Assembly: GCA_944341895.1 (NCBI GenBank)
Contig: CALVMB010000006.1
Span: 1 to 48,221, forward strand
Length of the DNA stretch: 48,221 bases
Origin: an uncultured Clostridia bacterium
GTDB lineage: Bacteria > Bacillota > Clostridia > Christensenellales > Borkfalkiaceae
Direction: 5' to 3'
In this document: piece after piece, positions 1 to 48,221 of the stretch
How the letters are laid out: each line of letters starts with the position of its first letter
Position numbering within the stretch: position 1 is the stretch's first letter
Position numbers and translations under genes: made by a program
Notes under the pieces: generated by a model
Databases searched by the model: none
What the model was told of the DNA's origin: nothing
The model's input: only the letters and a program-made list of their open reading frames with translations

Positions 1-1
1 C

Positions 2-208
2 ATTGTTGCTGGCAGGGTTCCCGCCATTGAAATGGTAAGGCGCGCAACGCAAGGTATTGTCGGTAAATTTACAAAGCGGGATATTCTTATGAGATGTCCG
101 TCTTTGAGTTTAAGTTCGGTAGAAGGCTCTCTCCGAAAACTGACTGAGCTTGGCGAACTGGACCGCGCCGGTTCTGGCAGAGCAAGTTATTATTTCAGGG
201 TGAAATAA
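2..208 (+). CDS. Fic family protein, C-terminal fragment (5' end outside window)
   Basis: Only the last 68 codons are present. They run in one open frame from the left edge to a TAA at 206-208. The residues look like the small winged-helix tail that follows the Fic domain in many bacterial Fic proteins: a segment reading GKFTKRDILMRCPSLS, a helix beginning SSVEGSLRKLTELGEL, then a glycine-rich wing (RAGSGRASYYFRVK). Fic proteins usually transfer AMP or another nucleotide moiety to target proteins through an HPFxxGNGR motif. That motif would lie upstream of the window, so catalytic competence cannot be judged. Base composition is visibly lower in GC than the genes to the right, which suggests acquired DNA or a composition boundary near 240. 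Family assignment rests on the tail alone and is moderate. Confidence 0.6.
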   Translation: MVAGRVPAIEMVRRATQGIVGKFTKRDILMRCPSLSLSSVEGSLRKLTELGELDRAGSGRASYYFRVK

Positions 209-398
209 AACGCAGACTTTGAGAGACGCAGATGAAACAATATTAGAAACTTCACTGCCACCAGCCTCTTATACCTTCTTTTCGGCAAAATTGGTGACGC
301 AGCTCAGAAAATTCGATGCCTTTGACAGGGTGTTCACCGATTACGGTTGGCGCACTTTGCTTATGGCGGTCTTGACTTTGGCGGGGAACATCGTGTAG
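204..398 (+). pseudogene. 5' part of a membrane-protein gene cut off by an in-frame TAG
   Basis: This frame is open from just after a TGA at 201-203 to TAG at 396-398. It is the same frame as the membrane protein that starts at 417. The translation before the stop (QLRKFDAFDRVFTDYGW, then RTLLMAVLTLAGNIV) reads directly into VSYLIWMAVAYTSPW after it, as one amphipathic lead plus a transmembrane segment, with TAG where a sense codon would be expected. No ribosome-binding site or ATG is clear; TTG 291 or GTG 294 are possible starts. The upstream end merges into the Fic 3' end, which hints at a deletion or recombination junction. The simplest reading is a nonsense-mutated gene; a sequencing error or suppression of the TAG is also possible. 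Confidence 0.5.
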
Positions 399-416
399 GT
401 TTCCTATCTCATATGG

Positions 417-977
417 ATGGCGGTCGCCTATACTTCGCCGTGGTATGCCGCCCTGGCAGGGTTTTATGCCTGGCTGGTGATCATACGCGGCACGGTGATC
501 TTTGCGGACAGAGTTGCGGAAAAAAGAAAAAAGGACAGTGCGTCCGCGGCGCGGAACAGGTGCGTGATCGCGCTGATCTGCGGCGTGGCGATGATCACGG
601 CAGGGTGTGCTGTTTCCGCACCCGTGATCCAGATGGCGGTCGGAAACTATCCGCAGTCGGGAGGGGTCTCGAACCTAGTCGTCAATGCCGTGTTCGCTCT
701 TGTCAAATGCGTTTCTGCCGTGACCCAGCAGATACGCGCGTTTGCTTTCAAAGACCCGGTCACGCGCGGGCTCAGAAATCTGAGCCTGATCATGGCGCTG
801 ATGTCGTTGCTGACGTTGCAGGTATCGATCATTTCGATGCTTGAAGCGGGCGCAAGCCTTTGGCAGTTGGTCGTCGTTCTGGGAGCGGCGGTGAGTACGG
901 CGATCCTGGCTGTGGGCGCATGCTCGGTGATCCGCAACGCCTTGGAATTGAAAAAATACCCGAAGCAGAAAGAATAA
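417..977 (+). CDS. Integral membrane protein of unknown function (probably the 3' part of an interrupted gene)
   Basis: 186 codons with about four hydrophobic segments: around residues 4-24 (AALAGFYAWLVIIRG), 47-70 (CVIALICGVAMITAGCAVSA), 122-142 (LSLIMALMSLLTLQVSII) and 150-170. The C-terminus is charged (ELKKYPKQKE). No enzyme motif is visible and I do not assign a family. ATG 417 lacks a Shine-Dalgarno sequence. The frame is open upstream across a single TAG at 396, so this ORF probably lacks its natural N-terminus. The protein should sit in the cytoplasmic membrane if it is made at all. A stable bidirectional hairpin lies about 170 nt downstream. Confidence 0.5.
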   Translation: MAVAYTSPWYAALAGFYAWLVIIRGTVIFADRVAEKRKKDSASAARNRCVIALICGVAMITAGCAVSAPVIQMAVGNYPQSGGVSNLVVNAVFALVKCVSAVTQQIRAFAFKDPVTRGLRNLSLIMALMSLLTLQVSIISMLEAGASLWQLVVVLGAAVSTAILAVGACSVIRNALELKKYPKQKE

Positions 978-1326
978 AAGGGAGGCCTCGGAAAAACACG
1001 GCAGCGCAACGCCGTTTTGAAAAACGTGCGGCAACGAAGCCGCGGCTCGGACAGGCTTGCGGCGGTTTTGCAGAGTTTGGCTGAAGATGCCGTTTGCGTC
1101 TTGATGCACACAATACGATCTTCCGCAGGCGCGGTTTCCCGCGGAGGACAAAAGCAGGCAGGCTGTTTCCCTTGGAAAACAGCCTGCCTGCTTTTGCATG
1201 CAAACGCGTGGGCAGATATTTTCCGCCTGTGTTTTTCGGCAGGCGGCGGGCACGTTCGGCGCTTTTTCGTCCGCCGCATTTGCCGTTCGGGCAGGTGGCA
1301 GGGCGACGCCTTCGTCTTGCAGGATT
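978..1326. other. Gene-free region between convergent genes
   Basis: 349 bases between the membrane-protein stop and the GH127 stop. I see no credible coding sequence: the open frames crossing it are GC-driven shadows without ribosome-binding sites. The only clear structure is the 19-bp perfect hairpin at 1150-1195. The rest is GC-rich sequence with several short C-G palindromes. Confidence 0.6.
1150..1195. terminator. Strong bidirectional hairpin terminator
   Basis: Perfect 19-bp inverted repeat (left arm 1150-1168, right arm 1177-1195) with an 8-nt loop. Each arm has AAAA at its outer left and TTTT at its outer right, so an RNA copied in either direction ends in a U-run. It sits between two convergent genes and can serve both. 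Confidence 0.8.
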
Positions 1327-3216
1327 TTATGCTTCGGGCGCGCCCTCTTTTGCCTCGTCCGTCCTTTCGGCGAACCAGACAGTGGCGCCGCTGATCTCGT
1401 CGTCGTAATTTTTTGCCGTTTCGGCATAGTCGAACACGAGCAGGGGGGCACCGTCCGTCTTGATTTGCAGCGCGATGTTGGGATGAAAGCAGTCCGTTTG
1501 CGCGGGGCGGAAGGGGGTCGCCCGCAGGGTCTGCGCAAGCCGCACGGGCTTGGCGAGGTCGGCGGTGAACCGTCTGTCCGCGGCGAGAACATAGGGACCT
1601 TTGGACAGCGAAAATTTCCCGTTCAGGCGGCAGACCTGCAAGTCGTCGCACACTTCGATCTCGACGGTGCATTCCGCCTTGTCGAGCTCGAGCCGAAAAT
1701 ACCCCTGCGCGACTTCGCCGCACTGCGGCGTTCCGTCTGTGCGCACGCGGATGGTCTTGCTCCACGCGGGAACGCGCAGGGCAAGCGTAAAGGGCGCCGC
1801 CGCGCGCACGCGGATGCGGATCTTCCCGCTTTTGGCGAGGTTTGCGCGCATGTCCAGCGCGACGGGACTTCCGCAAAGGCGCGTCCGCACCGTGCACGCC
1901 GCATACAGGTTGACGTACAGCGTGTTGTTACCTTCGGTCACGCCGAACAGTTCGGTCAGCGCCGTTCCCGCGCTCCCGATGCACGCGCAGCACCCGTACG
2001 ACCGCCCGTTCTGCATGCGCTTGAATCCGCCCACCTTCACGCCGCGGCGGTTGTCGAACAGCGGGCTGTAACTGTCAAAGGGGTAGGGCTCGTGCGGCAC
2101 GCTCTCCGGTTCGCCGCTCGTATACACCATCGCTTGTGCGCGGTGCATGTCCTGGCATTCGGTGTTGACGGCGCCCGCCATCGCGTTGAGCGCGGAACGC
2201 TCGATCCGGTCGGCAAAGCGGCTTTCGCCCGTCAGATACAGCAGTTTTGCGCACAGTTTCATCCAGGTGACCGTCACACAGGTTTCCTGCATCACGGTGT
2301 CCGAATATTCGGTCTGGCGGACGGCGGCGTGGTCGAGCAGTTCGTGCGTGCAGCCCGCACAGCCGATGGCGGTGATGTCCGTCTCCGCCACCATGTCCGC
2401 AAAATTGGTCGCCGCCTGCAGGTAGTCGTTTTCGCCCGTCACGCGGTACAGTTCGAGCAGGCCCTCAAAGCAACTCATCATCTCGTACGCCTTTGTGTGC
2501 CTGAACTGATAGGGGTAGGCGCTTTTGTGCAGGCAGGTGCCGATCAGGTCCATGTCCTTGCACATGCCCGTGCCCGCAATGTATTCGGAAAACCGCAGAT
2601 AGGCGGGTTCGGCGGTGCGCTCGTACAACATGACGAAGGGTTCGAGGACAGACGCGGAGTTGAGCCCGCCCCATACGGCGGAAGTTTCCAGAATGGGTTT
2701 TTGTCCCGCGCCGTCGCCGATCGCCCGCACGATATAGTCGGCGTGCCGCTTGGCGGCGCGCAGGATGCGTCCGCGCAGACCGCGGTTTTTGCAGATATCG
2801 TAAAAGAACAGCAGGCCGAGCATCACATATTTGCGCACCCACATGTCCCAGCCGTTGAATTCCTTTTCCTTGGGGTAGGTGGTGATCCTGCCCTCGGCGT
2901 CCTGCGTGCCGAGCAGGTCCCGAACGCTCGCTTCCAGCGTCCTGTACAGGCGTTCGTTTTTGGTGCAGGCGTATGTCATGCAGCCGCCGCGCATCATTTT
3001 TCCCCAGTATTCGCCCCGCCAGCAGTTGTCGCTGTCCGAATGCAGGCGGAACTGATCGACGAACACCCGCCACGTTTCGCCGTCGAGCAGTTGGTGTTCG
3101 ACGGTGAACTGCACCAGCCGATGCACATACCCGCGGTACTTTGCTTCGCCGGGGAGCAGGGGATGCATCGCGTCTGCAATTTGTACGGTTGTAGATTTTA
3201 TGTGCCGAAAATCCAT
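1327..3216 (-). CDS. GH127 family beta-L-arabinofuranosidase-like glycoside hydrolase
   Basis: A 629-residue protein of the GH127 (DUF1680) family, which removes non-reducing beta-L-arabinofuranose with a zinc-held cysteine nucleophile. The zinc/catalytic set is visible: an ETC motif (E311, C313) and a CC pair (C409, C410, in YGCCACIG), matching Glu338/Cys340/Cys417/Cys418 of Bifidobacterium HypBA1. The usual proline after CC is alanine here. An (alpha/alpha)6-barrel body is followed by a beta-rich C-terminus. There is no signal peptide, so it should act in the cytoplasm on imported oligosaccharides. The ATG at 3216 is preceded by GGAGGC; the open frame continues upstream to 4194, but that is antisense shadow. 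It has its own promoter and a repressor-type operator, probably shared with the large operon on the other strand. The exact substrate is unproven, since DUF1680 is functionally broad. Confidence 0.85.
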   Translation of the reverse strand: MDFRHIKSTTVQIADAMHPLLPGEAKYRGYVHRLVQFTVEHQLLDGETWRVFVDQFRLHSDSDNCWRGEYWGKMMRGGCMTYACTKNERLYRTLEASVRDLLGTQDAEGRITTYPKEKEFNGWDMWVRKYVMLGLLFFYDICKNRGLRGRILRAAKRHADYIVRAIGDGAGQKPILETSAVWGGLNSASVLEPFVMLYERTAEPAYLRFSEYIAGTGMCKDMDLIGTCLHKSAYPYQFRHTKAYEMMSCFEGLLELYRVTGENDYLQAATNFADMVAETDITAIGCAGCTHELLDHAAVRQTEYSDTVMQETCVTVTWMKLCAKLLYLTGESRFADRIERSALNAMAGAVNTECQDMHRAQAMVYTSGEPESVPHEPYPFDSYSPLFDNRRGVKVGGFKRMQNGRSYGCCACIGSAGTALTELFGVTEGNNTLYVNLYAACTVRTRLCGSPVALDMRANLAKSGKIRIRVRAAAPFTLALRVPAWSKTIRVRTDGTPQCGEVAQGYFRLELDKAECTVEIEVCDDLQVCRLNGKFSLSKGPYVLAADRRFTADLAKPVRLAQTLRATPFRPAQTDCFHPNIALQIKTDGAPLLVFDYAETAKNYDDEISGATVWFAERTDEAKEGAPEA

Positions 3217-3236
3217 TTCCGCCTCCTTTTTTCCCG

Positions 3237-3260
3237 AATTAAATCGGAATCGATACTTGC
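3237..3260. promoter_or_regulatory. Operator (partial palindrome) for the divergent GH127 / metallo-hydrolase promoters
   Basis: The first 13 bases match the palindrome at 5457-5480 exactly (arm AATTAAATCGG plus centre AA). The second arm keeps CGAT; in all 17 of 24 positions agree. The site begins 8 nt past the minus-strand -10 box, exactly the offset of the 5457 site from its own -10. It also overlaps the plus-strand -35 box, so one bound repressor could block both directions. Confidence 0.65.
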
Positions 3261-3285
3261 TTTTTTCCATTATATATGATATACT
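3257..3285 (+). promoter_or_regulatory. Promoter of the metallo-hydrolase / ROK repressor pair
   Basis: -35 TTGCTT at 3257-3262, 17-nt spacer, -10 TATACT at 3280-3285. It lies face to face with, and overlaps, the GH127 promoter. Its -35 box falls within the operator, so the repressor gene is probably autoregulated. Confidence 0.6.
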
Positions 3286-3297
3286 GTGAAAAAGCAA
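3269..3297 (-). promoter_or_regulatory. Promoter of the GH127 gene
   Basis: Read on the minus strand: -35 TTGCTT (3297-3292), 17-nt spacer, -10 TATAAT (3274-3269). Transcription would start near 3262, inside or at the edge of the operator. Confidence 0.65.
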
Positions 3298-3315
3298 TGG
3301 ATTGAGGTGAGAAAA

Positions 3316-4086
3316 ATGCCGGAATTTGAAGTGTTGTTTTTGGGAACATGCGCCGCGGATTTCAGCCCGCGCCTGAAAACGGACAAAAAGGATTGTTTCG
3401 ACAAGGACATCCGCCGTTCGTCGAGCATGCTGCTCAACGGCCACATCCTGGTCGACTGCGGCCCGCACACGCTGGATTCCATGCGCATCGCGGGCGTACC
3501 GCTTAGCGCGGTGACGGACATTTTTCTGACGCATCTGCACGACGATCATTTCGATCCCGAAAACGTTGCGCGCGTCGCGGCGGAATGCGGCGGGCTCCGC
3601 CTGTGGGTGCGCGAGGACGCCGTGCTGACCCCGCCTGCGGGGGTGACGCTCATGCGCATGCGCCCCATGCAGGAATACGACGCGGGCGAGGGCATCCGTG
3701 TGACGGGGTACGAGGCGAACCACACCGAATTCCCCCAGCACCTGCTGTTCGAGCGCAACGGCAAAACGATCTATTATGCGCTGGACGGCGCGTGGATCCT
3801 GTACGAAACGTTTTTGAAGATCCGCCGCAAATACATCGATCTGGTCGTGATGGACTGCACGATGGGGGATTACGACGGCGATCTGCGCGTGTATGCGCAC
3901 AATTCCATCCCGATGGTGCGTTCGCTGCTCCGCTCGTTCGCCACGGTGGGGATCACGGGCGAGCAGTCGCAGATCTACATGTCGCACCTGGCGCCTTCGC
4001 TGCACAAGTCTCACGAAGAGACGGTGCAGATCTGCGCGCAGTTCGGCGCGAAAGTCGCCTACGACGGACTTACGCTCACGGTCTGA
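3316..4086 (+). CDS. Metallo-beta-lactamase-fold hydrolase (PhnP-like)
   Basis: A 256-residue MBL-fold protein. The metal-binding motif HLHDDH (in FLTHLHDDHFDP) appears about 75 residues in. Later ligand regions are visible as NHTEFPQH, an acidic MDCTMGDYDGD and MSHLAP. The layout resembles the PhnP branch (phosphodiesterases acting on cyclic sugar phosphates), but the substrate cannot be read from sequence. ATG 3316 follows GAGGTGAG at good spacing; the GTG at 3286 is too close to the -10 box. It is a soluble cytoplasmic enzyme. The ROK repressor gene starts 16 nt downstream, so the pair is co-transcribed and probably under the same operator as GH127. Confidence 0.75.
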   Translation: MPEFEVLFLGTCAADFSPRLKTDKKDCFDKDIRRSSSMLLNGHILVDCGPHTLDSMRIAGVPLSAVTDIFLTHLHDDHFDPENVARVAAECGGLRLWVREDAVLTPPAGVTLMRMRPMQEYDAGEGIRVTGYEANHTEFPQHLLFERNGKTIYYALDGAWILYETFLKIRRKYIDLVVMDCTMGDYDGDLRVYAHNSIPMVRSLLRSFATVGITGEQSQIYMSHLAPSLHKSHEETVQICAQFGAKVAYDGLTLTV

Positions 4087-4102
4087 GTCGGAGGATTTCC
4101 GT

Positions 4103-5266
4103 ATGTCTATGATCGAAAAGCGCAAGCGGGAGCGCATCAATCTCGTTCTGAACACCATCAAAGCGCATCCGGGCGCGTCCAAAACCGAGATCAAGACTTT
4201 TTCGGGGCTGTCGATGGAGGTCGTTCTGCAATATATCGACTATCTGACCGAAGAGGGGCTGATCTGCTGTGCGGACGCAAAGACGGGCGGCGCAAAGGTG
4301 GGCAGGCGGGCGGATCGGTATCTGCTCAACCCTGCGGGCGGGAAATTTCTGGGCATCAAGTTCACGGCGCGCAGGGTGAGCGGGGTCGTCATCGATTTCT
4401 GCGGAAACGTGCTCGCCACATACGAATCGGAAAAGGAAACGCGGAGCATCGCGCCGCAGGAATTGCTGGACAGGCTGTACCGCTGTATCGACAGGCTTGC
4501 GGAGACCTTTCCGCCCGACACGCTGACGGCGATCGGGCTGGCTGCCCCCGGCTTTGTGGACAGCGGAACGGGCGAACTGGTCCGCTACAACAACCTGCAG
4601 AGCGACGTTCCGCTGCGACTGAAGGCGGAAGTGGAGAAAAAATACGGCATTCCCGTCTTTGTGGACGGCACGACCAGGGCAAAAGCCATCGCCTACCATC
4701 TGAACGCGGGCAAAGAACTGGAAAATTTCGTGTACATCTTTATCGGCACGGGCTGTTCGGCGGCGTACGTCCATAAAAACAACCTGTACCGCGGCGCCAA
4801 CAATTTTGACGGCGAACTGGGGCACATCCCCGTGTTCGGGCGGGACGAGGTGTGCAGTTGCGGCAAGCGCGGCTGCCTGGAAACGGTGGTCGGCAACCGC
4901 CATATCATCCGCGAAATGCAGCGCCGCGGCGCGGAAGGGTGCGCCACTGTCGACGATTTTGTCGCCGCCGCCGAGGCGGGCGACCCTATCGCCGCCGCGG
5001 TGATGGAAGAAGCGGCAAAGTGCGCGGCGTACGCGATCGCCGCGGTGGTCACGCTGAACGATCCGGGGCAGGTCGTCCTCTGCGGCGATTATACGGCGAC
5101 GCAGATCTTCCGCGCGATGTTCGAAAAGTGGTTTTCCGCGTTCTGCCTCAAAGACCTGTGCGACCGCACGACCTTCCAGTATATCCGCAACCAGAAATCG
5201 GACAACGCCGTGGACGCCGCTCTGCTCTGCTACTATAATCTTTATTATAATAAAAACCTGGTATGA
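4103..5266 (+). CDS. ROK-family transcriptional repressor
   Basis: 387 residues. The N-terminus is a winged helix-turn-helix (about residues 5-65, with SKTEIKTFSGLSMEVVLQYI), followed by a ROK sugar-kinase-like domain. ROK signatures are clear: DGELGH near residue 238 and the zinc site CSCGKRGCLE near residue 250. NagC/XylR-type ROK repressors bind sugars or sugar phosphates and release DNA. ATG 4103 has GGAGG upstream; the frame is open further 5' but overlaps the previous gene. It is the only DNA-binding protein in the glycan locus, so it is the best candidate to bind the 24-bp palindromes at 3237 and 5457; that link is inference. A terminator follows at 5326. Confidence 0.85.
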   Translation: MSMIEKRKRERINLVLNTIKAHPGASKTEIKTFSGLSMEVVLQYIDYLTEEGLICCADAKTGGAKVGRRADRYLLNPAGGKFLGIKFTARRVSGVVIDFCGNVLATYESEKETRSIAPQELLDRLYRCIDRLAETFPPDTLTAIGLAAPGFVDSGTGELVRYNNLQSDVPLRLKAEVEKKYGIPVFVDGTTRAKAIAYHLNAGKELENFVYIFIGTGCSAAYVHKNNLYRGANNFDGELGHIPVFGRDEVCSCGKRGCLETVVGNRHIIREMQRRGAEGCATVDDFVAAAEAGDPIAAAVMEEAAKCAAYAIAAVVTLNDPGQVVLCGDYTATQIFRAMFEKWFSAFCLKDLCDRTTFQYIRNQKSDNAVDAALLCYYNLYYNKNLV

Positions 5267-5325
5267 ATCACTGTATCGAAAACAACTCCTGCACGGCATA
5301 CATTCGTTCGGCTGAAAAAGGACAG

Positions 5326-5354
5326 GCGCTGCGGATTTTCCGCGGCGCTTTTTT
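5326..5354 (+). terminator. Rho-independent terminator after the ROK gene
   Basis: Nine-pair GC-rich stem (5326-5334 with 5340-5348, one G-U pair), loop ATTTT, then TTTTTT. It separates the repressor transcript from the large operon. Confidence 0.85.
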
Positions 5355-5419
5355 CCTCTGTTTACAGAATTTTCCACAAGAATATTACAAGTGTGAAATA
5401 ATTTTTTCAGTAAAATATA

Positions 5420-5448
5420 TTGACAAAACCAAATTTATATGGTAAGAT
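5420..5448 (+). promoter_or_regulatory. Promoter of the large glycan-utilisation operon
   Basis: Consensus -35 TTGACA (5420-5425), 17-nt spacer, -10 TAAGAT (5443-5448), in a local AT-rich island. This is the strongest promoter-like sequence in the locus. The expected start lies near 5455, at the left edge of the operator. Confidence 0.8.
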
Positions 5449-5456
5449 GTGCTTGT

Positions 5457-5480
5457 AATTAAATCGGAACCGATTTAATT
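5457..5480. promoter_or_regulatory. 24-bp palindromic operator of the large operon
   Basis: Perfect 11-bp arms, AATTAAATCGG and its complement, around a 2-nt AA centre. It begins 8 nt after the -10 box, so a bound protein would block promoter clearance, the classical repressor position. A partial copy at 3237-3260 has the same offset from the GH127 -10 box. Confidence 0.8.
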
Positions 5481-5505
5481 ATGATACCATTGCGGAGGAA
5501 AATGT

Positions 5506-8500
5506 ATGAAAAGGGGCATAGTTGCGCTTTTATCCTTTGTGGGGGCGCTGATGTTTATCGCGGCGGCGACCATCGCGCCGCTGCTGACGGTGCAGGCCGC
5601 GGACGTTTCGGGCATCAGAGCCGTGCAGGCGATGTTCGAAACGGAAAACACCGACGATTTTTCAACGTTCGGCGACGAGAACAACGTTTTGGTCACGCAG
5701 GCGGACAATATGCGCGTGACCGCCACCAATGCAAACGGAGAGGATGAGACGCACAACCAGACGACGACCATCCGCTATAAAACCCCCATTTACCTCGCGG
5801 ACAATTCCGACGAAGTGCCGTTCTTTGCGTTTTCGGTCTATGGACAGGACGCTTCCAAACGCGACTTCGACGCGATGATCGTCACGCTGACGGACGCCGA
5901 GGACCCGAGCAACCAGGTCAGCGTGCTCATCGGCTTCTGGTGCACGTTTGATTCTGAGTGGTCTACCGTCTATGCAAAGGGAAGGGGGCAGTCCTATCTC
6001 GGCTACCATTATAACCCGGATAAGACCAAGGTGCTGAAGACCCCCCCTGAGCAGGGCACCTTGGTCAATCGGAAAGTGGAAACAAGCGTTGAGAGCACGC
6101 AGTCGCTGTACTACGACGCGGCGACAAACCGCGTGCTCGTCGATTGGGGATTCTCTTCTTATGCAAGCCGCGGCGGCACGGTCACCAACGCCGGCGGCAC
6201 CGTGCTCACCGTCGTGCGCGATCTTACGGACGACGAGACGACGGGCAACGACGGCGTTTCGTTTACGAAGAGCATCGAGTCGGCGTATCTGGAAGTGACC
6301 ACCGTCCGCGGCTGGTATAAATATGGCGGAATCGGGGAAGAGCCTACCATATACAGTTCAAAATTCCGCGGCGGCAGTGCGAGCGGTCACACGCTCAGCG
6401 ATTATGGCGCGCGTTATCTCATCCGCTCCATCGACGGGCTGCCCTTCGGCCTGACGGGCGACAAGCTGGAAGACAGCGCACCCGTCTATTTCGGAAACTC
6501 GTTCGACAGCAACGGCACGGTGACCATCCCCGCATTGCAGAAGTATACCGTCCTGGGCGGCATTTCGGATGCATCGGCATATACCGCGGGGCTCTATATC
6601 GAAGTCAAGGATTCGGAAGGGCAGGCGGTCACGCCAACAGGTCTTGCAGGCGGCAAGTGGGCGCAGGGCTGTACTTTTGCGGGCGAGAGCGGCACGTATA
6701 CGATCCATTACTATGCGGACGCCGACAAACAGAGCCTCGTGGCTTCGGTGAGCGGCAAAGTGTACCGCCCCGACTATGAAAATGCCGAACCGATCGCCGA
6801 TCCGAATGCGTTCGGCGGCGCGGAAAGCGCGTTCGGCTGGGAAAATTTCCGCGTCGGCAATTCGGCGCTGATGAGTGGCGTGACGGTGAGCACGGACAAG
6901 AAGAGCACCGTCGTCTATCGGAAGGACATCGACATTTCGGACAACACCGCAGACGACGTGTTGCTGGAGTTCGTCGCCATTCCCGCCGAGGTGGGCGTGT
7001 ATGACTTTACCTCCGTCACCTTCCGCCTCATCGACAAGACCGATCGGGAAAACTATTTGACCGTCAATCTCGCCGAGGGACCGTACGGCGCCGAGACGCT
7101 GGGCGGCATGAAGGCGGGCGGCAACAACCAGGATCTGTACGGGCTCAAACTCTACCGCAAAGAGAACGAGTACGACATGACGGTCATCTCGCAGACGCTT
7201 TCGGGGCAGAGCAACGGGAGCATCCCGTACATGCCCATCTGCCTGTACTATGACAAAGCGGCAAATGCGCTGTATGTCTCGCGTTCCTTCAATAACAATT
7301 CGCAGTCGGCGGTCAAAGGGCTGGTGCGAGACTTCGACGATACGACGCTGATCATCAACGAGGACGGCGACACCGTCACGCAGGAAGCGTGGAGCGGGTT
7401 CAAGGGCGAATATGTGACGCTGGAGATCACGGTGGATGCCGTCGCCGCCGGCAAGACGGCAAAGTACGGCATCCTGACCGTGGACGGCGAGCGGCTGACC
7501 AAGCGCCTGACGACCGAATTTTCCTACGACGGCATCGTCGGATACGAATATGCGCTGCCGACCCCCGAATATGTCAGCGGGCTGACGGGCGCGGCGGCGG
7601 ACTTCGCCACGGCGAAATCGGGCGTGCGCGTGCTGTTCGGTTCGGATGAATGCACCGTCGAAGGCGGCAAATTCACGCCGAAGCAGGCGGGCGAGTACAC
7701 CGTGCAATATGCGGTGGAAGAAAACGGCACCGTCTATATGGCGGAATACACCCTCACCGTGTATGCGGAAGACAGTGCCCCCGCTGTGGAGTTCGATCTT
7801 TCGGGCGCGGGCGTGAGCGCGGGCGATTCCGTCTATATGGGCGGCGGTATCCGCGGCGAAGTCACCGCTTCGACGGAGTTGCACCATGACGGGAGCGCCT
7901 GCACCGTGACGGCAGAGTTGTTCAAGGACGATTCTTCCGTGCAGGCGTTTGCAGACGGGCAGTACGAATACACCTTTACCGAGACGGGCGAATACACCCT
8001 CGTGTTGACCGCCGAGGACAAGGCGGGGCGCATCACGCGCAAAGTGTTGCCGATCACGGTCACGCGCACGAGCATCGTGTTTGCCGACCCCGACGCGCAG
8101 CAGTCCATCCTCGACCGCACCGATACCATCGCGTTTTCCGCCGCCGACGTCGTGGCGAGCGACGTCCGCATCGAAAACGGGCAGACCCTGGTCACCGAAC
8201 AGTCCGATTTCGTGACGACGTCGGTCACCATCGAATATGCATACGAGGACGGCGCGTTCGCCGCATGGACGCAGGATTCGGCGATGGACGAACCCGGAAA
8301 CTATACCGTCCGCTATACCGTCCGTTACACGCTGGAAGACAGCGTCGATGAATATACCGCGCAGTGCCTGCGCACCGTCAAGGTCGTGGACAATACGCCG
8401 CCCGTGCTGGGCGAGATCGTCGCGCCCGAGGGCGCCATTCCGGATCCCTCGCAGGAATCCACTGACGACGCGCTGTATTTCAAGTCGCTCACGGGCGGCA

Positions 8501-9396
8501 CGGTCACGGTGGCGGAAGTCACCGCATCGGATGCGCGCGGCGACGGGCCGATCGATCTGAGCGATGCGGTGGTGGCAAAATTCACCGCCCCCGACGGCAG
8601 CGGCGAGGAGATCGCCTTTGCGGACGGGAAGTTCACCTTCACACCCGAAGCGATCGGCATCTATTATGTGGCGTTCACGGTCAGCGACGGCGTGCTCACC
8701 GATAGGCGCGTGTTCGTGTTCGACGTGCGTGCCGTCTGGCTGGACGCCGCGTTTGAAAGCGAAACGCTTGCGGACGGCGTCTACGGCAAGGCTTACACCC
8801 TTCCCGCGCCCGCCGTCACCGGTTTTAGCGGCGCGGCGATCGCGGACGCGGCGGTCACGGTGGAAGTGATCCCGCAGGGCGGCACGGCACAGGCAGTGCA
8901 GGGATATACCTTTACGCCGACGCAGACGGGCTCTTACACCGTCCGCTATACCGTCGCCTACGGCGGCGAGAGCGTGGTCAGAGAGTTCGTTCTCGAAGTC
9001 AAGGACACCACTCCGCCCGTCATCCGTTTTGAGACGGAAGTGCCCGCGACCGCGACGGCAGGCGATACCGTCGTCCTGCCCGCGATCATCGTGACGGACG
9101 ACAAAGATACCGTTTCCGAATACCGCGTCTGGATCGAGTTCGGCGGCGTGCGCACCGAGATCTTCGACCTCGCGTTCAAGGCGGAACAGGAGGGCGTGTA
9201 CAAAGTGATCGTCCAAAGCAGCGACGCGGCGGGCAATCCCGCCGAGATCAGCGCCGAGATCACCGTCGTCGCACCGAGCGAAGGCGGCGGGCAGGGCTGG
9301 GTCATCGCGGTCTGCTGCATCGCGGGTGCGGCAGTCGTGGCAGGCGGCGTCGCGGCGGCGGTCATCGTCGTGCGCAAAAAGAAAAAGGCAAACTGA
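5506..9396 (+). CDS. Large membrane-anchored surface protein with repeated modules and Ig-like domains
   Basis: 1296 residues. An N-terminal signal peptide ends near TVQAAD (residue about 30). The C-terminus has a glycine linker (SEGGGQGW), one transmembrane helix and a KKKKAN tail, so the protein should be tethered outside the cell membrane. Two copies of a module of about 220 residues are visible, at about 40-290 and 440-670. Each has the landmarks xTLTDxxDPSN (VTFRLIDKTDREN in copy 2), YYDxAxN and VRDxxDD in the same order. Between and after them lie at least six Ig-like repeats ending in strands such as GEYTVQY or GSYTVRYTV, some with DNTPPV or DTTPPV linkers. No catalytic motif is seen. 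As first gene of an ABC-importer operon it is probably a surface glycan-binding protein. GGAGG sits 7 nt before ATG 5506. Confidence 0.75.
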   Translation: MKRGIVALLSFVGALMFIAAATIAPLLTVQAADVSGIRAVQAMFETENTDDFSTFGDENNVLVTQADNMRVTATNANGEDETHNQTTTIRYKTPIYLADNSDEVPFFAFSVYGQDASKRDFDAMIVTLTDAEDPSNQVSVLIGFWCTFDSEWSTVYAKGRGQSYLGYHYNPDKTKVLKTPPEQGTLVNRKVETSVESTQSLYYDAATNRVLVDWGFSSYASRGGTVTNAGGTVLTVVRDLTDDETTGNDGVSFTKSIESAYLEVTTVRGWYKYGGIGEEPTIYSSKFRGGSASGHTLSDYGARYLIRSIDGLPFGLTGDKLEDSAPVYFGNSFDSNGTVTIPALQKYTVLGGISDASAYTAGLYIEVKDSEGQAVTPTGLAGGKWAQGCTFAGESGTYTIHYYADADKQSLVASVSGKVYRPDYENAEPIADPNAFGGAESAFGWENFRVGNSALMSGVTVSTDKKSTVVYRKDIDISDNTADDVLLEFVAIPAEVGVYDFTSVTFRLIDKTDRENYLTVNLAEGPYGAETLGGMKAGGNNQDLYGLKLYRKENEYDMTVISQTLSGQSNGSIPYMPICLYYDKAANALYVSRSFNNNSQSAVKGLVRDFDDTTLIINEDGDTVTQEAWSGFKGEYVTLEITVDAVAAGKTAKYGILTVDGERLTKRLTTEFSYDGIVGYEYALPTPEYVSGLTGAAADFATAKSGVRVLFGSDECTVEGGKFTPKQAGEYTVQYAVEENGTVYMAEYTLTVYAEDSAPAVEFDLSGAGVSAGDSVYMGGGIRGEVTASTELHHDGSACTVTAELFKDDSSVQAFADGQYEYTFTETGEYTLVLTAEDKAGRITRKVLPITVTRTSIVFADPDAQQSILDRTDTIAFSAADVVASDVRIENGQTLVTEQSDFVTTSVTIEYAYEDGAFAAWTQDSAMDEPGNYTVRYTVRYTLEDSVDEYTAQCLRTVKVVDNTPPVLGEIVAPEGAIPDPSQESTDDALYFKSLTGGTVTVAEVTASDARGDGPIDLSDAVVAKFTAPDGSGEEIAFADGKFTFTPEAIGIYYVAFTVSDGVLTDRRVFVFDVRAVWLDAAFESETLADGVYGKAYTLPAPAVTGFSGAAIADAAVTVEVIPQGGTAQAVQGYTFTPTQTGSYTVRYTVAYGGESVVREFVLEVKDTTPPVIRFETEVPATATAGDTVVLPAIIVTDDKDTVSEYRVWIEFGGVRTEIFDLAFKAEQEGVYKVIVQSSDAAGNPAEISAEITVVAPSEGGGQGWVIAVCCIAGAAVVAGGVAAAVIVVRKKKKAN

Positions 9397-9414
9397 CGCG
9401 CGAGCGTGAAAGCG

Positions 9415-9438
9415 GGGAAAGGGCGTTTGCCCTTTCCC
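9415..9438 (+). other. Intercistronic stem-loop
   Basis: Perfect 10-bp stem (9415-9424 with 9429-9438), loop GTTT, between the first surface protein and the solute-binding-protein gene. No U-run follows, so it is unlikely to stop transcription. A processing or mRNA-stabilising role that raises binding-protein output is plausible. Confidence 0.5.
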
Positions 9439-9469
9439 GCCAAATTTGTTGATAGGAGAAAGTTCCGAG

Positions 9470-11104
9470 ATGAAAAAGAAATTGATGAGAGTATTGTTGG
9501 CACTGCTTGCGTCCGCCTTGCTGGCGGGGTTTGTCGGGTGCAGTTACAGCGGCATCGATAAATCCAAGACGCAGTTGTACGTGGGCGTTTACAAGGGCGG
9601 CTGGGGCACCGAATGGCTGGACGACGCAAAGGCGCGTTTTGAGGCGGAATATACCGACTATCAGATCATCATCACCCCCTTAAAAGATGAGTATGAATAT
9701 TCGCAGTTGAAAAACACCATCGCGACCGACTTCAACGATATGTACATCACCGCGTGCGCCTATTACAACTATATCAAGGACGACCAGATCCTCGACATCA
9801 CCGACGCGGTGACGAAGGACATGGCCGACCTCGGCGAGGCGGGAAAGACGGTGGAATCCAAGATGGAGCAGACGCACCGCGACTTTTACAAGACGGCGGA
9901 CGACAAGTACTACGCGGTACCCTTCGGGTCGTCGGTGTGGGGGCTGAACTACGACGTGGACCTGTTTGAGGAGAGCGAACTGTTCATCGCCTCGTCGGAC
10001 GGCTCGGGCACAGGCATCACCTGGACGAGCGGCAAACAGGGCGCGCCCGCAAAATCGGCGGGCAGGGACGGCGAGGTCGGCACCTACGACGACGGCTGCC
10101 CCGTCACATGGGCGGATTTTCAGGCGCTGCTGCGCCGCATGGCGTCGCGCAACATCACGCCGTTCATCTGGTCGAATTCGGGCTACAAACAGCAGACCCT
10201 GCTCTCGCTGTGGGCGGATTCCGAGGGCGCGGAAAACTTTGAAAAGATCAAAACGCTGTCGGGCACGTTCACCGATTACCAGGGCACGGAACGCACGCTG
10301 TCCGTCGAGAAGGGGTATGAGATCAACCTCATGCAGGGCAAGTACAATGCTCTGCAGTTCGCGCAGTTCATCTCTGCCAACGGCTATTTCGAGAACAATT
10401 CGGGCACCTTCGGGTTTACCGAAACGCAGGACGCATTTATCGATTCCAAGCACAAGGCGACGCTCGGCCAGGGCAACCGCATCGCGTTCATCATCGAGGG
10501 CGGGCACTGGTACAACGAGAACAAGCCGTACATCGAGCAGACCAACCAGCAGTTGTACAAGGATGAGTACGGGCAGAGCGGCCGCCGCTTCTCGATGATG
10601 CCGTTTCCTTCCTTCGGCGATACGGTGAACGAAACGGCGACCTATCTGGAAAGTTCGCACGAGTTTTCCATGTTCGTGAACGCGCAGACGGATAACGCAG
10701 ACCTTGCCAAACTGTTCATCCGCTTCCTCTGCACCGACGAGAGCCTGCGCAAGACGACGGTGCTGAGCGGCCTGCACAGAAACTTTGAATACACCCTTTC
10801 CCAAGAGGAACTGGCACAGATGCCGTATTATTATCAGGAGTTGTACCGCCTGCAATCTTCGGACAAGGTGGACATCGTGAGCGCGCGGCAAAACAACGAT
10901 TTCTACATCAAAAACCAGAATCTGGCGAGCATCGTCGGGTGGGTGTTCCAGGGTTCGTTCACGAACAACCGCGGAACGAAGACCAGCCTGACCGAACCGT
11001 TTGACGATTTCCGCTATTACACGAAAGAAGGACTGACCGTCGACAAATACATGCAGGGCAGTTACGAGTACTATAAGAGCCAGTGGGGGACGATGTATCA
11101 ATGA
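9470..11104 (+). CDS. ABC importer substrate-binding lipoprotein (sugar family)
   Basis: 544 residues. A lysine-led signal peptide (MKKKLMRVLLALLASALLAG) is followed by a lipobox cysteine in FVGC near residue 24, so it is lipid-anchored on the outer face of the membrane. The body has the layout of family-1 extracellular solute-binding proteins. A short beta-alpha opening (TQLYVGVYKGGWGTEW) is followed by VPFGSSVWGLNYDVDLFEE, which is typical of carbohydrate binders. ATG 9470 follows AGGAGAA; an ATG eight codons earlier lacks this. The stop overlaps the first permease start (ATGA). No ATPase is encoded here, so the transporter presumably shares a multi-sugar MsiK-type ATPase encoded elsewhere. 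Ligand unknown; probably an oligosaccharide. Confidence 0.88.
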   Translation: MKKKLMRVLLALLASALLAGFVGCSYSGIDKSKTQLYVGVYKGGWGTEWLDDAKARFEAEYTDYQIIITPLKDEYEYSQLKNTIATDFNDMYITACAYYNYIKDDQILDITDAVTKDMADLGEAGKTVESKMEQTHRDFYKTADDKYYAVPFGSSVWGLNYDVDLFEESELFIASSDGSGTGITWTSGKQGAPAKSAGRDGEVGTYDDGCPVTWADFQALLRRMASRNITPFIWSNSGYKQQTLLSLWADSEGAENFEKIKTLSGTFTDYQGTERTLSVEKGYEINLMQGKYNALQFAQFISANGYFENNSGTFGFTETQDAFIDSKHKATLGQGNRIAFIIEGGHWYNENKPYIEQTNQQLYKDEYGQSGRRFSMMPFPSFGDTVNETATYLESSHEFSMFVNAQTDNADLAKLFIRFLCTDESLRKTTVLSGLHRNFEYTLSQEELAQMPYYYQELYRLQSSDKVDIVSARQNNDFYIKNQNLASIVGWVFQGSFTNNRGTKTSLTEPFDDFRYYTKEGLTVDKYMQGSYEYYKSQWGTMYQ

Positions 11105-12138
11105 GCAGGAAAGAGCCGAAAAAGGGGACGGACCGCTCTTCGCTTCGGGAAAAGGTGAAGTGGGGGATCTATGACCTGAAATGCGCGTTCCACAACAAAG
11201 TCGGGGTACGGCTGCACGGCAAAAAGACCTCGACGATGACCAAGGCGCGCGTGTACGAAAAACTGTTTCTGGCGGCGGTGCTGGCGTTTCCGCTGACCAT
11301 CTTCTGCGTCTTTTATATCGGCGTCAACATCAACAGCATTTTCCTGGCGTTCAAGGAGTACGACTCCGCGACGGGAAAATATTTCTGGTCGGGCTTCGGC
11401 AACTTTAAGCAGTTTTTCGAGATGATGAACTCGGAAGCGTTCATGGGGTACGCATGGAAGAACACGTTCATCCTGTTCGCCGTCAACCTCATCATCAACC
11501 TTCCTTTCCATATCATCAACGCGTACTACGTTTACAAGAAGAATCCGCTGTCCAAGACCTTTCGGTTTTTGTTGTTTTTGCCGTCCATCCTCTCCAGCGT
11601 CATCACGGTCACCATGTTCAAGTATTTCATGGTGTACGGGCTGCCCGGCATCTACAAACTCTTCAAACTGGGGGAGGCGCCCAACCTGATCTACGACCCC
11701 TCCACGGGCTTTGCCACCATCATCGGCTATTCCTTCTGGGTGAATTTCGGCGGTTCCATCATCCTGTTTCTGGGACTGATGAACAGGATCCCGCCCGATA
11801 TCCTGGAAGCGGCGTCGCTGGACGGGATCACGCCCGTCAAGGAGTTCTGGCACATCATCCTGCCGCTCATCTTCCCCACCATCAGCATTTATATCATCAA
11901 CCTTCTCGCGGGGTTCTTCGCACAGCAGGGTTCGCTGTACACCTTTTACGGCACGGACGCGCGCAACGAGTTTTATACCTTCGGGTACTATTACTACATC
12001 CAGGTGCTCGGCGAGGCGGGCGTTCCCAAATACCCGGTCGCCTCGGCGGCGGGCCTGCTGTTTACCGTCGTGACCGTTCCCGTCACGCTGTTTGCACGGT
12101 GGGGGATGAACAAACTCTGCCCCTCGGTGGATTATTGA
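11101..12138 (+). CDS. ABC sugar importer permease, LplB/UgpA-type
   Basis: 345 residues with a long basic cytoplasmic N-terminus (about 65 residues), then about six transmembrane helices. The EAA loop that docks the ATPase is clear (EAASLDGITPVKEFWHIILP, about residue 240). The start overlaps the binding-protein stop by ATGA, giving translational coupling. It pairs with the next gene to form the membrane channel. The long N-terminus is characteristic of the LplB-like permeases that go with large binding lipoproteins. Confidence 0.9.
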   Translation: MSRKEPKKGTDRSSLREKVKWGIYDLKCAFHNKVGVRLHGKKTSTMTKARVYEKLFLAAVLAFPLTIFCVFYIGVNINSIFLAFKEYDSATGKYFWSGFGNFKQFFEMMNSEAFMGYAWKNTFILFAVNLIINLPFHIINAYYVYKKNPLSKTFRFLLFLPSILSSVITVTMFKYFMVYGLPGIYKLFKLGEAPNLIYDPSTGFATIIGYSFWVNFGGSIILFLGLMNRIPPDILEAASLDGITPVKEFWHIILPLIFPTISIYIINLLAGFFAQQGSLYTFYGTDARNEFYTFGYYYYIQVLGEAGVPKYPVASAAGLLFTVVTVPVTLFARWGMNKLCPSVDY

Positions 12139-12147
12139 GGTACTGCC

Positions 12148-13044
12148 ATGACGAAAAGCAAAGTCAAAAACGGCAAGTGGGGCGTGTTCCGCATCGTGAT
12201 GCTCTTGCTGCTTTCGGTGTACTCCGTCACGATGATCTTTCTGATCGCGTGGGTGCTGCTCTCTTCCTTCAAGGCGAAGTCGGATTTCAACTTCTATCCG
12301 CTCGGCTTCCCCAAAAAATTCTATTTTGAAAACTACGTCAACATCTTCCGCGAACTGAGCGTGCAGGTCACCGTTCCGGGCATCGGGCAGAGGAGCATCT
12401 ACTTCCCCGAACTGTTCCTGTATTCGCTCTTATACAGCGTGGGATGCACGGCGGTCTCCATCATCTCCAAAGCGATGGTCGCCTACGCGGTGGCAAAATA
12501 CCGCTTCCGCCTCGCTCCCGTGCTGTATACGGTGAACATCATCGTCATGATCGTTCCCATCGTCGGGCGCCTGCCCAGCGAATTGCAGTTGATGCGCGCG
12601 ATCGGGTTCTATGACAACCTTCTGGCGCTCTGCATCATGAAAGGTTCGTTCACGGGCATGGATTTCATGCTGCTGCACGCCACCTTCTGCACCGTTTCGT
12701 GGGAATACGCGGAGGCGGCGAAGATCGACGGCGCTTCGCATTTCACGATCATGTGGAGCGTCATGTTTCCCATGGTCAAGCAGGTCATCCTCATCCTTGC
12801 GCTGACCAACTTCATCACATACTGGAACGACTGGAACGTGAACGTCACGTATATGCCCAGTTATCCGACGGCGGCATATGCGCTGTACACTTTCCAGAAC
12901 AGCAACATCAACTCGATCAGTATGGGCGGCGTTCCGTATGTGCTCTGCGCCTGTACCGTCGTCATGCTCCCCATCTTGGTCCTGTTCTACGTGTTCCGCG
13001 ATCATTTTATGGGGGAGGTCAGTTTCGGAGGTTTGAAAGGATGA
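12148..13044 (+). CDS. ABC sugar importer permease, YtcP/UgpE-type
   Basis: 298 residues with about six transmembrane helices. It has the second-permease EAA loop (EYAEAAKIDGASHFTIMWSV, about residue 190) and the usual IVPIVGRLPSELQLMRAIG region. It begins 9 nt after the first permease and its stop overlaps the next gene by ATGA. The protein ends with the typical RDHFMGEVSFGGLKG-like tail of this permease class. Confidence 0.9.
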   Translation: MTKSKVKNGKWGVFRIVMLLLLSVYSVTMIFLIAWVLLSSFKAKSDFNFYPLGFPKKFYFENYVNIFRELSVQVTVPGIGQRSIYFPELFLYSLLYSVGCTAVSIISKAMVAYAVAKYRFRLAPVLYTVNIIVMIVPIVGRLPSELQLMRAIGFYDNLLALCIMKGSFTGMDFMLLHATFCTVSWEYAEAAKIDGASHFTIMWSVMFPMVKQVILILALTNFITYWNDWNVNVTYMPSYPTAAYALYTFQNSNINSISMGGVPYVLCACTVVMLPILVLFYVFRDHFMGEVSFGGLKG

Positions 13045-15896
13045 CGAAACGCGTCAAAAAAACATTTGCGGCAACGGCATGCGCCGCTCTGCTTCTGCTG
13101 TGCACCCTCTGCGCGCTGTTCGGCTTTGCGCCGAAACGGGCGGATGCGCTCACGGCGGACGACCTGCTCAGCGGGCCTGCCGTGACCGTGGAACAGGGCG
13201 CTTCTCTGCCCTCGTATATGGAGAAGATCTGGTGGAACGGCCGTTACTATTCTTCGGACGAACTGACCGCGGTGCGCATCGCCACCGACGGCTCGTCCAC
13301 GACGGCGACGGTGAAGTACGGCAGGGTCATCGACCTGTCCGACTGCGACGAAAATTTCCGCCTGTTCGATTTCATCATCGCGCCGGCGAGCGGGCGCGCC
13401 TTCGACGATTCGGTGGCGAGCGTCACCGTCGACGACTACGAGTTCCGCTCCTTTGAAGTGACGCTGACGGACGTGTACGACCCGTCCAACGTCGTGACGC
13501 TGGATTTCGAGCGCAGACAGGATTTCTGGTATTATAGTTCCATCCGCGTGAGCGCGCCGGGGCAGACGAGCGCGGGCTGGGTGGAATCCAGCCAGGCGAT
13601 GCGCCAGACCCCGTTCGGCACGCCGCTGACCTCTTCGTTCACCGGCTGTCCCGCCGACGCGAACGGAAATTACGGCGTCATCTCCACCTTCTTCGACTAT
13701 GCGGAACGCGCCGTCTACGCCCAACCGTACAGCGCTTCCAAAGCAAAGGCGGTGGTGCGCGATCTGGATAATTCCGAACATTTCCTGCCCGGTGAAAGCA
13801 CCCCCTGGAACGGATTCACGACGGGGGAGGTCAACCTTTCGTTCACCTTCCGCACCGTCGCCGATTCGACCAAAGCCTGCATTTATCTGTTCACGCTCAA
13901 CGGACAGGACCTGACGGGGGAGGAGATCGTGGACACCACGCCTCCCGTCGTAAAGACGGTGGACGAGAACCTGCAAAACGGCGTTCCCGAGGCGGAAGTT
14001 TCCCGCCCGTACCGCGTGTTTGCCGCGCAGGCGTACGACGCGCTGGACGGCAAACTGGACGCGTCGGACATCGACGTGCGCGTCACCCGTCCCGATCAGA
14101 CGACGGAGATCGGCGTGGGAACGGACGGATGTTTCGTTCCCGACGTCGCGGGCGTATACGAGATCGAGTGGAGCATCGCCGATTCTTCGGGCAACGTCGG
14201 GCGGTATGTGCTGTCCGTGACGGCGCGCGGGAAACTGACCGATCTGCAGATCGAAGTGCAGGACAACGACTTGCGGGAGCAGTACTCCGTCGGCGAGACG
14301 GTGCGCATCCCGCAGGAGATGGCGGTCCGCGGCGGCGCGGGCGCCTATCGCACCTCCGTGCGCGTGCTCGACTGCGCGACGGGGGAAGAGATCGCCGCGG
14401 CGGGCGGCAGTGTCGTGTTTGTCCGCGAGGGATACTACGCGGTGGTGTACCGCGCGGAGGATTACATCGGCAACGTGACCATGCAGAAATATTTTCTGCT
14501 GGCAGAGGCGCGCGAACAGCCGTACGTGGAGGAACCCTCCATGCCCGAAGCGGTTCTCGCGGGCAAGCCCTTTACCTTCCCGTCCTTCACCGCGACCGAT
14601 TACAATTCCTATGCGGGAACGCCCGTTGCCGCGAACAAATACTATGAAGTGATCGCGGAGGGCGAAACGCAGCCGCGTATCGTCCGCGAAGGGGAATCCA
14701 TGATCCCCGCGGCGGGCACGGTGCGCTACCGCGTGTGCGCGGAAAACATCGCCGACCCGAGCGGGCGGTATGTGGGCGAAGAGAGGAGTTTTGTCGCGGC
14801 GGAAGCGGACAGCATCGGCGCCTATCTCTTCGACCCCGCGGGCAAGGTGCAGGCGGACTATTCTGCCGGTGCCGAGTATCCGCGCTACGTGGCACAGGGC
14901 GATACGCGCCTGGAATTCCTCAATGCGCTGAGCGCGGCGAACTTCTATTTCGGGTTCACCGTTCCCGCGGAGATCTCGGCGCTGAACACCGTCCGCTTCA
15001 CGGTGCGCGACAGCGTGGATGCGTCGCAGGTCTCCGTGATCGGCATTTCCCGCAACGGCGCGCAGCACTGCACGGTCACGCTGGACGGCGCCGTCGCCGC
15101 CACGCTGAACCTGCCCTTTGCGGATACGCCTTTTGAGTTGTATTTCTCCAACGGCTATGTGTATATCAACTCCACGCTGATCGGGCTGATCGGCGGTCGC
15201 GAGGGCATGCTCGCCTCGGGGCGGCTGTACCTCACCGTCGAAATGCAGGATTTTGCGGGCGAGGGCGGGTTCGTGCTCAACCGCATCAACAACCAGACGT
15301 ACGTCGGGCTGTACGAGGCGGGAGAGCGGTTCGACATGACGGCACCCGTCGTCGTGCCCGATGCCGACATCGCGCTCATCCGCTATGCGGGCGACCGCAT
15401 CGAAGTGCCGGGCGCGCGGGCGTACGACGTGCTCGATCCCGTCGTTACTCTCTCCCTGCGCGTTCTGCGCGGCGAAACGGAGATCTATTCCAGCATCGGC
15501 AGTGCGAAAGGCACGGTCATCGGCGCGGATATCCCCGGCGAATACACCATCATCTATATCGTTTCCGATTCGGCGGGGAACACGGCGAGCGCGAGTTATA
15601 CCGTCAAGGTATACAACCGCTCCGATCCCGTCCTGCGCGTGGCGGGGGACCTGCCCGCACAGATCCGCGTCGGGGAGAAAGTCTCCGTCCCCGCGGCGAC
15701 GGCGTCCGATTATGCGGGCACGGCGTTGGACGTATTCGTGTACGTCATCGACGCGGACGGCGTCATGCGCGCGGCGTCCGATTCCTTCGTCGCCGAAAAA
15801 GCGGGTACGTACACCGTGCGCTACTATTGTTTTGACGGGTACGGCTGTTATACGCTCCGCGATTATACCGTCGCGGCGGTCGGAGGTGCAAAATGA
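13041..15896 (+). CDS. Secreted modular protein sharing a domain with the 1296-aa surface protein
   Basis: 951 residues. A signal peptide (basic MTKRVKK, then ATACAALLLLCTLCALFG) probably ends near RADA. The first module, about residues 45-275, repeats the landmarks of the upstream surface protein: VTLTDVYDPSN at about 139, FFDYAERAVY at about 217 and VVRDLDN at about 237. Ig-like repeats follow (GVYEIEWSIADSSGN, GYYAVVYRAEDYIGN). A second, different beta-sandwich at about 590-770 contains FRFTV-like strands and NGYVYIN. Two more Ig-like repeats come last. There is no transmembrane anchor or sortase motif at the C-terminus (TVAAVGGAK), so it is released or held non-covalently. No catalytic residues are recognised; a glycan-binding partner of the importer is likely. 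ATGA overlaps occur at both ends. Confidence 0.7.
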   Translation: MTKRVKKTFAATACAALLLLCTLCALFGFAPKRADALTADDLLSGPAVTVEQGASLPSYMEKIWWNGRYYSSDELTAVRIATDGSSTTATVKYGRVIDLSDCDENFRLFDFIIAPASGRAFDDSVASVTVDDYEFRSFEVTLTDVYDPSNVVTLDFERRQDFWYYSSIRVSAPGQTSAGWVESSQAMRQTPFGTPLTSSFTGCPADANGNYGVISTFFDYAERAVYAQPYSASKAKAVVRDLDNSEHFLPGESTPWNGFTTGEVNLSFTFRTVADSTKACIYLFTLNGQDLTGEEIVDTTPPVVKTVDENLQNGVPEAEVSRPYRVFAAQAYDALDGKLDASDIDVRVTRPDQTTEIGVGTDGCFVPDVAGVYEIEWSIADSSGNVGRYVLSVTARGKLTDLQIEVQDNDLREQYSVGETVRIPQEMAVRGGAGAYRTSVRVLDCATGEEIAAAGGSVVFVREGYYAVVYRAEDYIGNVTMQKYFLLAEAREQPYVEEPSMPEAVLAGKPFTFPSFTATDYNSYAGTPVAANKYYEVIAEGETQPRIVREGESMIPAAGTVRYRVCAENIADPSGRYVGEERSFVAAEADSIGAYLFDPAGKVQADYSAGAEYPRYVAQGDTRLEFLNALSAANFYFGFTVPAEISALNTVRFTVRDSVDASQVSVIGISRNGAQHCTVTLDGAVAATLNLPFADTPFELYFSNGYVYINSTLIGLIGGREGMLASGRLYLTVEMQDFAGEGGFVLNRINNQTYVGLYEAGERFDMTAPVVVPDADIALIRYAGDRIEVPGARAYDVLDPVVTLSLRVLRGETEIYSSIGSAKGTVIGADIPGEYTIIYIVSDSAGNTASASYTVKVYNRSDPVLRVAGDLPAQIRVGEKVSVPAATASDYAGTALDVFVYVIDADGVMRAASDSFVAEKAGTYTVRYYCFDGYGCYTLRDYTVAAVGGAK

Positions 15897-17881
15897 AACG
15901 ACTGACCAAAATTCTTTGCATAGGGCTGGGCATTGTCATGGCAATTTCGCTGGCGGCTTGCAGCCGCGGAAAAGAGGAAGGGGACGCGCACGTCGACATC
16001 GACTCATACACTGTCGGCTATACCGATCACTGCATGTTTGAAAACGGCGCGACCGCGTATAAGATCATTCTCCCCGCGCAGGCGACGGAGTCGGAAAAAT
16101 ATGCGGCGCAGGAACTGTCCGCCATCTTCGAACAGTCCACGGGCAAGGCGCTCCCCGTCCTTGCGGAAGGCGGCGCCGCGGCGCCCTTCATCTCCATCGG
16201 GGACACGGACGCGGCGAAAAGCGCGGGCATCGACCCCAAGGCGCAGCCGCTCGGCAACGGCGGGTTCGTCATCCGCACCGTCGGGGAGAACCTCTACGTG
16301 AATTCGGACACCGAGGCGGGCAAGATCTACGGCGCCCTGTTCTTTGCGGAAAAGAACCTCGGCTACATGTATTACAGCGAGGACGAGATCCGCTACACCC
16401 GTTACGACAGGGTGATGCTGGGCGATTTCGACCTCGCCTATCGCCCCTCGTTCGACGGGCGCAACGTGTTCTCTTATGACACGCTGTACAACGCCGAGAC
16501 CGCCGTGCACCTGCGCCTCAACGGCGTGAGTTCGCTGCGCGACGAAAAATACGGCGAAGCCTCCATGTGGTCTACCCTGCACGACATGTCCAACGTCTTC
16601 CAGTTGCTGTACGTCAAGGACTATTACAACGATCACAAAAAGTGGTTCTACCTCTCGCCGCAGTACCGCGACACCGATTTCTCGCTGATGACGGACAACG
16701 AGTGCTACACCATCGTGCAGAAGCATTCGCAGCTGTGCTACACCGAGGGGTACTACAACGACGACGAAGGCGGCATGTTCGACACCTATGTGCAGAACCT
16801 GATCTCGTACATTCAGAACGAGCCGGACGCGACGCTGTTCATGCTCGGCATGGGCGACAACGAATATTTCTGCGATTGCGACCGCTGCAAAGAGGACATC
16901 GCCAAATACAAAGAGAGCGGCGTCATGCTGCGGTTCGTGAACAAAGTGGCGCGGGAGATCAAACGCTGGCTCAAGGAGGAGAGCGGCACGCCCGACCGCG
17001 AGATCTATCTGGTCGCGTTCGCCTATCTCACCGTCATGGAACCGCCCGTTCGCTACGAAAACAAACAGCCCGTTCCCATCGACGAGAGCGTCGTCGCGGA
17101 GGATAACGTCTGTATCCGCATCGCCCCGCTCACCAATTCCAACTTCTATTGGGCGATCAACGATCCAGAGCACAACAGTTTCATGAACAACAGCATCAGC
17201 GGCTGGCGGCAGATCGCCTCCAACTTCTCCATCTGGGATTACCGCGTGTACTACCACAACGTCGTCGCGCCGTACCCGTACTGGAACACCGTCAAGACCA
17301 ACCTTCTCGTCTATAAGGACATGAACGTGATCGACGTGTACCACCAGGGCATCGCGCAGACGTCGGGCGTGCCGTTCGGCAGGCTGGACGATTACGTGCG
17401 CGCCCGCCTGCTGTACAACCTGGACGCGGACGTCAACGCGCTGGCAAACGACTTCATCGAGCAGTATTACAAACAGGCGGCGCCGTACATCAAGGAGTAC
17501 ATCGCGTACCTGCGCACCTATTACGAGAACCACGTCGTTCCCGCGGGGTACAGCGGCAGCGTCTACACGACGGTGTTCACCAAAGAATTCTGGAGCCTGG
17601 AATTCCTGCTGTCCGTCAAGAACATCTTTGACAGGGCGTACGAGAGCATCGCCGGGCTGGAAGGGGAAGAGTACGAAAAGATGAAGGGCCGCATCGACGT
17701 GGAGAGCCGCTTCTATCGCTTCGGGCTGCTCGAACTGTATCCGTCCTACTTCACCAAGCCGCAGATCGCGGCCATGATCGCGGACTGGGAAAATGCAAAC
17801 GTCTTCAATCCGCTGTTGCAGAACGAGGTGCGCGTGGATATTTCGACCAAGGTCGACGAGTGGAAAGCATTGCTGAAATAA
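15893..17881 (+). CDS. DUF4838 domain lipoprotein
   Basis: 662 residues. A signal peptide ends in a lipobox (ISLAACS, cysteine near residue 23), so it is lipid-anchored outside the cell. The N-terminal 60-170 region has the ATESEKYAAQELSAIFEQSTGK pattern and the GNGGFVIRTVGENLYV strand typical of the small domain before GH20/GH67-like catalytic barrels. The central part matches DUF4838: YLSPQYRDTD, FMLGMGDNEYFCDCDRCK and later RIAPLTNSNFYWAIND. DUF4838 proteins resemble alpha-glucuronidase and hexosaminidase barrels, but their activity is largely undefined. Position between the secreted binder and a GH20-like gene points to extracellular glycan trimming. The start overlaps the previous stop (ATGA). 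Confidence 0.8.
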   Translation: MKRLTKILCIGLGIVMAISLAACSRGKEEGDAHVDIDSYTVGYTDHCMFENGATAYKIILPAQATESEKYAAQELSAIFEQSTGKALPVLAEGGAAAPFISIGDTDAAKSAGIDPKAQPLGNGGFVIRTVGENLYVNSDTEAGKIYGALFFAEKNLGYMYYSEDEIRYTRYDRVMLGDFDLAYRPSFDGRNVFSYDTLYNAETAVHLRLNGVSSLRDEKYGEASMWSTLHDMSNVFQLLYVKDYYNDHKKWFYLSPQYRDTDFSLMTDNECYTIVQKHSQLCYTEGYYNDDEGGMFDTYVQNLISYIQNEPDATLFMLGMGDNEYFCDCDRCKEDIAKYKESGVMLRFVNKVAREIKRWLKEESGTPDREIYLVAFAYLTVMEPPVRYENKQPVPIDESVVAEDNVCIRIAPLTNSNFYWAINDPEHNSFMNNSISGWRQIASNFSIWDYRVYYHNVVAPYPYWNTVKTNLLVYKDMNVIDVYHQGIAQTSGVPFGRLDDYVRARLLYNLDADVNALANDFIEQYYKQAAPYIKEYIAYLRTYYENHVVPAGYSGSVYTTVFTKEFWSLEFLLSVKNIFDRAYESIAGLEGEEYEKMKGRIDVESRFYRFGLLELYPSYFTKPQIAAMIADWENANVFNPLLQNEVRVDISTKVDEWKALLK

Positions 17882-17883
17882 GT

Positions 17884-19524
17884 ATGAAGATCAAAGCATT
17901 TGACGAGTTCGGCATCATGCTCGGTTGCGCCGCCAACGCGGTGCCGCGCATCGAGACGCTGGAAAAATACGCGGACGTCATGGCGGCGCTCGGCTACAAC
18001 GCGCTGTACCTGGAAACGGCGGATACCTACAAGATCGAGGGCGAGCCCTATTTCGGGTACATGCGCGGCGGCTACACCAAAGAGGAGATCCGCCGCCTGG
18101 ACGCATACTGCGCGGCGCGCGGCATCGAACTGGTGCCCGCCATCCAGACGCTGGCGCATCTGCATTTCCTCAAAAATTACGAGCGCTACCGCCCGCTCAT
18201 CGACGTGGAAGATATCCTTCTCGCCGAAGAGGAGCAGACGTACGCGCTCATCGACAAGATGTTCGCGGCGATCGCGGAAATGTACACCTCGCGCCGCGTC
18301 AACATCGGCATGGACGAGGCGTACCTGCTCGGCGCGGGCAAATACCTGTATCGGCACGGCTACCGCGACCGCACGGAGATCATGCTCGCGCACCTGCAAA
18401 AGGTGCTCGCCATCGCGGAAAAATACGGGTTCCGCTGCGAGATGTGGTCGGATATGTTCTTTCACGCGATCAGCGGCGGCAACGTGTACGAGGCGGAGGG
18501 CAAGTCCGTCCCGCCCGAGTGGAAAGCGCGCGTGCCGAAAAACCTCAAACTGGTGTACTGGGAATATTTCGTGCCCGATGCCGAAAAGTGCGGGCGCATG
18601 ATCGACATGCACCGCGCGATCTCGGACAACGTCAAGTATGCGGGGACCTTTTTCCGCTGGCACGGCGTCGCGCCCGCAAACGCGTTTACCAACAAGGTGA
18701 TGAAGCGCGCGCTCACCGCCTGCAAGGACAGAAAGGTGCGCGACGTGTTCTTCGCGCTGTGGGCGGATTACGGCGGCGGCGCGAGCATCTTTGCCATGCT
18801 CCCCGCCATGTACGAACTGAGCCGTTTTGCGGAAAACGATTGCCGCGACGGCGGCACGGAGCGCGGCGGGTTCGAAAGGCTGTTCGGCGTCCCGTACGAG
18901 GATTTCGCCCTTCTGGACGCGCTCAACTATCCCGCCACCGATTTCGGCACCAAAAAGGTCAGCGATCACAGGCTGAACAACAAGAGTTTTTTCTATCTGT
19001 ACAACGACGTGTTTTACGGCACCTTCGACAGTCTGCTCAAAGGCGGCATCTCCGCGCAGTACGCAAACGTGCGCGACCGTCTCAGGGAGGTGAACGCGGG
19101 GGAGTATTCCTACCTGTTCGATACGCTCGCCGCGCTCGCCGACGTGCTGTCCGTCAAAGCGGAACTGGGCAAGCGCATCCGCACGGCGTACGGCAAGGGG
19201 GACAAGCAGGCGCTGCGCGCGATCGCGGAAGGGGACATCCCCGCCCTGCTGAAAAAACTCGGCGCCTATTGTGCGGCGTTCGAACGCCAGTGGATGAAGG
19301 AAAACAAGCCGTTCGGGTTCGAGGCGCAGAACATCCGCCTCGGCGGGCTGAAAGAACGGCTCGCGTACGCAAAGCGCACGCTGGAAGGATATCTCGGCGG
19401 CGGGCTCGACCGCATCGCGGAACTGGAAGAGCCGCAGCAGCCCTTCGGGTTTTCCCCGTCACAGGATGAAGACAGTTATCAGATCACGCGTTACCTGCCC
19501 GCGGTGACGCACGGGTTTTTATGA
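17884..19524 (+). CDS. GH20-like beta-hexosaminidase, cytoplasmic
   Basis: 546 residues with no signal peptide. A TIM-barrel start is visible (FDEFGIMLGCAANAVPRIET, then ALGYNALYLETADTYKIEG). The GH20 Asp-Glu pair occurs in NIGMDEAYLLG as D144-E145; in GH20 the Glu is the acid/base and the Asp orients the substrate N-acetyl group. A helical C-terminal region of about 200 residues follows. It resembles the GH20 branch without an N-terminal helper domain. ATG 17884 lies 2 nt after the previous stop with no strong Shine-Dalgarno, so translation is probably coupled; GTG 17860 is an alternative. The substrate is presumably an imported hexosaminide, but other specificities are possible. Confidence 0.75.
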   Translation: MKIKAFDEFGIMLGCAANAVPRIETLEKYADVMAALGYNALYLETADTYKIEGEPYFGYMRGGYTKEEIRRLDAYCAARGIELVPAIQTLAHLHFLKNYERYRPLIDVEDILLAEEEQTYALIDKMFAAIAEMYTSRRVNIGMDEAYLLGAGKYLYRHGYRDRTEIMLAHLQKVLAIAEKYGFRCEMWSDMFFHAISGGNVYEAEGKSVPPEWKARVPKNLKLVYWEYFVPDAEKCGRMIDMHRAISDNVKYAGTFFRWHGVAPANAFTNKVMKRALTACKDRKVRDVFFALWADYGGGASIFAMLPAMYELSRFAENDCRDGGTERGGFERLFGVPYEDFALLDALNYPATDFGTKKVSDHRLNNKSFFYLYNDVFYGTFDSLLKGGISAQYANVRDRLREVNAGEYSYLFDTLAALADVLSVKAELGKRIRTAYGKGDKQALRAIAEGDIPALLKKLGAYCAAFERQWMKENKPFGFEAQNIRLGGLKERLAYAKRTLEGYLGGGLDRIAELEEPQQPFGFSPSQDEDSYQITRYLPAVTHGFL

Positions 19525-21956
19525 GCATGCGGAGCGGATATTTCGACAAACAACGGTTGGGCGGCTATACCATCACCGACCCCGACCTCAAATATTCCTA
19601 TCAGTACAACCTGCTGAACGGCGACATCCACGTGAAATTGGACCAGAACGGACCCATCTCGGTGCAGGCGGCGCCGCCCTGCGGGCTGATGCTGTTGCGG
19701 CGGGAACAGGGGGAAAAATACAGCAAATGGCTGACCTTTGTGCGCGTCGGCGGAAAACTGTATTCCAATTTTGCGCGCCCCGGAACGGAGCGCCCGCAAA
19801 AAACGGAGATCTCCTTTCTGCCCGAACGGGCGCAGTATCGGTACGAGTATGCGGGCTTGCGCCTGGTCACGACGCTGTTTGTGCCCGCGCGCGGCGGCGA
19901 CGCCGTGTGCACCGTCGAGGTGACGAACACGGGCAGAGCCGAGCGTACCTTCGAGGCGTTCGCGCAGGCGATGCCGCTGCTTGCGCCCGTGAACGCCGCC
20001 CCCTGGGACAAACCCGAATGGTATGTGCGCGCGTCCGTCCATCACGACGCGGAAAAAAATCTCACCTTTTTCGGCAGGCGGATGGACCCGCGCGGCGACG
20101 CGTCCGCGCGCCGCAACGTCGCCATGTTCATGAGCGGCGAAGGGGTGCTCTGCGCCGAATACCTCATGGAAGAGTACGAGGGCGCGGGCGATTTTTACGC
20201 GCCGGACGCCCTTGCAAAGGAATGCTGGAATTACGATTTTTCTTGCGATCTGCCCTTCGGCGAACGCGGCGCGCGCAACAGCGTGGCGGGGTTCCCGTGC
20301 GTGTTTGCCGCAAAGTACGCGTTCTCTCTGCGCGCGGGCGAGAGCCGCACACTCACGCAGGTGCTGTCCGTCTTGCCGCAGAACGGGGGCGAGATCCCCG
20401 CGGAAAGCGAGGCGGAAGCGCGCAAGCGGTATTTTTCCGCAGGATATCGGGAAAGCGCCCTCGGCGCGGTGCGTGCGGAGTGGGAACGCCTCCTGGCGCG
20501 CAATGCGGTTCGCACGCGCGACGGGCAGTTCGACCGCTACGTCAACGGATTTCTGCCCCTGCAGATGCGGTGGGTCTCCGTGCTCGACCGCGGCTGGCCG
20601 ACGGGCATGCGCGGCACGCGCGACGCGTCCAACGACGGCATGGGCATGTTGCAGTACGACTGCGCGTTTGCCCGCAAGGTGCTTTTGCACCTGTTCGAAT
20701 GCCAGTGCCGCGACGGGAAATTCCTGCGGCAGGTCGGGCAGGACCGCAAAGGCCCGCACGACATGCGCGCGTATGTGGACGGCGGGGTGTTCGCTCTCGA
20801 ATTTCTGTACGAATACCTCTGTTATACCAAAGAATTTTCCCTGCTGGACGAGCGGGCGGGGTACAGCGACGGCGAAGAGCGGGACAGCATCGAAGAACAC
20901 GTCCTGCGCGCGCTCGGCTATTACGCGGATGCGGAGAACATCGGCGCGGACGGGCTGTGCAAGATCCGCGAAGGGGACTGGTTCGACGGCGTCAACCGCG
21001 CGGGCCTCGCGGGGCGCGGGGAGAGCGTGACCGTCAGCTGCCAGTTTTATATGGCGGTGCGTTACGCCAAGGCGATGTTTGCCGCGGCGGGGAAACGGGC
21101 ACTGCCCGCCCGCATCGAACAGGCGGCGGAGCGCGCCGCGGAAGGGGTGCGCGCGCTGGCGTTCAACCGCGAAGGCTTTTTCAACGGGCTGAAAAACGAC
21201 GACGGGGACTGGATCTTTTCGGACCGCGACCCCGACGGCGCGGCGCGCATGTACGCGGTGCCCAATGCGTTCGCCCTGTTTACGGGGGTGGCGACGCAGG
21301 AACAGTCCGACCGCGTTTTGCAAAATTTCGCGCGCCTGCGCTCCGAGATCGGCTACAAACTGTTCAGCCCGCCCTTTGCGGGCGGCATGGACTGCGTGGG
21401 GCGCATCGCCTGCGGCGACGTTGCGGCGGGGCTTTTGGGCAATTCCACCGTGTACAACCACGGTTCGCAGGGCTTTTTGTGCCGCGCCTGCTGTGCGGCG
21501 GGCGACGCCGCGATGGCGGAGGACGTGCTCGGCTGGCTGTTGCCGTACGACGCCGCGCGCCATCCCGAATCGGAGACGGGGGCGCCGCCGTACGCGATCG
21601 TCAACTGTTACCAGGACGTGATCCCTTTCCGCTGCCGTGCGGGGGCTTCCTTCCTGACGGGCGCGGTGGCGATGGCGGTGCGCATCGTGTACAACTTTAT
21701 GTTCGGCATCCGTCCCTGCGCGGAAGGGATCGCCGTCGCGCCCTGTCTGACGGACAGATACGACGGGGCGGAAGTGCTGTACGATTATCGCGGAAAGAGC
21801 CTGCGGTTCGTGTACAGGAAACGGGGCGCCCTGCGCGTGTTTGCGGGCGGGCGTGCCTGTGAAGGCAGGGCGGCGGACGCGCTCACGGGGCGGGAAGTGC
21901 CCCTGCTTTCCGAAGCCGATCTGACGGACGGCAGTCAATTCGAAATCTGGTTCTGA
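19521..21956 (+). CDS. GH94-like glycoside phosphorylase
   Basis: 811 residues, the usual size for GH94 inverting phosphorylases, which split beta-linked disaccharides with phosphate into a sugar 1-phosphate and a free sugar. The N-terminal beta-sandwich opens with GGYTITDPDLKYSYQYNLLN. An (alpha/alpha)6 barrel follows, with RGTRDASNDGMG near residue 363, DWFD with the presumed catalytic acid D489 (D490 in Cellvibrio cellobiose phosphorylase), and VYNHGSQGF near residue 650, a phosphate-side motif. The canonical DWND is DWFD here, which may reflect a new specificity. No signal peptide. The start overlaps the GH20 stop (ATGA). Phosphorolysis would save ATP on imported oligosaccharides. Confidence 0.82.
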   Translation: MSMRSGYFDKQRLGGYTITDPDLKYSYQYNLLNGDIHVKLDQNGPISVQAAPPCGLMLLRREQGEKYSKWLTFVRVGGKLYSNFARPGTERPQKTEISFLPERAQYRYEYAGLRLVTTLFVPARGGDAVCTVEVTNTGRAERTFEAFAQAMPLLAPVNAAPWDKPEWYVRASVHHDAEKNLTFFGRRMDPRGDASARRNVAMFMSGEGVLCAEYLMEEYEGAGDFYAPDALAKECWNYDFSCDLPFGERGARNSVAGFPCVFAAKYAFSLRAGESRTLTQVLSVLPQNGGEIPAESEAEARKRYFSAGYRESALGAVRAEWERLLARNAVRTRDGQFDRYVNGFLPLQMRWVSVLDRGWPTGMRGTRDASNDGMGMLQYDCAFARKVLLHLFECQCRDGKFLRQVGQDRKGPHDMRAYVDGGVFALEFLYEYLCYTKEFSLLDERAGYSDGEERDSIEEHVLRALGYYADAENIGADGLCKIREGDWFDGVNRAGLAGRGESVTVSCQFYMAVRYAKAMFAAAGKRALPARIEQAAERAAEGVRALAFNREGFFNGLKNDDGDWIFSDRDPDGAARMYAVPNAFALFTGVATQEQSDRVLQNFARLRSEIGYKLFSPPFAGGMDCVGRIACGDVAAGLLGNSTVYNHGSQGFLCRACCAAGDAAMAEDVLGWLLPYDAARHPESETGAPPYAIVNCYQDVIPFRCRAGASFLTGAVAMAVRIVYNFMFGIRPCAEGIAVAPCLTDRYDGAEVLYDYRGKSLRFVYRKRGALRVFAGGRACEGRAADALTGREVPLLSEADLTDGSQFEIWF

Positions 21957-21964
21957 GGTGGGCT

Positions 21965-23239
21965 ATGAAAAAATACGATCTGATCGTGGCGGGCGGAGGA
22001 TTGTCCGGCGTCGCGGCGGCGGTCGCCGCCGCGCGCGAGGGATTGCACGTCCTGATCGTGGAAAAGAATTCCAATCTGGGCGGCGCGGCGAGCAACTGCC
22101 TGATCAATCCGTTCATGAAATATTCGCTGCAAAAAAAGGACGCGCGGGGGGAAGTGTTCTACGAGCAACTCAACTGCGGGCTGTTCAAGGAGATCGTCGA
22201 CAGGCTGCGCCGCGCGGGCGCGCTCAACGAGTCCAACATGTTCAACGTCGCGTTCAACATCGAATACATGAAGATGATCCTCGAAGACCTGTGCGAGGAA
22301 AACGGGGTGGACCTTCTGTACCAGACGACGGTGACGGGCGCGGACGTGCGGGACGGCGTCGTGCGTTCGGTGCGCGTGTTCAACAAGAACGGATTTTCCG
22401 ACTTGTTCGCGGAGTATTTTCTCGACTGCACGGGGGACGGCGACCTGTCCGTCATGGCGGGCGCACCCTTCCGCCTGGGCAGGGACGAGGACCATCTCTG
22501 CCAGCCGATGACGCTGTGTTTCTGGGTGTCCAACGTGGACATGGAACAGTTCGCCAAGGACAGGCCGCTCATCAACGGAAAATACAAGGAGTGGCAGGAA
22601 CAGGGCAAGATCAAAAACCCGCGCGAGAACGTGCTCATCTTCCGCCACGTCGCGCCGGGCATTCTGCACTTCAACACGACGCGCGTCATCAACCGCAACC
22701 CCGTGGACGCCTTCGATCTGACCATGGCGCAGCGCGAAGCGCGCAAGCAGGTGTTCGAGATGTTCGGGTTCCTGCAACAGAGTTTTGAAAGTTTCAAGGA
22801 TGCGGTCCTGCTCATGTCCGCGCCCGAGATCGGCGTGCGCGAGAGCCGCATGATCGACGGGGAATACACCTTCTGCCTGGACGATATCCTCAATTACCGC
22901 AAATTCGAAGATTCCGTCGCCTGCGGCTGTTACGAGGTGGATATCCACAACCCGAGCGGCACGGGCACGCACCTGATCTACCTGAAAAAGGACAACTATT
23001 ACACCATCCCGCTGCGCTGTCTTCTGCCGCGCGGCATGAAAAACCTGATGGTCGCGGGCAGGTGCATCTCCTCCACGCACGAGGCGCAGTCGGCGTACAG
23101 GATCCTGCCCATCGTCTGCAATATCGGCGAGGGGGCGGGGTGTGCCGTCGCCATCGCGCACAAGGAAAACATCCTGCCGCGCGAGGTCGGCGCGGACAAA
23201 CTGCACGCCATGCTGGACCGGTACGGCGCGCGCTATTGA
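21965..23239 (+). CDS. FAD-dependent oxidoreductase
   Basis: 424 residues. The N-terminal dinucleotide-binding motif is GGGLSGVAAAVAAAREG, followed by LIVEKNSNLGG, as in the FAD-dependent oxidoreductase family PF12831. A GDGDLSVMAGAPFR segment lies mid-protein, and NLMVAGRCISSTHEAQSAYR plus a final GEGAGCAVAIA closes the FAD site. These enzymes are frequent in glycan-degradation operons, but their substrates are rarely known; a sugar or cyclitol oxidation/reduction step is inferred. Cytoplasmic. GAGGTG precedes ATG 21965, 8 nt after the phosphorylase stop. Confidence 0.85.
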   Translation: MKKYDLIVAGGGLSGVAAAVAAAREGLHVLIVEKNSNLGGAASNCLINPFMKYSLQKKDARGEVFYEQLNCGLFKEIVDRLRRAGALNESNMFNVAFNIEYMKMILEDLCEENGVDLLYQTTVTGADVRDGVVRSVRVFNKNGFSDLFAEYFLDCTGDGDLSVMAGAPFRLGRDEDHLCQPMTLCFWVSNVDMEQFAKDRPLINGKYKEWQEQGKIKNPRENVLIFRHVAPGILHFNTTRVINRNPVDAFDLTMAQREARKQVFEMFGFLQQSFESFKDAVLLMSAPEIGVRESRMIDGEYTFCLDDILNYRKFEDSVACGCYEVDIHNPSGTGTHLIYLKKDNYYTIPLRCLLPRGMKNLMVAGRCISSTHEAQSAYRILPIVCNIGEGAGCAVAIAHKENILPREVGADKLHAMLDRYGARY

Positions 23240-23249
23240 GGAGGGCGGC

Positions 23250-25406
23250 ATGCAGATCACCGAACGATTCATCAAACTGGATACGCCGCGCACCAGCCTC
23301 ATTTTCCGCCGCTACGACGAACTGCTCGAAACGGTGTACTACGGGCAAAGGGTGCCCGACGCGGAGGATTTCGACATCCTCTCTTCGCACAAACACAAAT
23401 ATGCGCATTCGTGCATCGACGACATCGTCGCGGCGAACATGACCTTTTCCTGTTACGGAATGGGCAACGACCGCAAGTTCTCGCTGTCGGTGAAAAATCA
23501 CGACGGCGGCTATGCCAACAATTTTCTGTTCGTGCGCGCCGAGCGCGCGGAAAAACCGGACATCGACGGGCTTCCTTCTTCGGACGGCGCGGCGGAAACG
23601 CTCGTGCTCGTGTACGAGGACCGCGTCTACGGGCTGGAACTGCGCCAGTATTATTCGGTGTTTGACGATACCGACGCCGTCGCGGTCAGCACGCGGCTGA
23701 TCAACCGCTCGGAGCACGCCGTCGTGCTGCGTTCGCTGGCGAGTTGCCAACTGGACGTCGATGGGAGCGGGTATGAGATCTTTTCCTATTGCGGCACCTG
23801 GGCGCGCGAGCGGTATCGCTCGCGCACCGTCCTGCACACGGGCGCGTTCGAGCAGGGCACCTGCCGCGGCTCGTCCTCGCATGCGGTCAATCCCTTCCTG
23901 CTTCTGCGCCGTCCCGCGCGCATGGGGGGATACCTCGCCTTCAATCTCGTATACAGCGGCAACCACAGGGAATGCGTGGAAAGCACGGCGATGCACACCA
24001 CGCGCATCCTCATCGGCATGGGCGATTCCTGTCTCGAGATCCCGCTGGGCGGCGGCGAACGTTTCCACACGCCCGAGGCGGTCATGCTGTTCGGAAAGCA
24101 CAGGCGGGATATCGCACAGCAGATGCACCGCTTCGTGAACGGGCACATCGTCCCGCGGCGATACCGCGGAGAGCGGCCCGTCGCCGTCAACATCTGGGAA
24201 GCGTGCGGGTTCGATTTCGACCGCGAAAAGGTGCTGGCTTTTGCCGACAGGGCGGCGTCCGTCGGCGCCGAACTGCTGGTCGTGGACGACGGCTGGTTCG
24301 GCAGGCGCAACGACCCGACTTCGTCGCTGGGCGACTGGACGGACAACGAGCAAAAGACGGGCGGACTGCGTTCGCTCGCCGAAGCGGTGCGCGCGAAGGG
24401 ACTGCGGTTCGGCATCTGGATCGAGCCGGAAATGGTCAGCCCGGACAGCGACCTGTACCGCGCCCATCCCGAATACGTCCTGCGCAATCCCGCGCGCAGC
24501 CCCATTCTCATGCGCGATCAGCTGGTTCTCGACCTGGTCCGCCCGGAGGTATCCGACTATCTGTTCGGCTGCATCGAACGGCTGATGGACCTGTGTTCGC
24601 CCGAGTATATCAAATGGGATTTCAACCGCGTGATCACCGACGCGTACCATGCGCCGACGCTGGCGGGGGACGCGTATTCCCTGCAATACTGCAAGGCGCT
24701 GTACGCCTTGCTCGATCGGGTGCTGACCCGCTGGCCGCACCTGCTCATCGAATCGTGCGCGGCGGGCGGCGGGCGGTACGACCTGGGCATACTGCGCTAT
24801 ACGCCGCAGGTCTGGACGAGCGACATGACCGACCCCGTCGAGCGCGCGCACATCCAGGAAGGCACGCTGATCGCCTATCCGCAGAGCACCATGTCCGCGC
24901 ACGTCGCCAGCGAGGTGTGCGTGAAGACGGGCAGACGCACCCGCCTGTGCGACCGCTTTGCGCTCGCGCTGGAAGGGGTGTTCGGGCTGGAATACGACAT
25001 CACGCAGTGCAGGCAGGAAGAACTGGACGAACTGCGGGCACAGATCGCCTTTTATAAAAACTACCGCGACGTCCTGCTGTACGGGGACTATTACCCCGTC
25101 GAGAGCGCCGAGGAGGGCGAAACGGCGGTGCGCGTCGTCGTATCCGCGGACAAATCGCGCGCGGTCGCGGAGATCTTCAAACTGAAACAGGTATTCAACC
25201 GCGAACAGAACCGCTATCGCCTGGAAGGGCTGAACGACGAGGCGACGTACCGCGTGCGCATCTACGGGCAGGAAAGGGAGTTCCGCGCTTCGGGACGGCT
25301 GCTCAATTCGTACGGGCTGGAACTGGACGCCTATTTTCTGAAAGACCGCAGCGGCGTGTATTCCAACGAGATCAACACCCTCGTGCTGGCGATCGAACGA
25401 TGCTGA
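23250..25406 (+). CDS. GH36 alpha-galactosidase
   Basis: 718 residues with the full GH36 layout: N-terminal beta-supersandwich, TIM barrel and a C-terminal beta domain. Barrel landmarks include VVDDGWFGRRND, FGIWIEPEMVSPDSDLY, the nucleophile D457 in YIKWDFNR, the ESCAAGGGRYD loop, and acid/base D525 in WTSDMTDPVER. GH36 enzymes hydrolyse terminal alpha-1,6 (and other) galactosides such as raffinose-type sugars. There is no signal peptide, so it acts on imported sugars. AGGAGGGCGG precedes ATG 23250. The end overlaps the HAD gene by 7 nt. Confidence 0.92.
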   Translation: MQITERFIKLDTPRTSLIFRRYDELLETVYYGQRVPDAEDFDILSSHKHKYAHSCIDDIVAANMTFSCYGMGNDRKFSLSVKNHDGGYANNFLFVRAERAEKPDIDGLPSSDGAAETLVLVYEDRVYGLELRQYYSVFDDTDAVAVSTRLINRSEHAVVLRSLASCQLDVDGSGYEIFSYCGTWARERYRSRTVLHTGAFEQGTCRGSSSHAVNPFLLLRRPARMGGYLAFNLVYSGNHRECVESTAMHTTRILIGMGDSCLEIPLGGGERFHTPEAVMLFGKHRRDIAQQMHRFVNGHIVPRRYRGERPVAVNIWEACGFDFDREKVLAFADRAASVGAELLVVDDGWFGRRNDPTSSLGDWTDNEQKTGGLRSLAEAVRAKGLRFGIWIEPEMVSPDSDLYRAHPEYVLRNPARSPILMRDQLVLDLVRPEVSDYLFGCIERLMDLCSPEYIKWDFNRVITDAYHAPTLAGDAYSLQYCKALYALLDRVLTRWPHLLIESCAAGGGRYDLGILRYTPQVWTSDMTDPVERAHIQEGTLIAYPQSTMSAHVASEVCVKTGRRTRLCDRFALALEGVFGLEYDITQCRQEELDELRAQIAFYKNYRDVLLYGDYYPVESAEEGETAVRVVVSADKSRAVAEIFKLKQVFNREQNRYRLEGLNDEATYRVRIYGQEREFRASGRLLNSYGLELDAYFLKDRSGVYSNEINTLVLAIERC

Positions 25407-26134
25407 ACGCCGCAAAACGGGGGATCGTCTTCGATAAGGACGGGACCCTGCTCGACTTCGAGGCGCTCTGGATCCCCGTCGCGCAGGCGGCGCTCTCCTT
25501 TGTTGCCTCGCGGTTCGGCGCCCCGCGGGAGGCGGCGGACGCCGCGCTTCGCGCGCTCGGTGTCGCGGAGGGCAGGGCGGAACGCAGCGGACTGCTCGCC
25601 GCGGGCACGTATGCGCAGATCGCGCGGTGCGTGCGCGCCTCGTTCGGGGGGTACGGCGTTTGCTGTGAGGACGGGGAGATGTACCGCGCGGTATGCGCCG
25701 CGTTCGAGCGGGCTCTGCCGTGCGGGCGCATCCTGCCCGCCGTTCCCGCACTGCGGGACATCCTCGAAGGGTTTCGGAAAGAGGGATACGCGCTGTTCGT
25801 CGCCACGACGGACGGCATGCAAAGCACCGCCGCCTGTCTGCGGGGGCTGGGCATCGGGCATCTGTTCGACGCCGTGTTCACCGACGGCGCGCAGGTACCC
25901 GTCAAGCCGCATCCCGCGGCGATCGCCGAGATCGTCCGCACGCACGGCATCGCGCGCGAGGACCTGTTCATGACGGGGGACACGCGCACGGACATGCTGT
26001 TTGCAAAGAACGGGCACATCCGCGCGGTCGGGCTGGCGCGCACGGAGGGCGAACGCGCGGCACTGGCGCCGTATGCGGACGCACTGGCGCGCGATCTCAC
26101 CGAACTGGACGGGATTTTGAAAGAAATGCAATGA
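25400..26134 (+). CDS. HAD-superfamily phosphatase
   Basis: 244 residues. All four HAD motifs are visible: FDKDGT (D12, D14), VATTDG, KPHP and GDTRTDM. A helical cap lies after motif I, as in phosphoglycolate-phosphatase-like enzymes (subclass I). In this operon it may remove phosphate from a sugar phosphate made by the phosphorylase pathway, but no substrate can be assigned. Its start overlaps the GH36 end by 7 nt and its stop overlaps the MATE start (ATGA). Confidence 0.85.
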   Translation: MLNAAKRGIVFDKDGTLLDFEALWIPVAQAALSFVASRFGAPREAADAALRALGVAEGRAERSGLLAAGTYAQIARCVRASFGGYGVCCEDGEMYRAVCAAFERALPCGRILPAVPALRDILEGFRKEGYALFVATTDGMQSTAACLRGLGIGHLFDAVFTDGAQVPVKPHPAAIAEIVRTHGIAREDLFMTGDTRTDMLFAKNGHIRAVGLARTEGERAALAPYADALARDLTELDGILKEMQ

Positions 26135-27606
26135 GATTCCGATTGTCGAAATACATTTTCCCGTCCGTCGTCTCGATGGTGTTGGTCGGAGCGTATACCA
26201 ACATCGACGGGCTGTTCATCGGCAACGCGGCGGGGGACGACGGCATCGCGGCGATCAACATCGTCTGGCCCGTCGTCGCATTCATCACCGCGCTCGGCAC
26301 GGGCATCGGCACGGGCGGCGCGATCGCCGCCTGCAATCGGCGCGGCGCGGGCGACGCCGCGGGCGCAAAGCGGGCAGGGTGCACCGCCTTTCTGCTGTTG
26401 GCGGCAGGCGGGCTCGCCGTGACGCCCCTTCTTTTTTTTGGCGGGAAACTCTTTTTGCGCCTTTCGGGCGCGGAAGGGCAGGTTTTGCGCTATGCGGAGG
26501 CGTACGCGTCCGTCGTCTCGCTCGGCGCGGTGTTTCAGATTGCGGGCGCGGGATTGGTCGTGCTTTTGCGCGGGGAGGGAAAGACCTTTTCCGCCATGGC
26601 GGGCACGGCGCTGGGCCTGGCGGTGCACGTCTTGCTGGACTGGCTGCTCGTGCAAAAATACGCGATGTACGGCGTGGCGCTTTCCACCGTGGCGGCGCAG
26701 GCGGTCGTCGTGGCGGCGGCGCTCCCGTGCTTTTGTCTGCGCCGCGGTGCGGCGCAGGGCGACCCGTGCGGGGATCGCCCCGCGGGAGCGGAACACGGCG
26801 CGCATTGCTCTGCGGAGCAAACCGCATGCGAGCCATGCCCCGAGCAACCGTCGCCCTGTTGCGCGGAACCGAGTGCTCTCCAGAGTGCGGAGCAAAGTGC
26901 GCCCAACGGCGCGGAACCGTTTGCGGGGCGGAAAGGCAAACGCGCCCTTGCGTCTGTCGGCGAGATATTGCGCCTGTCCGTGGCGCCGTTCGGGGTCAAT
27001 TTCGTGTCCTCGGTGGTCCTGCTCGTCACCAATTATTTTGCGCTCCGCACGGGCGGCACGGCGGCGGTGTGCGCGTACGGCGTGATGAGTTACGCCTTTT
27101 TCACCTTCGATTACGTCTTTCAGGGGGTATGCGACGGCGTTCAGCCCGTGCTCAGTTATTGCGCGGGCGCGGGGGATTACGCGCAAAAACGGCGCGCCGC
27201 GCGCTGTGCGGTGATCCTTCTGGCGGCGCTGTCCGCGCTGTTCGCGTGCATGACGCCTCTGCTGATCAAATTCCTGCCCGCGGCGTTTTCCGTCTCTGCC
27301 GAGGCGGCGGCGCTCATGCGGAACGGACTGATCGCGTACGCCTTTTCCTATCCGCTGAAAGCGGCGGTCAAATGGATCTGCGCATACGCCTATTCGCATC
27401 GGCGCGGCAAGATCGCAAACGTGTGCATCTTTGCCGATCCGCTGCTGTTCACGCCGCTGTTTCTCGCGGTTTTGCCCTCCCTGCTGGGGACGGACGGGCT
27501 GTGGCTCGCCCTTCCGCTGACGCAGGCGGCAGTATTTGCCGTCGGCGCTGTGCTGACGGCCGTCGCGCACAGGCGCGCAAAAGGAGATGCGTATGTTTCG
27601 CGGTGA
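26131..27606 (+). CDS. MATE-family transporter with an unusual central insert
   Basis: 491 residues. It begins like many clostridial MATE proteins (RFRLSKYIFPSVVSMVLVG, then NIDGLFIGNAAGDDGI) and has about twelve helices in two halves. MATE proteins export drugs, metabolites or oxidised cofactors using Na+ or H+. The loop joining the halves is about 68 residues here (about 203-270), where 15-20 is normal. It is rich in Cys, Pro, Ala, Glu and Gln and contains imperfect repeats (SAEQTA, SAEQSA). The reading frame is intact on both sides. ATGA overlap at the start; the next gene begins inside its last codons. Confidence 0.85.
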   Translation: MRFRLSKYIFPSVVSMVLVGAYTNIDGLFIGNAAGDDGIAAINIVWPVVAFITALGTGIGTGGAIAACNRRGAGDAAGAKRAGCTAFLLLAAGGLAVTPLLFFGGKLFLRLSGAEGQVLRYAEAYASVVSLGAVFQIAGAGLVVLLRGEGKTFSAMAGTALGLAVHVLLDWLLVQKYAMYGVALSTVAAQAVVVAAALPCFCLRRGAAQGDPCGDRPAGAEHGAHCSAEQTACEPCPEQPSPCCAEPSALQSAEQSAPNGAEPFAGRKGKRALASVGEILRLSVAPFGVNFVSSVVLLVTNYFALRTGGTAAVCAYGVMSYAFFTFDYVFQGVCDGVQPVLSYCAGAGDYAQKRRAARCAVILLAALSALFACMTPLLIKFLPAAFSVSAEAAALMRNGLIAYAFSYPLKAAVKWICAYAYSHRRGKIANVCIFADPLLFTPLFLAVLPSLLGTDGLWLALPLTQAAVFAVGAVLTAVAHRRAKGDAYVSR

Positions 27607-28390
27607 TCGTCTGTATATGATCTCCAACCGCTCGCGGCTTCCCTGCATGGGATTTGTTTTTGCGGGCGCGGGGGATGTGATCGGCATCGACAGTTGCTCG
27701 GGCGCGGAGTCCGAACGGGTGGAAGATGTGGTGCTTTCGCTGGGCGGAAGGGTGCATTGCTGGTTTCTGACGCACGCGCATTTTGACCACATCGAAGGGC
27801 TGATCGGCATTCTGGAACGCGGAAAGGTGCAGGTGGACGCCGTCGCGTACCGCTTTCCGCCCACCGATTACATCGAACGGGTGGAACGCGCCGAAAACCG
27901 CGTCGCGCGCGTCGCCGATCTGGAAGCGCAGATCCGCAGGCGCGGCGTGCCCGTGATCGTTCCCGAAAAGGGAAAGCCGATCGCCGTCGGGCATTTTACC
28001 GTACTGCCGCTCTCCGACGGGAGCGCCGTGGGAGAGAGCCTCAACCCCTCCAGCGTAGTATACCGCGTGCAGACGAACGGAGACCCCGTTCTGTTTTTGG
28101 GGGATATGGACTGGCGGGCGGAGGACAAGATCCTCGCCGAGTTCCCGCAGGAGATCCGCTGTCCCGTCGTGCAGATGTCGCACCACGGCCAGCAGGGCGT
28201 GAGCGAGCGCTTTTACCGCGCGGTCTCGCCGAAGGTCTGCCTTTGGCCGACGCCCGAATGGCTCTGGAACAACGATCTCGGCAAGGGATACGGCACGGGC
28301 CCGTTCAAGACGCTGGAAACGCGCGCGTGGATGGAAAAACTCGGTACCGTCAATTATCGGTTCACCGAGGACGTCGTGCTCATTCAATGA
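27593..28390 (+). CDS. Metallo-beta-lactamase-fold hydrolase (ComEC-like type)
   Basis: 265 residues. Metal ligands are visible as HAHFDH in WFLTHAHFDHIEGL, GDMD in FLGDMDW, and SHHGQQG. This resembles the stand-alone hydrolases related to the ComEC C-terminal domain, which act on phosphodiester or nucleotide substrates; the role here is unknown. ATG 27593 has GGAG at 6 nt, better than ATG 27587. It overlaps the MATE end by 14 nt, so it is the last clearly coupled gene of the operon. Confidence 0.75.
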   Translation: MFRGDRLYMISNRSRLPCMGFVFAGAGDVIGIDSCSGAESERVEDVVLSLGGRVHCWFLTHAHFDHIEGLIGILERGKVQVDAVAYRFPPTDYIERVERAENRVARVADLEAQIRRRGVPVIVPEKGKPIAVGHFTVLPLSDGSAVGESLNPSSVVYRVQTNGDPVLFLGDMDWRAEDKILAEFPQEIRCPVVQMSHHGQQGVSERFYRAVSPKVCLWPTPEWLWNNDLGKGYGTGPFKTLETRAWMEKLGTVNYRFTEDVVLIQ

Positions 28391-28438
28391 ACGGGCACGC
28401 GGGACAGCATCGGTAACGGTTGCGGGGAAAAGAGGAAA

Positions 28439-29089
28439 ATGCCGGAAGAATTATGGAATCTGCTCAGCATTTTGCTGGCGGTCGTGCTGGGGTTTGCGAT
28501 CGGGTACGAGCGCAAACTGCGTTACAAGGAAGCGGGCATCCGCACGCACACCATCGTGTGCGCGGGTTCGGCGCTGATCATGGTCGTATCCAAATATGGG
28601 TTTGCGGACATACAGGAATACGATGCCTCGCGCGTGGCGGCGCAGATCGTGTCCGGCATCGGGTTTCTGGGCGCGGGCATCATCATCTACCGCAAGCACG
28701 AGATCCACGGCCTGACGACGGCGGCGGGCGTATGGGCGACGTCGGGCGTCGGCATGGCGGCGGGCGCGGGGCTGTACCTCGTCGCCTTCGGCGCCACGGT
28801 CATCCTGATCGGGGTGCAGTGCCTGTTCCATATCCGCTGCAGGATCTTTCAGACCAAAAAGTTTTTTCAGGTCAACATCTGTTTCGTGAGCGCGGATGCG
28901 GAGAGCGACATCATCAAATCGCTGTTCCAGACCGATCGGTTCAACCGTTTGGTCATTGAACACGCGAACGGCGAGACCGTCTATCACGCCACGCTCAATA
29001 CGGACAAGGAATTTTCGTCGCAGCGCCTGCGCGAGATCATGGCGGAGCACCCGTTCATCCGTTCCATCGAGCGTGTGGACGAGAGCTGA
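28439..29089 (+). CDS. MgtC/SapB-family membrane protein
   Basis: 216 residues with four to five N-terminal helices and the MgtC signature: IGYERKLRYKEAGIRTHTIVCAGSAL (motif quoted in part), then VSGIGFLGAGIII and LTTAAGVWATSGVGMAAG. A soluble C-terminal domain of about 70 residues follows. MgtC proteins are tied to growth at low magnesium and to membrane ATPase control. AGAGGAAA precedes ATG 28439. The 48-nt gap from the previous gene shows no terminator, so readthrough from the glycan operon is possible. A strong terminator follows. Confidence 0.88.
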   Translation: MPEELWNLLSILLAVVLGFAIGYERKLRYKEAGIRTHTIVCAGSALIMVVSKYGFADIQEYDASRVAAQIVSGIGFLGAGIIIYRKHEIHGLTTAAGVWATSGVGMAAGAGLYLVAFGATVILIGVQCLFHIRCRIFQTKKFFQVNICFVSADAESDIIKSLFQTDRFNRLVIEHANGETVYHATLNTDKEFSSQRLREIMAEHPFIRSIERVDES

Positions 29090-29121
29090 CGCATCGCAGG
29101 CGCCTGCGCGCCGCAACACAA

Positions 29122-29157
29122 AGAGCGCCCGCCCCGAACATTCGGGGCGGGCGCTCT
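29122..29157 (+). terminator. Strong terminator closing the plus-strand operon
   Basis: 17-bp arms (29122-29138 with 29141-29157), very GC-rich, followed by CTTGCC. The arms nearly touch, so the real loop is a few bases larger. It marks the end of the plus-strand run that began at 5506. Confidence 0.75.
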
Positions 29158-29297
29158 CTTGCCGTGCGGGTATTTCCCGCTGTCCGCAGGCGGTGCTTTC
29201 CGTTCTCCCCACGCGCTTGCGCGGGAGGCGGCGCATTTTCTGAAGTGCCGCTGTCGGCGGCGCAAAGCGGGAAGCAAACAGCCGCAGGACAGTAAGA

Positions 29298-29325
29298 GAG
29301 CGGGGCAGAAGTTTTTGCCCCGCTC
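29298..29325 (-). terminator. Terminator-like hairpin after the DUF4097 gene
   Basis: Ten-pair arms (29298-29307 with 29316-29325) around AGTTTT-rich loop sequence, 12 nt past the minus-strand DUF4097 stop. Only a weak U-stretch follows on the minus strand. Confidence 0.5.
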
Positions 29326-29337
29326 TTGCGCGTTCTG

Positions 29338-30162
29338 TCATGCTTCGAACGAGATCGAAATGTTTCCGACGTCGGTGGAGACGGTCAGCGTCTTTTCGCC
29401 CGTTCCGCCGCTTGTGATGTCGGAAGAACCTACATCCGTTTCCGCGACGACGGTGTAGTCGGCGGCGCTCCCCGCCAGTGTCGCGCGGATGTCCCCGACG
29501 TCCGAACGCAGTTCGGCACTGTCCGCGCGCAGTACGCCTTCGCCGAGGCGGATGTTCCCCGCATCGGCCTGCAATCGTGCGGAGGCGGCGGCGATGTCGC
29601 CCGTGCCCCCGATGTTCCCGTTGTGCGTCCGCGCCTGCAAGTCGCCCGCGCAGGTCACGTCCTGCAGGGAAATGTTCCCGTTGTCCGTCTGAATGTTCAG
29701 GCGGGCGCATACCGCGCCGCGCACGCCGATGTCGCCGCTGTCCGTTTTCAGCGAAAGGGCAAGTTCGGCGCCCGCGGGCAGGGTCAGCCGCGCGACGGGG
29801 GCGGAAAACTGCCAGGAAAACAGGCTCGTCCCGCCGCTTTGTTCGGCGACGCGCAGCGTGCCGTCCTGCACGGTGAGCGCGGTATTTTCTTCCTTGCCTT
29901 CGACGACGGGATAGACGAGCGAAATGCCTTCCGCCTCCGCGGAAACGCACACTTCGATGTCTGCGCTGCGCAGGTCGAGTTCGACCGCGCCGATCGCCTC
30001 TTCGCCCTGCGCATACGTGCGTTCGGCGTAGCGCACCGTCTCGAGTTTTGAAAAATCCCAGTCCGCTGCGGACATGCCGCAGGCGAATACCACGACGCCC
30101 GCCAGAAGCAGTACGGCGCCGACGATGCAGAGCCATTTGCAGGCGGCAGAAACTTTACGCAT
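29338..30162 (-). CDS. DUF4097 beta-strand-repeat envelope protein
   Basis: 274 residues. One N-terminal transmembrane segment (CIVGAVLLLAGVVVFACG) is followed by a right-handed beta-helix-like series of short repeats: LKTDSGDIGVRG, IQTDNGNISLQ, ARTHNGNIGGTG, LQADAGNIRLG and STDVGNISISF. This is the DUF4097 (YvlB/LiaX-like) pattern. Such proteins sit at the outer membrane face and are linked to cell-envelope stress. It overlaps the DUF1700 gene by 8 nt and forms the end of a PadR-DUF1700-DUF4097 operon, a recurrent Bacillota set. Confidence 0.85.
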   Translation of the reverse strand: MRKVSAACKWLCIVGAVLLLAGVVVFACGMSAADWDFSKLETVRYAERTYAQGEEAIGAVELDLRSADIEVCVSAEAEGISLVYPVVEGKEENTALTVQDGTLRVAEQSGGTSLFSWQFSAPVARLTLPAGAELALSLKTDSGDIGVRGAVCARLNIQTDNGNISLQDVTCAGDLQARTHNGNIGGTGDIAAASARLQADAGNIRLGEGVLRADSAELRSDVGDIRATLAGSAADYTVVAETDVGSSDITSGGTGEKTLTVSTDVGNISISFEA

Positions 30163-30748
30163 GGGTATCCCTCCGTTTTCCCGTGATGAACCGCCCCGTC
30201 TCGGCGAATGCGGCGCCGAGCAGGCGGATGCACTGTTTGGTCAGCCAGCCGAATGCGGGGATGAGCAGGCATCCCGCGCCCGCCGCCGCCAGCCCGATGC
30301 CCAGGTGCGCTACATAGGCGCCCGAAGCGCCGTCGGCGATCATTTGTACGGCGAAGTAGCCGAACTGCACGATGCCTGCGATCACGCAGGCGACGCCGCT
30401 GAGCGCGGCCGCCGCAAAGGCAGCCGTCACCGCCAGCGCGGCGGCGAGCAGGGGAATGCCGAGAAAGAGCGCGCCGATCACGACCAGCGCGGTGCGCGCG
30501 GCGGTATCGCCCGCCGTCGCCTGCCGTGCGCCCGCGGCATGCACGCCCGCGCTTTCCGCGTCCTCGAGGATGCGCCCCGCCGCCGCGGCGGGATCGCCGA
30601 ATTCGGCGAGGATGTCTTCCTCCGCCAGCCCCGCATCCCGCTTGTCGCCGTACAGTTCGGCATAGTATCCGACCGCCGCGTCCCGTTCCTGCCGCGGCAG
30701 GGAACGGAGCGCTCTGCGGAATTTCTTTTCCCATTGTTTGTAGGTCAT
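30155..30748 (-). CDS. DUF1700 (HAAS-type) membrane protein
   Basis: 197 residues. The N-terminal 65 residues are the HAAS-like signature: YKQWEKKFRRALRSLPRQER, then YYAELYGDKRDAGLAEEDIL and EFGDPAAAA. Four or so hydrophobic segments follow, rich in Ala and Gly. DUF1700 proteins are usually encoded between a PadR regulator and a DUF4097 protein, as here, and are thought to relay envelope signals. GGAGG precedes the ATG; ATGA overlap with padR. Confidence 0.88.
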   Translation of the reverse strand: MTYKQWEKKFRRALRSLPRQERDAAVGYYAELYGDKRDAGLAEEDILAEFGDPAAAAGRILEDAESAGVHAAGARQATAGDTAARTALVVIGALFLGIPLLAAALAVTAAFAAAALSGVACVIAGIVQFGYFAVQMIADGASGAYVAHLGIGLAAAGAGCLLIPAFGWLTKQCIRLLGAAFAETGRFITGKRRDTHA

Positions 30749-31059
30749 TGTACACCTCCGTCTGCGATGAACGCATACATCTTTTTGAGCATTTCCGCGT
30801 CCTCTAAAAATTCGCGGATCTTTTCTTCGCCCCGCGCGGTGATGGTGAAATATTTGCGCAGTCTGCCGTTGTGCGCCTCGCTGCGCGCCGTCACGCAGCC
30901 CGCCGCCTCCAGCCGTTTGAGGATGGGGTACAGCGTCGATTCCGCGATCTCAATGCACGGCGCGATGTCCGTCAGGATCTTGTAGCCGTACGATTCGCCC
31001 CGCCGCAGAACGGAGAGCACGCAAACGTCCAGCAATCCCTTTTTCAGTTGACTGTCCAT
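30745..31059 (-). CDS. PadR-family transcriptional regulator
   Basis: 104 residues, the short PadR-s2 type. The winged helix is visible: GLLDVCVLSVLRRGESYGYKI, STLYPILKRLEAAG and LRKYFTITARGEEKI; a short C-terminal dimer helix follows. PadR proteins are ligand-released repressors, often autoregulated. The inverted repeat spanning this gene's own promoter fits that. GAGGAGGG precedes the ATG. Confidence 0.92.
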   Translation of the reverse strand: MDSQLKKGLLDVCVLSVLRRGESYGYKILTDIAPCIEIAESTLYPILKRLEAAGCVTARSEAHNGRLRKYFTITARGEEKIREFLEDAEMLKKMYAFIADGGVQ

Positions 31060-31088
31060 CTGCCCTCCTCAATACTCTTTTATGGATA

Positions 31089-31119
31089 ATACTATACATT
31101 GCATAGTATGCATTGTCAA
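31089..31119 (-). promoter_or_regulatory. PadR operon promoter with embedded operator
   Basis: On the minus strand: -35 TTGACA (31119-31114), 17-nt spacer, -10 TATAGT (31096-31091). A 7-bp inverted repeat, ATACTAT and ATAGTAT with a 7-nt spacer (31089-31109), covers the -10 box and part of the spacer. That is where a PadR dimer would exclude RNA polymerase. Confidence 0.75.
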
Positions 31120-31461
31120 GCGTTTGCGCGCACTTTTTTTCAAAAAATCCGCAGATATCCCGCGCGGGCGCGGCAGTCGCCTTTTGCGGCGGGGCAGGGC
31201 AAATTCTTTGCACGGGGAGAGGACGCCTGTTTTGTGTCGCGGCGGGTGGCGCATTCCTTGTGCGGCGCGCGGGCGCCGCAGTTGCTTTCTGCGCGGGGCA
31301 GGGGTGCAGTGCTTGCGCGCATGGACGCTTTTTCAAGTACGAAGGGGCGGGCGCATTCTTTGCGCACGCAGGGGCTTGCGCGCGGGCGCAAAATCTGGTA
31401 TACTGAAAGCCGTTCGGGCTGCCCGCCGCGGCGGGGCGCGCGAAAAAGCGAGGTAGACATT
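31120..31461. other. Gene-free leader upstream of the Crp/Fnr gene
   Basis: With 31060-31119 this makes about 400 bases between divergent genes. No credible coding sequence. From 31180 to 31400 it carries degenerate, unaligned repeats of GC-rich blocks such as GGGGCAGGG and GCGCATTCTTTGCGC. The Crp/Fnr promoter lies at its right end. Confidence 0.55.
31376..31404 (+). promoter_or_regulatory. Promoter of the Crp/Fnr regulator gene
   Basis: -35 TTGCGC, 17-nt spacer, -10 TATACT (31399-31404). It lies in a 43-nt block (31368-31410) repeated at 34320-34362 with 38 identical positions. Confidence 0.6.
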
Positions 31462-32121
31462 TTGGAAAAGGAACGGGCGCTCGCCCTGCTCCCGTATTGG
31501 GAGCGGCTGAGCGGGGAACAAAAGCAATACATCGCGGCGCATGCGCGCATGCGCAGGTGCGCAAAGGGGGAGGCCGTGCACGGTTACGGCGAGGCGTGCC
31601 TCGGCACCGTGTTGATCCTGCAGGGCACCTTCCGCGTCTTTCTGCTTTCCGAGGAGGGCAGGGAAGTCACGCTGTTCCGCCTCGGCGCGGGGGAGCCGTG
31701 CGTGCTGTCCGCTTCCTGCGTCATCCGCCAGATCACTTTCGATACGCACATGGTCGCGGAGAGCGAGGGCGAACTGCTCGTCGTCGGTTCTGCGGCGTTC
31801 GACAGGGTCGCCGAAGAAAACATCTACGTCAAATGTTTTTTGTACGAGACGGCGACCCGCCGTTTTTCGGACGTGATGTGGGCGATGCAGCAGATCCTGT
31901 TTTTGAAAATGGACAGGCGGCTCGCGCTCTTTTTGCTGGGCGAATACGAGCGGACGGGCAGCGCCGAGATCCGCATGACGCACGAGCAGATCGCCGTACA
32001 CATCAGTTCCGCGCGCGAGGTGGTGGCGCGCATGCTCAAACGGTTTGAAGCGGACGGGCTGGTGTGCCTGCGCCGCGGGAGCATCATCCTCGTGCGCCCC
32101 GAGGCGCTCCGGGCGGTATAA
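31462..32121 (+). CDS. Crp/Fnr-family transcriptional regulator
   Basis: 219 residues from the TTG at 31462. The frame is open for 120 codons further upstream, but that part is GC-rich, repetitive and lies over the promoter. The N-terminal cyclic-nucleotide-like beta-roll spans about 20-120 (GTVLILQGTFRVFLLSEEGREVTL). A dimer helix is followed by a Crp-type HTH (MTHEQIAVHISSAREVVARML). The beta-roll holds cysteines C80 and C86 in LGAGEPCVLSASC. There is no four-cysteine FeS motif of FNR, so a thiol or other redox switch is one inference. It is next to thioredoxin and CoA-disulfide reductase genes. AGGT lies 8 nt before the start. Confidence 0.85.
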   Translation: MEKERALALLPYWERLSGEQKQYIAAHARMRRCAKGEAVHGYGEACLGTVLILQGTFRVFLLSEEGREVTLFRLGAGEPCVLSASCVIRQITFDTHMVAESEGELLVVGSAAFDRVAEENIYVKCFLYETATRRFSDVMWAMQQILFLKMDRRLALFLLGEYERTGSAEIRMTHEQIAVHISSAREVVARMLKRFEADGLVCLRRGSIILVRPEALRAV

Positions 32122-32136
32122 AAAATTTTTGCGAAC

Positions 32137-32177
32137 GTGACCAAGTCACATACACGGCCTTCTTTTTTTGGTACAAT
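32137..32177 (+). promoter_or_regulatory. trxA promoter with Crp/Fnr-like activator site
   Basis: -10 TACAAT at 32172-32177. The matching -35 (32149-32154, CATACA) is poor. A 13-bp dyad, GTGAC-CAA-GTCAC (32137-32149), is centred about 41 bases before the expected start near 32184. This is the position of a class II Crp/Fnr activator site, and a Crp/Fnr gene lies immediately upstream. Confidence 0.65.
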
Positions 32178-32209
32178 GCAGACAAATCAAACCAAAGGAG
32201 GCCACTGCA

Positions 32210-32530
32210 ATGGCTGAACTGAAGATCACGAAAGATAATTTTGAAACGGAAGTTTTGCAATCCGAACTTCCCGTCCTGCTCGATTTCTGGGCGCCCTGGT
32301 GCGGGCCCTGCCGCATGCTCGGTCCCGTGGTCGCGCAGATCGCCGAGGAATTTGCGGGCAAAGCGAAGGTCGGCAAGATCAATGTGGACGAAGAGGAAGA
32401 ACTGGCGGCGGCGTTCCGCGTTTCGAGCATCCCCATGGTCGTGGTGATGAAGGGCGGCAAGGTCGTCAACGCGTCCGTCGGCTACAAGCCGAAGGCGCAG
32501 ATCGCCGCCATGCTCGGCGAACAGGCATAA
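32210..32530 (+). CDS. trxA: Thioredoxin
   Basis: 106 residues, the standard thioredoxin length. The active site is WCGPC with C31 and C34, preceded by VLLDFWAP. The cis-proline region reads SSIPMVVVMKGG. It reduces protein disulfides in the cytoplasm, with electrons usually from thioredoxin reductase. AAAGGAGG precedes ATG 32210; the frame opens at 32168, but only this start has the ribosome site. It begins the operon that continues with CoA-disulfide reductase 36 nt later. Confidence 0.95.
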   Translation: MAELKITKDNFETEVLQSELPVLLDFWAPWCGPCRMLGPVVAQIAEEFAGKAKVGKINVDEEEELAAAFRVSSIPMVVVMKGGKVVNASVGYKPKAQIAAMLGEQA

Positions 32531-32566
32531 GTCTGCCGAAAATACGCAAAAAGGCGGGTGGATACT

Positions 32567-34264
32567 ATGAAAGTAGTGATCGTCGGCGGCGTGGCGGGCG
32601 GCGCGAGTGCCGCGGCGCGCCTGCGCAGGCTGGATGAACGGGCGGAGATCGTCATGTTCGAGCGCACGGGGTATGTCTCGTATGCCAACTGCGGGCTGCC
32701 GTACTATATCGGCGGCGTCATCGAAGATCGGGCGGATCTGACGCTGCAGACGCCGCAAAGTTTCCGCGCGCGGTTCAACGTCGACGTGCGCGTCCGCTGT
32801 GAAGTGACGGGCATCGATCGCGCCGCCAAGGCGGTGGAAGTCACCGACCTCGCAACGGGCAAAACGTATCGGGAAGGGTACGACAAACTCATCCTGTCCC
32901 CGGGCGCGCGGCCCGTGGTGCCCCCGCTCCCCGGCGTGCGGGACGAGGCGGTCTATACCCTCCGCACCGTCGAGGATACCCTGCGCATCCGCGCGGCGGC
33001 GACGCGGGAAGGCGCAAGGTCGGCGGTCGTCATCGGCGGCGGGTTCATCGGCGTGGAGACGGCGGAAAACCTCAAAGAGGCGGGGCTGAACGTCGCGCTC
33101 ATTCAGCGCGAAAGCCATATCCTGACGCCCATGGACGGGGACATGGCGAGTTTCCTGCACAACCACATCCGCGCCAAAGGGGTACAACTGCTGCTCGACG
33201 CCGAGGTCGAAGGCTTTGCGCGGGCAGGAGCGTCCGTCCGCGTCCTGCTCAAGGGGCGCGAAGGGCTGACCGCGGACATGGTAGTGCTCGCCGTGGGCGT
33301 TGCGCCCGATTCCTCGCTCGCCGCGGCGGCGGGGCTGGAAACGGGCGTGCGGGGAAGCATTGCCGTCAACGAGCGCATGCAGACTTCCGACCCGGACATC
33401 TACGCGGTCGGGGACGCCGTCTCGATCACCGAAAGGGTGACGGGCAATAAGGCGGTCATCGCGCTGGCGGGGCCTGCCAACAAGCAGGGGCGCATCGCCG
33501 CGGACAACATCGCGGGCGTGCGGCGCGCCTACGGCGGTTCGCCCGCTTCCTCCGTGCTCAAAGTTTTCGATATGACGGCGGCGTTCGTCGGCGTCAACGA
33601 GAGCGCGGCGCGGGCGGCGGGGCTCCGATACGACAAAGTCATCCTTTCGCCCGCCTCGCACGCTACCTATTACCCGGGCGGAAAGGTCATGACGGTCAAG
33701 GTGTTGTTCGAAAAGGAGACGGAGCGCATTCTCGGCGCGCAGATCGTCGGGTTAGACGGCGTGGACAAGCGGCTGGACGTGATCGCCACGGCGATGCAGG
33801 CGGGCATGAAGGTGACCGATCTCGCCGAACTTGACCTCGCCTATGCGCCGCCGTACGCGTCCGCGAAGGACCCCGTCAACATGGTCGGGTTCGTGGCGCA
33901 GAACGTGCTGGAAGGCAGGGTGCGGCAGTTCTTTTACGAGGACCTGGAGCGCCTGCCGCGGGACGGCAGCGTGACGCTCCTGGATACGCGCACTCCCGCC
34001 GAATATGCGTGCGGGCACGCGGACGGGTTCGAAAAGCATATCCCCGTGGACAGCCTGCGCGCGCGGCTGGGGGAGATCGAGCGCGGCAAACCCGTCTATG
34101 TCATGTGTCAGTCCGGGCTGCGCAGTTACGTCGCCTGCAGGCTGTTGGCGCAGGAAGGATTCACCTGTTACAATTTTGCGGGCGGCTACCGCCTGTACGA
34201 GAGCATCCGCAGGGCGACGTTCGATGCGGACTGCTCCACCGATTGCGGCGCACCGCGCCGCTGA
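32567..34264 (+). CDS. CoA-disulfide reductase with C-terminal rhodanese domain
   Basis: 565 residues. The FAD domain starts VVIVGGVAGGASAAARLRRL and has the reductase cysteine C42 in SYANCGLPYYIGG. An NAD(P)H-binding motif follows near residue 147 (SAVVIGGGFIGVETAENL), then the FAD tail IYAVGDAVS. The last 100 residues form a rhodanese domain with active cysteine C514 in VMCQSGLRS. This is the CoADR-RHD arrangement, which reduces CoA disulfide, CoA persulfide or polysulfide. Co-transcription with trxA and a Crp/Fnr neighbour suggests a sulfur/redox regulon. ATG 32567 follows a GGCGGGTGG-type site. Confidence 0.93.
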   Translation: MKVVIVGGVAGGASAAARLRRLDERAEIVMFERTGYVSYANCGLPYYIGGVIEDRADLTLQTPQSFRARFNVDVRVRCEVTGIDRAAKAVEVTDLATGKTYREGYDKLILSPGARPVVPPLPGVRDEAVYTLRTVEDTLRIRAAATREGARSAVVIGGGFIGVETAENLKEAGLNVALIQRESHILTPMDGDMASFLHNHIRAKGVQLLLDAEVEGFARAGASVRVLLKGREGLTADMVVLAVGVAPDSSLAAAAGLETGVRGSIAVNERMQTSDPDIYAVGDAVSITERVTGNKAVIALAGPANKQGRIAADNIAGVRRAYGGSPASSVLKVFDMTAAFVGVNESAARAAGLRYDKVILSPASHATYYPGGKVMTVKVLFEKETERILGAQIVGLDGVDKRLDVIATAMQAGMKVTDLAELDLAYAPPYASAKDPVNMVGFVAQNVLEGRVRQFFYEDLERLPRDGSVTLLDTRTPAEYACGHADGFEKHIPVDSLRARLGEIERGKPVYVMCQSGLRSYVACRLLAQEGFTCYNFAGGYRLYESIRRATFDADCSTDCGAPRR

Positions 34265-34287
34265 GCGGAAATACGGATCGCGGAAGG

Positions 34288-34311
34288 GCGCGGCGCAGTT
34301 TTGCGCCGCGC
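34288..34311 (+). terminator. Hairpin after the CoADR gene
   Basis: Perfect 10-bp stem (34288-34297 with 34302-34311), loop GTTT. Only a short TT follows, so termination may be partial. Confidence 0.5.
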
Positions 34312-34327
34312 TTCGGCGTGCAGGGGC

Positions 34328-34356
34328 TTGCGCGCGGGCGCGAACTGTGCTATACT
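34328..34356 (+). promoter_or_regulatory. Promoter of the methyltransferase/ATPase pair
   Basis: -35 TTGCGC, 17-nt spacer, -10 TATACT (34351-34356). It is inside the second copy (34320-34362) of the block that also drives the Crp/Fnr gene. The first ATG is only 9 nt past the -10 box. Confidence 0.6.
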
Positions 34357-34365
34357 CAAAGCACT

Positions 34366-35124
34366 ATGAGACAGGACACGGAACGGAGCGCGTCCGCGGC
34401 AGGCGGGTGCGGGAAAGAACGGCAAGGCGCGCGGACAGGCGGCGTGCAGGGCGGGGCGGCGAGCGCCCATGCGGCGGACGGCGCACCCGAAGAGATGGCG
34501 GCGTTTTTCGAGCGGCGGCTGGACATCTACGAGGAACACCAACTGCACGCGATCGAGGGCGCGGCGCTCTTTTACCGCCGCACGGCGGACTTTCTGCCCG
34601 CGAGCGCGGGTGCGGAAGTGCTCGACCTCGGGTGCGGAACGGGGCTGGAACTGGGCTTTTACTATGCCGTAAATCCGACGGCGCGGCTGACTTGCGTCGA
34701 TCTTTCGGCGCGCATGCTCGCCGTACTGCGCGAAAAGTTCGCGCGTTTTTCGCCGCGCACGGTGTGCGCGTCCTATTTCGATCTGCCCCTGGGCGAAGAA
34801 GCGTTCGACGGGGCGGTGTCCGTGGAATCGCTGCACCATTTCACGTTCGAAGAAAAGGTGCCGCTGTACGCGAACATCCGCGCCGCTCTGCGGCGCGGCG
34901 GCGCCTTCGTGCTGACCGATTATATGGAAGAGGACGAACAGGCTTCGCGCGCCGCATTTTGCGAAAAGGCGCGCCTGCTTGCGGGCAGGGAGGGGCTGTA
35001 CCACATCGATACGCCGCTCACCGTGCGCCGCGAAAGGCAGGCATTGCTTGCGGGCGGGTTCGCGCGGGTGCGCGAAGAGGGCAGGTGGGGCAAGACCTCG
35101 CTGCTCGTCGCCGAACGCGATTAG
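34366..35124 (+). CDS. Class I SAM-dependent methyltransferase
   Basis: 252 residues from ATG 34366. Motif I is VLDLGCGTGLELG near residue 86, with LTCVDLSARML as the acidic strand and FDGAVSVESLHHF as motif IV. Substrate unknown. The first 40 residues are low-complexity Gly/Ala and the conserved part starts at EEMAAFFERRLDIYEEH, so ATG 34495 is an alternative start. ATG 34366 has no ribosome-binding site and would lie almost at the transcription start, suggesting a leaderless message. The stop is TAG, the only one among the 40 gene ends seen, and the frame continues open into the next gene. Confidence 0.75.
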   Translation: MRQDTERSASAAGGCGKERQGARTGGVQGGAASAHAADGAPEEMAAFFERRLDIYEEHQLHAIEGAALFYRRTADFLPASAGAEVLDLGCGTGLELGFYYAVNPTARLTCVDLSARMLAVLREKFARFSPRTVCASYFDLPLGEEAFDGAVSVESLHHFTFEEKVPLYANIRAALRRGGAFVLTDYMEEDEQASRAAFCEKARLLAGREGLYHIDTPLTVRRERQALLAGGFARVREEGRWGKTSLLVAERD

Positions 35125-35133
35125 GAGGGGAAC

Positions 35134-36054
35134 ATGGTCTATCTGGAAAAGATCGTTCTGCCCGACGAGGAGCAGGAGGCGGCGATCGCCGACGCGCGCC
35201 GCGCGGAAAACGGCGGACCGCTCGGGTACCTCGAAAACGGCTACCCGTGCATGCTCTTTCCGCCGCGCGGGCTGCATGAACTGGATTTTGAGGGGGTGAC
35301 CATCCTGTACGGCGGCAACGGGAGCGGCAAGAGCACGCTTTTGCACGTCATCGCCGAAAAGACGGGTATGGCGCGCTCCGCGCCCTGGAACGGCGGCGAA
35401 CTGGTGCTCCCGTACGTGCGCGCCTGTTCGGTGCGCTGGGGATTTGACGACGAGGGCGAACCGTTTTCCGCCCTGCCGCCCGCCAGCCGCCTTTTGTCCA
35501 GCGACGACGTGTTCGAATACATGCTCGCCGCGCGCACGCGCAACGAGCAGGTCGCGGCGGACACCGCGGCGGCGAAAGAGGAGTACGCCGCCGTCAAGTA
35601 CGGCGAAACGGTGCGCTTTACGGGCATCGAGGATTACGAGGCGGTGCGCCTGCAACTGCTTGCGCGGCAGAAATCGCTCTCGCGGCGCAAGTTTTTGCAC
35701 CGCCTGGCGGGGAAAGAGGTGCGCCTGCGCAGCAACGGCGAAACGGCGCTGCGCTTTTTCGATGCCGCCCTGCGCGGCGACGCGCTGTACTGCCTGGACG
35801 AGCCCGAAAACAGCCTTTCGCCCCGCATGCAGGCGGAAATGAAGTCCCTGCTCGAAGCCAAGGCGCGCGGCGCGCGCTGTCAGTTGATCATCGCCACCCA
35901 TTCGCCCTTCATCCTGTCCATGCGCGGCGCCAAGATCTACGACCTCGACGCCTCGCCTGTCCTGCCCCGCCGCTGGTGGGAACTGGAAAACGTGCGCGCG
36001 TACTTCGAATTTTTCGAGGCGCATCGCCACCTTTTCCGCGGCGACAAATCATAA
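35134..36054 (+). CDS. AAA/ABC-type ATPase (RecF/SMC-like, ABC-ATPase fold)
   Basis: 306 residues. Walker A is GGNGSGKST near residue 63, Walker B LYCLDEPENSLSP near 214-226, and the H-loop IATHSPF near 253. A short, degenerate signature (SNGE) replaces LSGGQ. The small insert between Walker A and B is not a long coiled coil. Such stand-alone ATPases are common in Bacillota and mostly uncharacterised. AGGAGG precedes ATG 35134. It starts 9 nt after the methyltransferase stop, in the same reading frame. A textbook terminator follows. Confidence 0.75.
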   Translation: MVYLEKIVLPDEEQEAAIADARRAENGGPLGYLENGYPCMLFPPRGLHELDFEGVTILYGGNGSGKSTLLHVIAEKTGMARSAPWNGGELVLPYVRACSVRWGFDDEGEPFSALPPASRLLSSDDVFEYMLAARTRNEQVAADTAAAKEEYAAVKYGETVRFTGIEDYEAVRLQLLARQKSLSRRKFLHRLAGKEVRLRSNGETALRFFDAALRGDALYCLDEPENSLSPRMQAEMKSLLEAKARGARCQLIIATHSPFILSMRGAKIYDLDASPVLPRRWWELENVRAYFEFFEAHRHLFRGDKS

Positions 36055-36064
36055 TGCACGAAAC

Positions 36065-36104
36065 GCCGCCCGCCGCGCAAAACTTGCGCGGCGGGCGGCT
36101 TTTT
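36065..36104 (+). terminator. Rho-independent terminator after the ATPase gene
   Basis: 16-bp perfect GC-rich stem (36065-36080 with 36084-36099), 3-nt loop AAC, then TTTTT. Confidence 0.9.
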
Positions 36105-36163
36105 CATGCGGGGCGCGCCGCACCGAAAGGGCATCCCGAGGAGGCGCGCTCGTATCTTTGCCG

Positions 36164-36195
36164 AAAAACCCTCCCGCCGCACCGCGGCGGGAGGG
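36164..36195 (-). terminator. Terminator for the minus-strand oxidoreductase pair
   Basis: 12-bp stem (36169-36180 with 36184-36195), loop of 3, and a TTTTT run on the minus strand (AAAAA at 36164-36168). Confidence 0.85.
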
Positions 36196-36212
36196 ACTGC
36201 ATGCTGAAGCGT

Positions 36213-36821
36213 TTAATTGCCTTCGATAGCGTCTGTGTTCATGGCTGCGTAATCCAGCCCGTTTTCAGCGCCTTTGGTAAGCCAGTATTTCGTTGAGGCG
36301 CGCAAAAACATTCGCTTGGTCAGCGGCATGGTCACGGCAAAAGCGGCGGCTTTATTCTGCGATACGGCACGCGCAAATCGGGCGATCTTGCGTTTGACCA
36401 AAAAACGAAAAGGGGTGTCCAGGATGGCTTCGCCGCTGCCGATCTTTAATACGGAACCGAACGGATAGCCGTATTCTTTGCAGAACAGTTGAATTTGCCG
36501 TACGGCGCAATTGTTTTGGTCGTGTTCTAAAAATCCGCAGTTGACGAGTACGGAAACGGCGGGTTTGTGCCGTATCGGGGTTTGTGCCAGCGATTGCAGA
36601 AAACGGAGAAGTTTAACGGGGATACTGTCGGCATACAGCGGAAACGTGAGCAAAAGTGCGTCGCAATCATCGAACGAACCGACCGCGCCTGCGTCACCGG
36701 AAGCGGGCAGGGCAACGTATTCGGTCGGTTTTTTGCAGGCACGGGCGAACAGTGCCGCGTATTTGGCGGAGTTGGAGCGGGGCGCTCGCGGACTTGCATT
36801 CACGATCAGGATCTTTGCCAT
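36213..36821 (-). CDS. Flavodoxin-fold NAD(P)H-dependent oxidoreductase
   Basis: 202 residues. The start KILIVNASPRAPRSNSAKYA is the FMN phosphate loop of flavodoxin-like reductases. DDCDALLLTFPLYADSIPVKLLRFL is the second flavin loop; a LVNCGFLEHDQN segment follows. A basic helical tail of about 60 residues lies beyond the core. The electron acceptor is unknown. It overlaps the companion gene by 16 nt, and GGAGG precedes its ATG. These two genes have lower GC than their neighbours, which could mark horizontal acquisition. Confidence 0.8.
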   Translation of the reverse strand: MAKILIVNASPRAPRSNSAKYAALFARACKKPTEYVALPASGDAGAVGSFDDCDALLLTFPLYADSIPVKLLRFLQSLAQTPIRHKPAVSVLVNCGFLEHDQNNCAVRQIQLFCKEYGYPFGSVLKIGSGEAILDTPFRFLVKRKIARFARAVSQNKAAAFAVTMPLTKRMFLRASTKYWLTKGAENGLDYAAMNTDAIEGN

Positions 36822-37321
36822 GATGCGACCTCCTCCCGTACGGCAGTTTCAAGAAATTCTTCCTCGGTAAAAATGACTTTGTGCTTTGTAAAATTCATGT
36901 TGCGTGCATTGCGGGCGACGATATCGCAAAACAATTCGCGTTCTTCCGAATCATGCGTGCCATATGCAAATATGGTCGCGGTTTTGGGAAGTACGGCACG
37001 TTGGTAGTGGTGCGTTTCGCCTTCCACAAGTCGTATAAATGCTTTTTGCACGGGGATCGCGCGTTCAAGCAACGTTTTCATAGGAACATCGTAACCGCCC
37101 ATGCAGACGCGGCTGACGTAGAGAAGGCGTTCGGCGGCGGCGATCTTCGGATAAATGCGGACTGCGTCGTCGCGGATGACGCATCGCCCGGGCGTCTTGA
37201 TCCAACATCCGAAGCATCCGACGCAATTATGGATATGCTGTTTTGTCAGGTCAATGTATTCGGTATCGTTTTCTGCCGCGCACAGAAAAGGGAGAGATCT
37301 GTCGGTGAGAATAAGGTTCAT
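36806..37321 (-). CDS. Flavodoxin family / NADPH-dependent FMN reductase-like protein
   Basis: 171 residues. CVGCFGCWIKTPGRCVIRDD, with four cysteines, is the hallmark segment of the iron-sulfur-flavoprotein/FMN-reductase group. It is followed by LYVSRVCMGGYDVPMKTLLER (quoted in part), the flavin-side loop. The N-terminal phosphate loop is short (MNLILTDRSL), so the protein may depend on its overlapping partner. Only a weak GGA lies upstream of the ATG. No clear promoter was found in the 217 nt to its right. Confidence 0.75.
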   Translation of the reverse strand: MNLILTDRSLPFLCAAENDTEYIDLTKQHIHNCVGCFGCWIKTPGRCVIRDDAVRIYPKIAAAERLLYVSRVCMGGYDVPMKTLLERAIPVQKAFIRLVEGETHHYQRAVLPKTATIFAYGTHDSEERELFCDIVARNARNMNFTKHKVIFTEEEFLETAVREEVASWQRS

Positions 37322-37466
37322 TGTTTGTAAAATTCCTTGCTTGATATTTCCGCGGTGTGGTCATTCGTAGTTTGCACCCGTTGTGCCCGATTTACTCGCC
37401 GAAGTAAAATGTATTTGCGGCGGGATTGTGCCTTGTTTCTCCCCGTTTGCAGAGAAAATGCAAAGC

Positions 37467-37494
37467 GCAAAAAAAGAAGCGGCATAGCCGCTTC
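37467..37494 (-). terminator. Terminator of the 542-aa membrane-protein gene
   Basis: 8-bp stem (37476-37483 with 37487-37494), 3-nt loop, and a run of seven T on the minus strand (A at 37469-37475). Confidence 0.85.
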
Positions 37495-37538
37495 GGTTGG
37501 TTTGGAGCATTTTTGCCGCATTGCGGCGGGGCGAACAT

Positions 37539-39167
37539 TTATCGGATAATGTTGCTGTAATTGTAGATCTTTTCGAGCAGGGAATCGGAGATCACGTTGC
37601 GGTACCGTCCCATGAACACAAAGATCTTGGTGAAGAATTCGCGGTTGTCCTCGCCGACGCGGTAGACGGGCAGGCGGCGGTTCTCGCCGTAGATGCGGGA
37701 GATGAACAGCCGCGTGAACTCGTCGCGTTCGGCAGTGGTCAGGCTGTTGAGGAAGGCGTCGGGCACGTACCCGTTGGGGGAGTAGCCGCCCTGCGGCGCG
37801 TATGCCTGTGCGTACGGCGCCTGCGGCCGCTCGAACTCGCCGTAGCCGTACGGAGCCTGCTGTGCCTGCGGTTGTGCCTGCGCTTGCGCCTGTGCGGATT
37901 CCTGCTGACGCGCATAATCGGTGTATTCGCGGTTGAAGTTGCCGTCGTACTGTGTCTGTTCAAAGTCGAACGGCTTTTCTTCCGCCTGCTCTTCGGCGGC
38001 GGGTGCCTCTTCGGGCGGCTGGTCGCGGATGATGCTCTCGTATTCGCCCGCGTCTTCCGCCGCGGCGTTCAGGTCGTCAAAGGAGATCTGCGCCGCGTCC
38101 TCGAAGGCTTTGTTCGCCGCGGGCGCTTCCTCGGCGGGAGCAGGTTCGGCGGGCGCTTCGGGTGCGGCTTCGGTAAATTCCATCTGTCCGTTTTCGCCGA
38201 CGGTCGCAAAGGGATAGGGCTGTGCCGCGGCTTCTGCGGCGGCTTGCGCTTCGGCAGCTTGCCTGCGCGCGCGTTTGTGCTTACACAGCAGGGCAAAGAC
38301 GACGATCGCGGCGATCAGTTGCAGCAGGGAAAGCCCGGCTGCGGACAGCGTTCCGAGATAATCGACGGAGAGCAGGGCGGAGAAGGAATCGTACAGCCCG
38401 AGCACTACGACCGCCGCCGCGCTCAGCAGGAGCATGACGATGGAACGGATGAGGTCGAGCACGCCCGTGCGCGGGATGGCGAGCGCGAGCAGTGCGAGCA
38501 CCGCGTTGACGACGATCGCCCACGCGAGCACGCGGAACAGGATGCCCGCGATGCTCCCCGCAACGCCGCTGAGGAAGAAGGGGGAGCCGAACAGGAGATC
38601 GGACAGGTTGAACAGGTCGACGTAGTACTTGCCCGCAAAGGCGAAGTAGCCGCCCGCAAGCACCAAAAACAGCAGTTTGACAAAGGCGAACGCCTTATAC
38701 GTCACGAAACTGAGCACGAGCAGCGCCAGCAACCCGAACGCGAGCATGAACACGGTGGAATTGATGGCGACGAACGTCGAGTCCGAAAGCAGGATGTCCG
38801 CAACGGGGACGCCGTCGCGGTACAGCATGTACACGAACAGCGCCGTGGCGGCGAGCCCGAGCAGCGTTTTGAGGAAGTTCAGCCCTGCAGCGGCGCCGCG
38901 TTTGACGCAGAAGGACACGATCGTGCAGACGAGCAGAAGGGCATAAAACGCGACGTAAAAGCCGAGCGCGGCTTTCAGCCCGACCGAACCGAGAAAATTC
39001 CCCTTGAACAGATCGAGCACGAGCGCCCAGAGCGGCTCGTCGTAAAATGCGGCCTTCGGGATGAATAAGAGGGCAACAAAACCCGCAAAAATAAGGACAG
39101 AGAGGACGATCTGTGCCGCTTTGCCTTGTTTTTTCGGGATGTTGTCAGCGTTGACAGCGTTTGACAT
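37539..39167 (-). CDS. Large membrane protein with disordered linker and conserved-looking C-terminal domain
   Basis: 542 residues, not recognised. About eight transmembrane helices fill residues 18-300 (for example IVLSVLIFAGFVALLFI and FMLAFGLLALLVLSFV). A linker rich in Ala, Glu, Pro and Gln follows (about 305-460), including an AQAQAQAQPQAQQAP stretch and tyrosine-rich YGYGEFERP. The last 70 residues form a compact domain: FLNSLTTAERDEFTRLF, GENRRLPVYRVGEDN, EFFTKIFVFMGRYRN. Start chosen at 39167 because GGGAGA lies ahead and the 20 preceding codons lack a site. It has its own promoter with a palindrome at the start point. Possibly a cell-envelope or division-associated protein; function not assigned. 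Confidence 0.7.
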   Translation of the reverse strand: MSNAVNADNIPKKQGKAAQIVLSVLIFAGFVALLFIPKAAFYDEPLWALVLDLFKGNFLGSVGLKAALGFYVAFYALLLVCTIVSFCVKRGAAAGLNFLKTLLGLAATALFVYMLYRDGVPVADILLSDSTFVAINSTVFMLAFGLLALLVLSFVTYKAFAFVKLLFLVLAGGYFAFAGKYYVDLFNLSDLLFGSPFFLSGVAGSIAGILFRVLAWAIVVNAVLALLALAIPRTGVLDLIRSIVMLLLSAAAVVVLGLYDSFSALLSVDYLGTLSAAGLSLLQLIAAIVVFALLCKHKRARRQAAEAQAAAEAAAQPYPFATVGENGQMEFTEAAPEAPAEPAPAEEAPAANKAFEDAAQISFDDLNAAAEDAGEYESIIRDQPPEEAPAAEEQAEEKPFDFEQTQYDGNFNREYTDYARQQESAQAQAQAQPQAQQAPYGYGEFERPQAPYAQAYAPQGGYSPNGYVPDAFLNSLTTAERDEFTRLFISRIYGENRRLPVYRVGEDNREFFTKIFVFMGRYRNVISDSLLEKIYNYSNIIR

Positions 39168-39247
39168 CGGCAATCTCCCTATGATCAAGAATGTTCGGTT
39201 CGCCGCAAAAGGGCGTCCGTTGCGCATTTTTTGATTCCATCAATCAC

Positions 39248-39261
39248 GATATGATCATATC
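39248..39261. promoter_or_regulatory. 14-bp palindrome at the start point of the 542-aa protein gene
   Basis: GATATGATCATATC, perfectly symmetric, begins 1 nt past the minus-strand -10 box. This is an operator-like position. No binding protein is evident, though the adjacent CdaR-like regulator is a candidate. Confidence 0.5.
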
Positions 39262-39262
39262 A

Positions 39263-39291
39263 ATTTTACTATATAAAGAAAAAAGTGTCAA
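39263..39291 (-). promoter_or_regulatory. Promoter of the 542-aa membrane-protein gene
   Basis: Minus strand: -35 TTGACA (39291-39286), 17-nt spacer, -10 TAAAAT (39268-39263). Confidence 0.75.
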
Positions 39292-39407
39292 GCGGAAAAC
39301 CGAAAATAATCGCTTTTCTTTACCCGGCAGAGACCGCCCGATGGCAGGTTTCGGTGCATTTTTCACACAAAATTTTGCCTTCGCACACTTTGGATCGCGG
39401 AAATCCA

Positions 39408-39436
39408 TTGATATTTTGGCTGTTCTGCGCTATAAT
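39408..39436 (+). promoter_or_regulatory. Promoter of the CdaR-like regulator gene
   Basis: -35 TTGATA (39408-39413), 17-nt spacer, -10 TATAAT (39431-39436). Confidence 0.8.
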
Positions 39437-39481
39437 GATACACAAATACGTCGCGGCGCAAGCCGCCGGGGAGAAAAAGCA

Positions 39482-40504
39482 ATGAATGCTGAACTGCGCA
39501 AGGTCATCCGCCAGATCCGCGAAAATACGGGGATCGAACTCTCCTGTTTTTCCGAGGACGGAAAACTTGTGTACGGGGACTGCCGCGCAACGCCGCCCGC
39601 GTTCGAAACGTCGGTGCAGGACGCGGCGAGCGGGTACACCTTTTTCCGCACGTCTTATCGCGGCGAACCCTTCGTCTGCGCGCTTTCGGGCGTGGATGCG
39701 GTGCAGAAAAATTACGCCTTTCTGCTCGCCGACATGATCGAAAACGCCGCAGGCCGCGTATTGCACCTGCCCAAAAACGAGTTCATGCGCCGCATCCTGC
39801 TCGGCGAATGTTCGGCGGCGGATGTCCGTAAATTTGTCACCAAATACGGCGTGCCGGACAAACCCTGCTGCGCGCTCGCCGTCTCTTCGGGCGGGGAGGC
39901 GTCGGACGTCGTTTCCCTGCTCGCCCAGTACGCCGAATCGCCTTCGGACTGCGCCGTGTCCGTAGGAAGCGGGGACTGCGCCTTCGTGCGCTTTACCGAC
40001 GACAGTTCGGAATACCCCAGCGCGACCGATTTCGCTTCCTTCCTCGCCCGTTCGATGGAGGAGGAACTGGGCATCTCCGCGCAGATCGGGGTGGGCTGCA
40101 TGGCGCGCAATTTCGAGGAGATCACCCGCTCGTATCAGCAGGCGAGCGCGGCACTCCGCATGAGCGCCATCTGCAATTCCAAGGGTTCGGTGCACACCTA
40201 CCGCGAGTTCATGCTCATCAAAATGCTCGAGGACATCCCCGACGCCAAGCGCGCCGAATACCTCGCGGGGCTTCTGGACAGCGAGGCGCGAGAGATCCTC
40301 AAAGACGAGGACATGGTCAACACCGCCGAGGAGTTCCTCGAAAACAACCTCAACGTCAGCGAGACGTCGCGCACGCTATACATGCACCGCAACACGCTGA
40401 TGTACCGCCTGGACAAACTGGAACGCATCACGGGGCTCAACCTGCGCAAGTTTTCGGACGCGGTCACCTTCCGCGTCATCACCATACTCAACCGCCTCGT
40501 CTGA
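39482..40504 (+). CDS. CdaR/PucR-type transcriptional regulator
   Basis: 340 residues. The C-terminal helix-turn-helix is the PucR type: LNVSETSRTLYMHRNTLMYRL, then LERITGLNLRKFSDAVTF. The middle region (GISAQIGVGCMARNFEEITRSYQQA) is the GGDEF-like dimer segment common to CdaR/PucR proteins. The N-terminal part resembles a small-molecule sensor. Such proteins often activate sugar-acid or purine genes. It sits 75 nt before a malic-enzyme gene, so it may control carbon flow there; that is inference. GGGGAG precedes ATG 39482. Confidence 0.85.
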   Translation: MNAELRKVIRQIRENTGIELSCFSEDGKLVYGDCRATPPAFETSVQDAASGYTFFRTSYRGEPFVCALSGVDAVQKNYAFLLADMIENAAGRVLHLPKNEFMRRILLGECSAADVRKFVTKYGVPDKPCCALAVSSGGEASDVVSLLAQYAESPSDCAVSVGSGDCAFVRFTDDSSEYPSATDFASFLARSMEEELGISAQIGVGCMARNFEEITRSYQQASAALRMSAICNSKGSVHTYREFMLIKMLEDIPDAKRAEYLAGLLDSEAREILKDEDMVNTAEEFLENNLNVSETSRTLYMHRNTLMYRLDKLERITGLNLRKFSDAVTFRVITILNRLV

Positions 40505-40579
40505 ACGGGGAGGGTGCCGCGGTTTTCTGCGGCATTGTCATCATCGGCCGCCCCGAGAGGCGGCAACGGAGGAAAGATC

Positions 40580-41749
40580 ATGGACATTTATCAACGTTCG
40601 CTCGCATTGCACGCCGAACTGCGCGGCAAGTGGGAGATGCGCTCGCGCATCCCCGTGGACAGCCGCGAAGCGCTTTCGCTCGCCTATACGCCGGGCGTGG
40701 CGCAGGCCTGCAAGGAGATCGCCAAAGACCCGTCCGCGGCGTATGCGTATACGCGCAAATGGAACACCGTCGCCGTCGTTTCGGACGGCAGCGCGGTGCT
40801 GGGGCTGGGCAACATCGGCGGGCTGGCGGGGCTGCCCGTCATGGAAGGCAAATCCATCCTGTTCCGCGAATTTGCGGGCATCGATTCCGTCCCCATCGTG
40901 CTTTCGGGGCAGGACGAGGACGACATCGTGCGCACGGTGCAGATGATCGCGCCCTCGTTCGGCGGCATCAACCTCGAGGACATCTGCGCGCCCAAGTGTT
41001 TTGCGGTGGAGCGGCGGCTCAAAGAGACGTTGGACATCCCCGTCTTCCACGACGACCAGCACGGCACGGCGATCGTCGTCTCGGCGGCGCTGTTCAACGC
41101 GCTCAAACTGGCGGATAAACCCATCGAGAGCGCGCGCATCGTCATCTGCGGCGCGGGGAGCGCGGGCATCGCCATCTGCAAACTGCTGCTCGAAGGTGGC
41201 GCGCGCGACATCGTGATGGCGGACCGCAACGGGCTGGTCTGCGAGGGCGAGCCCTGGCTGACGGACGCCCAGAGCGAGATCGCAAGGCGCACCAACCGCG
41301 GCATGCTGCGCGGCACGCTCGCCGACGCGGTGCGCGGCGCGGACGTGTTCATCGGCGTTTCGGCGCCCCGCCAACTGACCAAAGAGATGGTGGCGGGCAT
41401 GGCGGAAAAGAGCGTCGTCTTTGCGATGGCGAACCCCGAACCTGAGATCTACCCGCAGGACGCGCTGGACGCGGGCGCGTTCGTCGTCGGCACGGGCAGG
41501 AGCGATTTCCCCAACCAGATCAACAACGTGCTCGCCTTCCCGGGCGTCTTCCGCGGCGCGCTGGACGTGCGCGCCAAAGAGATCAGCGAGGGCATGAAGG
41601 TGGCGGCGGCGCGCGCGCTCGCCGCGCTCGTGGGGGAGGACTTGTCCCGCGAGTGCATCATTCCTTCCGCCTTCGACAAACGCGTGGCGCCCGCGGTGGC
41701 GCAGGCGGTCGCCGAACAGGCGCGCCGCGAGGGATTGGCGCGCGCCTGA
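40580..41749 (+). CDS. Malic enzyme (NAD(P)-dependent, short bacterial type)
   Basis: 389 residues. It decarboxylates malate to pyruvate with NAD(P)+ and a divalent metal. Visible family segments: LAYTPGVAQACKEIA, then the lysine region YTRKWNTVAVVSDGSAVLG, the metal ligands EDICAPKCF and FHDDQHGTAIV, the nucleotide fold ICGAGSAGIAICKLL, and FAMANPEPEI. There is no PTA (phosphate acetyltransferase) extension. GGAGGAAAG lies before ATG 40580. Cofactor preference cannot be read. Probably co-transcribed with the CdaR-like gene. Confidence 0.93.
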   Translation: MDIYQRSLALHAELRGKWEMRSRIPVDSREALSLAYTPGVAQACKEIAKDPSAAYAYTRKWNTVAVVSDGSAVLGLGNIGGLAGLPVMEGKSILFREFAGIDSVPIVLSGQDEDDIVRTVQMIAPSFGGINLEDICAPKCFAVERRLKETLDIPVFHDDQHGTAIVVSAALFNALKLADKPIESARIVICGAGSAGIAICKLLLEGGARDIVMADRNGLVCEGEPWLTDAQSEIARRTNRGMLRGTLADAVRGADVFIGVSAPRQLTKEMVAGMAEKSVVFAMANPEPEIYPQDALDAGAFVVGTGRSDFPNQINNVLAFPGVFRGALDVRAKEISEGMKVAAARALAALVGEDLSRECIIPSAFDKRVAPAVAQAVAEQARREGLARA

Positions 41750-41771
41750 CGCGCCGAAAGGGGGGAAAGGG

Positions 41772-42167
41772 ATGACGTATGCGGAAATGCTGGCGCTCGC
41801 GCGCTCCAAACTCAACCCGCAGGTGTACGACAAATACTTTTCGGCGGGGTTCGTGAGCGCGGTGCTCGAGGGCGCGAACGGAAAATACTATACGGGCGTG
41901 AATCTCGATCTTGCCTGCGGGCTGGGCTTTTGCGCCGAACGCAACGCCGCCTCGACCATGCTCACCGACGGCGAACGCACGGTGCGGCGCATCGTGTGCG
42001 TGGACGAAAAGGGAGCGCTCATGACGCCCTGCGGCAGTTGCCGCGAGTTTTTGTTTCAACTTTCGCGCGAGAACGTGCGCGCCGAGTTTCTCGTTAGCGA
42101 ACACCCGCTCCGCGTCCGCACGCTGGGCGAATTTCTGCCCGACCCGTGGCAGACGGGACGCGAGTGA
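41772..42167 (+). CDS. Cytidine deaminase-like protein (blasticidin-S deaminase type)
   Basis: 131 residues, the normal size for tetrameric cytidine deaminases. The zinc site is visible as FCAERNAAS (catalytic Glu in CAE) and PCGSCREFL. The N-terminal YTGVNLDLACGLGF segment fits the blasticidin-S/cytidine deaminase branch. It deaminates cytidine or a related nucleoside; the exact substrate is unresolved. It begins 22 nt after the malic-enzyme gene. Confidence 0.85.
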   Translation: MTYAEMLALARSKLNPQVYDKYFSAGFVSAVLEGANGKYYTGVNLDLACGLGFCAERNAASTMLTDGERTVRRIVCVDEKGALMTPCGSCREFLFQLSRENVRAEFLVSEHPLRVRTLGEFLPDPWQTGRE

Positions 42168-42196
42168 ACAGATCGTAACCCATCGGAGAACAAAAC

Positions 42197-43591
42197 ATGC
42201 AGAACAACCATTCGCAAGACGGATCGGCAGAAGAACAGGCGCGCGCCCGCAACCGCGGCATCAAGATCGCGGCGATCGCATTGATTTCGGTCGCCGGCGC
42301 GGTCCTGTTCTTTTTTATCGGTTTTTTCGTCTATTACCTGACCTTGCCCGAAGGGGTGCGTTCTCTGCTCTGGATGAAAGAGCAGGTGGACGACTATTAC
42401 TATCGGGACGTGAGCGACGAAGCGTTCTGGAATGCCGCGCTGAACGGTGCCTCTTCCGCGCTGGACGATTATTCGCAGTATTATGATGCGGACAGTTACG
42501 ACGCCGTGATCGACGACCTCAACGGAAAGATGGAGGGGATCGGGGCGTCCTTTTTCGGCGGCACCAACAAACTGTACAAGGTGGCGATCGGTTCCCCCGC
42601 CTTTTTTGCGGACATCGTGCAGGGGGATTCGCCCGTCGAGGCGGGCATGTTCCTTACGGGCGCGGGCACGAGCGCGGACGCGCTGACCGATATCCTGTAT
42701 ACGCAGGTGGGGGATATGTACGTGTACGAAACTTCCGTCCAATCGGTGCTGAGCACCTTTGAAACGGGGGACACGGTGTACCTGCGCTTTTCCAAAGAGG
42801 CGGGAGACGATACCGAAAACTGCGTCGTCGCCAAAGTCACGCTCGCCGAATACACCGAAAGTTACGTGCTGTACGCGGGCGGCGGCAAGGCATACGCCGT
42901 GCTGTACGAGGGGGATACGGGCAAATGGACGGACGTGAGCGAATACGTCTCTGTCGAAAGCCTCGTCCCCGCGGGCACGGGGTATATCCGCATCGTGCAG
43001 TTTTCGGGCAACGTCGCCGAAGAGTTCCGTCTGGCGGCGGAACAGTACGCCGCGGACGGGGAGGGCACGCTGGTGCTCGACCTGCGCAACAACGGCGGCG
43101 GTTCGGTCGCGGCGATGGCGGACATCGCGGGCAGACTGATGAAGGAAGGCAAGGCGAACAGCGTCGTGCAGACGCACGCCTATAAAAACGGCACGGTGAC
43201 CGCCGACCGCATCGAACAGTGCACGTATGACCGCTATTTTGCGGACAGCGCGGTCTATGTGGCGACCAACTACAACACCGCGTCCGCATCCGAAGGGCTG
43301 ATCGGCGCGATGGTTTCGTACGGCACCATCGATTACGATAACATCTTTATCACCGCCACGGGCAAGTCGTCGGCGGCGCGCACTTTCGGCAAAGGGATCA
43401 TGCAGGCGTACCTTACCAACAGCGCCACGGGCGCATGCGTCAAACTGACCGTCGCCACCGTGTATTGGGCGAACGGCACATGCATCCACGGAACGGGCAT
43501 CACCACGGCGGACGGCGCGCGTCTCAGCCGCGCGCAGACCTTTGCCGATTACGGTGACCTCGAATTGCAGAACATCTTTGCGTCCGTCTGA
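42197..43591 (+). CDS. S41 (C-terminal-processing-like) peptidase, membrane-anchored
   Basis: 464 residues. One N-terminal transmembrane segment (IAAIALISVAGAVLFFFIGFFVYY) places the catalytic part outside the cell. An N-terminal helical region ends DDYSQYYD. A PDZ-like part lies at about 110-210 and the protease domain after about 260. Catalytic Ser is in NTASASEG near residue 363 and the general-base Lys is K399 in RTFGKG; the strand LVLDLRNNGGGSV precedes them. CtpA/CtpB-type enzymes cut secreted or membrane proteins. A 20-bp perfect hairpin follows. Confidence 0.87.
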   Translation: MQNNHSQDGSAEEQARARNRGIKIAAIALISVAGAVLFFFIGFFVYYLTLPEGVRSLLWMKEQVDDYYYRDVSDEAFWNAALNGASSALDDYSQYYDADSYDAVIDDLNGKMEGIGASFFGGTNKLYKVAIGSPAFFADIVQGDSPVEAGMFLTGAGTSADALTDILYTQVGDMYVYETSVQSVLSTFETGDTVYLRFSKEAGDDTENCVVAKVTLAEYTESYVLYAGGGKAYAVLYEGDTGKWTDVSEYVSVESLVPAGTGYIRIVQFSGNVAEEFRLAAEQYAADGEGTLVLDLRNNGGGSVAAMADIAGRLMKEGKANSVVQTHAYKNGTVTADRIEQCTYDRYFADSAVYVATNYNTASASEGLIGAMVSYGTIDYDNIFITATGKSSAARTFGKGIMQAYLTNSATGACVKLTVATVYWANGTCIHGTGITTADGARLSRAQTFADYGDLELQNIFASV

Positions 43592-43612
43592 CGCGGGAAA
43601 GAATACAAGCGA

Positions 43613-43654
43613 CAGGGCGGCGCCCCGCAGGACCTCCTGCGGGGCGCCGCCCTG
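43613..43654. terminator. Long perfect hairpin between convergent genes
   Basis: 20-bp arms (43613-43632 with 43635-43654) with only 2 nt between them, so the real loop takes up some arm bases. No U-run. It can serve both the S41 gene and the minus-strand gene to its right. Confidence 0.6.
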
Positions 43655-43687
43655 ATCTTCGCGCGTTGGGAGCGGCGGCCGCCGCGT

Positions 43688-44086
43688 TCACGAAAAGTAG
43701 CGGTTGAGCGCGGCGACGATCTCCGCGTCCGCAAACGCGATGGGGGCGAGCGGGTTTTCCGCCGCGCCGCCTTTCTGCGGCGCGTTCCCGCCGCGGGGAA
43801 ACAGGGCGCCGAGGTCGATGCCGCGCAGCAGCCCGAGCAGTTCGGGGGGCACGCCCAGCAGTTTTGCCAGCGCCGCCGCCCCTTCGCCTCCCGCGCCTTC
43901 CGCGGCGAGTGAGCGGAAGGCGCCCGTGCGGGCGAGTTCGCCGAACCGCACGGCGGCGTCGGCGAGGTCCGCCCCGTTCACGCCGCCGATGCGCGCGCGG
44001 CGGAACCATTCGCTCTTTTGCAGCGTGCGGAAATCTTCTTCCGTCCGCGCAAACAAGAGGGCGAGTACGGCAAGGATCATCTCCAT
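43688..44086 (-). CDS. Small protein of unknown function (132 aa)
   Basis: 132 residues, not recognised. A short hydrophobic N-terminus (MEMILAVLALLFA) could be a weak membrane segment. Then comes RTLQKSEWFRRARIGGVN, an Ala/Gly-rich middle, and a C-terminal LAPIAFADAEIVAALNRYFS that looks like a conserved helix. The open frame reaches 44317, but GGGAGG sits just before ATG 44086. Divergent from the next small gene across 76 nt, so the two may be functionally linked. Confidence 0.6.
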   Translation of the reverse strand: MEMILAVLALLFARTEEDFRTLQKSEWFRRARIGGVNGADLADAAVRFGELARTGAFRSLAAEGAGGEGAAALAKLLGVPPELLGLLRGIDLGALFPRGGNAPQKGGAAENPLAPIAFADAEIVAALNRYFS

Positions 44087-44162
44087 ACAAACCTCCCGCG
44101 GCAAAGGCAAGGCGCGCGTCTGCCGCATATACATGATTGAACGATCTTTTCGGAGGTGCATC

Positions 44163-44462
44163 ATGCAGGATTTCAGTTCTTTTGTGCAAAGCGGGGAAAC
44201 GGGGAAAGCGGGCAGGGAGACGGGCGCTCCGCAGGACGCCGAGGCGTTCGTCGGGGCGGTGCAGGACATGGCGCGCGCCTTCGGCGGAAAAAACGAGGGC
44301 GAACTGCTGCGCGCCATCTATGCCGAGGCGGAACGCAGCCGCCGCGCGGGCACGCTCAGCGATGCCGAGATCGACAATTTCGCCGCCGCCGTTTCGCCCA
44401 TGCTGGATGCGTCCAAACGCAAAAAACTGGCGCAGGTGGTGGCGCGGCTCAAAAAGATGTGA
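44163..44462 (+). CDS. Small protein of unknown function (99 aa)
   Basis: 99 residues, not recognised. A variable N-terminal 25 residues precede a predicted helical bundle: FVGAVQDMARAFGGKNEGEL, AIYAEAERSRRAGTL, and SPMLDASKRKKLAQVVARL (quoted in parts). No membrane segment or motif. CGGAGG precedes ATG 44163. Divergent neighbour of the 132-aa gene. Confidence 0.6.
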   Translation: MQDFSSFVQSGETGKAGRETGAPQDAEAFVGAVQDMARAFGGKNEGELLRAIYAEAERSRRAGTLSDAEIDNFAAAVSPMLDASKRKKLAQVVARLKKM

Positions 44463-44523
44463 ACCGCCTGCGGGGCGCGTTCGCGCCCGCCGTGCGATCT
44501 CCTGCTTTGTCCGCGGGGCGCGT

Positions 44524-45672
44524 TCACGCTCTCTGTGCGATCTCTTGCACCGCCTGCAAAAAGCGGTCGCATTCCGCGCGGGTGTTGTGCGCCGAAAGGC
44601 TGGCGCGCACCAGCCCCGCGTCCGCGCCCAGCGCGGCGTGCATGCGCGGCGCGCAGTGCAGTCCGCCGCGCACCGCGATGTCGTACCCGTCCGAAAGCGC
44701 CTGCGCGAACAGTTCGGATTGCAGGCGGTCGCAGGCAAAGGCGACGATGCCGCAGGGGTTGGGTTCGGAATAAACGCGGATATGCGGCAGAGCGGCGAGC
44801 CCCTCGCACAGGATCGCGGTGAGCGCGTACACCTTTTTCGCGTCCTCGCGCATGTGTTCCATGGCATACAGCGTCCCTTCGGCAAGGGAGGCGATCGCGG
44901 GACAGGAGAGGGTGCCCGCTTCCAGACGGTCGGGAAAGAAATCGGGCATGGCGGGGTCGGCGCTGACGCTGCCTGTTCCGCCGCAGAGCAGGGGCGCGGG
45001 GGAAAAGCGTTCGGAAAGGAGCAGCGCGCCCGCGCCCTGAATGGCGTGCATGCCCTTGTGCCCCGCCACGGCGAGTGCGTCGATGCCCGCCGCTTTCATG
45101 TCGACGGGGATGTGTCCGCACGCCTGCGCGCCGTCGCATACGGTCAGTACCTGCGGCGGGAGCAGGGCGCGCACTCTTGCGGGGTCGATGCGCATGCCCG
45201 TGACGTTGGAAGCGAGGGTGAACACCGCCGCCGCCGTATGTTCGTCCGCCGCCGCGGCGATGTCCTCGGGCAGGATGCTGCCCCCGCGCAGGGGTACGAC
45301 GCGCACGCGCGCCCGCCCCGCGCGTTCGAGCGCGAACAGCGGGCGGAGCACGGAATTGTGTTCGGCTTCGGTGGTCACGAAGTTGGGCAGGGCTTCGTCT
45401 GCCGAAGACGGAAGCGCGTTCGCCGCGCCGAAGACGGCGGCGTTGAGCGCCTCGGTGCAGTTTTTGGTAAAGATCACCTTTTCCCAGGTTTCCCCGCCGA
45501 AAAAGCGGCAGAGCAGTTTGCGGCAGGCAAGCACGTTTTCCGCCGCCGCCACCGAGAGCGCGTGCCCGCTTCGGCCCGGGTTGGCGCAGACGCCCTCGAT
45601 GCAGGCGAGCACGGCGCGCACCACGCTGTCCGGTTTGTGCCCGCCCGTGGCGGCATTGTCGAAATAGATCAT
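44524..45672 (-). CDS. Cysteine desulfurase (class V aminotransferase)
   Basis: 382 residues. It removes sulfur (or selenium) from cysteine (selenocysteine) with pyridoxal phosphate. The start IYFDNAATGGHKPDSVV is typical, the PLP lysine is in VAGHKGMHAIQGAG near residue 205, and TTEAEHNSVLRPL matches the family. The C-terminal SufS/NifS-type cysteine loop is not obvious; the segment RGGLHCAPRMHAALG carries a cysteine in that area. GGAGG lies before ATG 45672. Divergent from a DUF3343 sulfur/selenium-carrier-like gene, which supports a sulfur-relay role. Confidence 0.9.
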   Translation of the reverse strand: MIYFDNAATGGHKPDSVVRAVLACIEGVCANPGRSGHALSVAAAENVLACRKLLCRFFGGETWEKVIFTKNCTEALNAAVFGAANALPSSADEALPNFVTTEAEHNSVLRPLFALERAGRARVRVVPLRGGSILPEDIAAAADEHTAAAVFTLASNVTGMRIDPARVRALLPPQVLTVCDGAQACGHIPVDMKAAGIDALAVAGHKGMHAIQGAGALLLSERFSPAPLLCGGTGSVSADPAMPDFFPDRLEAGTLSCPAIASLAEGTLYAMEHMREDAKKVYALTAILCEGLAALPHIRVYSEPNPCGIVAFACDRLQSELFAQALSDGYDIAVRGGLHCAPRMHAALGADAGLVRASLSAHNTRAECDRFLQAVQEIAQRA

Positions 45673-45781
45673 GGCGGCCTCCAGTGCCGCATACGCCAAA
45701 ACGTGCGGCAATTCATATACTGTACTAATATATGCCGCGCGCGGCGAAAGTTGCAAGCGGCGAAAAACGAAGGTGAATCCT

Positions 45782-46039
45782 ATGCAAAGCATTCTCGCGG
45801 TCTTCCGCTCGCGCGCGCAGGCGCTGGATTATGTATCGCGGCTCAAAAGCCGCGGCATTTCCGCCTGCGCCGTCTCCACTCCGCGCGAGGCGAACGTCGG
45901 TTGCGGCATCTCTGCGCGCATCGGCACGTTCGATCTTTCCCGCGCCCGTCGCGCGCTCGCGGGCGGGAATTATACGGCGTTCGTCGGGTTTTTCCGCGTC
46001 GATACGCAGTTCGGCGGAGTGCGCGTCTACCCCGCGTGA
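45782..46039 (+). CDS. DUF3343 protein, sulfur/selenium-carrier-like
   Basis: 85 residues, the typical DUF3343 length. The conserved segment STPREANVGCGISARI contains the P-x-x-x-CG motif; the cysteine is the likely carrier residue. In other bacteria DUF3343 genes occur beside cysteine desulfurases and selenium genes. Here it is divergent from a desulfurase across 109 nt. A GGTGA site precedes ATG 45782. The specific acceptor is not indicated. Confidence 0.8.
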   Translation: MQSILAVFRSRAQALDYVSRLKSRGISACAVSTPREANVGCGISARIGTFDLSRARRALAGGNYTAFVGFFRVDTQFGGVRVYPA

Positions 46040-46056
46040 GGCGGGCGGACCGCTTT

Positions 46057-46086
46057 TTTGAGCCTCGCCTGCGGGCGGGGCTCAAA
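46057..46086. terminator. Hairpin after the DUF3343 gene
   Basis: 13-bp stem (46057-46069 with 46074-46086, one G-U pair) with a run of T just before it and AAATT just after. Termination strength is uncertain. Confidence 0.5.
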
Positions 46087-46091
46087 TTGAG

Positions 46092-46120
46092 TTGTCAATT
46101 CGGCGCGTCTGTGGTACAAT
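46092..46120 (+). promoter_or_regulatory. Promoter of nth
   Basis: -35 TTGTCA (46092-46097), 17-nt spacer, -10 TACAAT (46115-46120). The nth ATG lies 6 nt after the -10 box. Confidence 0.75.
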
Positions 46121-46126
46121 GGCGGC

Positions 46127-46759
46127 ATGGATCCGACAAAAGCAAACCAAGCGCTGCGCCTGCTCGGGCAGACGTACGCGGGCGCCCGCGCGGCGCTGCA
46201 TTATACGAGCGCGTACGAACTGCTCGTCGCGGTCATCCTTTCCGCGCAGTGCACGGACGAGCGCGTCAATAAAGTCACCGAACAACTGTTCCGCGAACAC
46301 AACACGCCCGCGAGCATGCTCACGCTCTCGCAGGAACAACTGGAAGGGTACATCTATTCCTGCGGGCTGTACCGCAGCAAGGCGGCGCACATCCTCTCCG
46401 CCTCGCGCGACATCGTCGAAAAGTTTGCGGGACAGGTTCCCGAGGACTTTTTCGCCCTGCGTTCGCTGGCGGGGGTGGGGCAGAAGACGGCGAACGTCGT
46501 CTCCGCGGTATGGTTCGAAAAGGACGCGATCGCGGTGGACACGCACGTGTTCCGCGTCTCCAATCGCCTGGGACTGGCGCACGCGAACACGCCGCTCAAA
46601 ACGGAAGAACAGTTGAAACAGGTCATCCCGCAGAGCGACTGGTCCAAGGCGCACCACTGGCTCATCTGGCACGGGCGCAAGGTCTGCCACGCGCAAAAAC
46701 CAGACTGCGTTCACTGTCCGCTGGCGGGTGTGTGCGACGAATACGCAAAAAATCACTGA
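46127..46759 (+). CDS. nth: Endonuclease III (DNA base-excision repair glycosylase/lyase)
   Basis: 210 residues. It removes oxidised pyrimidines from DNA and cuts the abasic site. Catalytic K120 lies in the helix-hairpin-helix LAGVGQKTANVV and D138 in AVDTHVFRV, the same numbers as in E. coli Nth. The 4Fe-4S cluster is C-x6-C-x2-C-x5-C in KVCHAQKPDCVHCPLAGVC. No ribosome-binding site precedes ATG 46127, and the ATG falls at the predicted transcription start, so the message may be leaderless. The last codons and stop are duplicated just downstream. Confidence 0.96.
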   Translation: MDPTKANQALRLLGQTYAGARAALHYTSAYELLVAVILSAQCTDERVNKVTEQLFREHNTPASMLTLSQEQLEGYIYSCGLYRSKAAHILSASRDIVEKFAGQVPEDFFALRSLAGVGQKTANVVSAVWFEKDAIAVDTHVFRVSNRLGLAHANTPLKTEEQLKQVIPQSDWSKAHHWLIWHGRKVCHAQKPDCVHCPLAGVCDEYAKNH

Positions 46760-46826
46760 ACGTACCGCGCCGAGCGCGGGCGACGAATACGCAAAAAATC
46801 ACTGAACGCGCCGCGCAGAGCGCGGT
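46735..46826 (+). repeat. Tandem 46-bp duplication of the nth 3' end
   Basis: Two adjacent 46-bp units (46735-46780 and 46781-46826) with 42 identical positions. Copy 1 contains the last nth codons and TGA; copy 2 lies between nth and obgE. Each ends in a short hairpin, CCGCGC and GCGCGG, around a 3-nt loop. Confidence 0.85.
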
Positions 46827-46865
46827 GCGCGCCGCGGCGGACGAGCCTGCGGCGGAGGGCAGGAC

Positions 46866-48140
46866 ATGGCATCGTTATTTACCGATAAAGTCAAGATCAT
46901 CATCAAATCGGGGGACGGCGGCGACGGCATGAACTCGTTCAAGAGTTTCAAAGGCTTTGCCAACGGCGGTCCCGACGGCGGCGACGGCGGCAAGGGCGGC
47001 GACGTGTACATCGTCGGCGACAAGGACAAGGGCGACCTCATCGATTTCCGTTACGGCGGAAAGTTTGCGGCGGGCAACGGCGAACGCGGCGGCACCAACA
47101 ACTGCTTCGGCAAGGGCGGCGCGGATGTCGTCATCTCCGTCCCGCTAGGCACGCTCGTGCGCGACGCCGAAACGGGCAGGATCCTGTGCGACGTGTATGC
47201 CGACGGCGAAAAGAAACTGCTCGCGCGCGGCGGAAACGGCGGCAAGGGCAACGTGCGCTTTACCACGGCGCGCCGCCACGCCCCGCACTTTGCGCAGAAA
47301 GGGCAGAAGACGCAGGCACATACCCTCATCCTCGAACTGAAAATGATCGCCGACGTGGGGCTGATCGGCTTTCCGAACGTGGGCAAGAGCACGCTCTTGT
47401 CCAAAATTTCGGCGGCGCGGCCCAAGATCGCGAACTATCATTTCACCACCCTTTCCCCCAATCTGGGCGTGGTGAAGTATTACGACCGTTCCTTCGTGGC
47501 GGCGGATATCCCCGGGCTGATCGAGGGCGCGGCGCAGGGCGCGGGACTTGGGCACGATTTTCTGCGCCACATCGAGCGCACGCGCATGCTCGTGCACGTG
47601 GTGGACGTTTCGGGCACCGAAGGGCGCGATCCGTACGAGGATTTCAAAAAGATCAACGCCGAACTCAAAGAATACAGCCCCAAACTGGCGGCACTGCCGC
47701 AACTGGTCGTGCTCAACAAGTGCGATCTGCCCGACGCGTCGGAGAACGTGAAGGCATTCCGCAAAAAATGCCGCAAATACAAGGCGTTCCCCGTTACGGC
47801 GGTGACGGGCGAGGGAACAAAGGAACTCATCGCCGCGATCTTTGCGGTGCTGGAAACTCTCCCGCCCGCCGAGCCCATTCCCGCCGACGAATTTGAATAC
47901 GAAAGGGCGGACGTCAACGAGTTTTTCATCGACAAGGACGAACAGGAGAACGTTTGGTACGTCACGGGCGGCCTCGTGGATATGCTGGAACGCAACGTCG
48001 TGCTGTCCGATCCCGATTCGATGGCATATTTTCAGAAGGTTCTGCGCGACAAGGGCGTCATCCGCGAACTCAAGCGCCGCGGCGTGCAGGAGGACGACAC
48101 CGTCGTCGTTGCGGACGTGGAATTTGCCTTCAAGGAGTAA
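46866..48140 (+). CDS. obgE: Obg GTPase (ribosome assembly / stress)
   Basis: 424 residues with all three Obg parts. The glycine-rich Obg domain (1-158) contains GGDGGDGGKGGDVYIVGD-type repeats. The GTPase domain has the G1 loop GFPNVGKST, DIPGLIEGA and NKCD. The C-terminal OCT domain ends RELKRRGVQEDDTVVVADVEF. Obg assists 50S ribosome assembly and links to ppGpp. Here obgE follows nth rather than the usual rplU-rpmA ribosomal genes. GGAGGGCAGGAC lies before ATG 46866. A perfect hairpin follows the stop. Confidence 0.96.
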   Translation: MASLFTDKVKIIIKSGDGGDGMNSFKSFKGFANGGPDGGDGGKGGDVYIVGDKDKGDLIDFRYGGKFAAGNGERGGTNNCFGKGGADVVISVPLGTLVRDAETGRILCDVYADGEKKLLARGGNGGKGNVRFTTARRHAPHFAQKGQKTQAHTLILELKMIADVGLIGFPNVGKSTLLSKISAARPKIANYHFTTLSPNLGVVKYYDRSFVAADIPGLIEGAAQGAGLGHDFLRHIERTRMLVHVVDVSGTEGRDPYEDFKKINAELKEYSPKLAALPQLVVLNKCDLPDASENVKAFRKKCRKYKAFPVTAVTGEGTKELIAAIFAVLETLPPAEPIPADEFEYERADVNEFFIDKDEQENVWYVTGGLVDMLERNVVLSDPDSMAYFQKVLRDKGVIRELKRRGVQEDDTVVVADVEFAFKE

Positions 48141-48150
48141 AAAGGTTCAC

Positions 48151-48182
48151 ACTTTTTCTTTCGTGCTGACGAAAGAAAAAGT
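48151..48182 (+). terminator. Hairpin after obgE
   Basis: 14-bp perfect stem (48151-48164 with 48169-48182), loop GCTG. A second stem with 9-bp arms (48191-48199 with 48210-48218) follows at the window edge. Neither is followed by a T-run of five or more inside the window. Confidence 0.6.
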
Positions 48183-48221
48183 CGTGACGGGAGGGGAAAC
48201 CCGAACGGTTTTCCCCTCGTT

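Follow-up and report, generated by a model that had tools for sequence, protein, structure and literature searches.

A lectin-like module without a named family in predicted exported proteins encoded with a carbohydrate ABC importer in an uncultured clostridium of the Borkfalkiaceae

Introduction

Surface binders of the SusD and SGBP type, found in Bacteroidetes, are among the described systems with which the locus reported here can be compared in role. SusD has an alpha-helical TPR fold and is paired with SusC, a TonB-dependent transporter, and SGBPs carry Ig-like domains before their binding domain. In Gram-positive bacteria, the L-type lectin-like domains of the staphylococcal surface proteins SraP, Pls, Aap and SasG have a role in adhesion and biofilm and, to our knowledge, are not encoded with an importer. 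The gpPUL is characterised in PMC5320581 as a single locus comprising a degrading enzyme, a transport system and a regulator. PMC10318527 describes the gpPUL of Blautia producta as having no SGBP, and also states that CBMs on endo-acting enzymes often take over the role of SGBPs.

Here we describe a locus in a 48,221-nucleotide stretch of DNA (the window) from an uncultured Clostridia bacterium of the family Borkfalkiaceae (GenBank assembly GCA_944341895.1, contig CALVMB010000006.1). It holds all the components of a gpPUL, namely GH20C, GH94 and DUF4838 proteins, a solute-binding protein (SBP) with two permeases, and a ROK regulator, and differs from described gpPULs in that the cassette always includes a dedicated module protein. 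A preliminary description of this DNA had proposed that the module was an undescribed beta-sandwich unit, present three times in two surface proteins, that binds glycans for a co-transcribed ABC importer.

Results and discussion

Gene content and transcription signals of the locus

Both open reading frames (ORFs) on which that proposal was built, of 1296 and 951 aa, were recovered as described (Table 1). The 1296-aa protein (P0001), encoded by the first gene after the promoter, has hydrophobic stretches at its N- and C-terminus; a signal is followed by modules A and B, then by a series of Ig-like domains and finally by a C-terminal membrane anchor with a basic tail. The 951-aa protein (P0002) has a signal sequence followed by module C, Ig-like domains, module D and further Ig-like domains, without a C-terminal anchor. 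Ig-like Pfam matches in both proteins agree with the claim that such repeats flank the module copies, those in the P0001 repeat region (PKD, Big_13, DUF4625 and others) being all under the curated cut-offs.

Table 1. Genes, module copies and putative signals of the locus, in window coordinates
Feature	Position	Strand	Basis or remark
ROK-family regulator (winged helix and ROK domain)	3893..5266	+	PF00480 E 1.6e-40
Sigma-70-like promoter TTGACA-17-TAAGAT before P0001	5420..5448	+	Consensus scan only
Perfect 18-bp palindrome TAAATCGGAACCGATTTA	5460..5477	.	Between promoter and P0001 start codon
P0001, 1296-aa exported protein (predicted)	5506..9396	+	ORF list, translation
Module copy A	5611..6465	+	P0001 residues ~36-320; profile match 86-266, E 4.6e-16
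Module copy B	6766..7524	+	P0001 residues 421-673; profile E 1.5e-33
Ig-like repeat region of P0001 (limits approximate)	7525..9270	+	PKD, Big_13, DUF4625, others
Hairpin without T run, gap between P0001 and SBP genes	9412..9440	+	Folding against shuffles
Carbohydrate ABC solute-binding protein (SBP)	9470..11104	+	Lipobox FVGC near start
ABC permease 1	11083..12138	+	PF00528 E 3.2e-5, just under cut-off
ABC permease 2	12148..13044	+	PF00528 E 4.8e-11
P0002, 951-aa module protein	13041..15896	+	ORF list; Ig-like PF16403 above cut-off
Module copy C	13158..13937	+	P0002 residues 40-299; profile, alignment, model
Module copy D (divergent)	14832..15416	+	P0002 residues 598-792; HHalign 97.9%, E 5.6e-13
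DUF4838 protein (GH163-like) with GH67-type N-terminal domain	15893..17881	+	PF16126 E 1.3e-45, PF03648 E 1.8e-6
GH20C-type beta-N-acetylglucosaminidase	17860..19524	+	PF18088 E 7.1e-51; PDB 5a69 E 9.7e-111
GH94 glycan phosphorylase	19521..21956	+	PF17167 E 3.1e-35

The best NCBIfam matches of the SBP were TIGR03850 (E 1.4e-15) and then TIGR03851 (NgcE, E 3.5e-10), both far under the curated cut-offs. The DUF4838 protein has a lipobox (LAAC), and the GH94 protein matched in the PDB first 4zle, a putative beta-glycan phosphorylase, and second chitobiose phosphorylase. None of the operon genes was found to encode an ATPase; one of UgpC/MsmX type lies elsewhere in the genome (468 bits against a cut-off of 432). 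The ROK regulator has a separate gene upstream of the operon; the true start of this regulator gene probably lies inside the ORF given in Table 1. Two further glycosidase genes stand one on each side of the operon, encoding a GH127 beta-L-arabinofuranosidase (1330-4194, minus strand) and a GH36 alpha-galactosidase (23142-25403, plus strand), so that plant glycoconjugates may also serve as substrates. Elsewhere in the window, an AAA_21 ATPase gene (35134-36051) overlaps a 424-aa ORF (34005-35276) that has no Pfam match and may not be a real gene.

Overlaps join the genes for SBP and permease 1, permease 2 and P0002, P0002 and the DUF4838 protein, the DUF4838 protein and GH20C, and GH20C and GH94, with P0002 sharing 4 bases with the stop of permease 2 at its start and 4 bases with the start of the DUF4838 gene at its stop. 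Because most neighbours overlap, as expected of one transcript, the operon is likely to be co-transcribed. The palindrome upstream of P0001 is a possible candidate for the operator of this operon; its 14-base core occurs only once in the available genome sequence, and similar, imperfect palindromes are found at the same place before the orthologous gene in two related loci (L035 and L036). In the gap between P0001 and the SBP gene, a 77-base stretch with the hairpin gave a folding z of -3.0, with 2 of 200 shuffles folding as well. This stable hairpin could be a partial terminator or an RNA-processing stem, and P0001 may therefore be expressed at a different level from the remaining genes.

Four homologous module copies in two proteins

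The module had originally been recognised by the ordered landmarks TLTDxxDPSN, YYDxAxN and VRDxxD. By exact search these correspond to TLTDAEDPSN (residue 127), YYDAATN (202) and VRDLTD (237) in copy A, to RLIDKTDREN (507), YYDKAAN (581) and VRDFDD (607) in copy B, and to TLTDVYDPSN (141), FFDYAER (217) and VRDLDN (239) in copy C. The order of the landmarks holds in all three copies, but three of the nine strings (the first of B, the second and third of C) depart from the consensus, which was therefore idealised. Likewise, the distance between the first two landmarks is near-equal as claimed, although it amounts to 75, 74 and 76 residues and not to 77, 77 and 78.

Homology of these three copies was borne out by Smith-Waterman comparisons, with z scores against shuffles of 7.2 for A-B, 6.4 for A-C and 16.7 for B-C, none of 1000 shuffles reaching any of the scores. 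BLASTP found 24% identity between B and C in an alignment of 239 columns, and an iterated copy-C profile, built on 31 family sequences without P0001 among the relatives, matched P0001 twice (Table 1). The copy number of three has to be raised to four, given a second, divergent copy (D) in P0002. Pairwise comparison with D gave no signal (z -0.3 for C-D, -0.5 for A-D and 1.6 for B-D), and the family profile is weak on this copy (E 0.014 and 0.0042). HHalign of the C block with the D block, both taken from a 55-sequence alignment, returned the probability of 97.9% listed in Table 1, against 0.1 to 7.2% for Ig-like control blocks, except for D with Ig5 (85.6% over 26 edge columns). A second, divergent copy was detected at E 1e-3 or better in 29 of 30 homologs, the exception being truncated (L019); since the iterated profile may include D-type copies, these matches are not independent evidence. 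The possibility that the module is an Ig-like domain was rejected, HHalign giving at most 2.5% for C against five Ig blocks and at most 7.2% for D against Ig1-Ig4.

Mean column identity across module copies is 22%, and some relatives have three or more copies per protein. Among the long module proteins are one of 1604 aa with three or more copies (L132, 3439-8250) and one of 1928 aa with at least three, encoded between permeases and DUF4838 (L133, 6008-11791).

The module has no model in the libraries searched

As the preliminary description had supposed, the module is without a named family: no Pfam or NCBIfam model covers it, and what P0001 and P0002 matched in these two libraries is Ig-like or weak and falls outside the modules. 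A Pfam scan of copy C returned 0 families, while in 61 module copies no Pfam family occurred in more than two (best E 0.0021) and the six NCBIfam matches, each confined to a single copy, had E values of 0.023 or higher. A match to LamG, which would have spoken against novelty, was likewise not clear; Laminin_G_3 (PF13385) was detected in only 2 of the 61 copies, at E 0.018 or worse, and the LamG reading was rejected. No CBM models were found among the Pfam matches of the window proteins and the 61 copies, and a search of PDB sequences with the module profile reached no better than E 0.33, the entries being seven nanobodies and, at E 4.1, a myxobacterial hemagglutinin.

A phage origin was also rejected, given that no relative of P0002 was found in phage records (tblastn, E 1e-5) or in viral contigs (pattern scan and tblastn); P0001 and P0002 had no PHROGs match, and the single plasmid match to P0002 covers residues 784-945, which are Ig-like domains. 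Among the titles and abstract openings listed on DUF4838, GH163, gpPULs and Borkfalkiaceae, mainly from non-subscription literature, there was no description of the module. What is new is thus a domain family nameless in the libraries searched, together with a conserved module-importer cassette of a known general kind.

Predicted fold and conserved positions

Consistent with the beta structure originally anticipated, AlphaFold2 models of copy B alone and of the P0002 chain, which includes C and D, are all-beta. The copy B model (mean pLDDT 87.4, pTM 0.86) has fifteen strands and no helix longer than three residues, and P0002 residues 34-951, modelled with 55 sequences, gave a mean pLDDT of 89.7 and a pTM of 0.58, as is common for proteins in which many domains are strung together. 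When the copy B model was compared with the PDB by Foldseek, no match reached E 0.001 (best E 1.2e-3) and the TM-scores listed were 0.47 or lower. The top match was a PL7 alginate lyase and CBM66 (4b1m) ranked 7; the best 50 consisted mainly of PL7 lyases, the lectin domains of staphylococcal SraP, Pls, Aap and SasG, CBM66, and legume and animal L-type lectins, and also included a SPRY domain and an enzyme that we take to be of GH16. Judging from their descriptions, 43 of these 50 are presumably concanavalin A-like (lectins, lyases, glucanases, SPRY, CBM66), and the remaining seven comprise four agarase chains and three proteins from phages or viruses. On the basis of these models, the module probably is a divergent branch of the concanavalin A-like fold class and not a new fold, the class assignment being only moderate because of E values above 0.001 and TM-scores of at most 0.47. 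Foldseek with the whole 918-residue P0002 model gave little information, the best 50 being mostly long multi-domain beta proteins, with the SraP ligand-binding region ranking 17. Matches in a viral structure library were weak; the two under E 0.001 were to an entry without a name and to a phage protein of uncharacterised function.

The module shares with the staphylococcal lectin-like domains the predicted beta-sandwich class, the occurrence in surface proteins and the Gram-positive background, but is set apart from them by its TM-scores and its lack of a PDB sequence match. Compared with CBM66 and other beta-sandwich CBMs, which it resembles in its predicted fold and in being appended to DUF4838 in two proteins (see below), it is longer (about 250 residues against about 160), has no Pfam match, and is found mostly in carriers without a recognised catalytic domain.

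The top rank of a PL7 lyase and the GH16 enzyme among the matches would be accounted for if the module were itself an enzyme, that is, a concanavalin A-like lyase or glucanase of PL7 or GH16 type. We regard this as very improbable, given that each protein has at least two copies with a mean column identity of just 22%, and that no Arg, His or Tyr, residues expected among the conserved positions of a PL7 enzyme, is found where 80% or more of 61 copies agree. The positions so conserved include (in P0002) D144, D147, N150, D219, D241, D243, W256 and G258-E263. The landmarks of the preliminary description hence hold conserved acidic positions of the family. Conservation of WxGFTTGE is partly a matter of ascertainment, because the 63 cassette loci described below were found by that pattern. 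These mostly acidic positions may be structural or metal sites; in the model, D144-N150 lie at a turn between two predicted strands, and this D-x2-D-P-x-N turn would, from its position, suit a metal site. It is at most suggestive of the calcium/manganese site that, together with sugar-binding loops, marks the L-type (legume) lectins.

A conserved cassette with an ABC importer and a DUF4838 protein

To describe the gene neighbourhood, we used 63 loci from named genome records, confirmed out of 76 pattern matches, and examined them with the window proteins as queries. They contain 67 module-bearing ORFs, of which 49 have enough upstream and 53 enough downstream DNA for evaluation; all were found by one motif, near-identical loci (e.g. 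L070 and L071) were counted apart, and related loci are not independent events. The cassette has the order SBP, permease, permease, module protein of the 951-aa type, DUF4838. The link to an ABC importer proposed earlier proved strong, SBP and both permeases lying directly upstream in 42 of 49 cases (the exceptions are two ORFs in L043, the accessory one of L051, and those of L055, L068, L081 and L090). A DUF4838 gene lies directly downstream of 47 of the 53 evaluable ORFs. Of the six remaining, one is split, one is an accessory gene, and four encode upstream proteins, namely those of L035 and L036 and a pair in L038. The source genome has a second cassette with the same five-gene order (L128, 6287-15031, G000:C3), and one assembly has four loci (L040, L076, L088, L092), each with SBP, permeases and module protein.

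This arrangement bears on the possibility that the module proteins are adhesins for host cells or mucus, without a nutritional role, as in the staphylococcal SraP, Pls, Aap and SasG domains. Such a function, which we consider improbable, would fit the rank of these domains among the best structural neighbours and the length and membrane anchor of P0001, but leaves the place of the module gene between ABC permeases (42/49) and a likely glycosidase (47/53) unexplained.

When distance matrices were compared across 39 complete cassettes, those for the SBP, the permeases, the module, the remainder of the module protein and DUF4838 proved to be correlated (r 0.72 to 0.89, Mantel p 0.0005), which reflects inheritance as a unit, shared species history included, and is not proof of physical contact.

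Distribution of the module

Within the taxonomic family, 151 genomes were sampled and 67 of them had a module match at E 1e-10; a genome can have as many as 9 matches, and more than one of these may fall in the same protein. DUF4838 (E 1e-5) occurred in 74 of the 151, with up to 16 matches per genome. It accompanies the module in 65 of the 67 genomes, and is found in 9 of the 84 without a module match (Fisher p 4.6e-30, kinship ignored). In a sample of the order 10 of 248 genomes, from three families, had a match, and samples of the class (291 genomes) and of the phylum (398) contained no module carrier beyond the source genome. Among named relatives Candidatus Gallimonas faecavium is the closest (64% identity), and species of Candidatus Borkfalkia are represented too, so that the source organism probably belongs to Gallimonas or is closely related to it. 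The best reading of these data is that the module is lineage-restricted, although two loci with Bacilli titles (L042 and L067) fit less well with restriction to one order.

Export, fusion to DUF4838 and possible ligands

An N-terminal hydrophobic stretch was found in 59 of 61 module ORFs of at least 850 aa, and export of the module carriers is accordingly predicted. The two that the search missed are L039 and P0002; the ORF of the latter opens 142 codons before the start used here, from which a hydrophobic start is plain. At L063 three further proteins combine Big_2 repeats with a module at the C-terminus, and two of the three carry a lipobox.

Of eight long DUF4838 ORFs that we examined, two, from the same genome, have module and DUF4838 fused. 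The first is an 1800-aa protein (L134, 2161-7560, G063:C4) with one module at residues 1003-1210 and a DUF4838 match at 1395-1663, and the second (L148, 2-5581, G063:C23) has three modules before its DUF4838 region, missed by the first profile and found only by the A5 profile (E 2.2e-5, 7.9e-10 and 4.8e-17). The six others (L137/L145, L138/L146, L142, L143, L144 and L147) gave no module match. Being joined to DUF4838 in two proteins is the arrangement of a carbohydrate-binding module, and if DUF4838 is an enzyme these fusions are cases of a non-catalytic module on a carbohydrate-active enzyme, as CBMs are defined.

The same fusions, and the C-terminal position of the module on lipoprotein-like proteins, weigh against the alternative that the modules are protein-docking or spacer units, P0002 being a scaffold for the SBP and the DUF4838 protein that binds no sugar, as does the fact that the fold neighbours mostly bind or cleave sugar. 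A protein-protein complex would explain gene order and correlated distances equally well, a large part of the chains consists of Ig-like regions, and the operon link could mean that the module interacts with the importer instead of a sugar; we nevertheless consider a scaffold unlikely and favour glycan capture.

As to the glycans captured, one annotation line in PMC9870897 labels a DUF4838 protein as GH163, and a Bacteroides GH163 enzyme, according to the review PMC10154615, acts at the cell surface to free LacNAc antennae from complex N-glycans. The DUF4838 protein of the window is likely to be a GH163-like enzyme. GH20C, GH94 (with chitobiose phosphorylase as second match) and the SBP models TIGR03850 and NgcE fit a GlcNAc-rich substrate, and the ligands here are likely N-acetylglucosamine-containing glycans, e.g. 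complex N-glycans; the up to 16 DUF4838 matches per genome argue against all cassettes acting on N-glycans.

A possible role in glycan capture

As the gene set is found repeatedly next to a sugar importer and an enzyme that is likely to cut sugars, the module protein probably catches surface glycans. The explanation that we favour, with a probability of roughly 0.6, is that a lineage-restricted, lectin-like (concanavalin A-like) module enables the exported P0002 to capture glycans for the ABC importer and the DUF4838 enzyme. The homology of the four copies, the gene order, and the co-occurrence and fusion with DUF4838 are observed directly; fold class and export are predicted, and sugar binding, the ligand and the hand-over to the importer we infer from these. 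P0002, with its two modules kept apart by Ig-like spacers, would work outside the membrane together with the ABC importer and the GH163-like DUF4838 enzyme, catching glycans or glycoconjugates at the surface and offering them to the enzyme, and would thereby raise the local level of freed oligosaccharides for the SBP. P0001, with modules A and B and its membrane anchor, may be a second capture protein of the locus.

Like SusD and SGBPs, the module protein is encoded with a transporter and a likely surface enzyme, and several cassettes are present in some genomes. Membership of SusD was rejected, since the module is predicted to be all-beta and the importer is an ABC system, with permeases in place of SusC. 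By analogy, the module cassette is best read as a Gram-positive counterpart of SusD and SGBPs in role, not in ancestry. More tentatively, and with somewhat less than even confidence, it might be supposed that these bacteria have their own counterpart of SusC/SusD, in which a lectin-like protein is obligatory to an ABC importer and a GH163-like enzyme and the cassettes have multiplied, each tuned to its glycan.

Conclusions

How glycans are captured ahead of ABC importers in Gram-positive gut bacteria is poorly explained, and the recurrent module protein of this five-gene cassette is a concrete candidate, with the module present in 67 of the 151 genomes sampled from one family. For many uncultured animal-gut species, the module also adds a new domain family to genome annotation. 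If the DUF4838 partner acts like GH163, the cassette would point to the use of N-glycans beyond Bacteroidetes.
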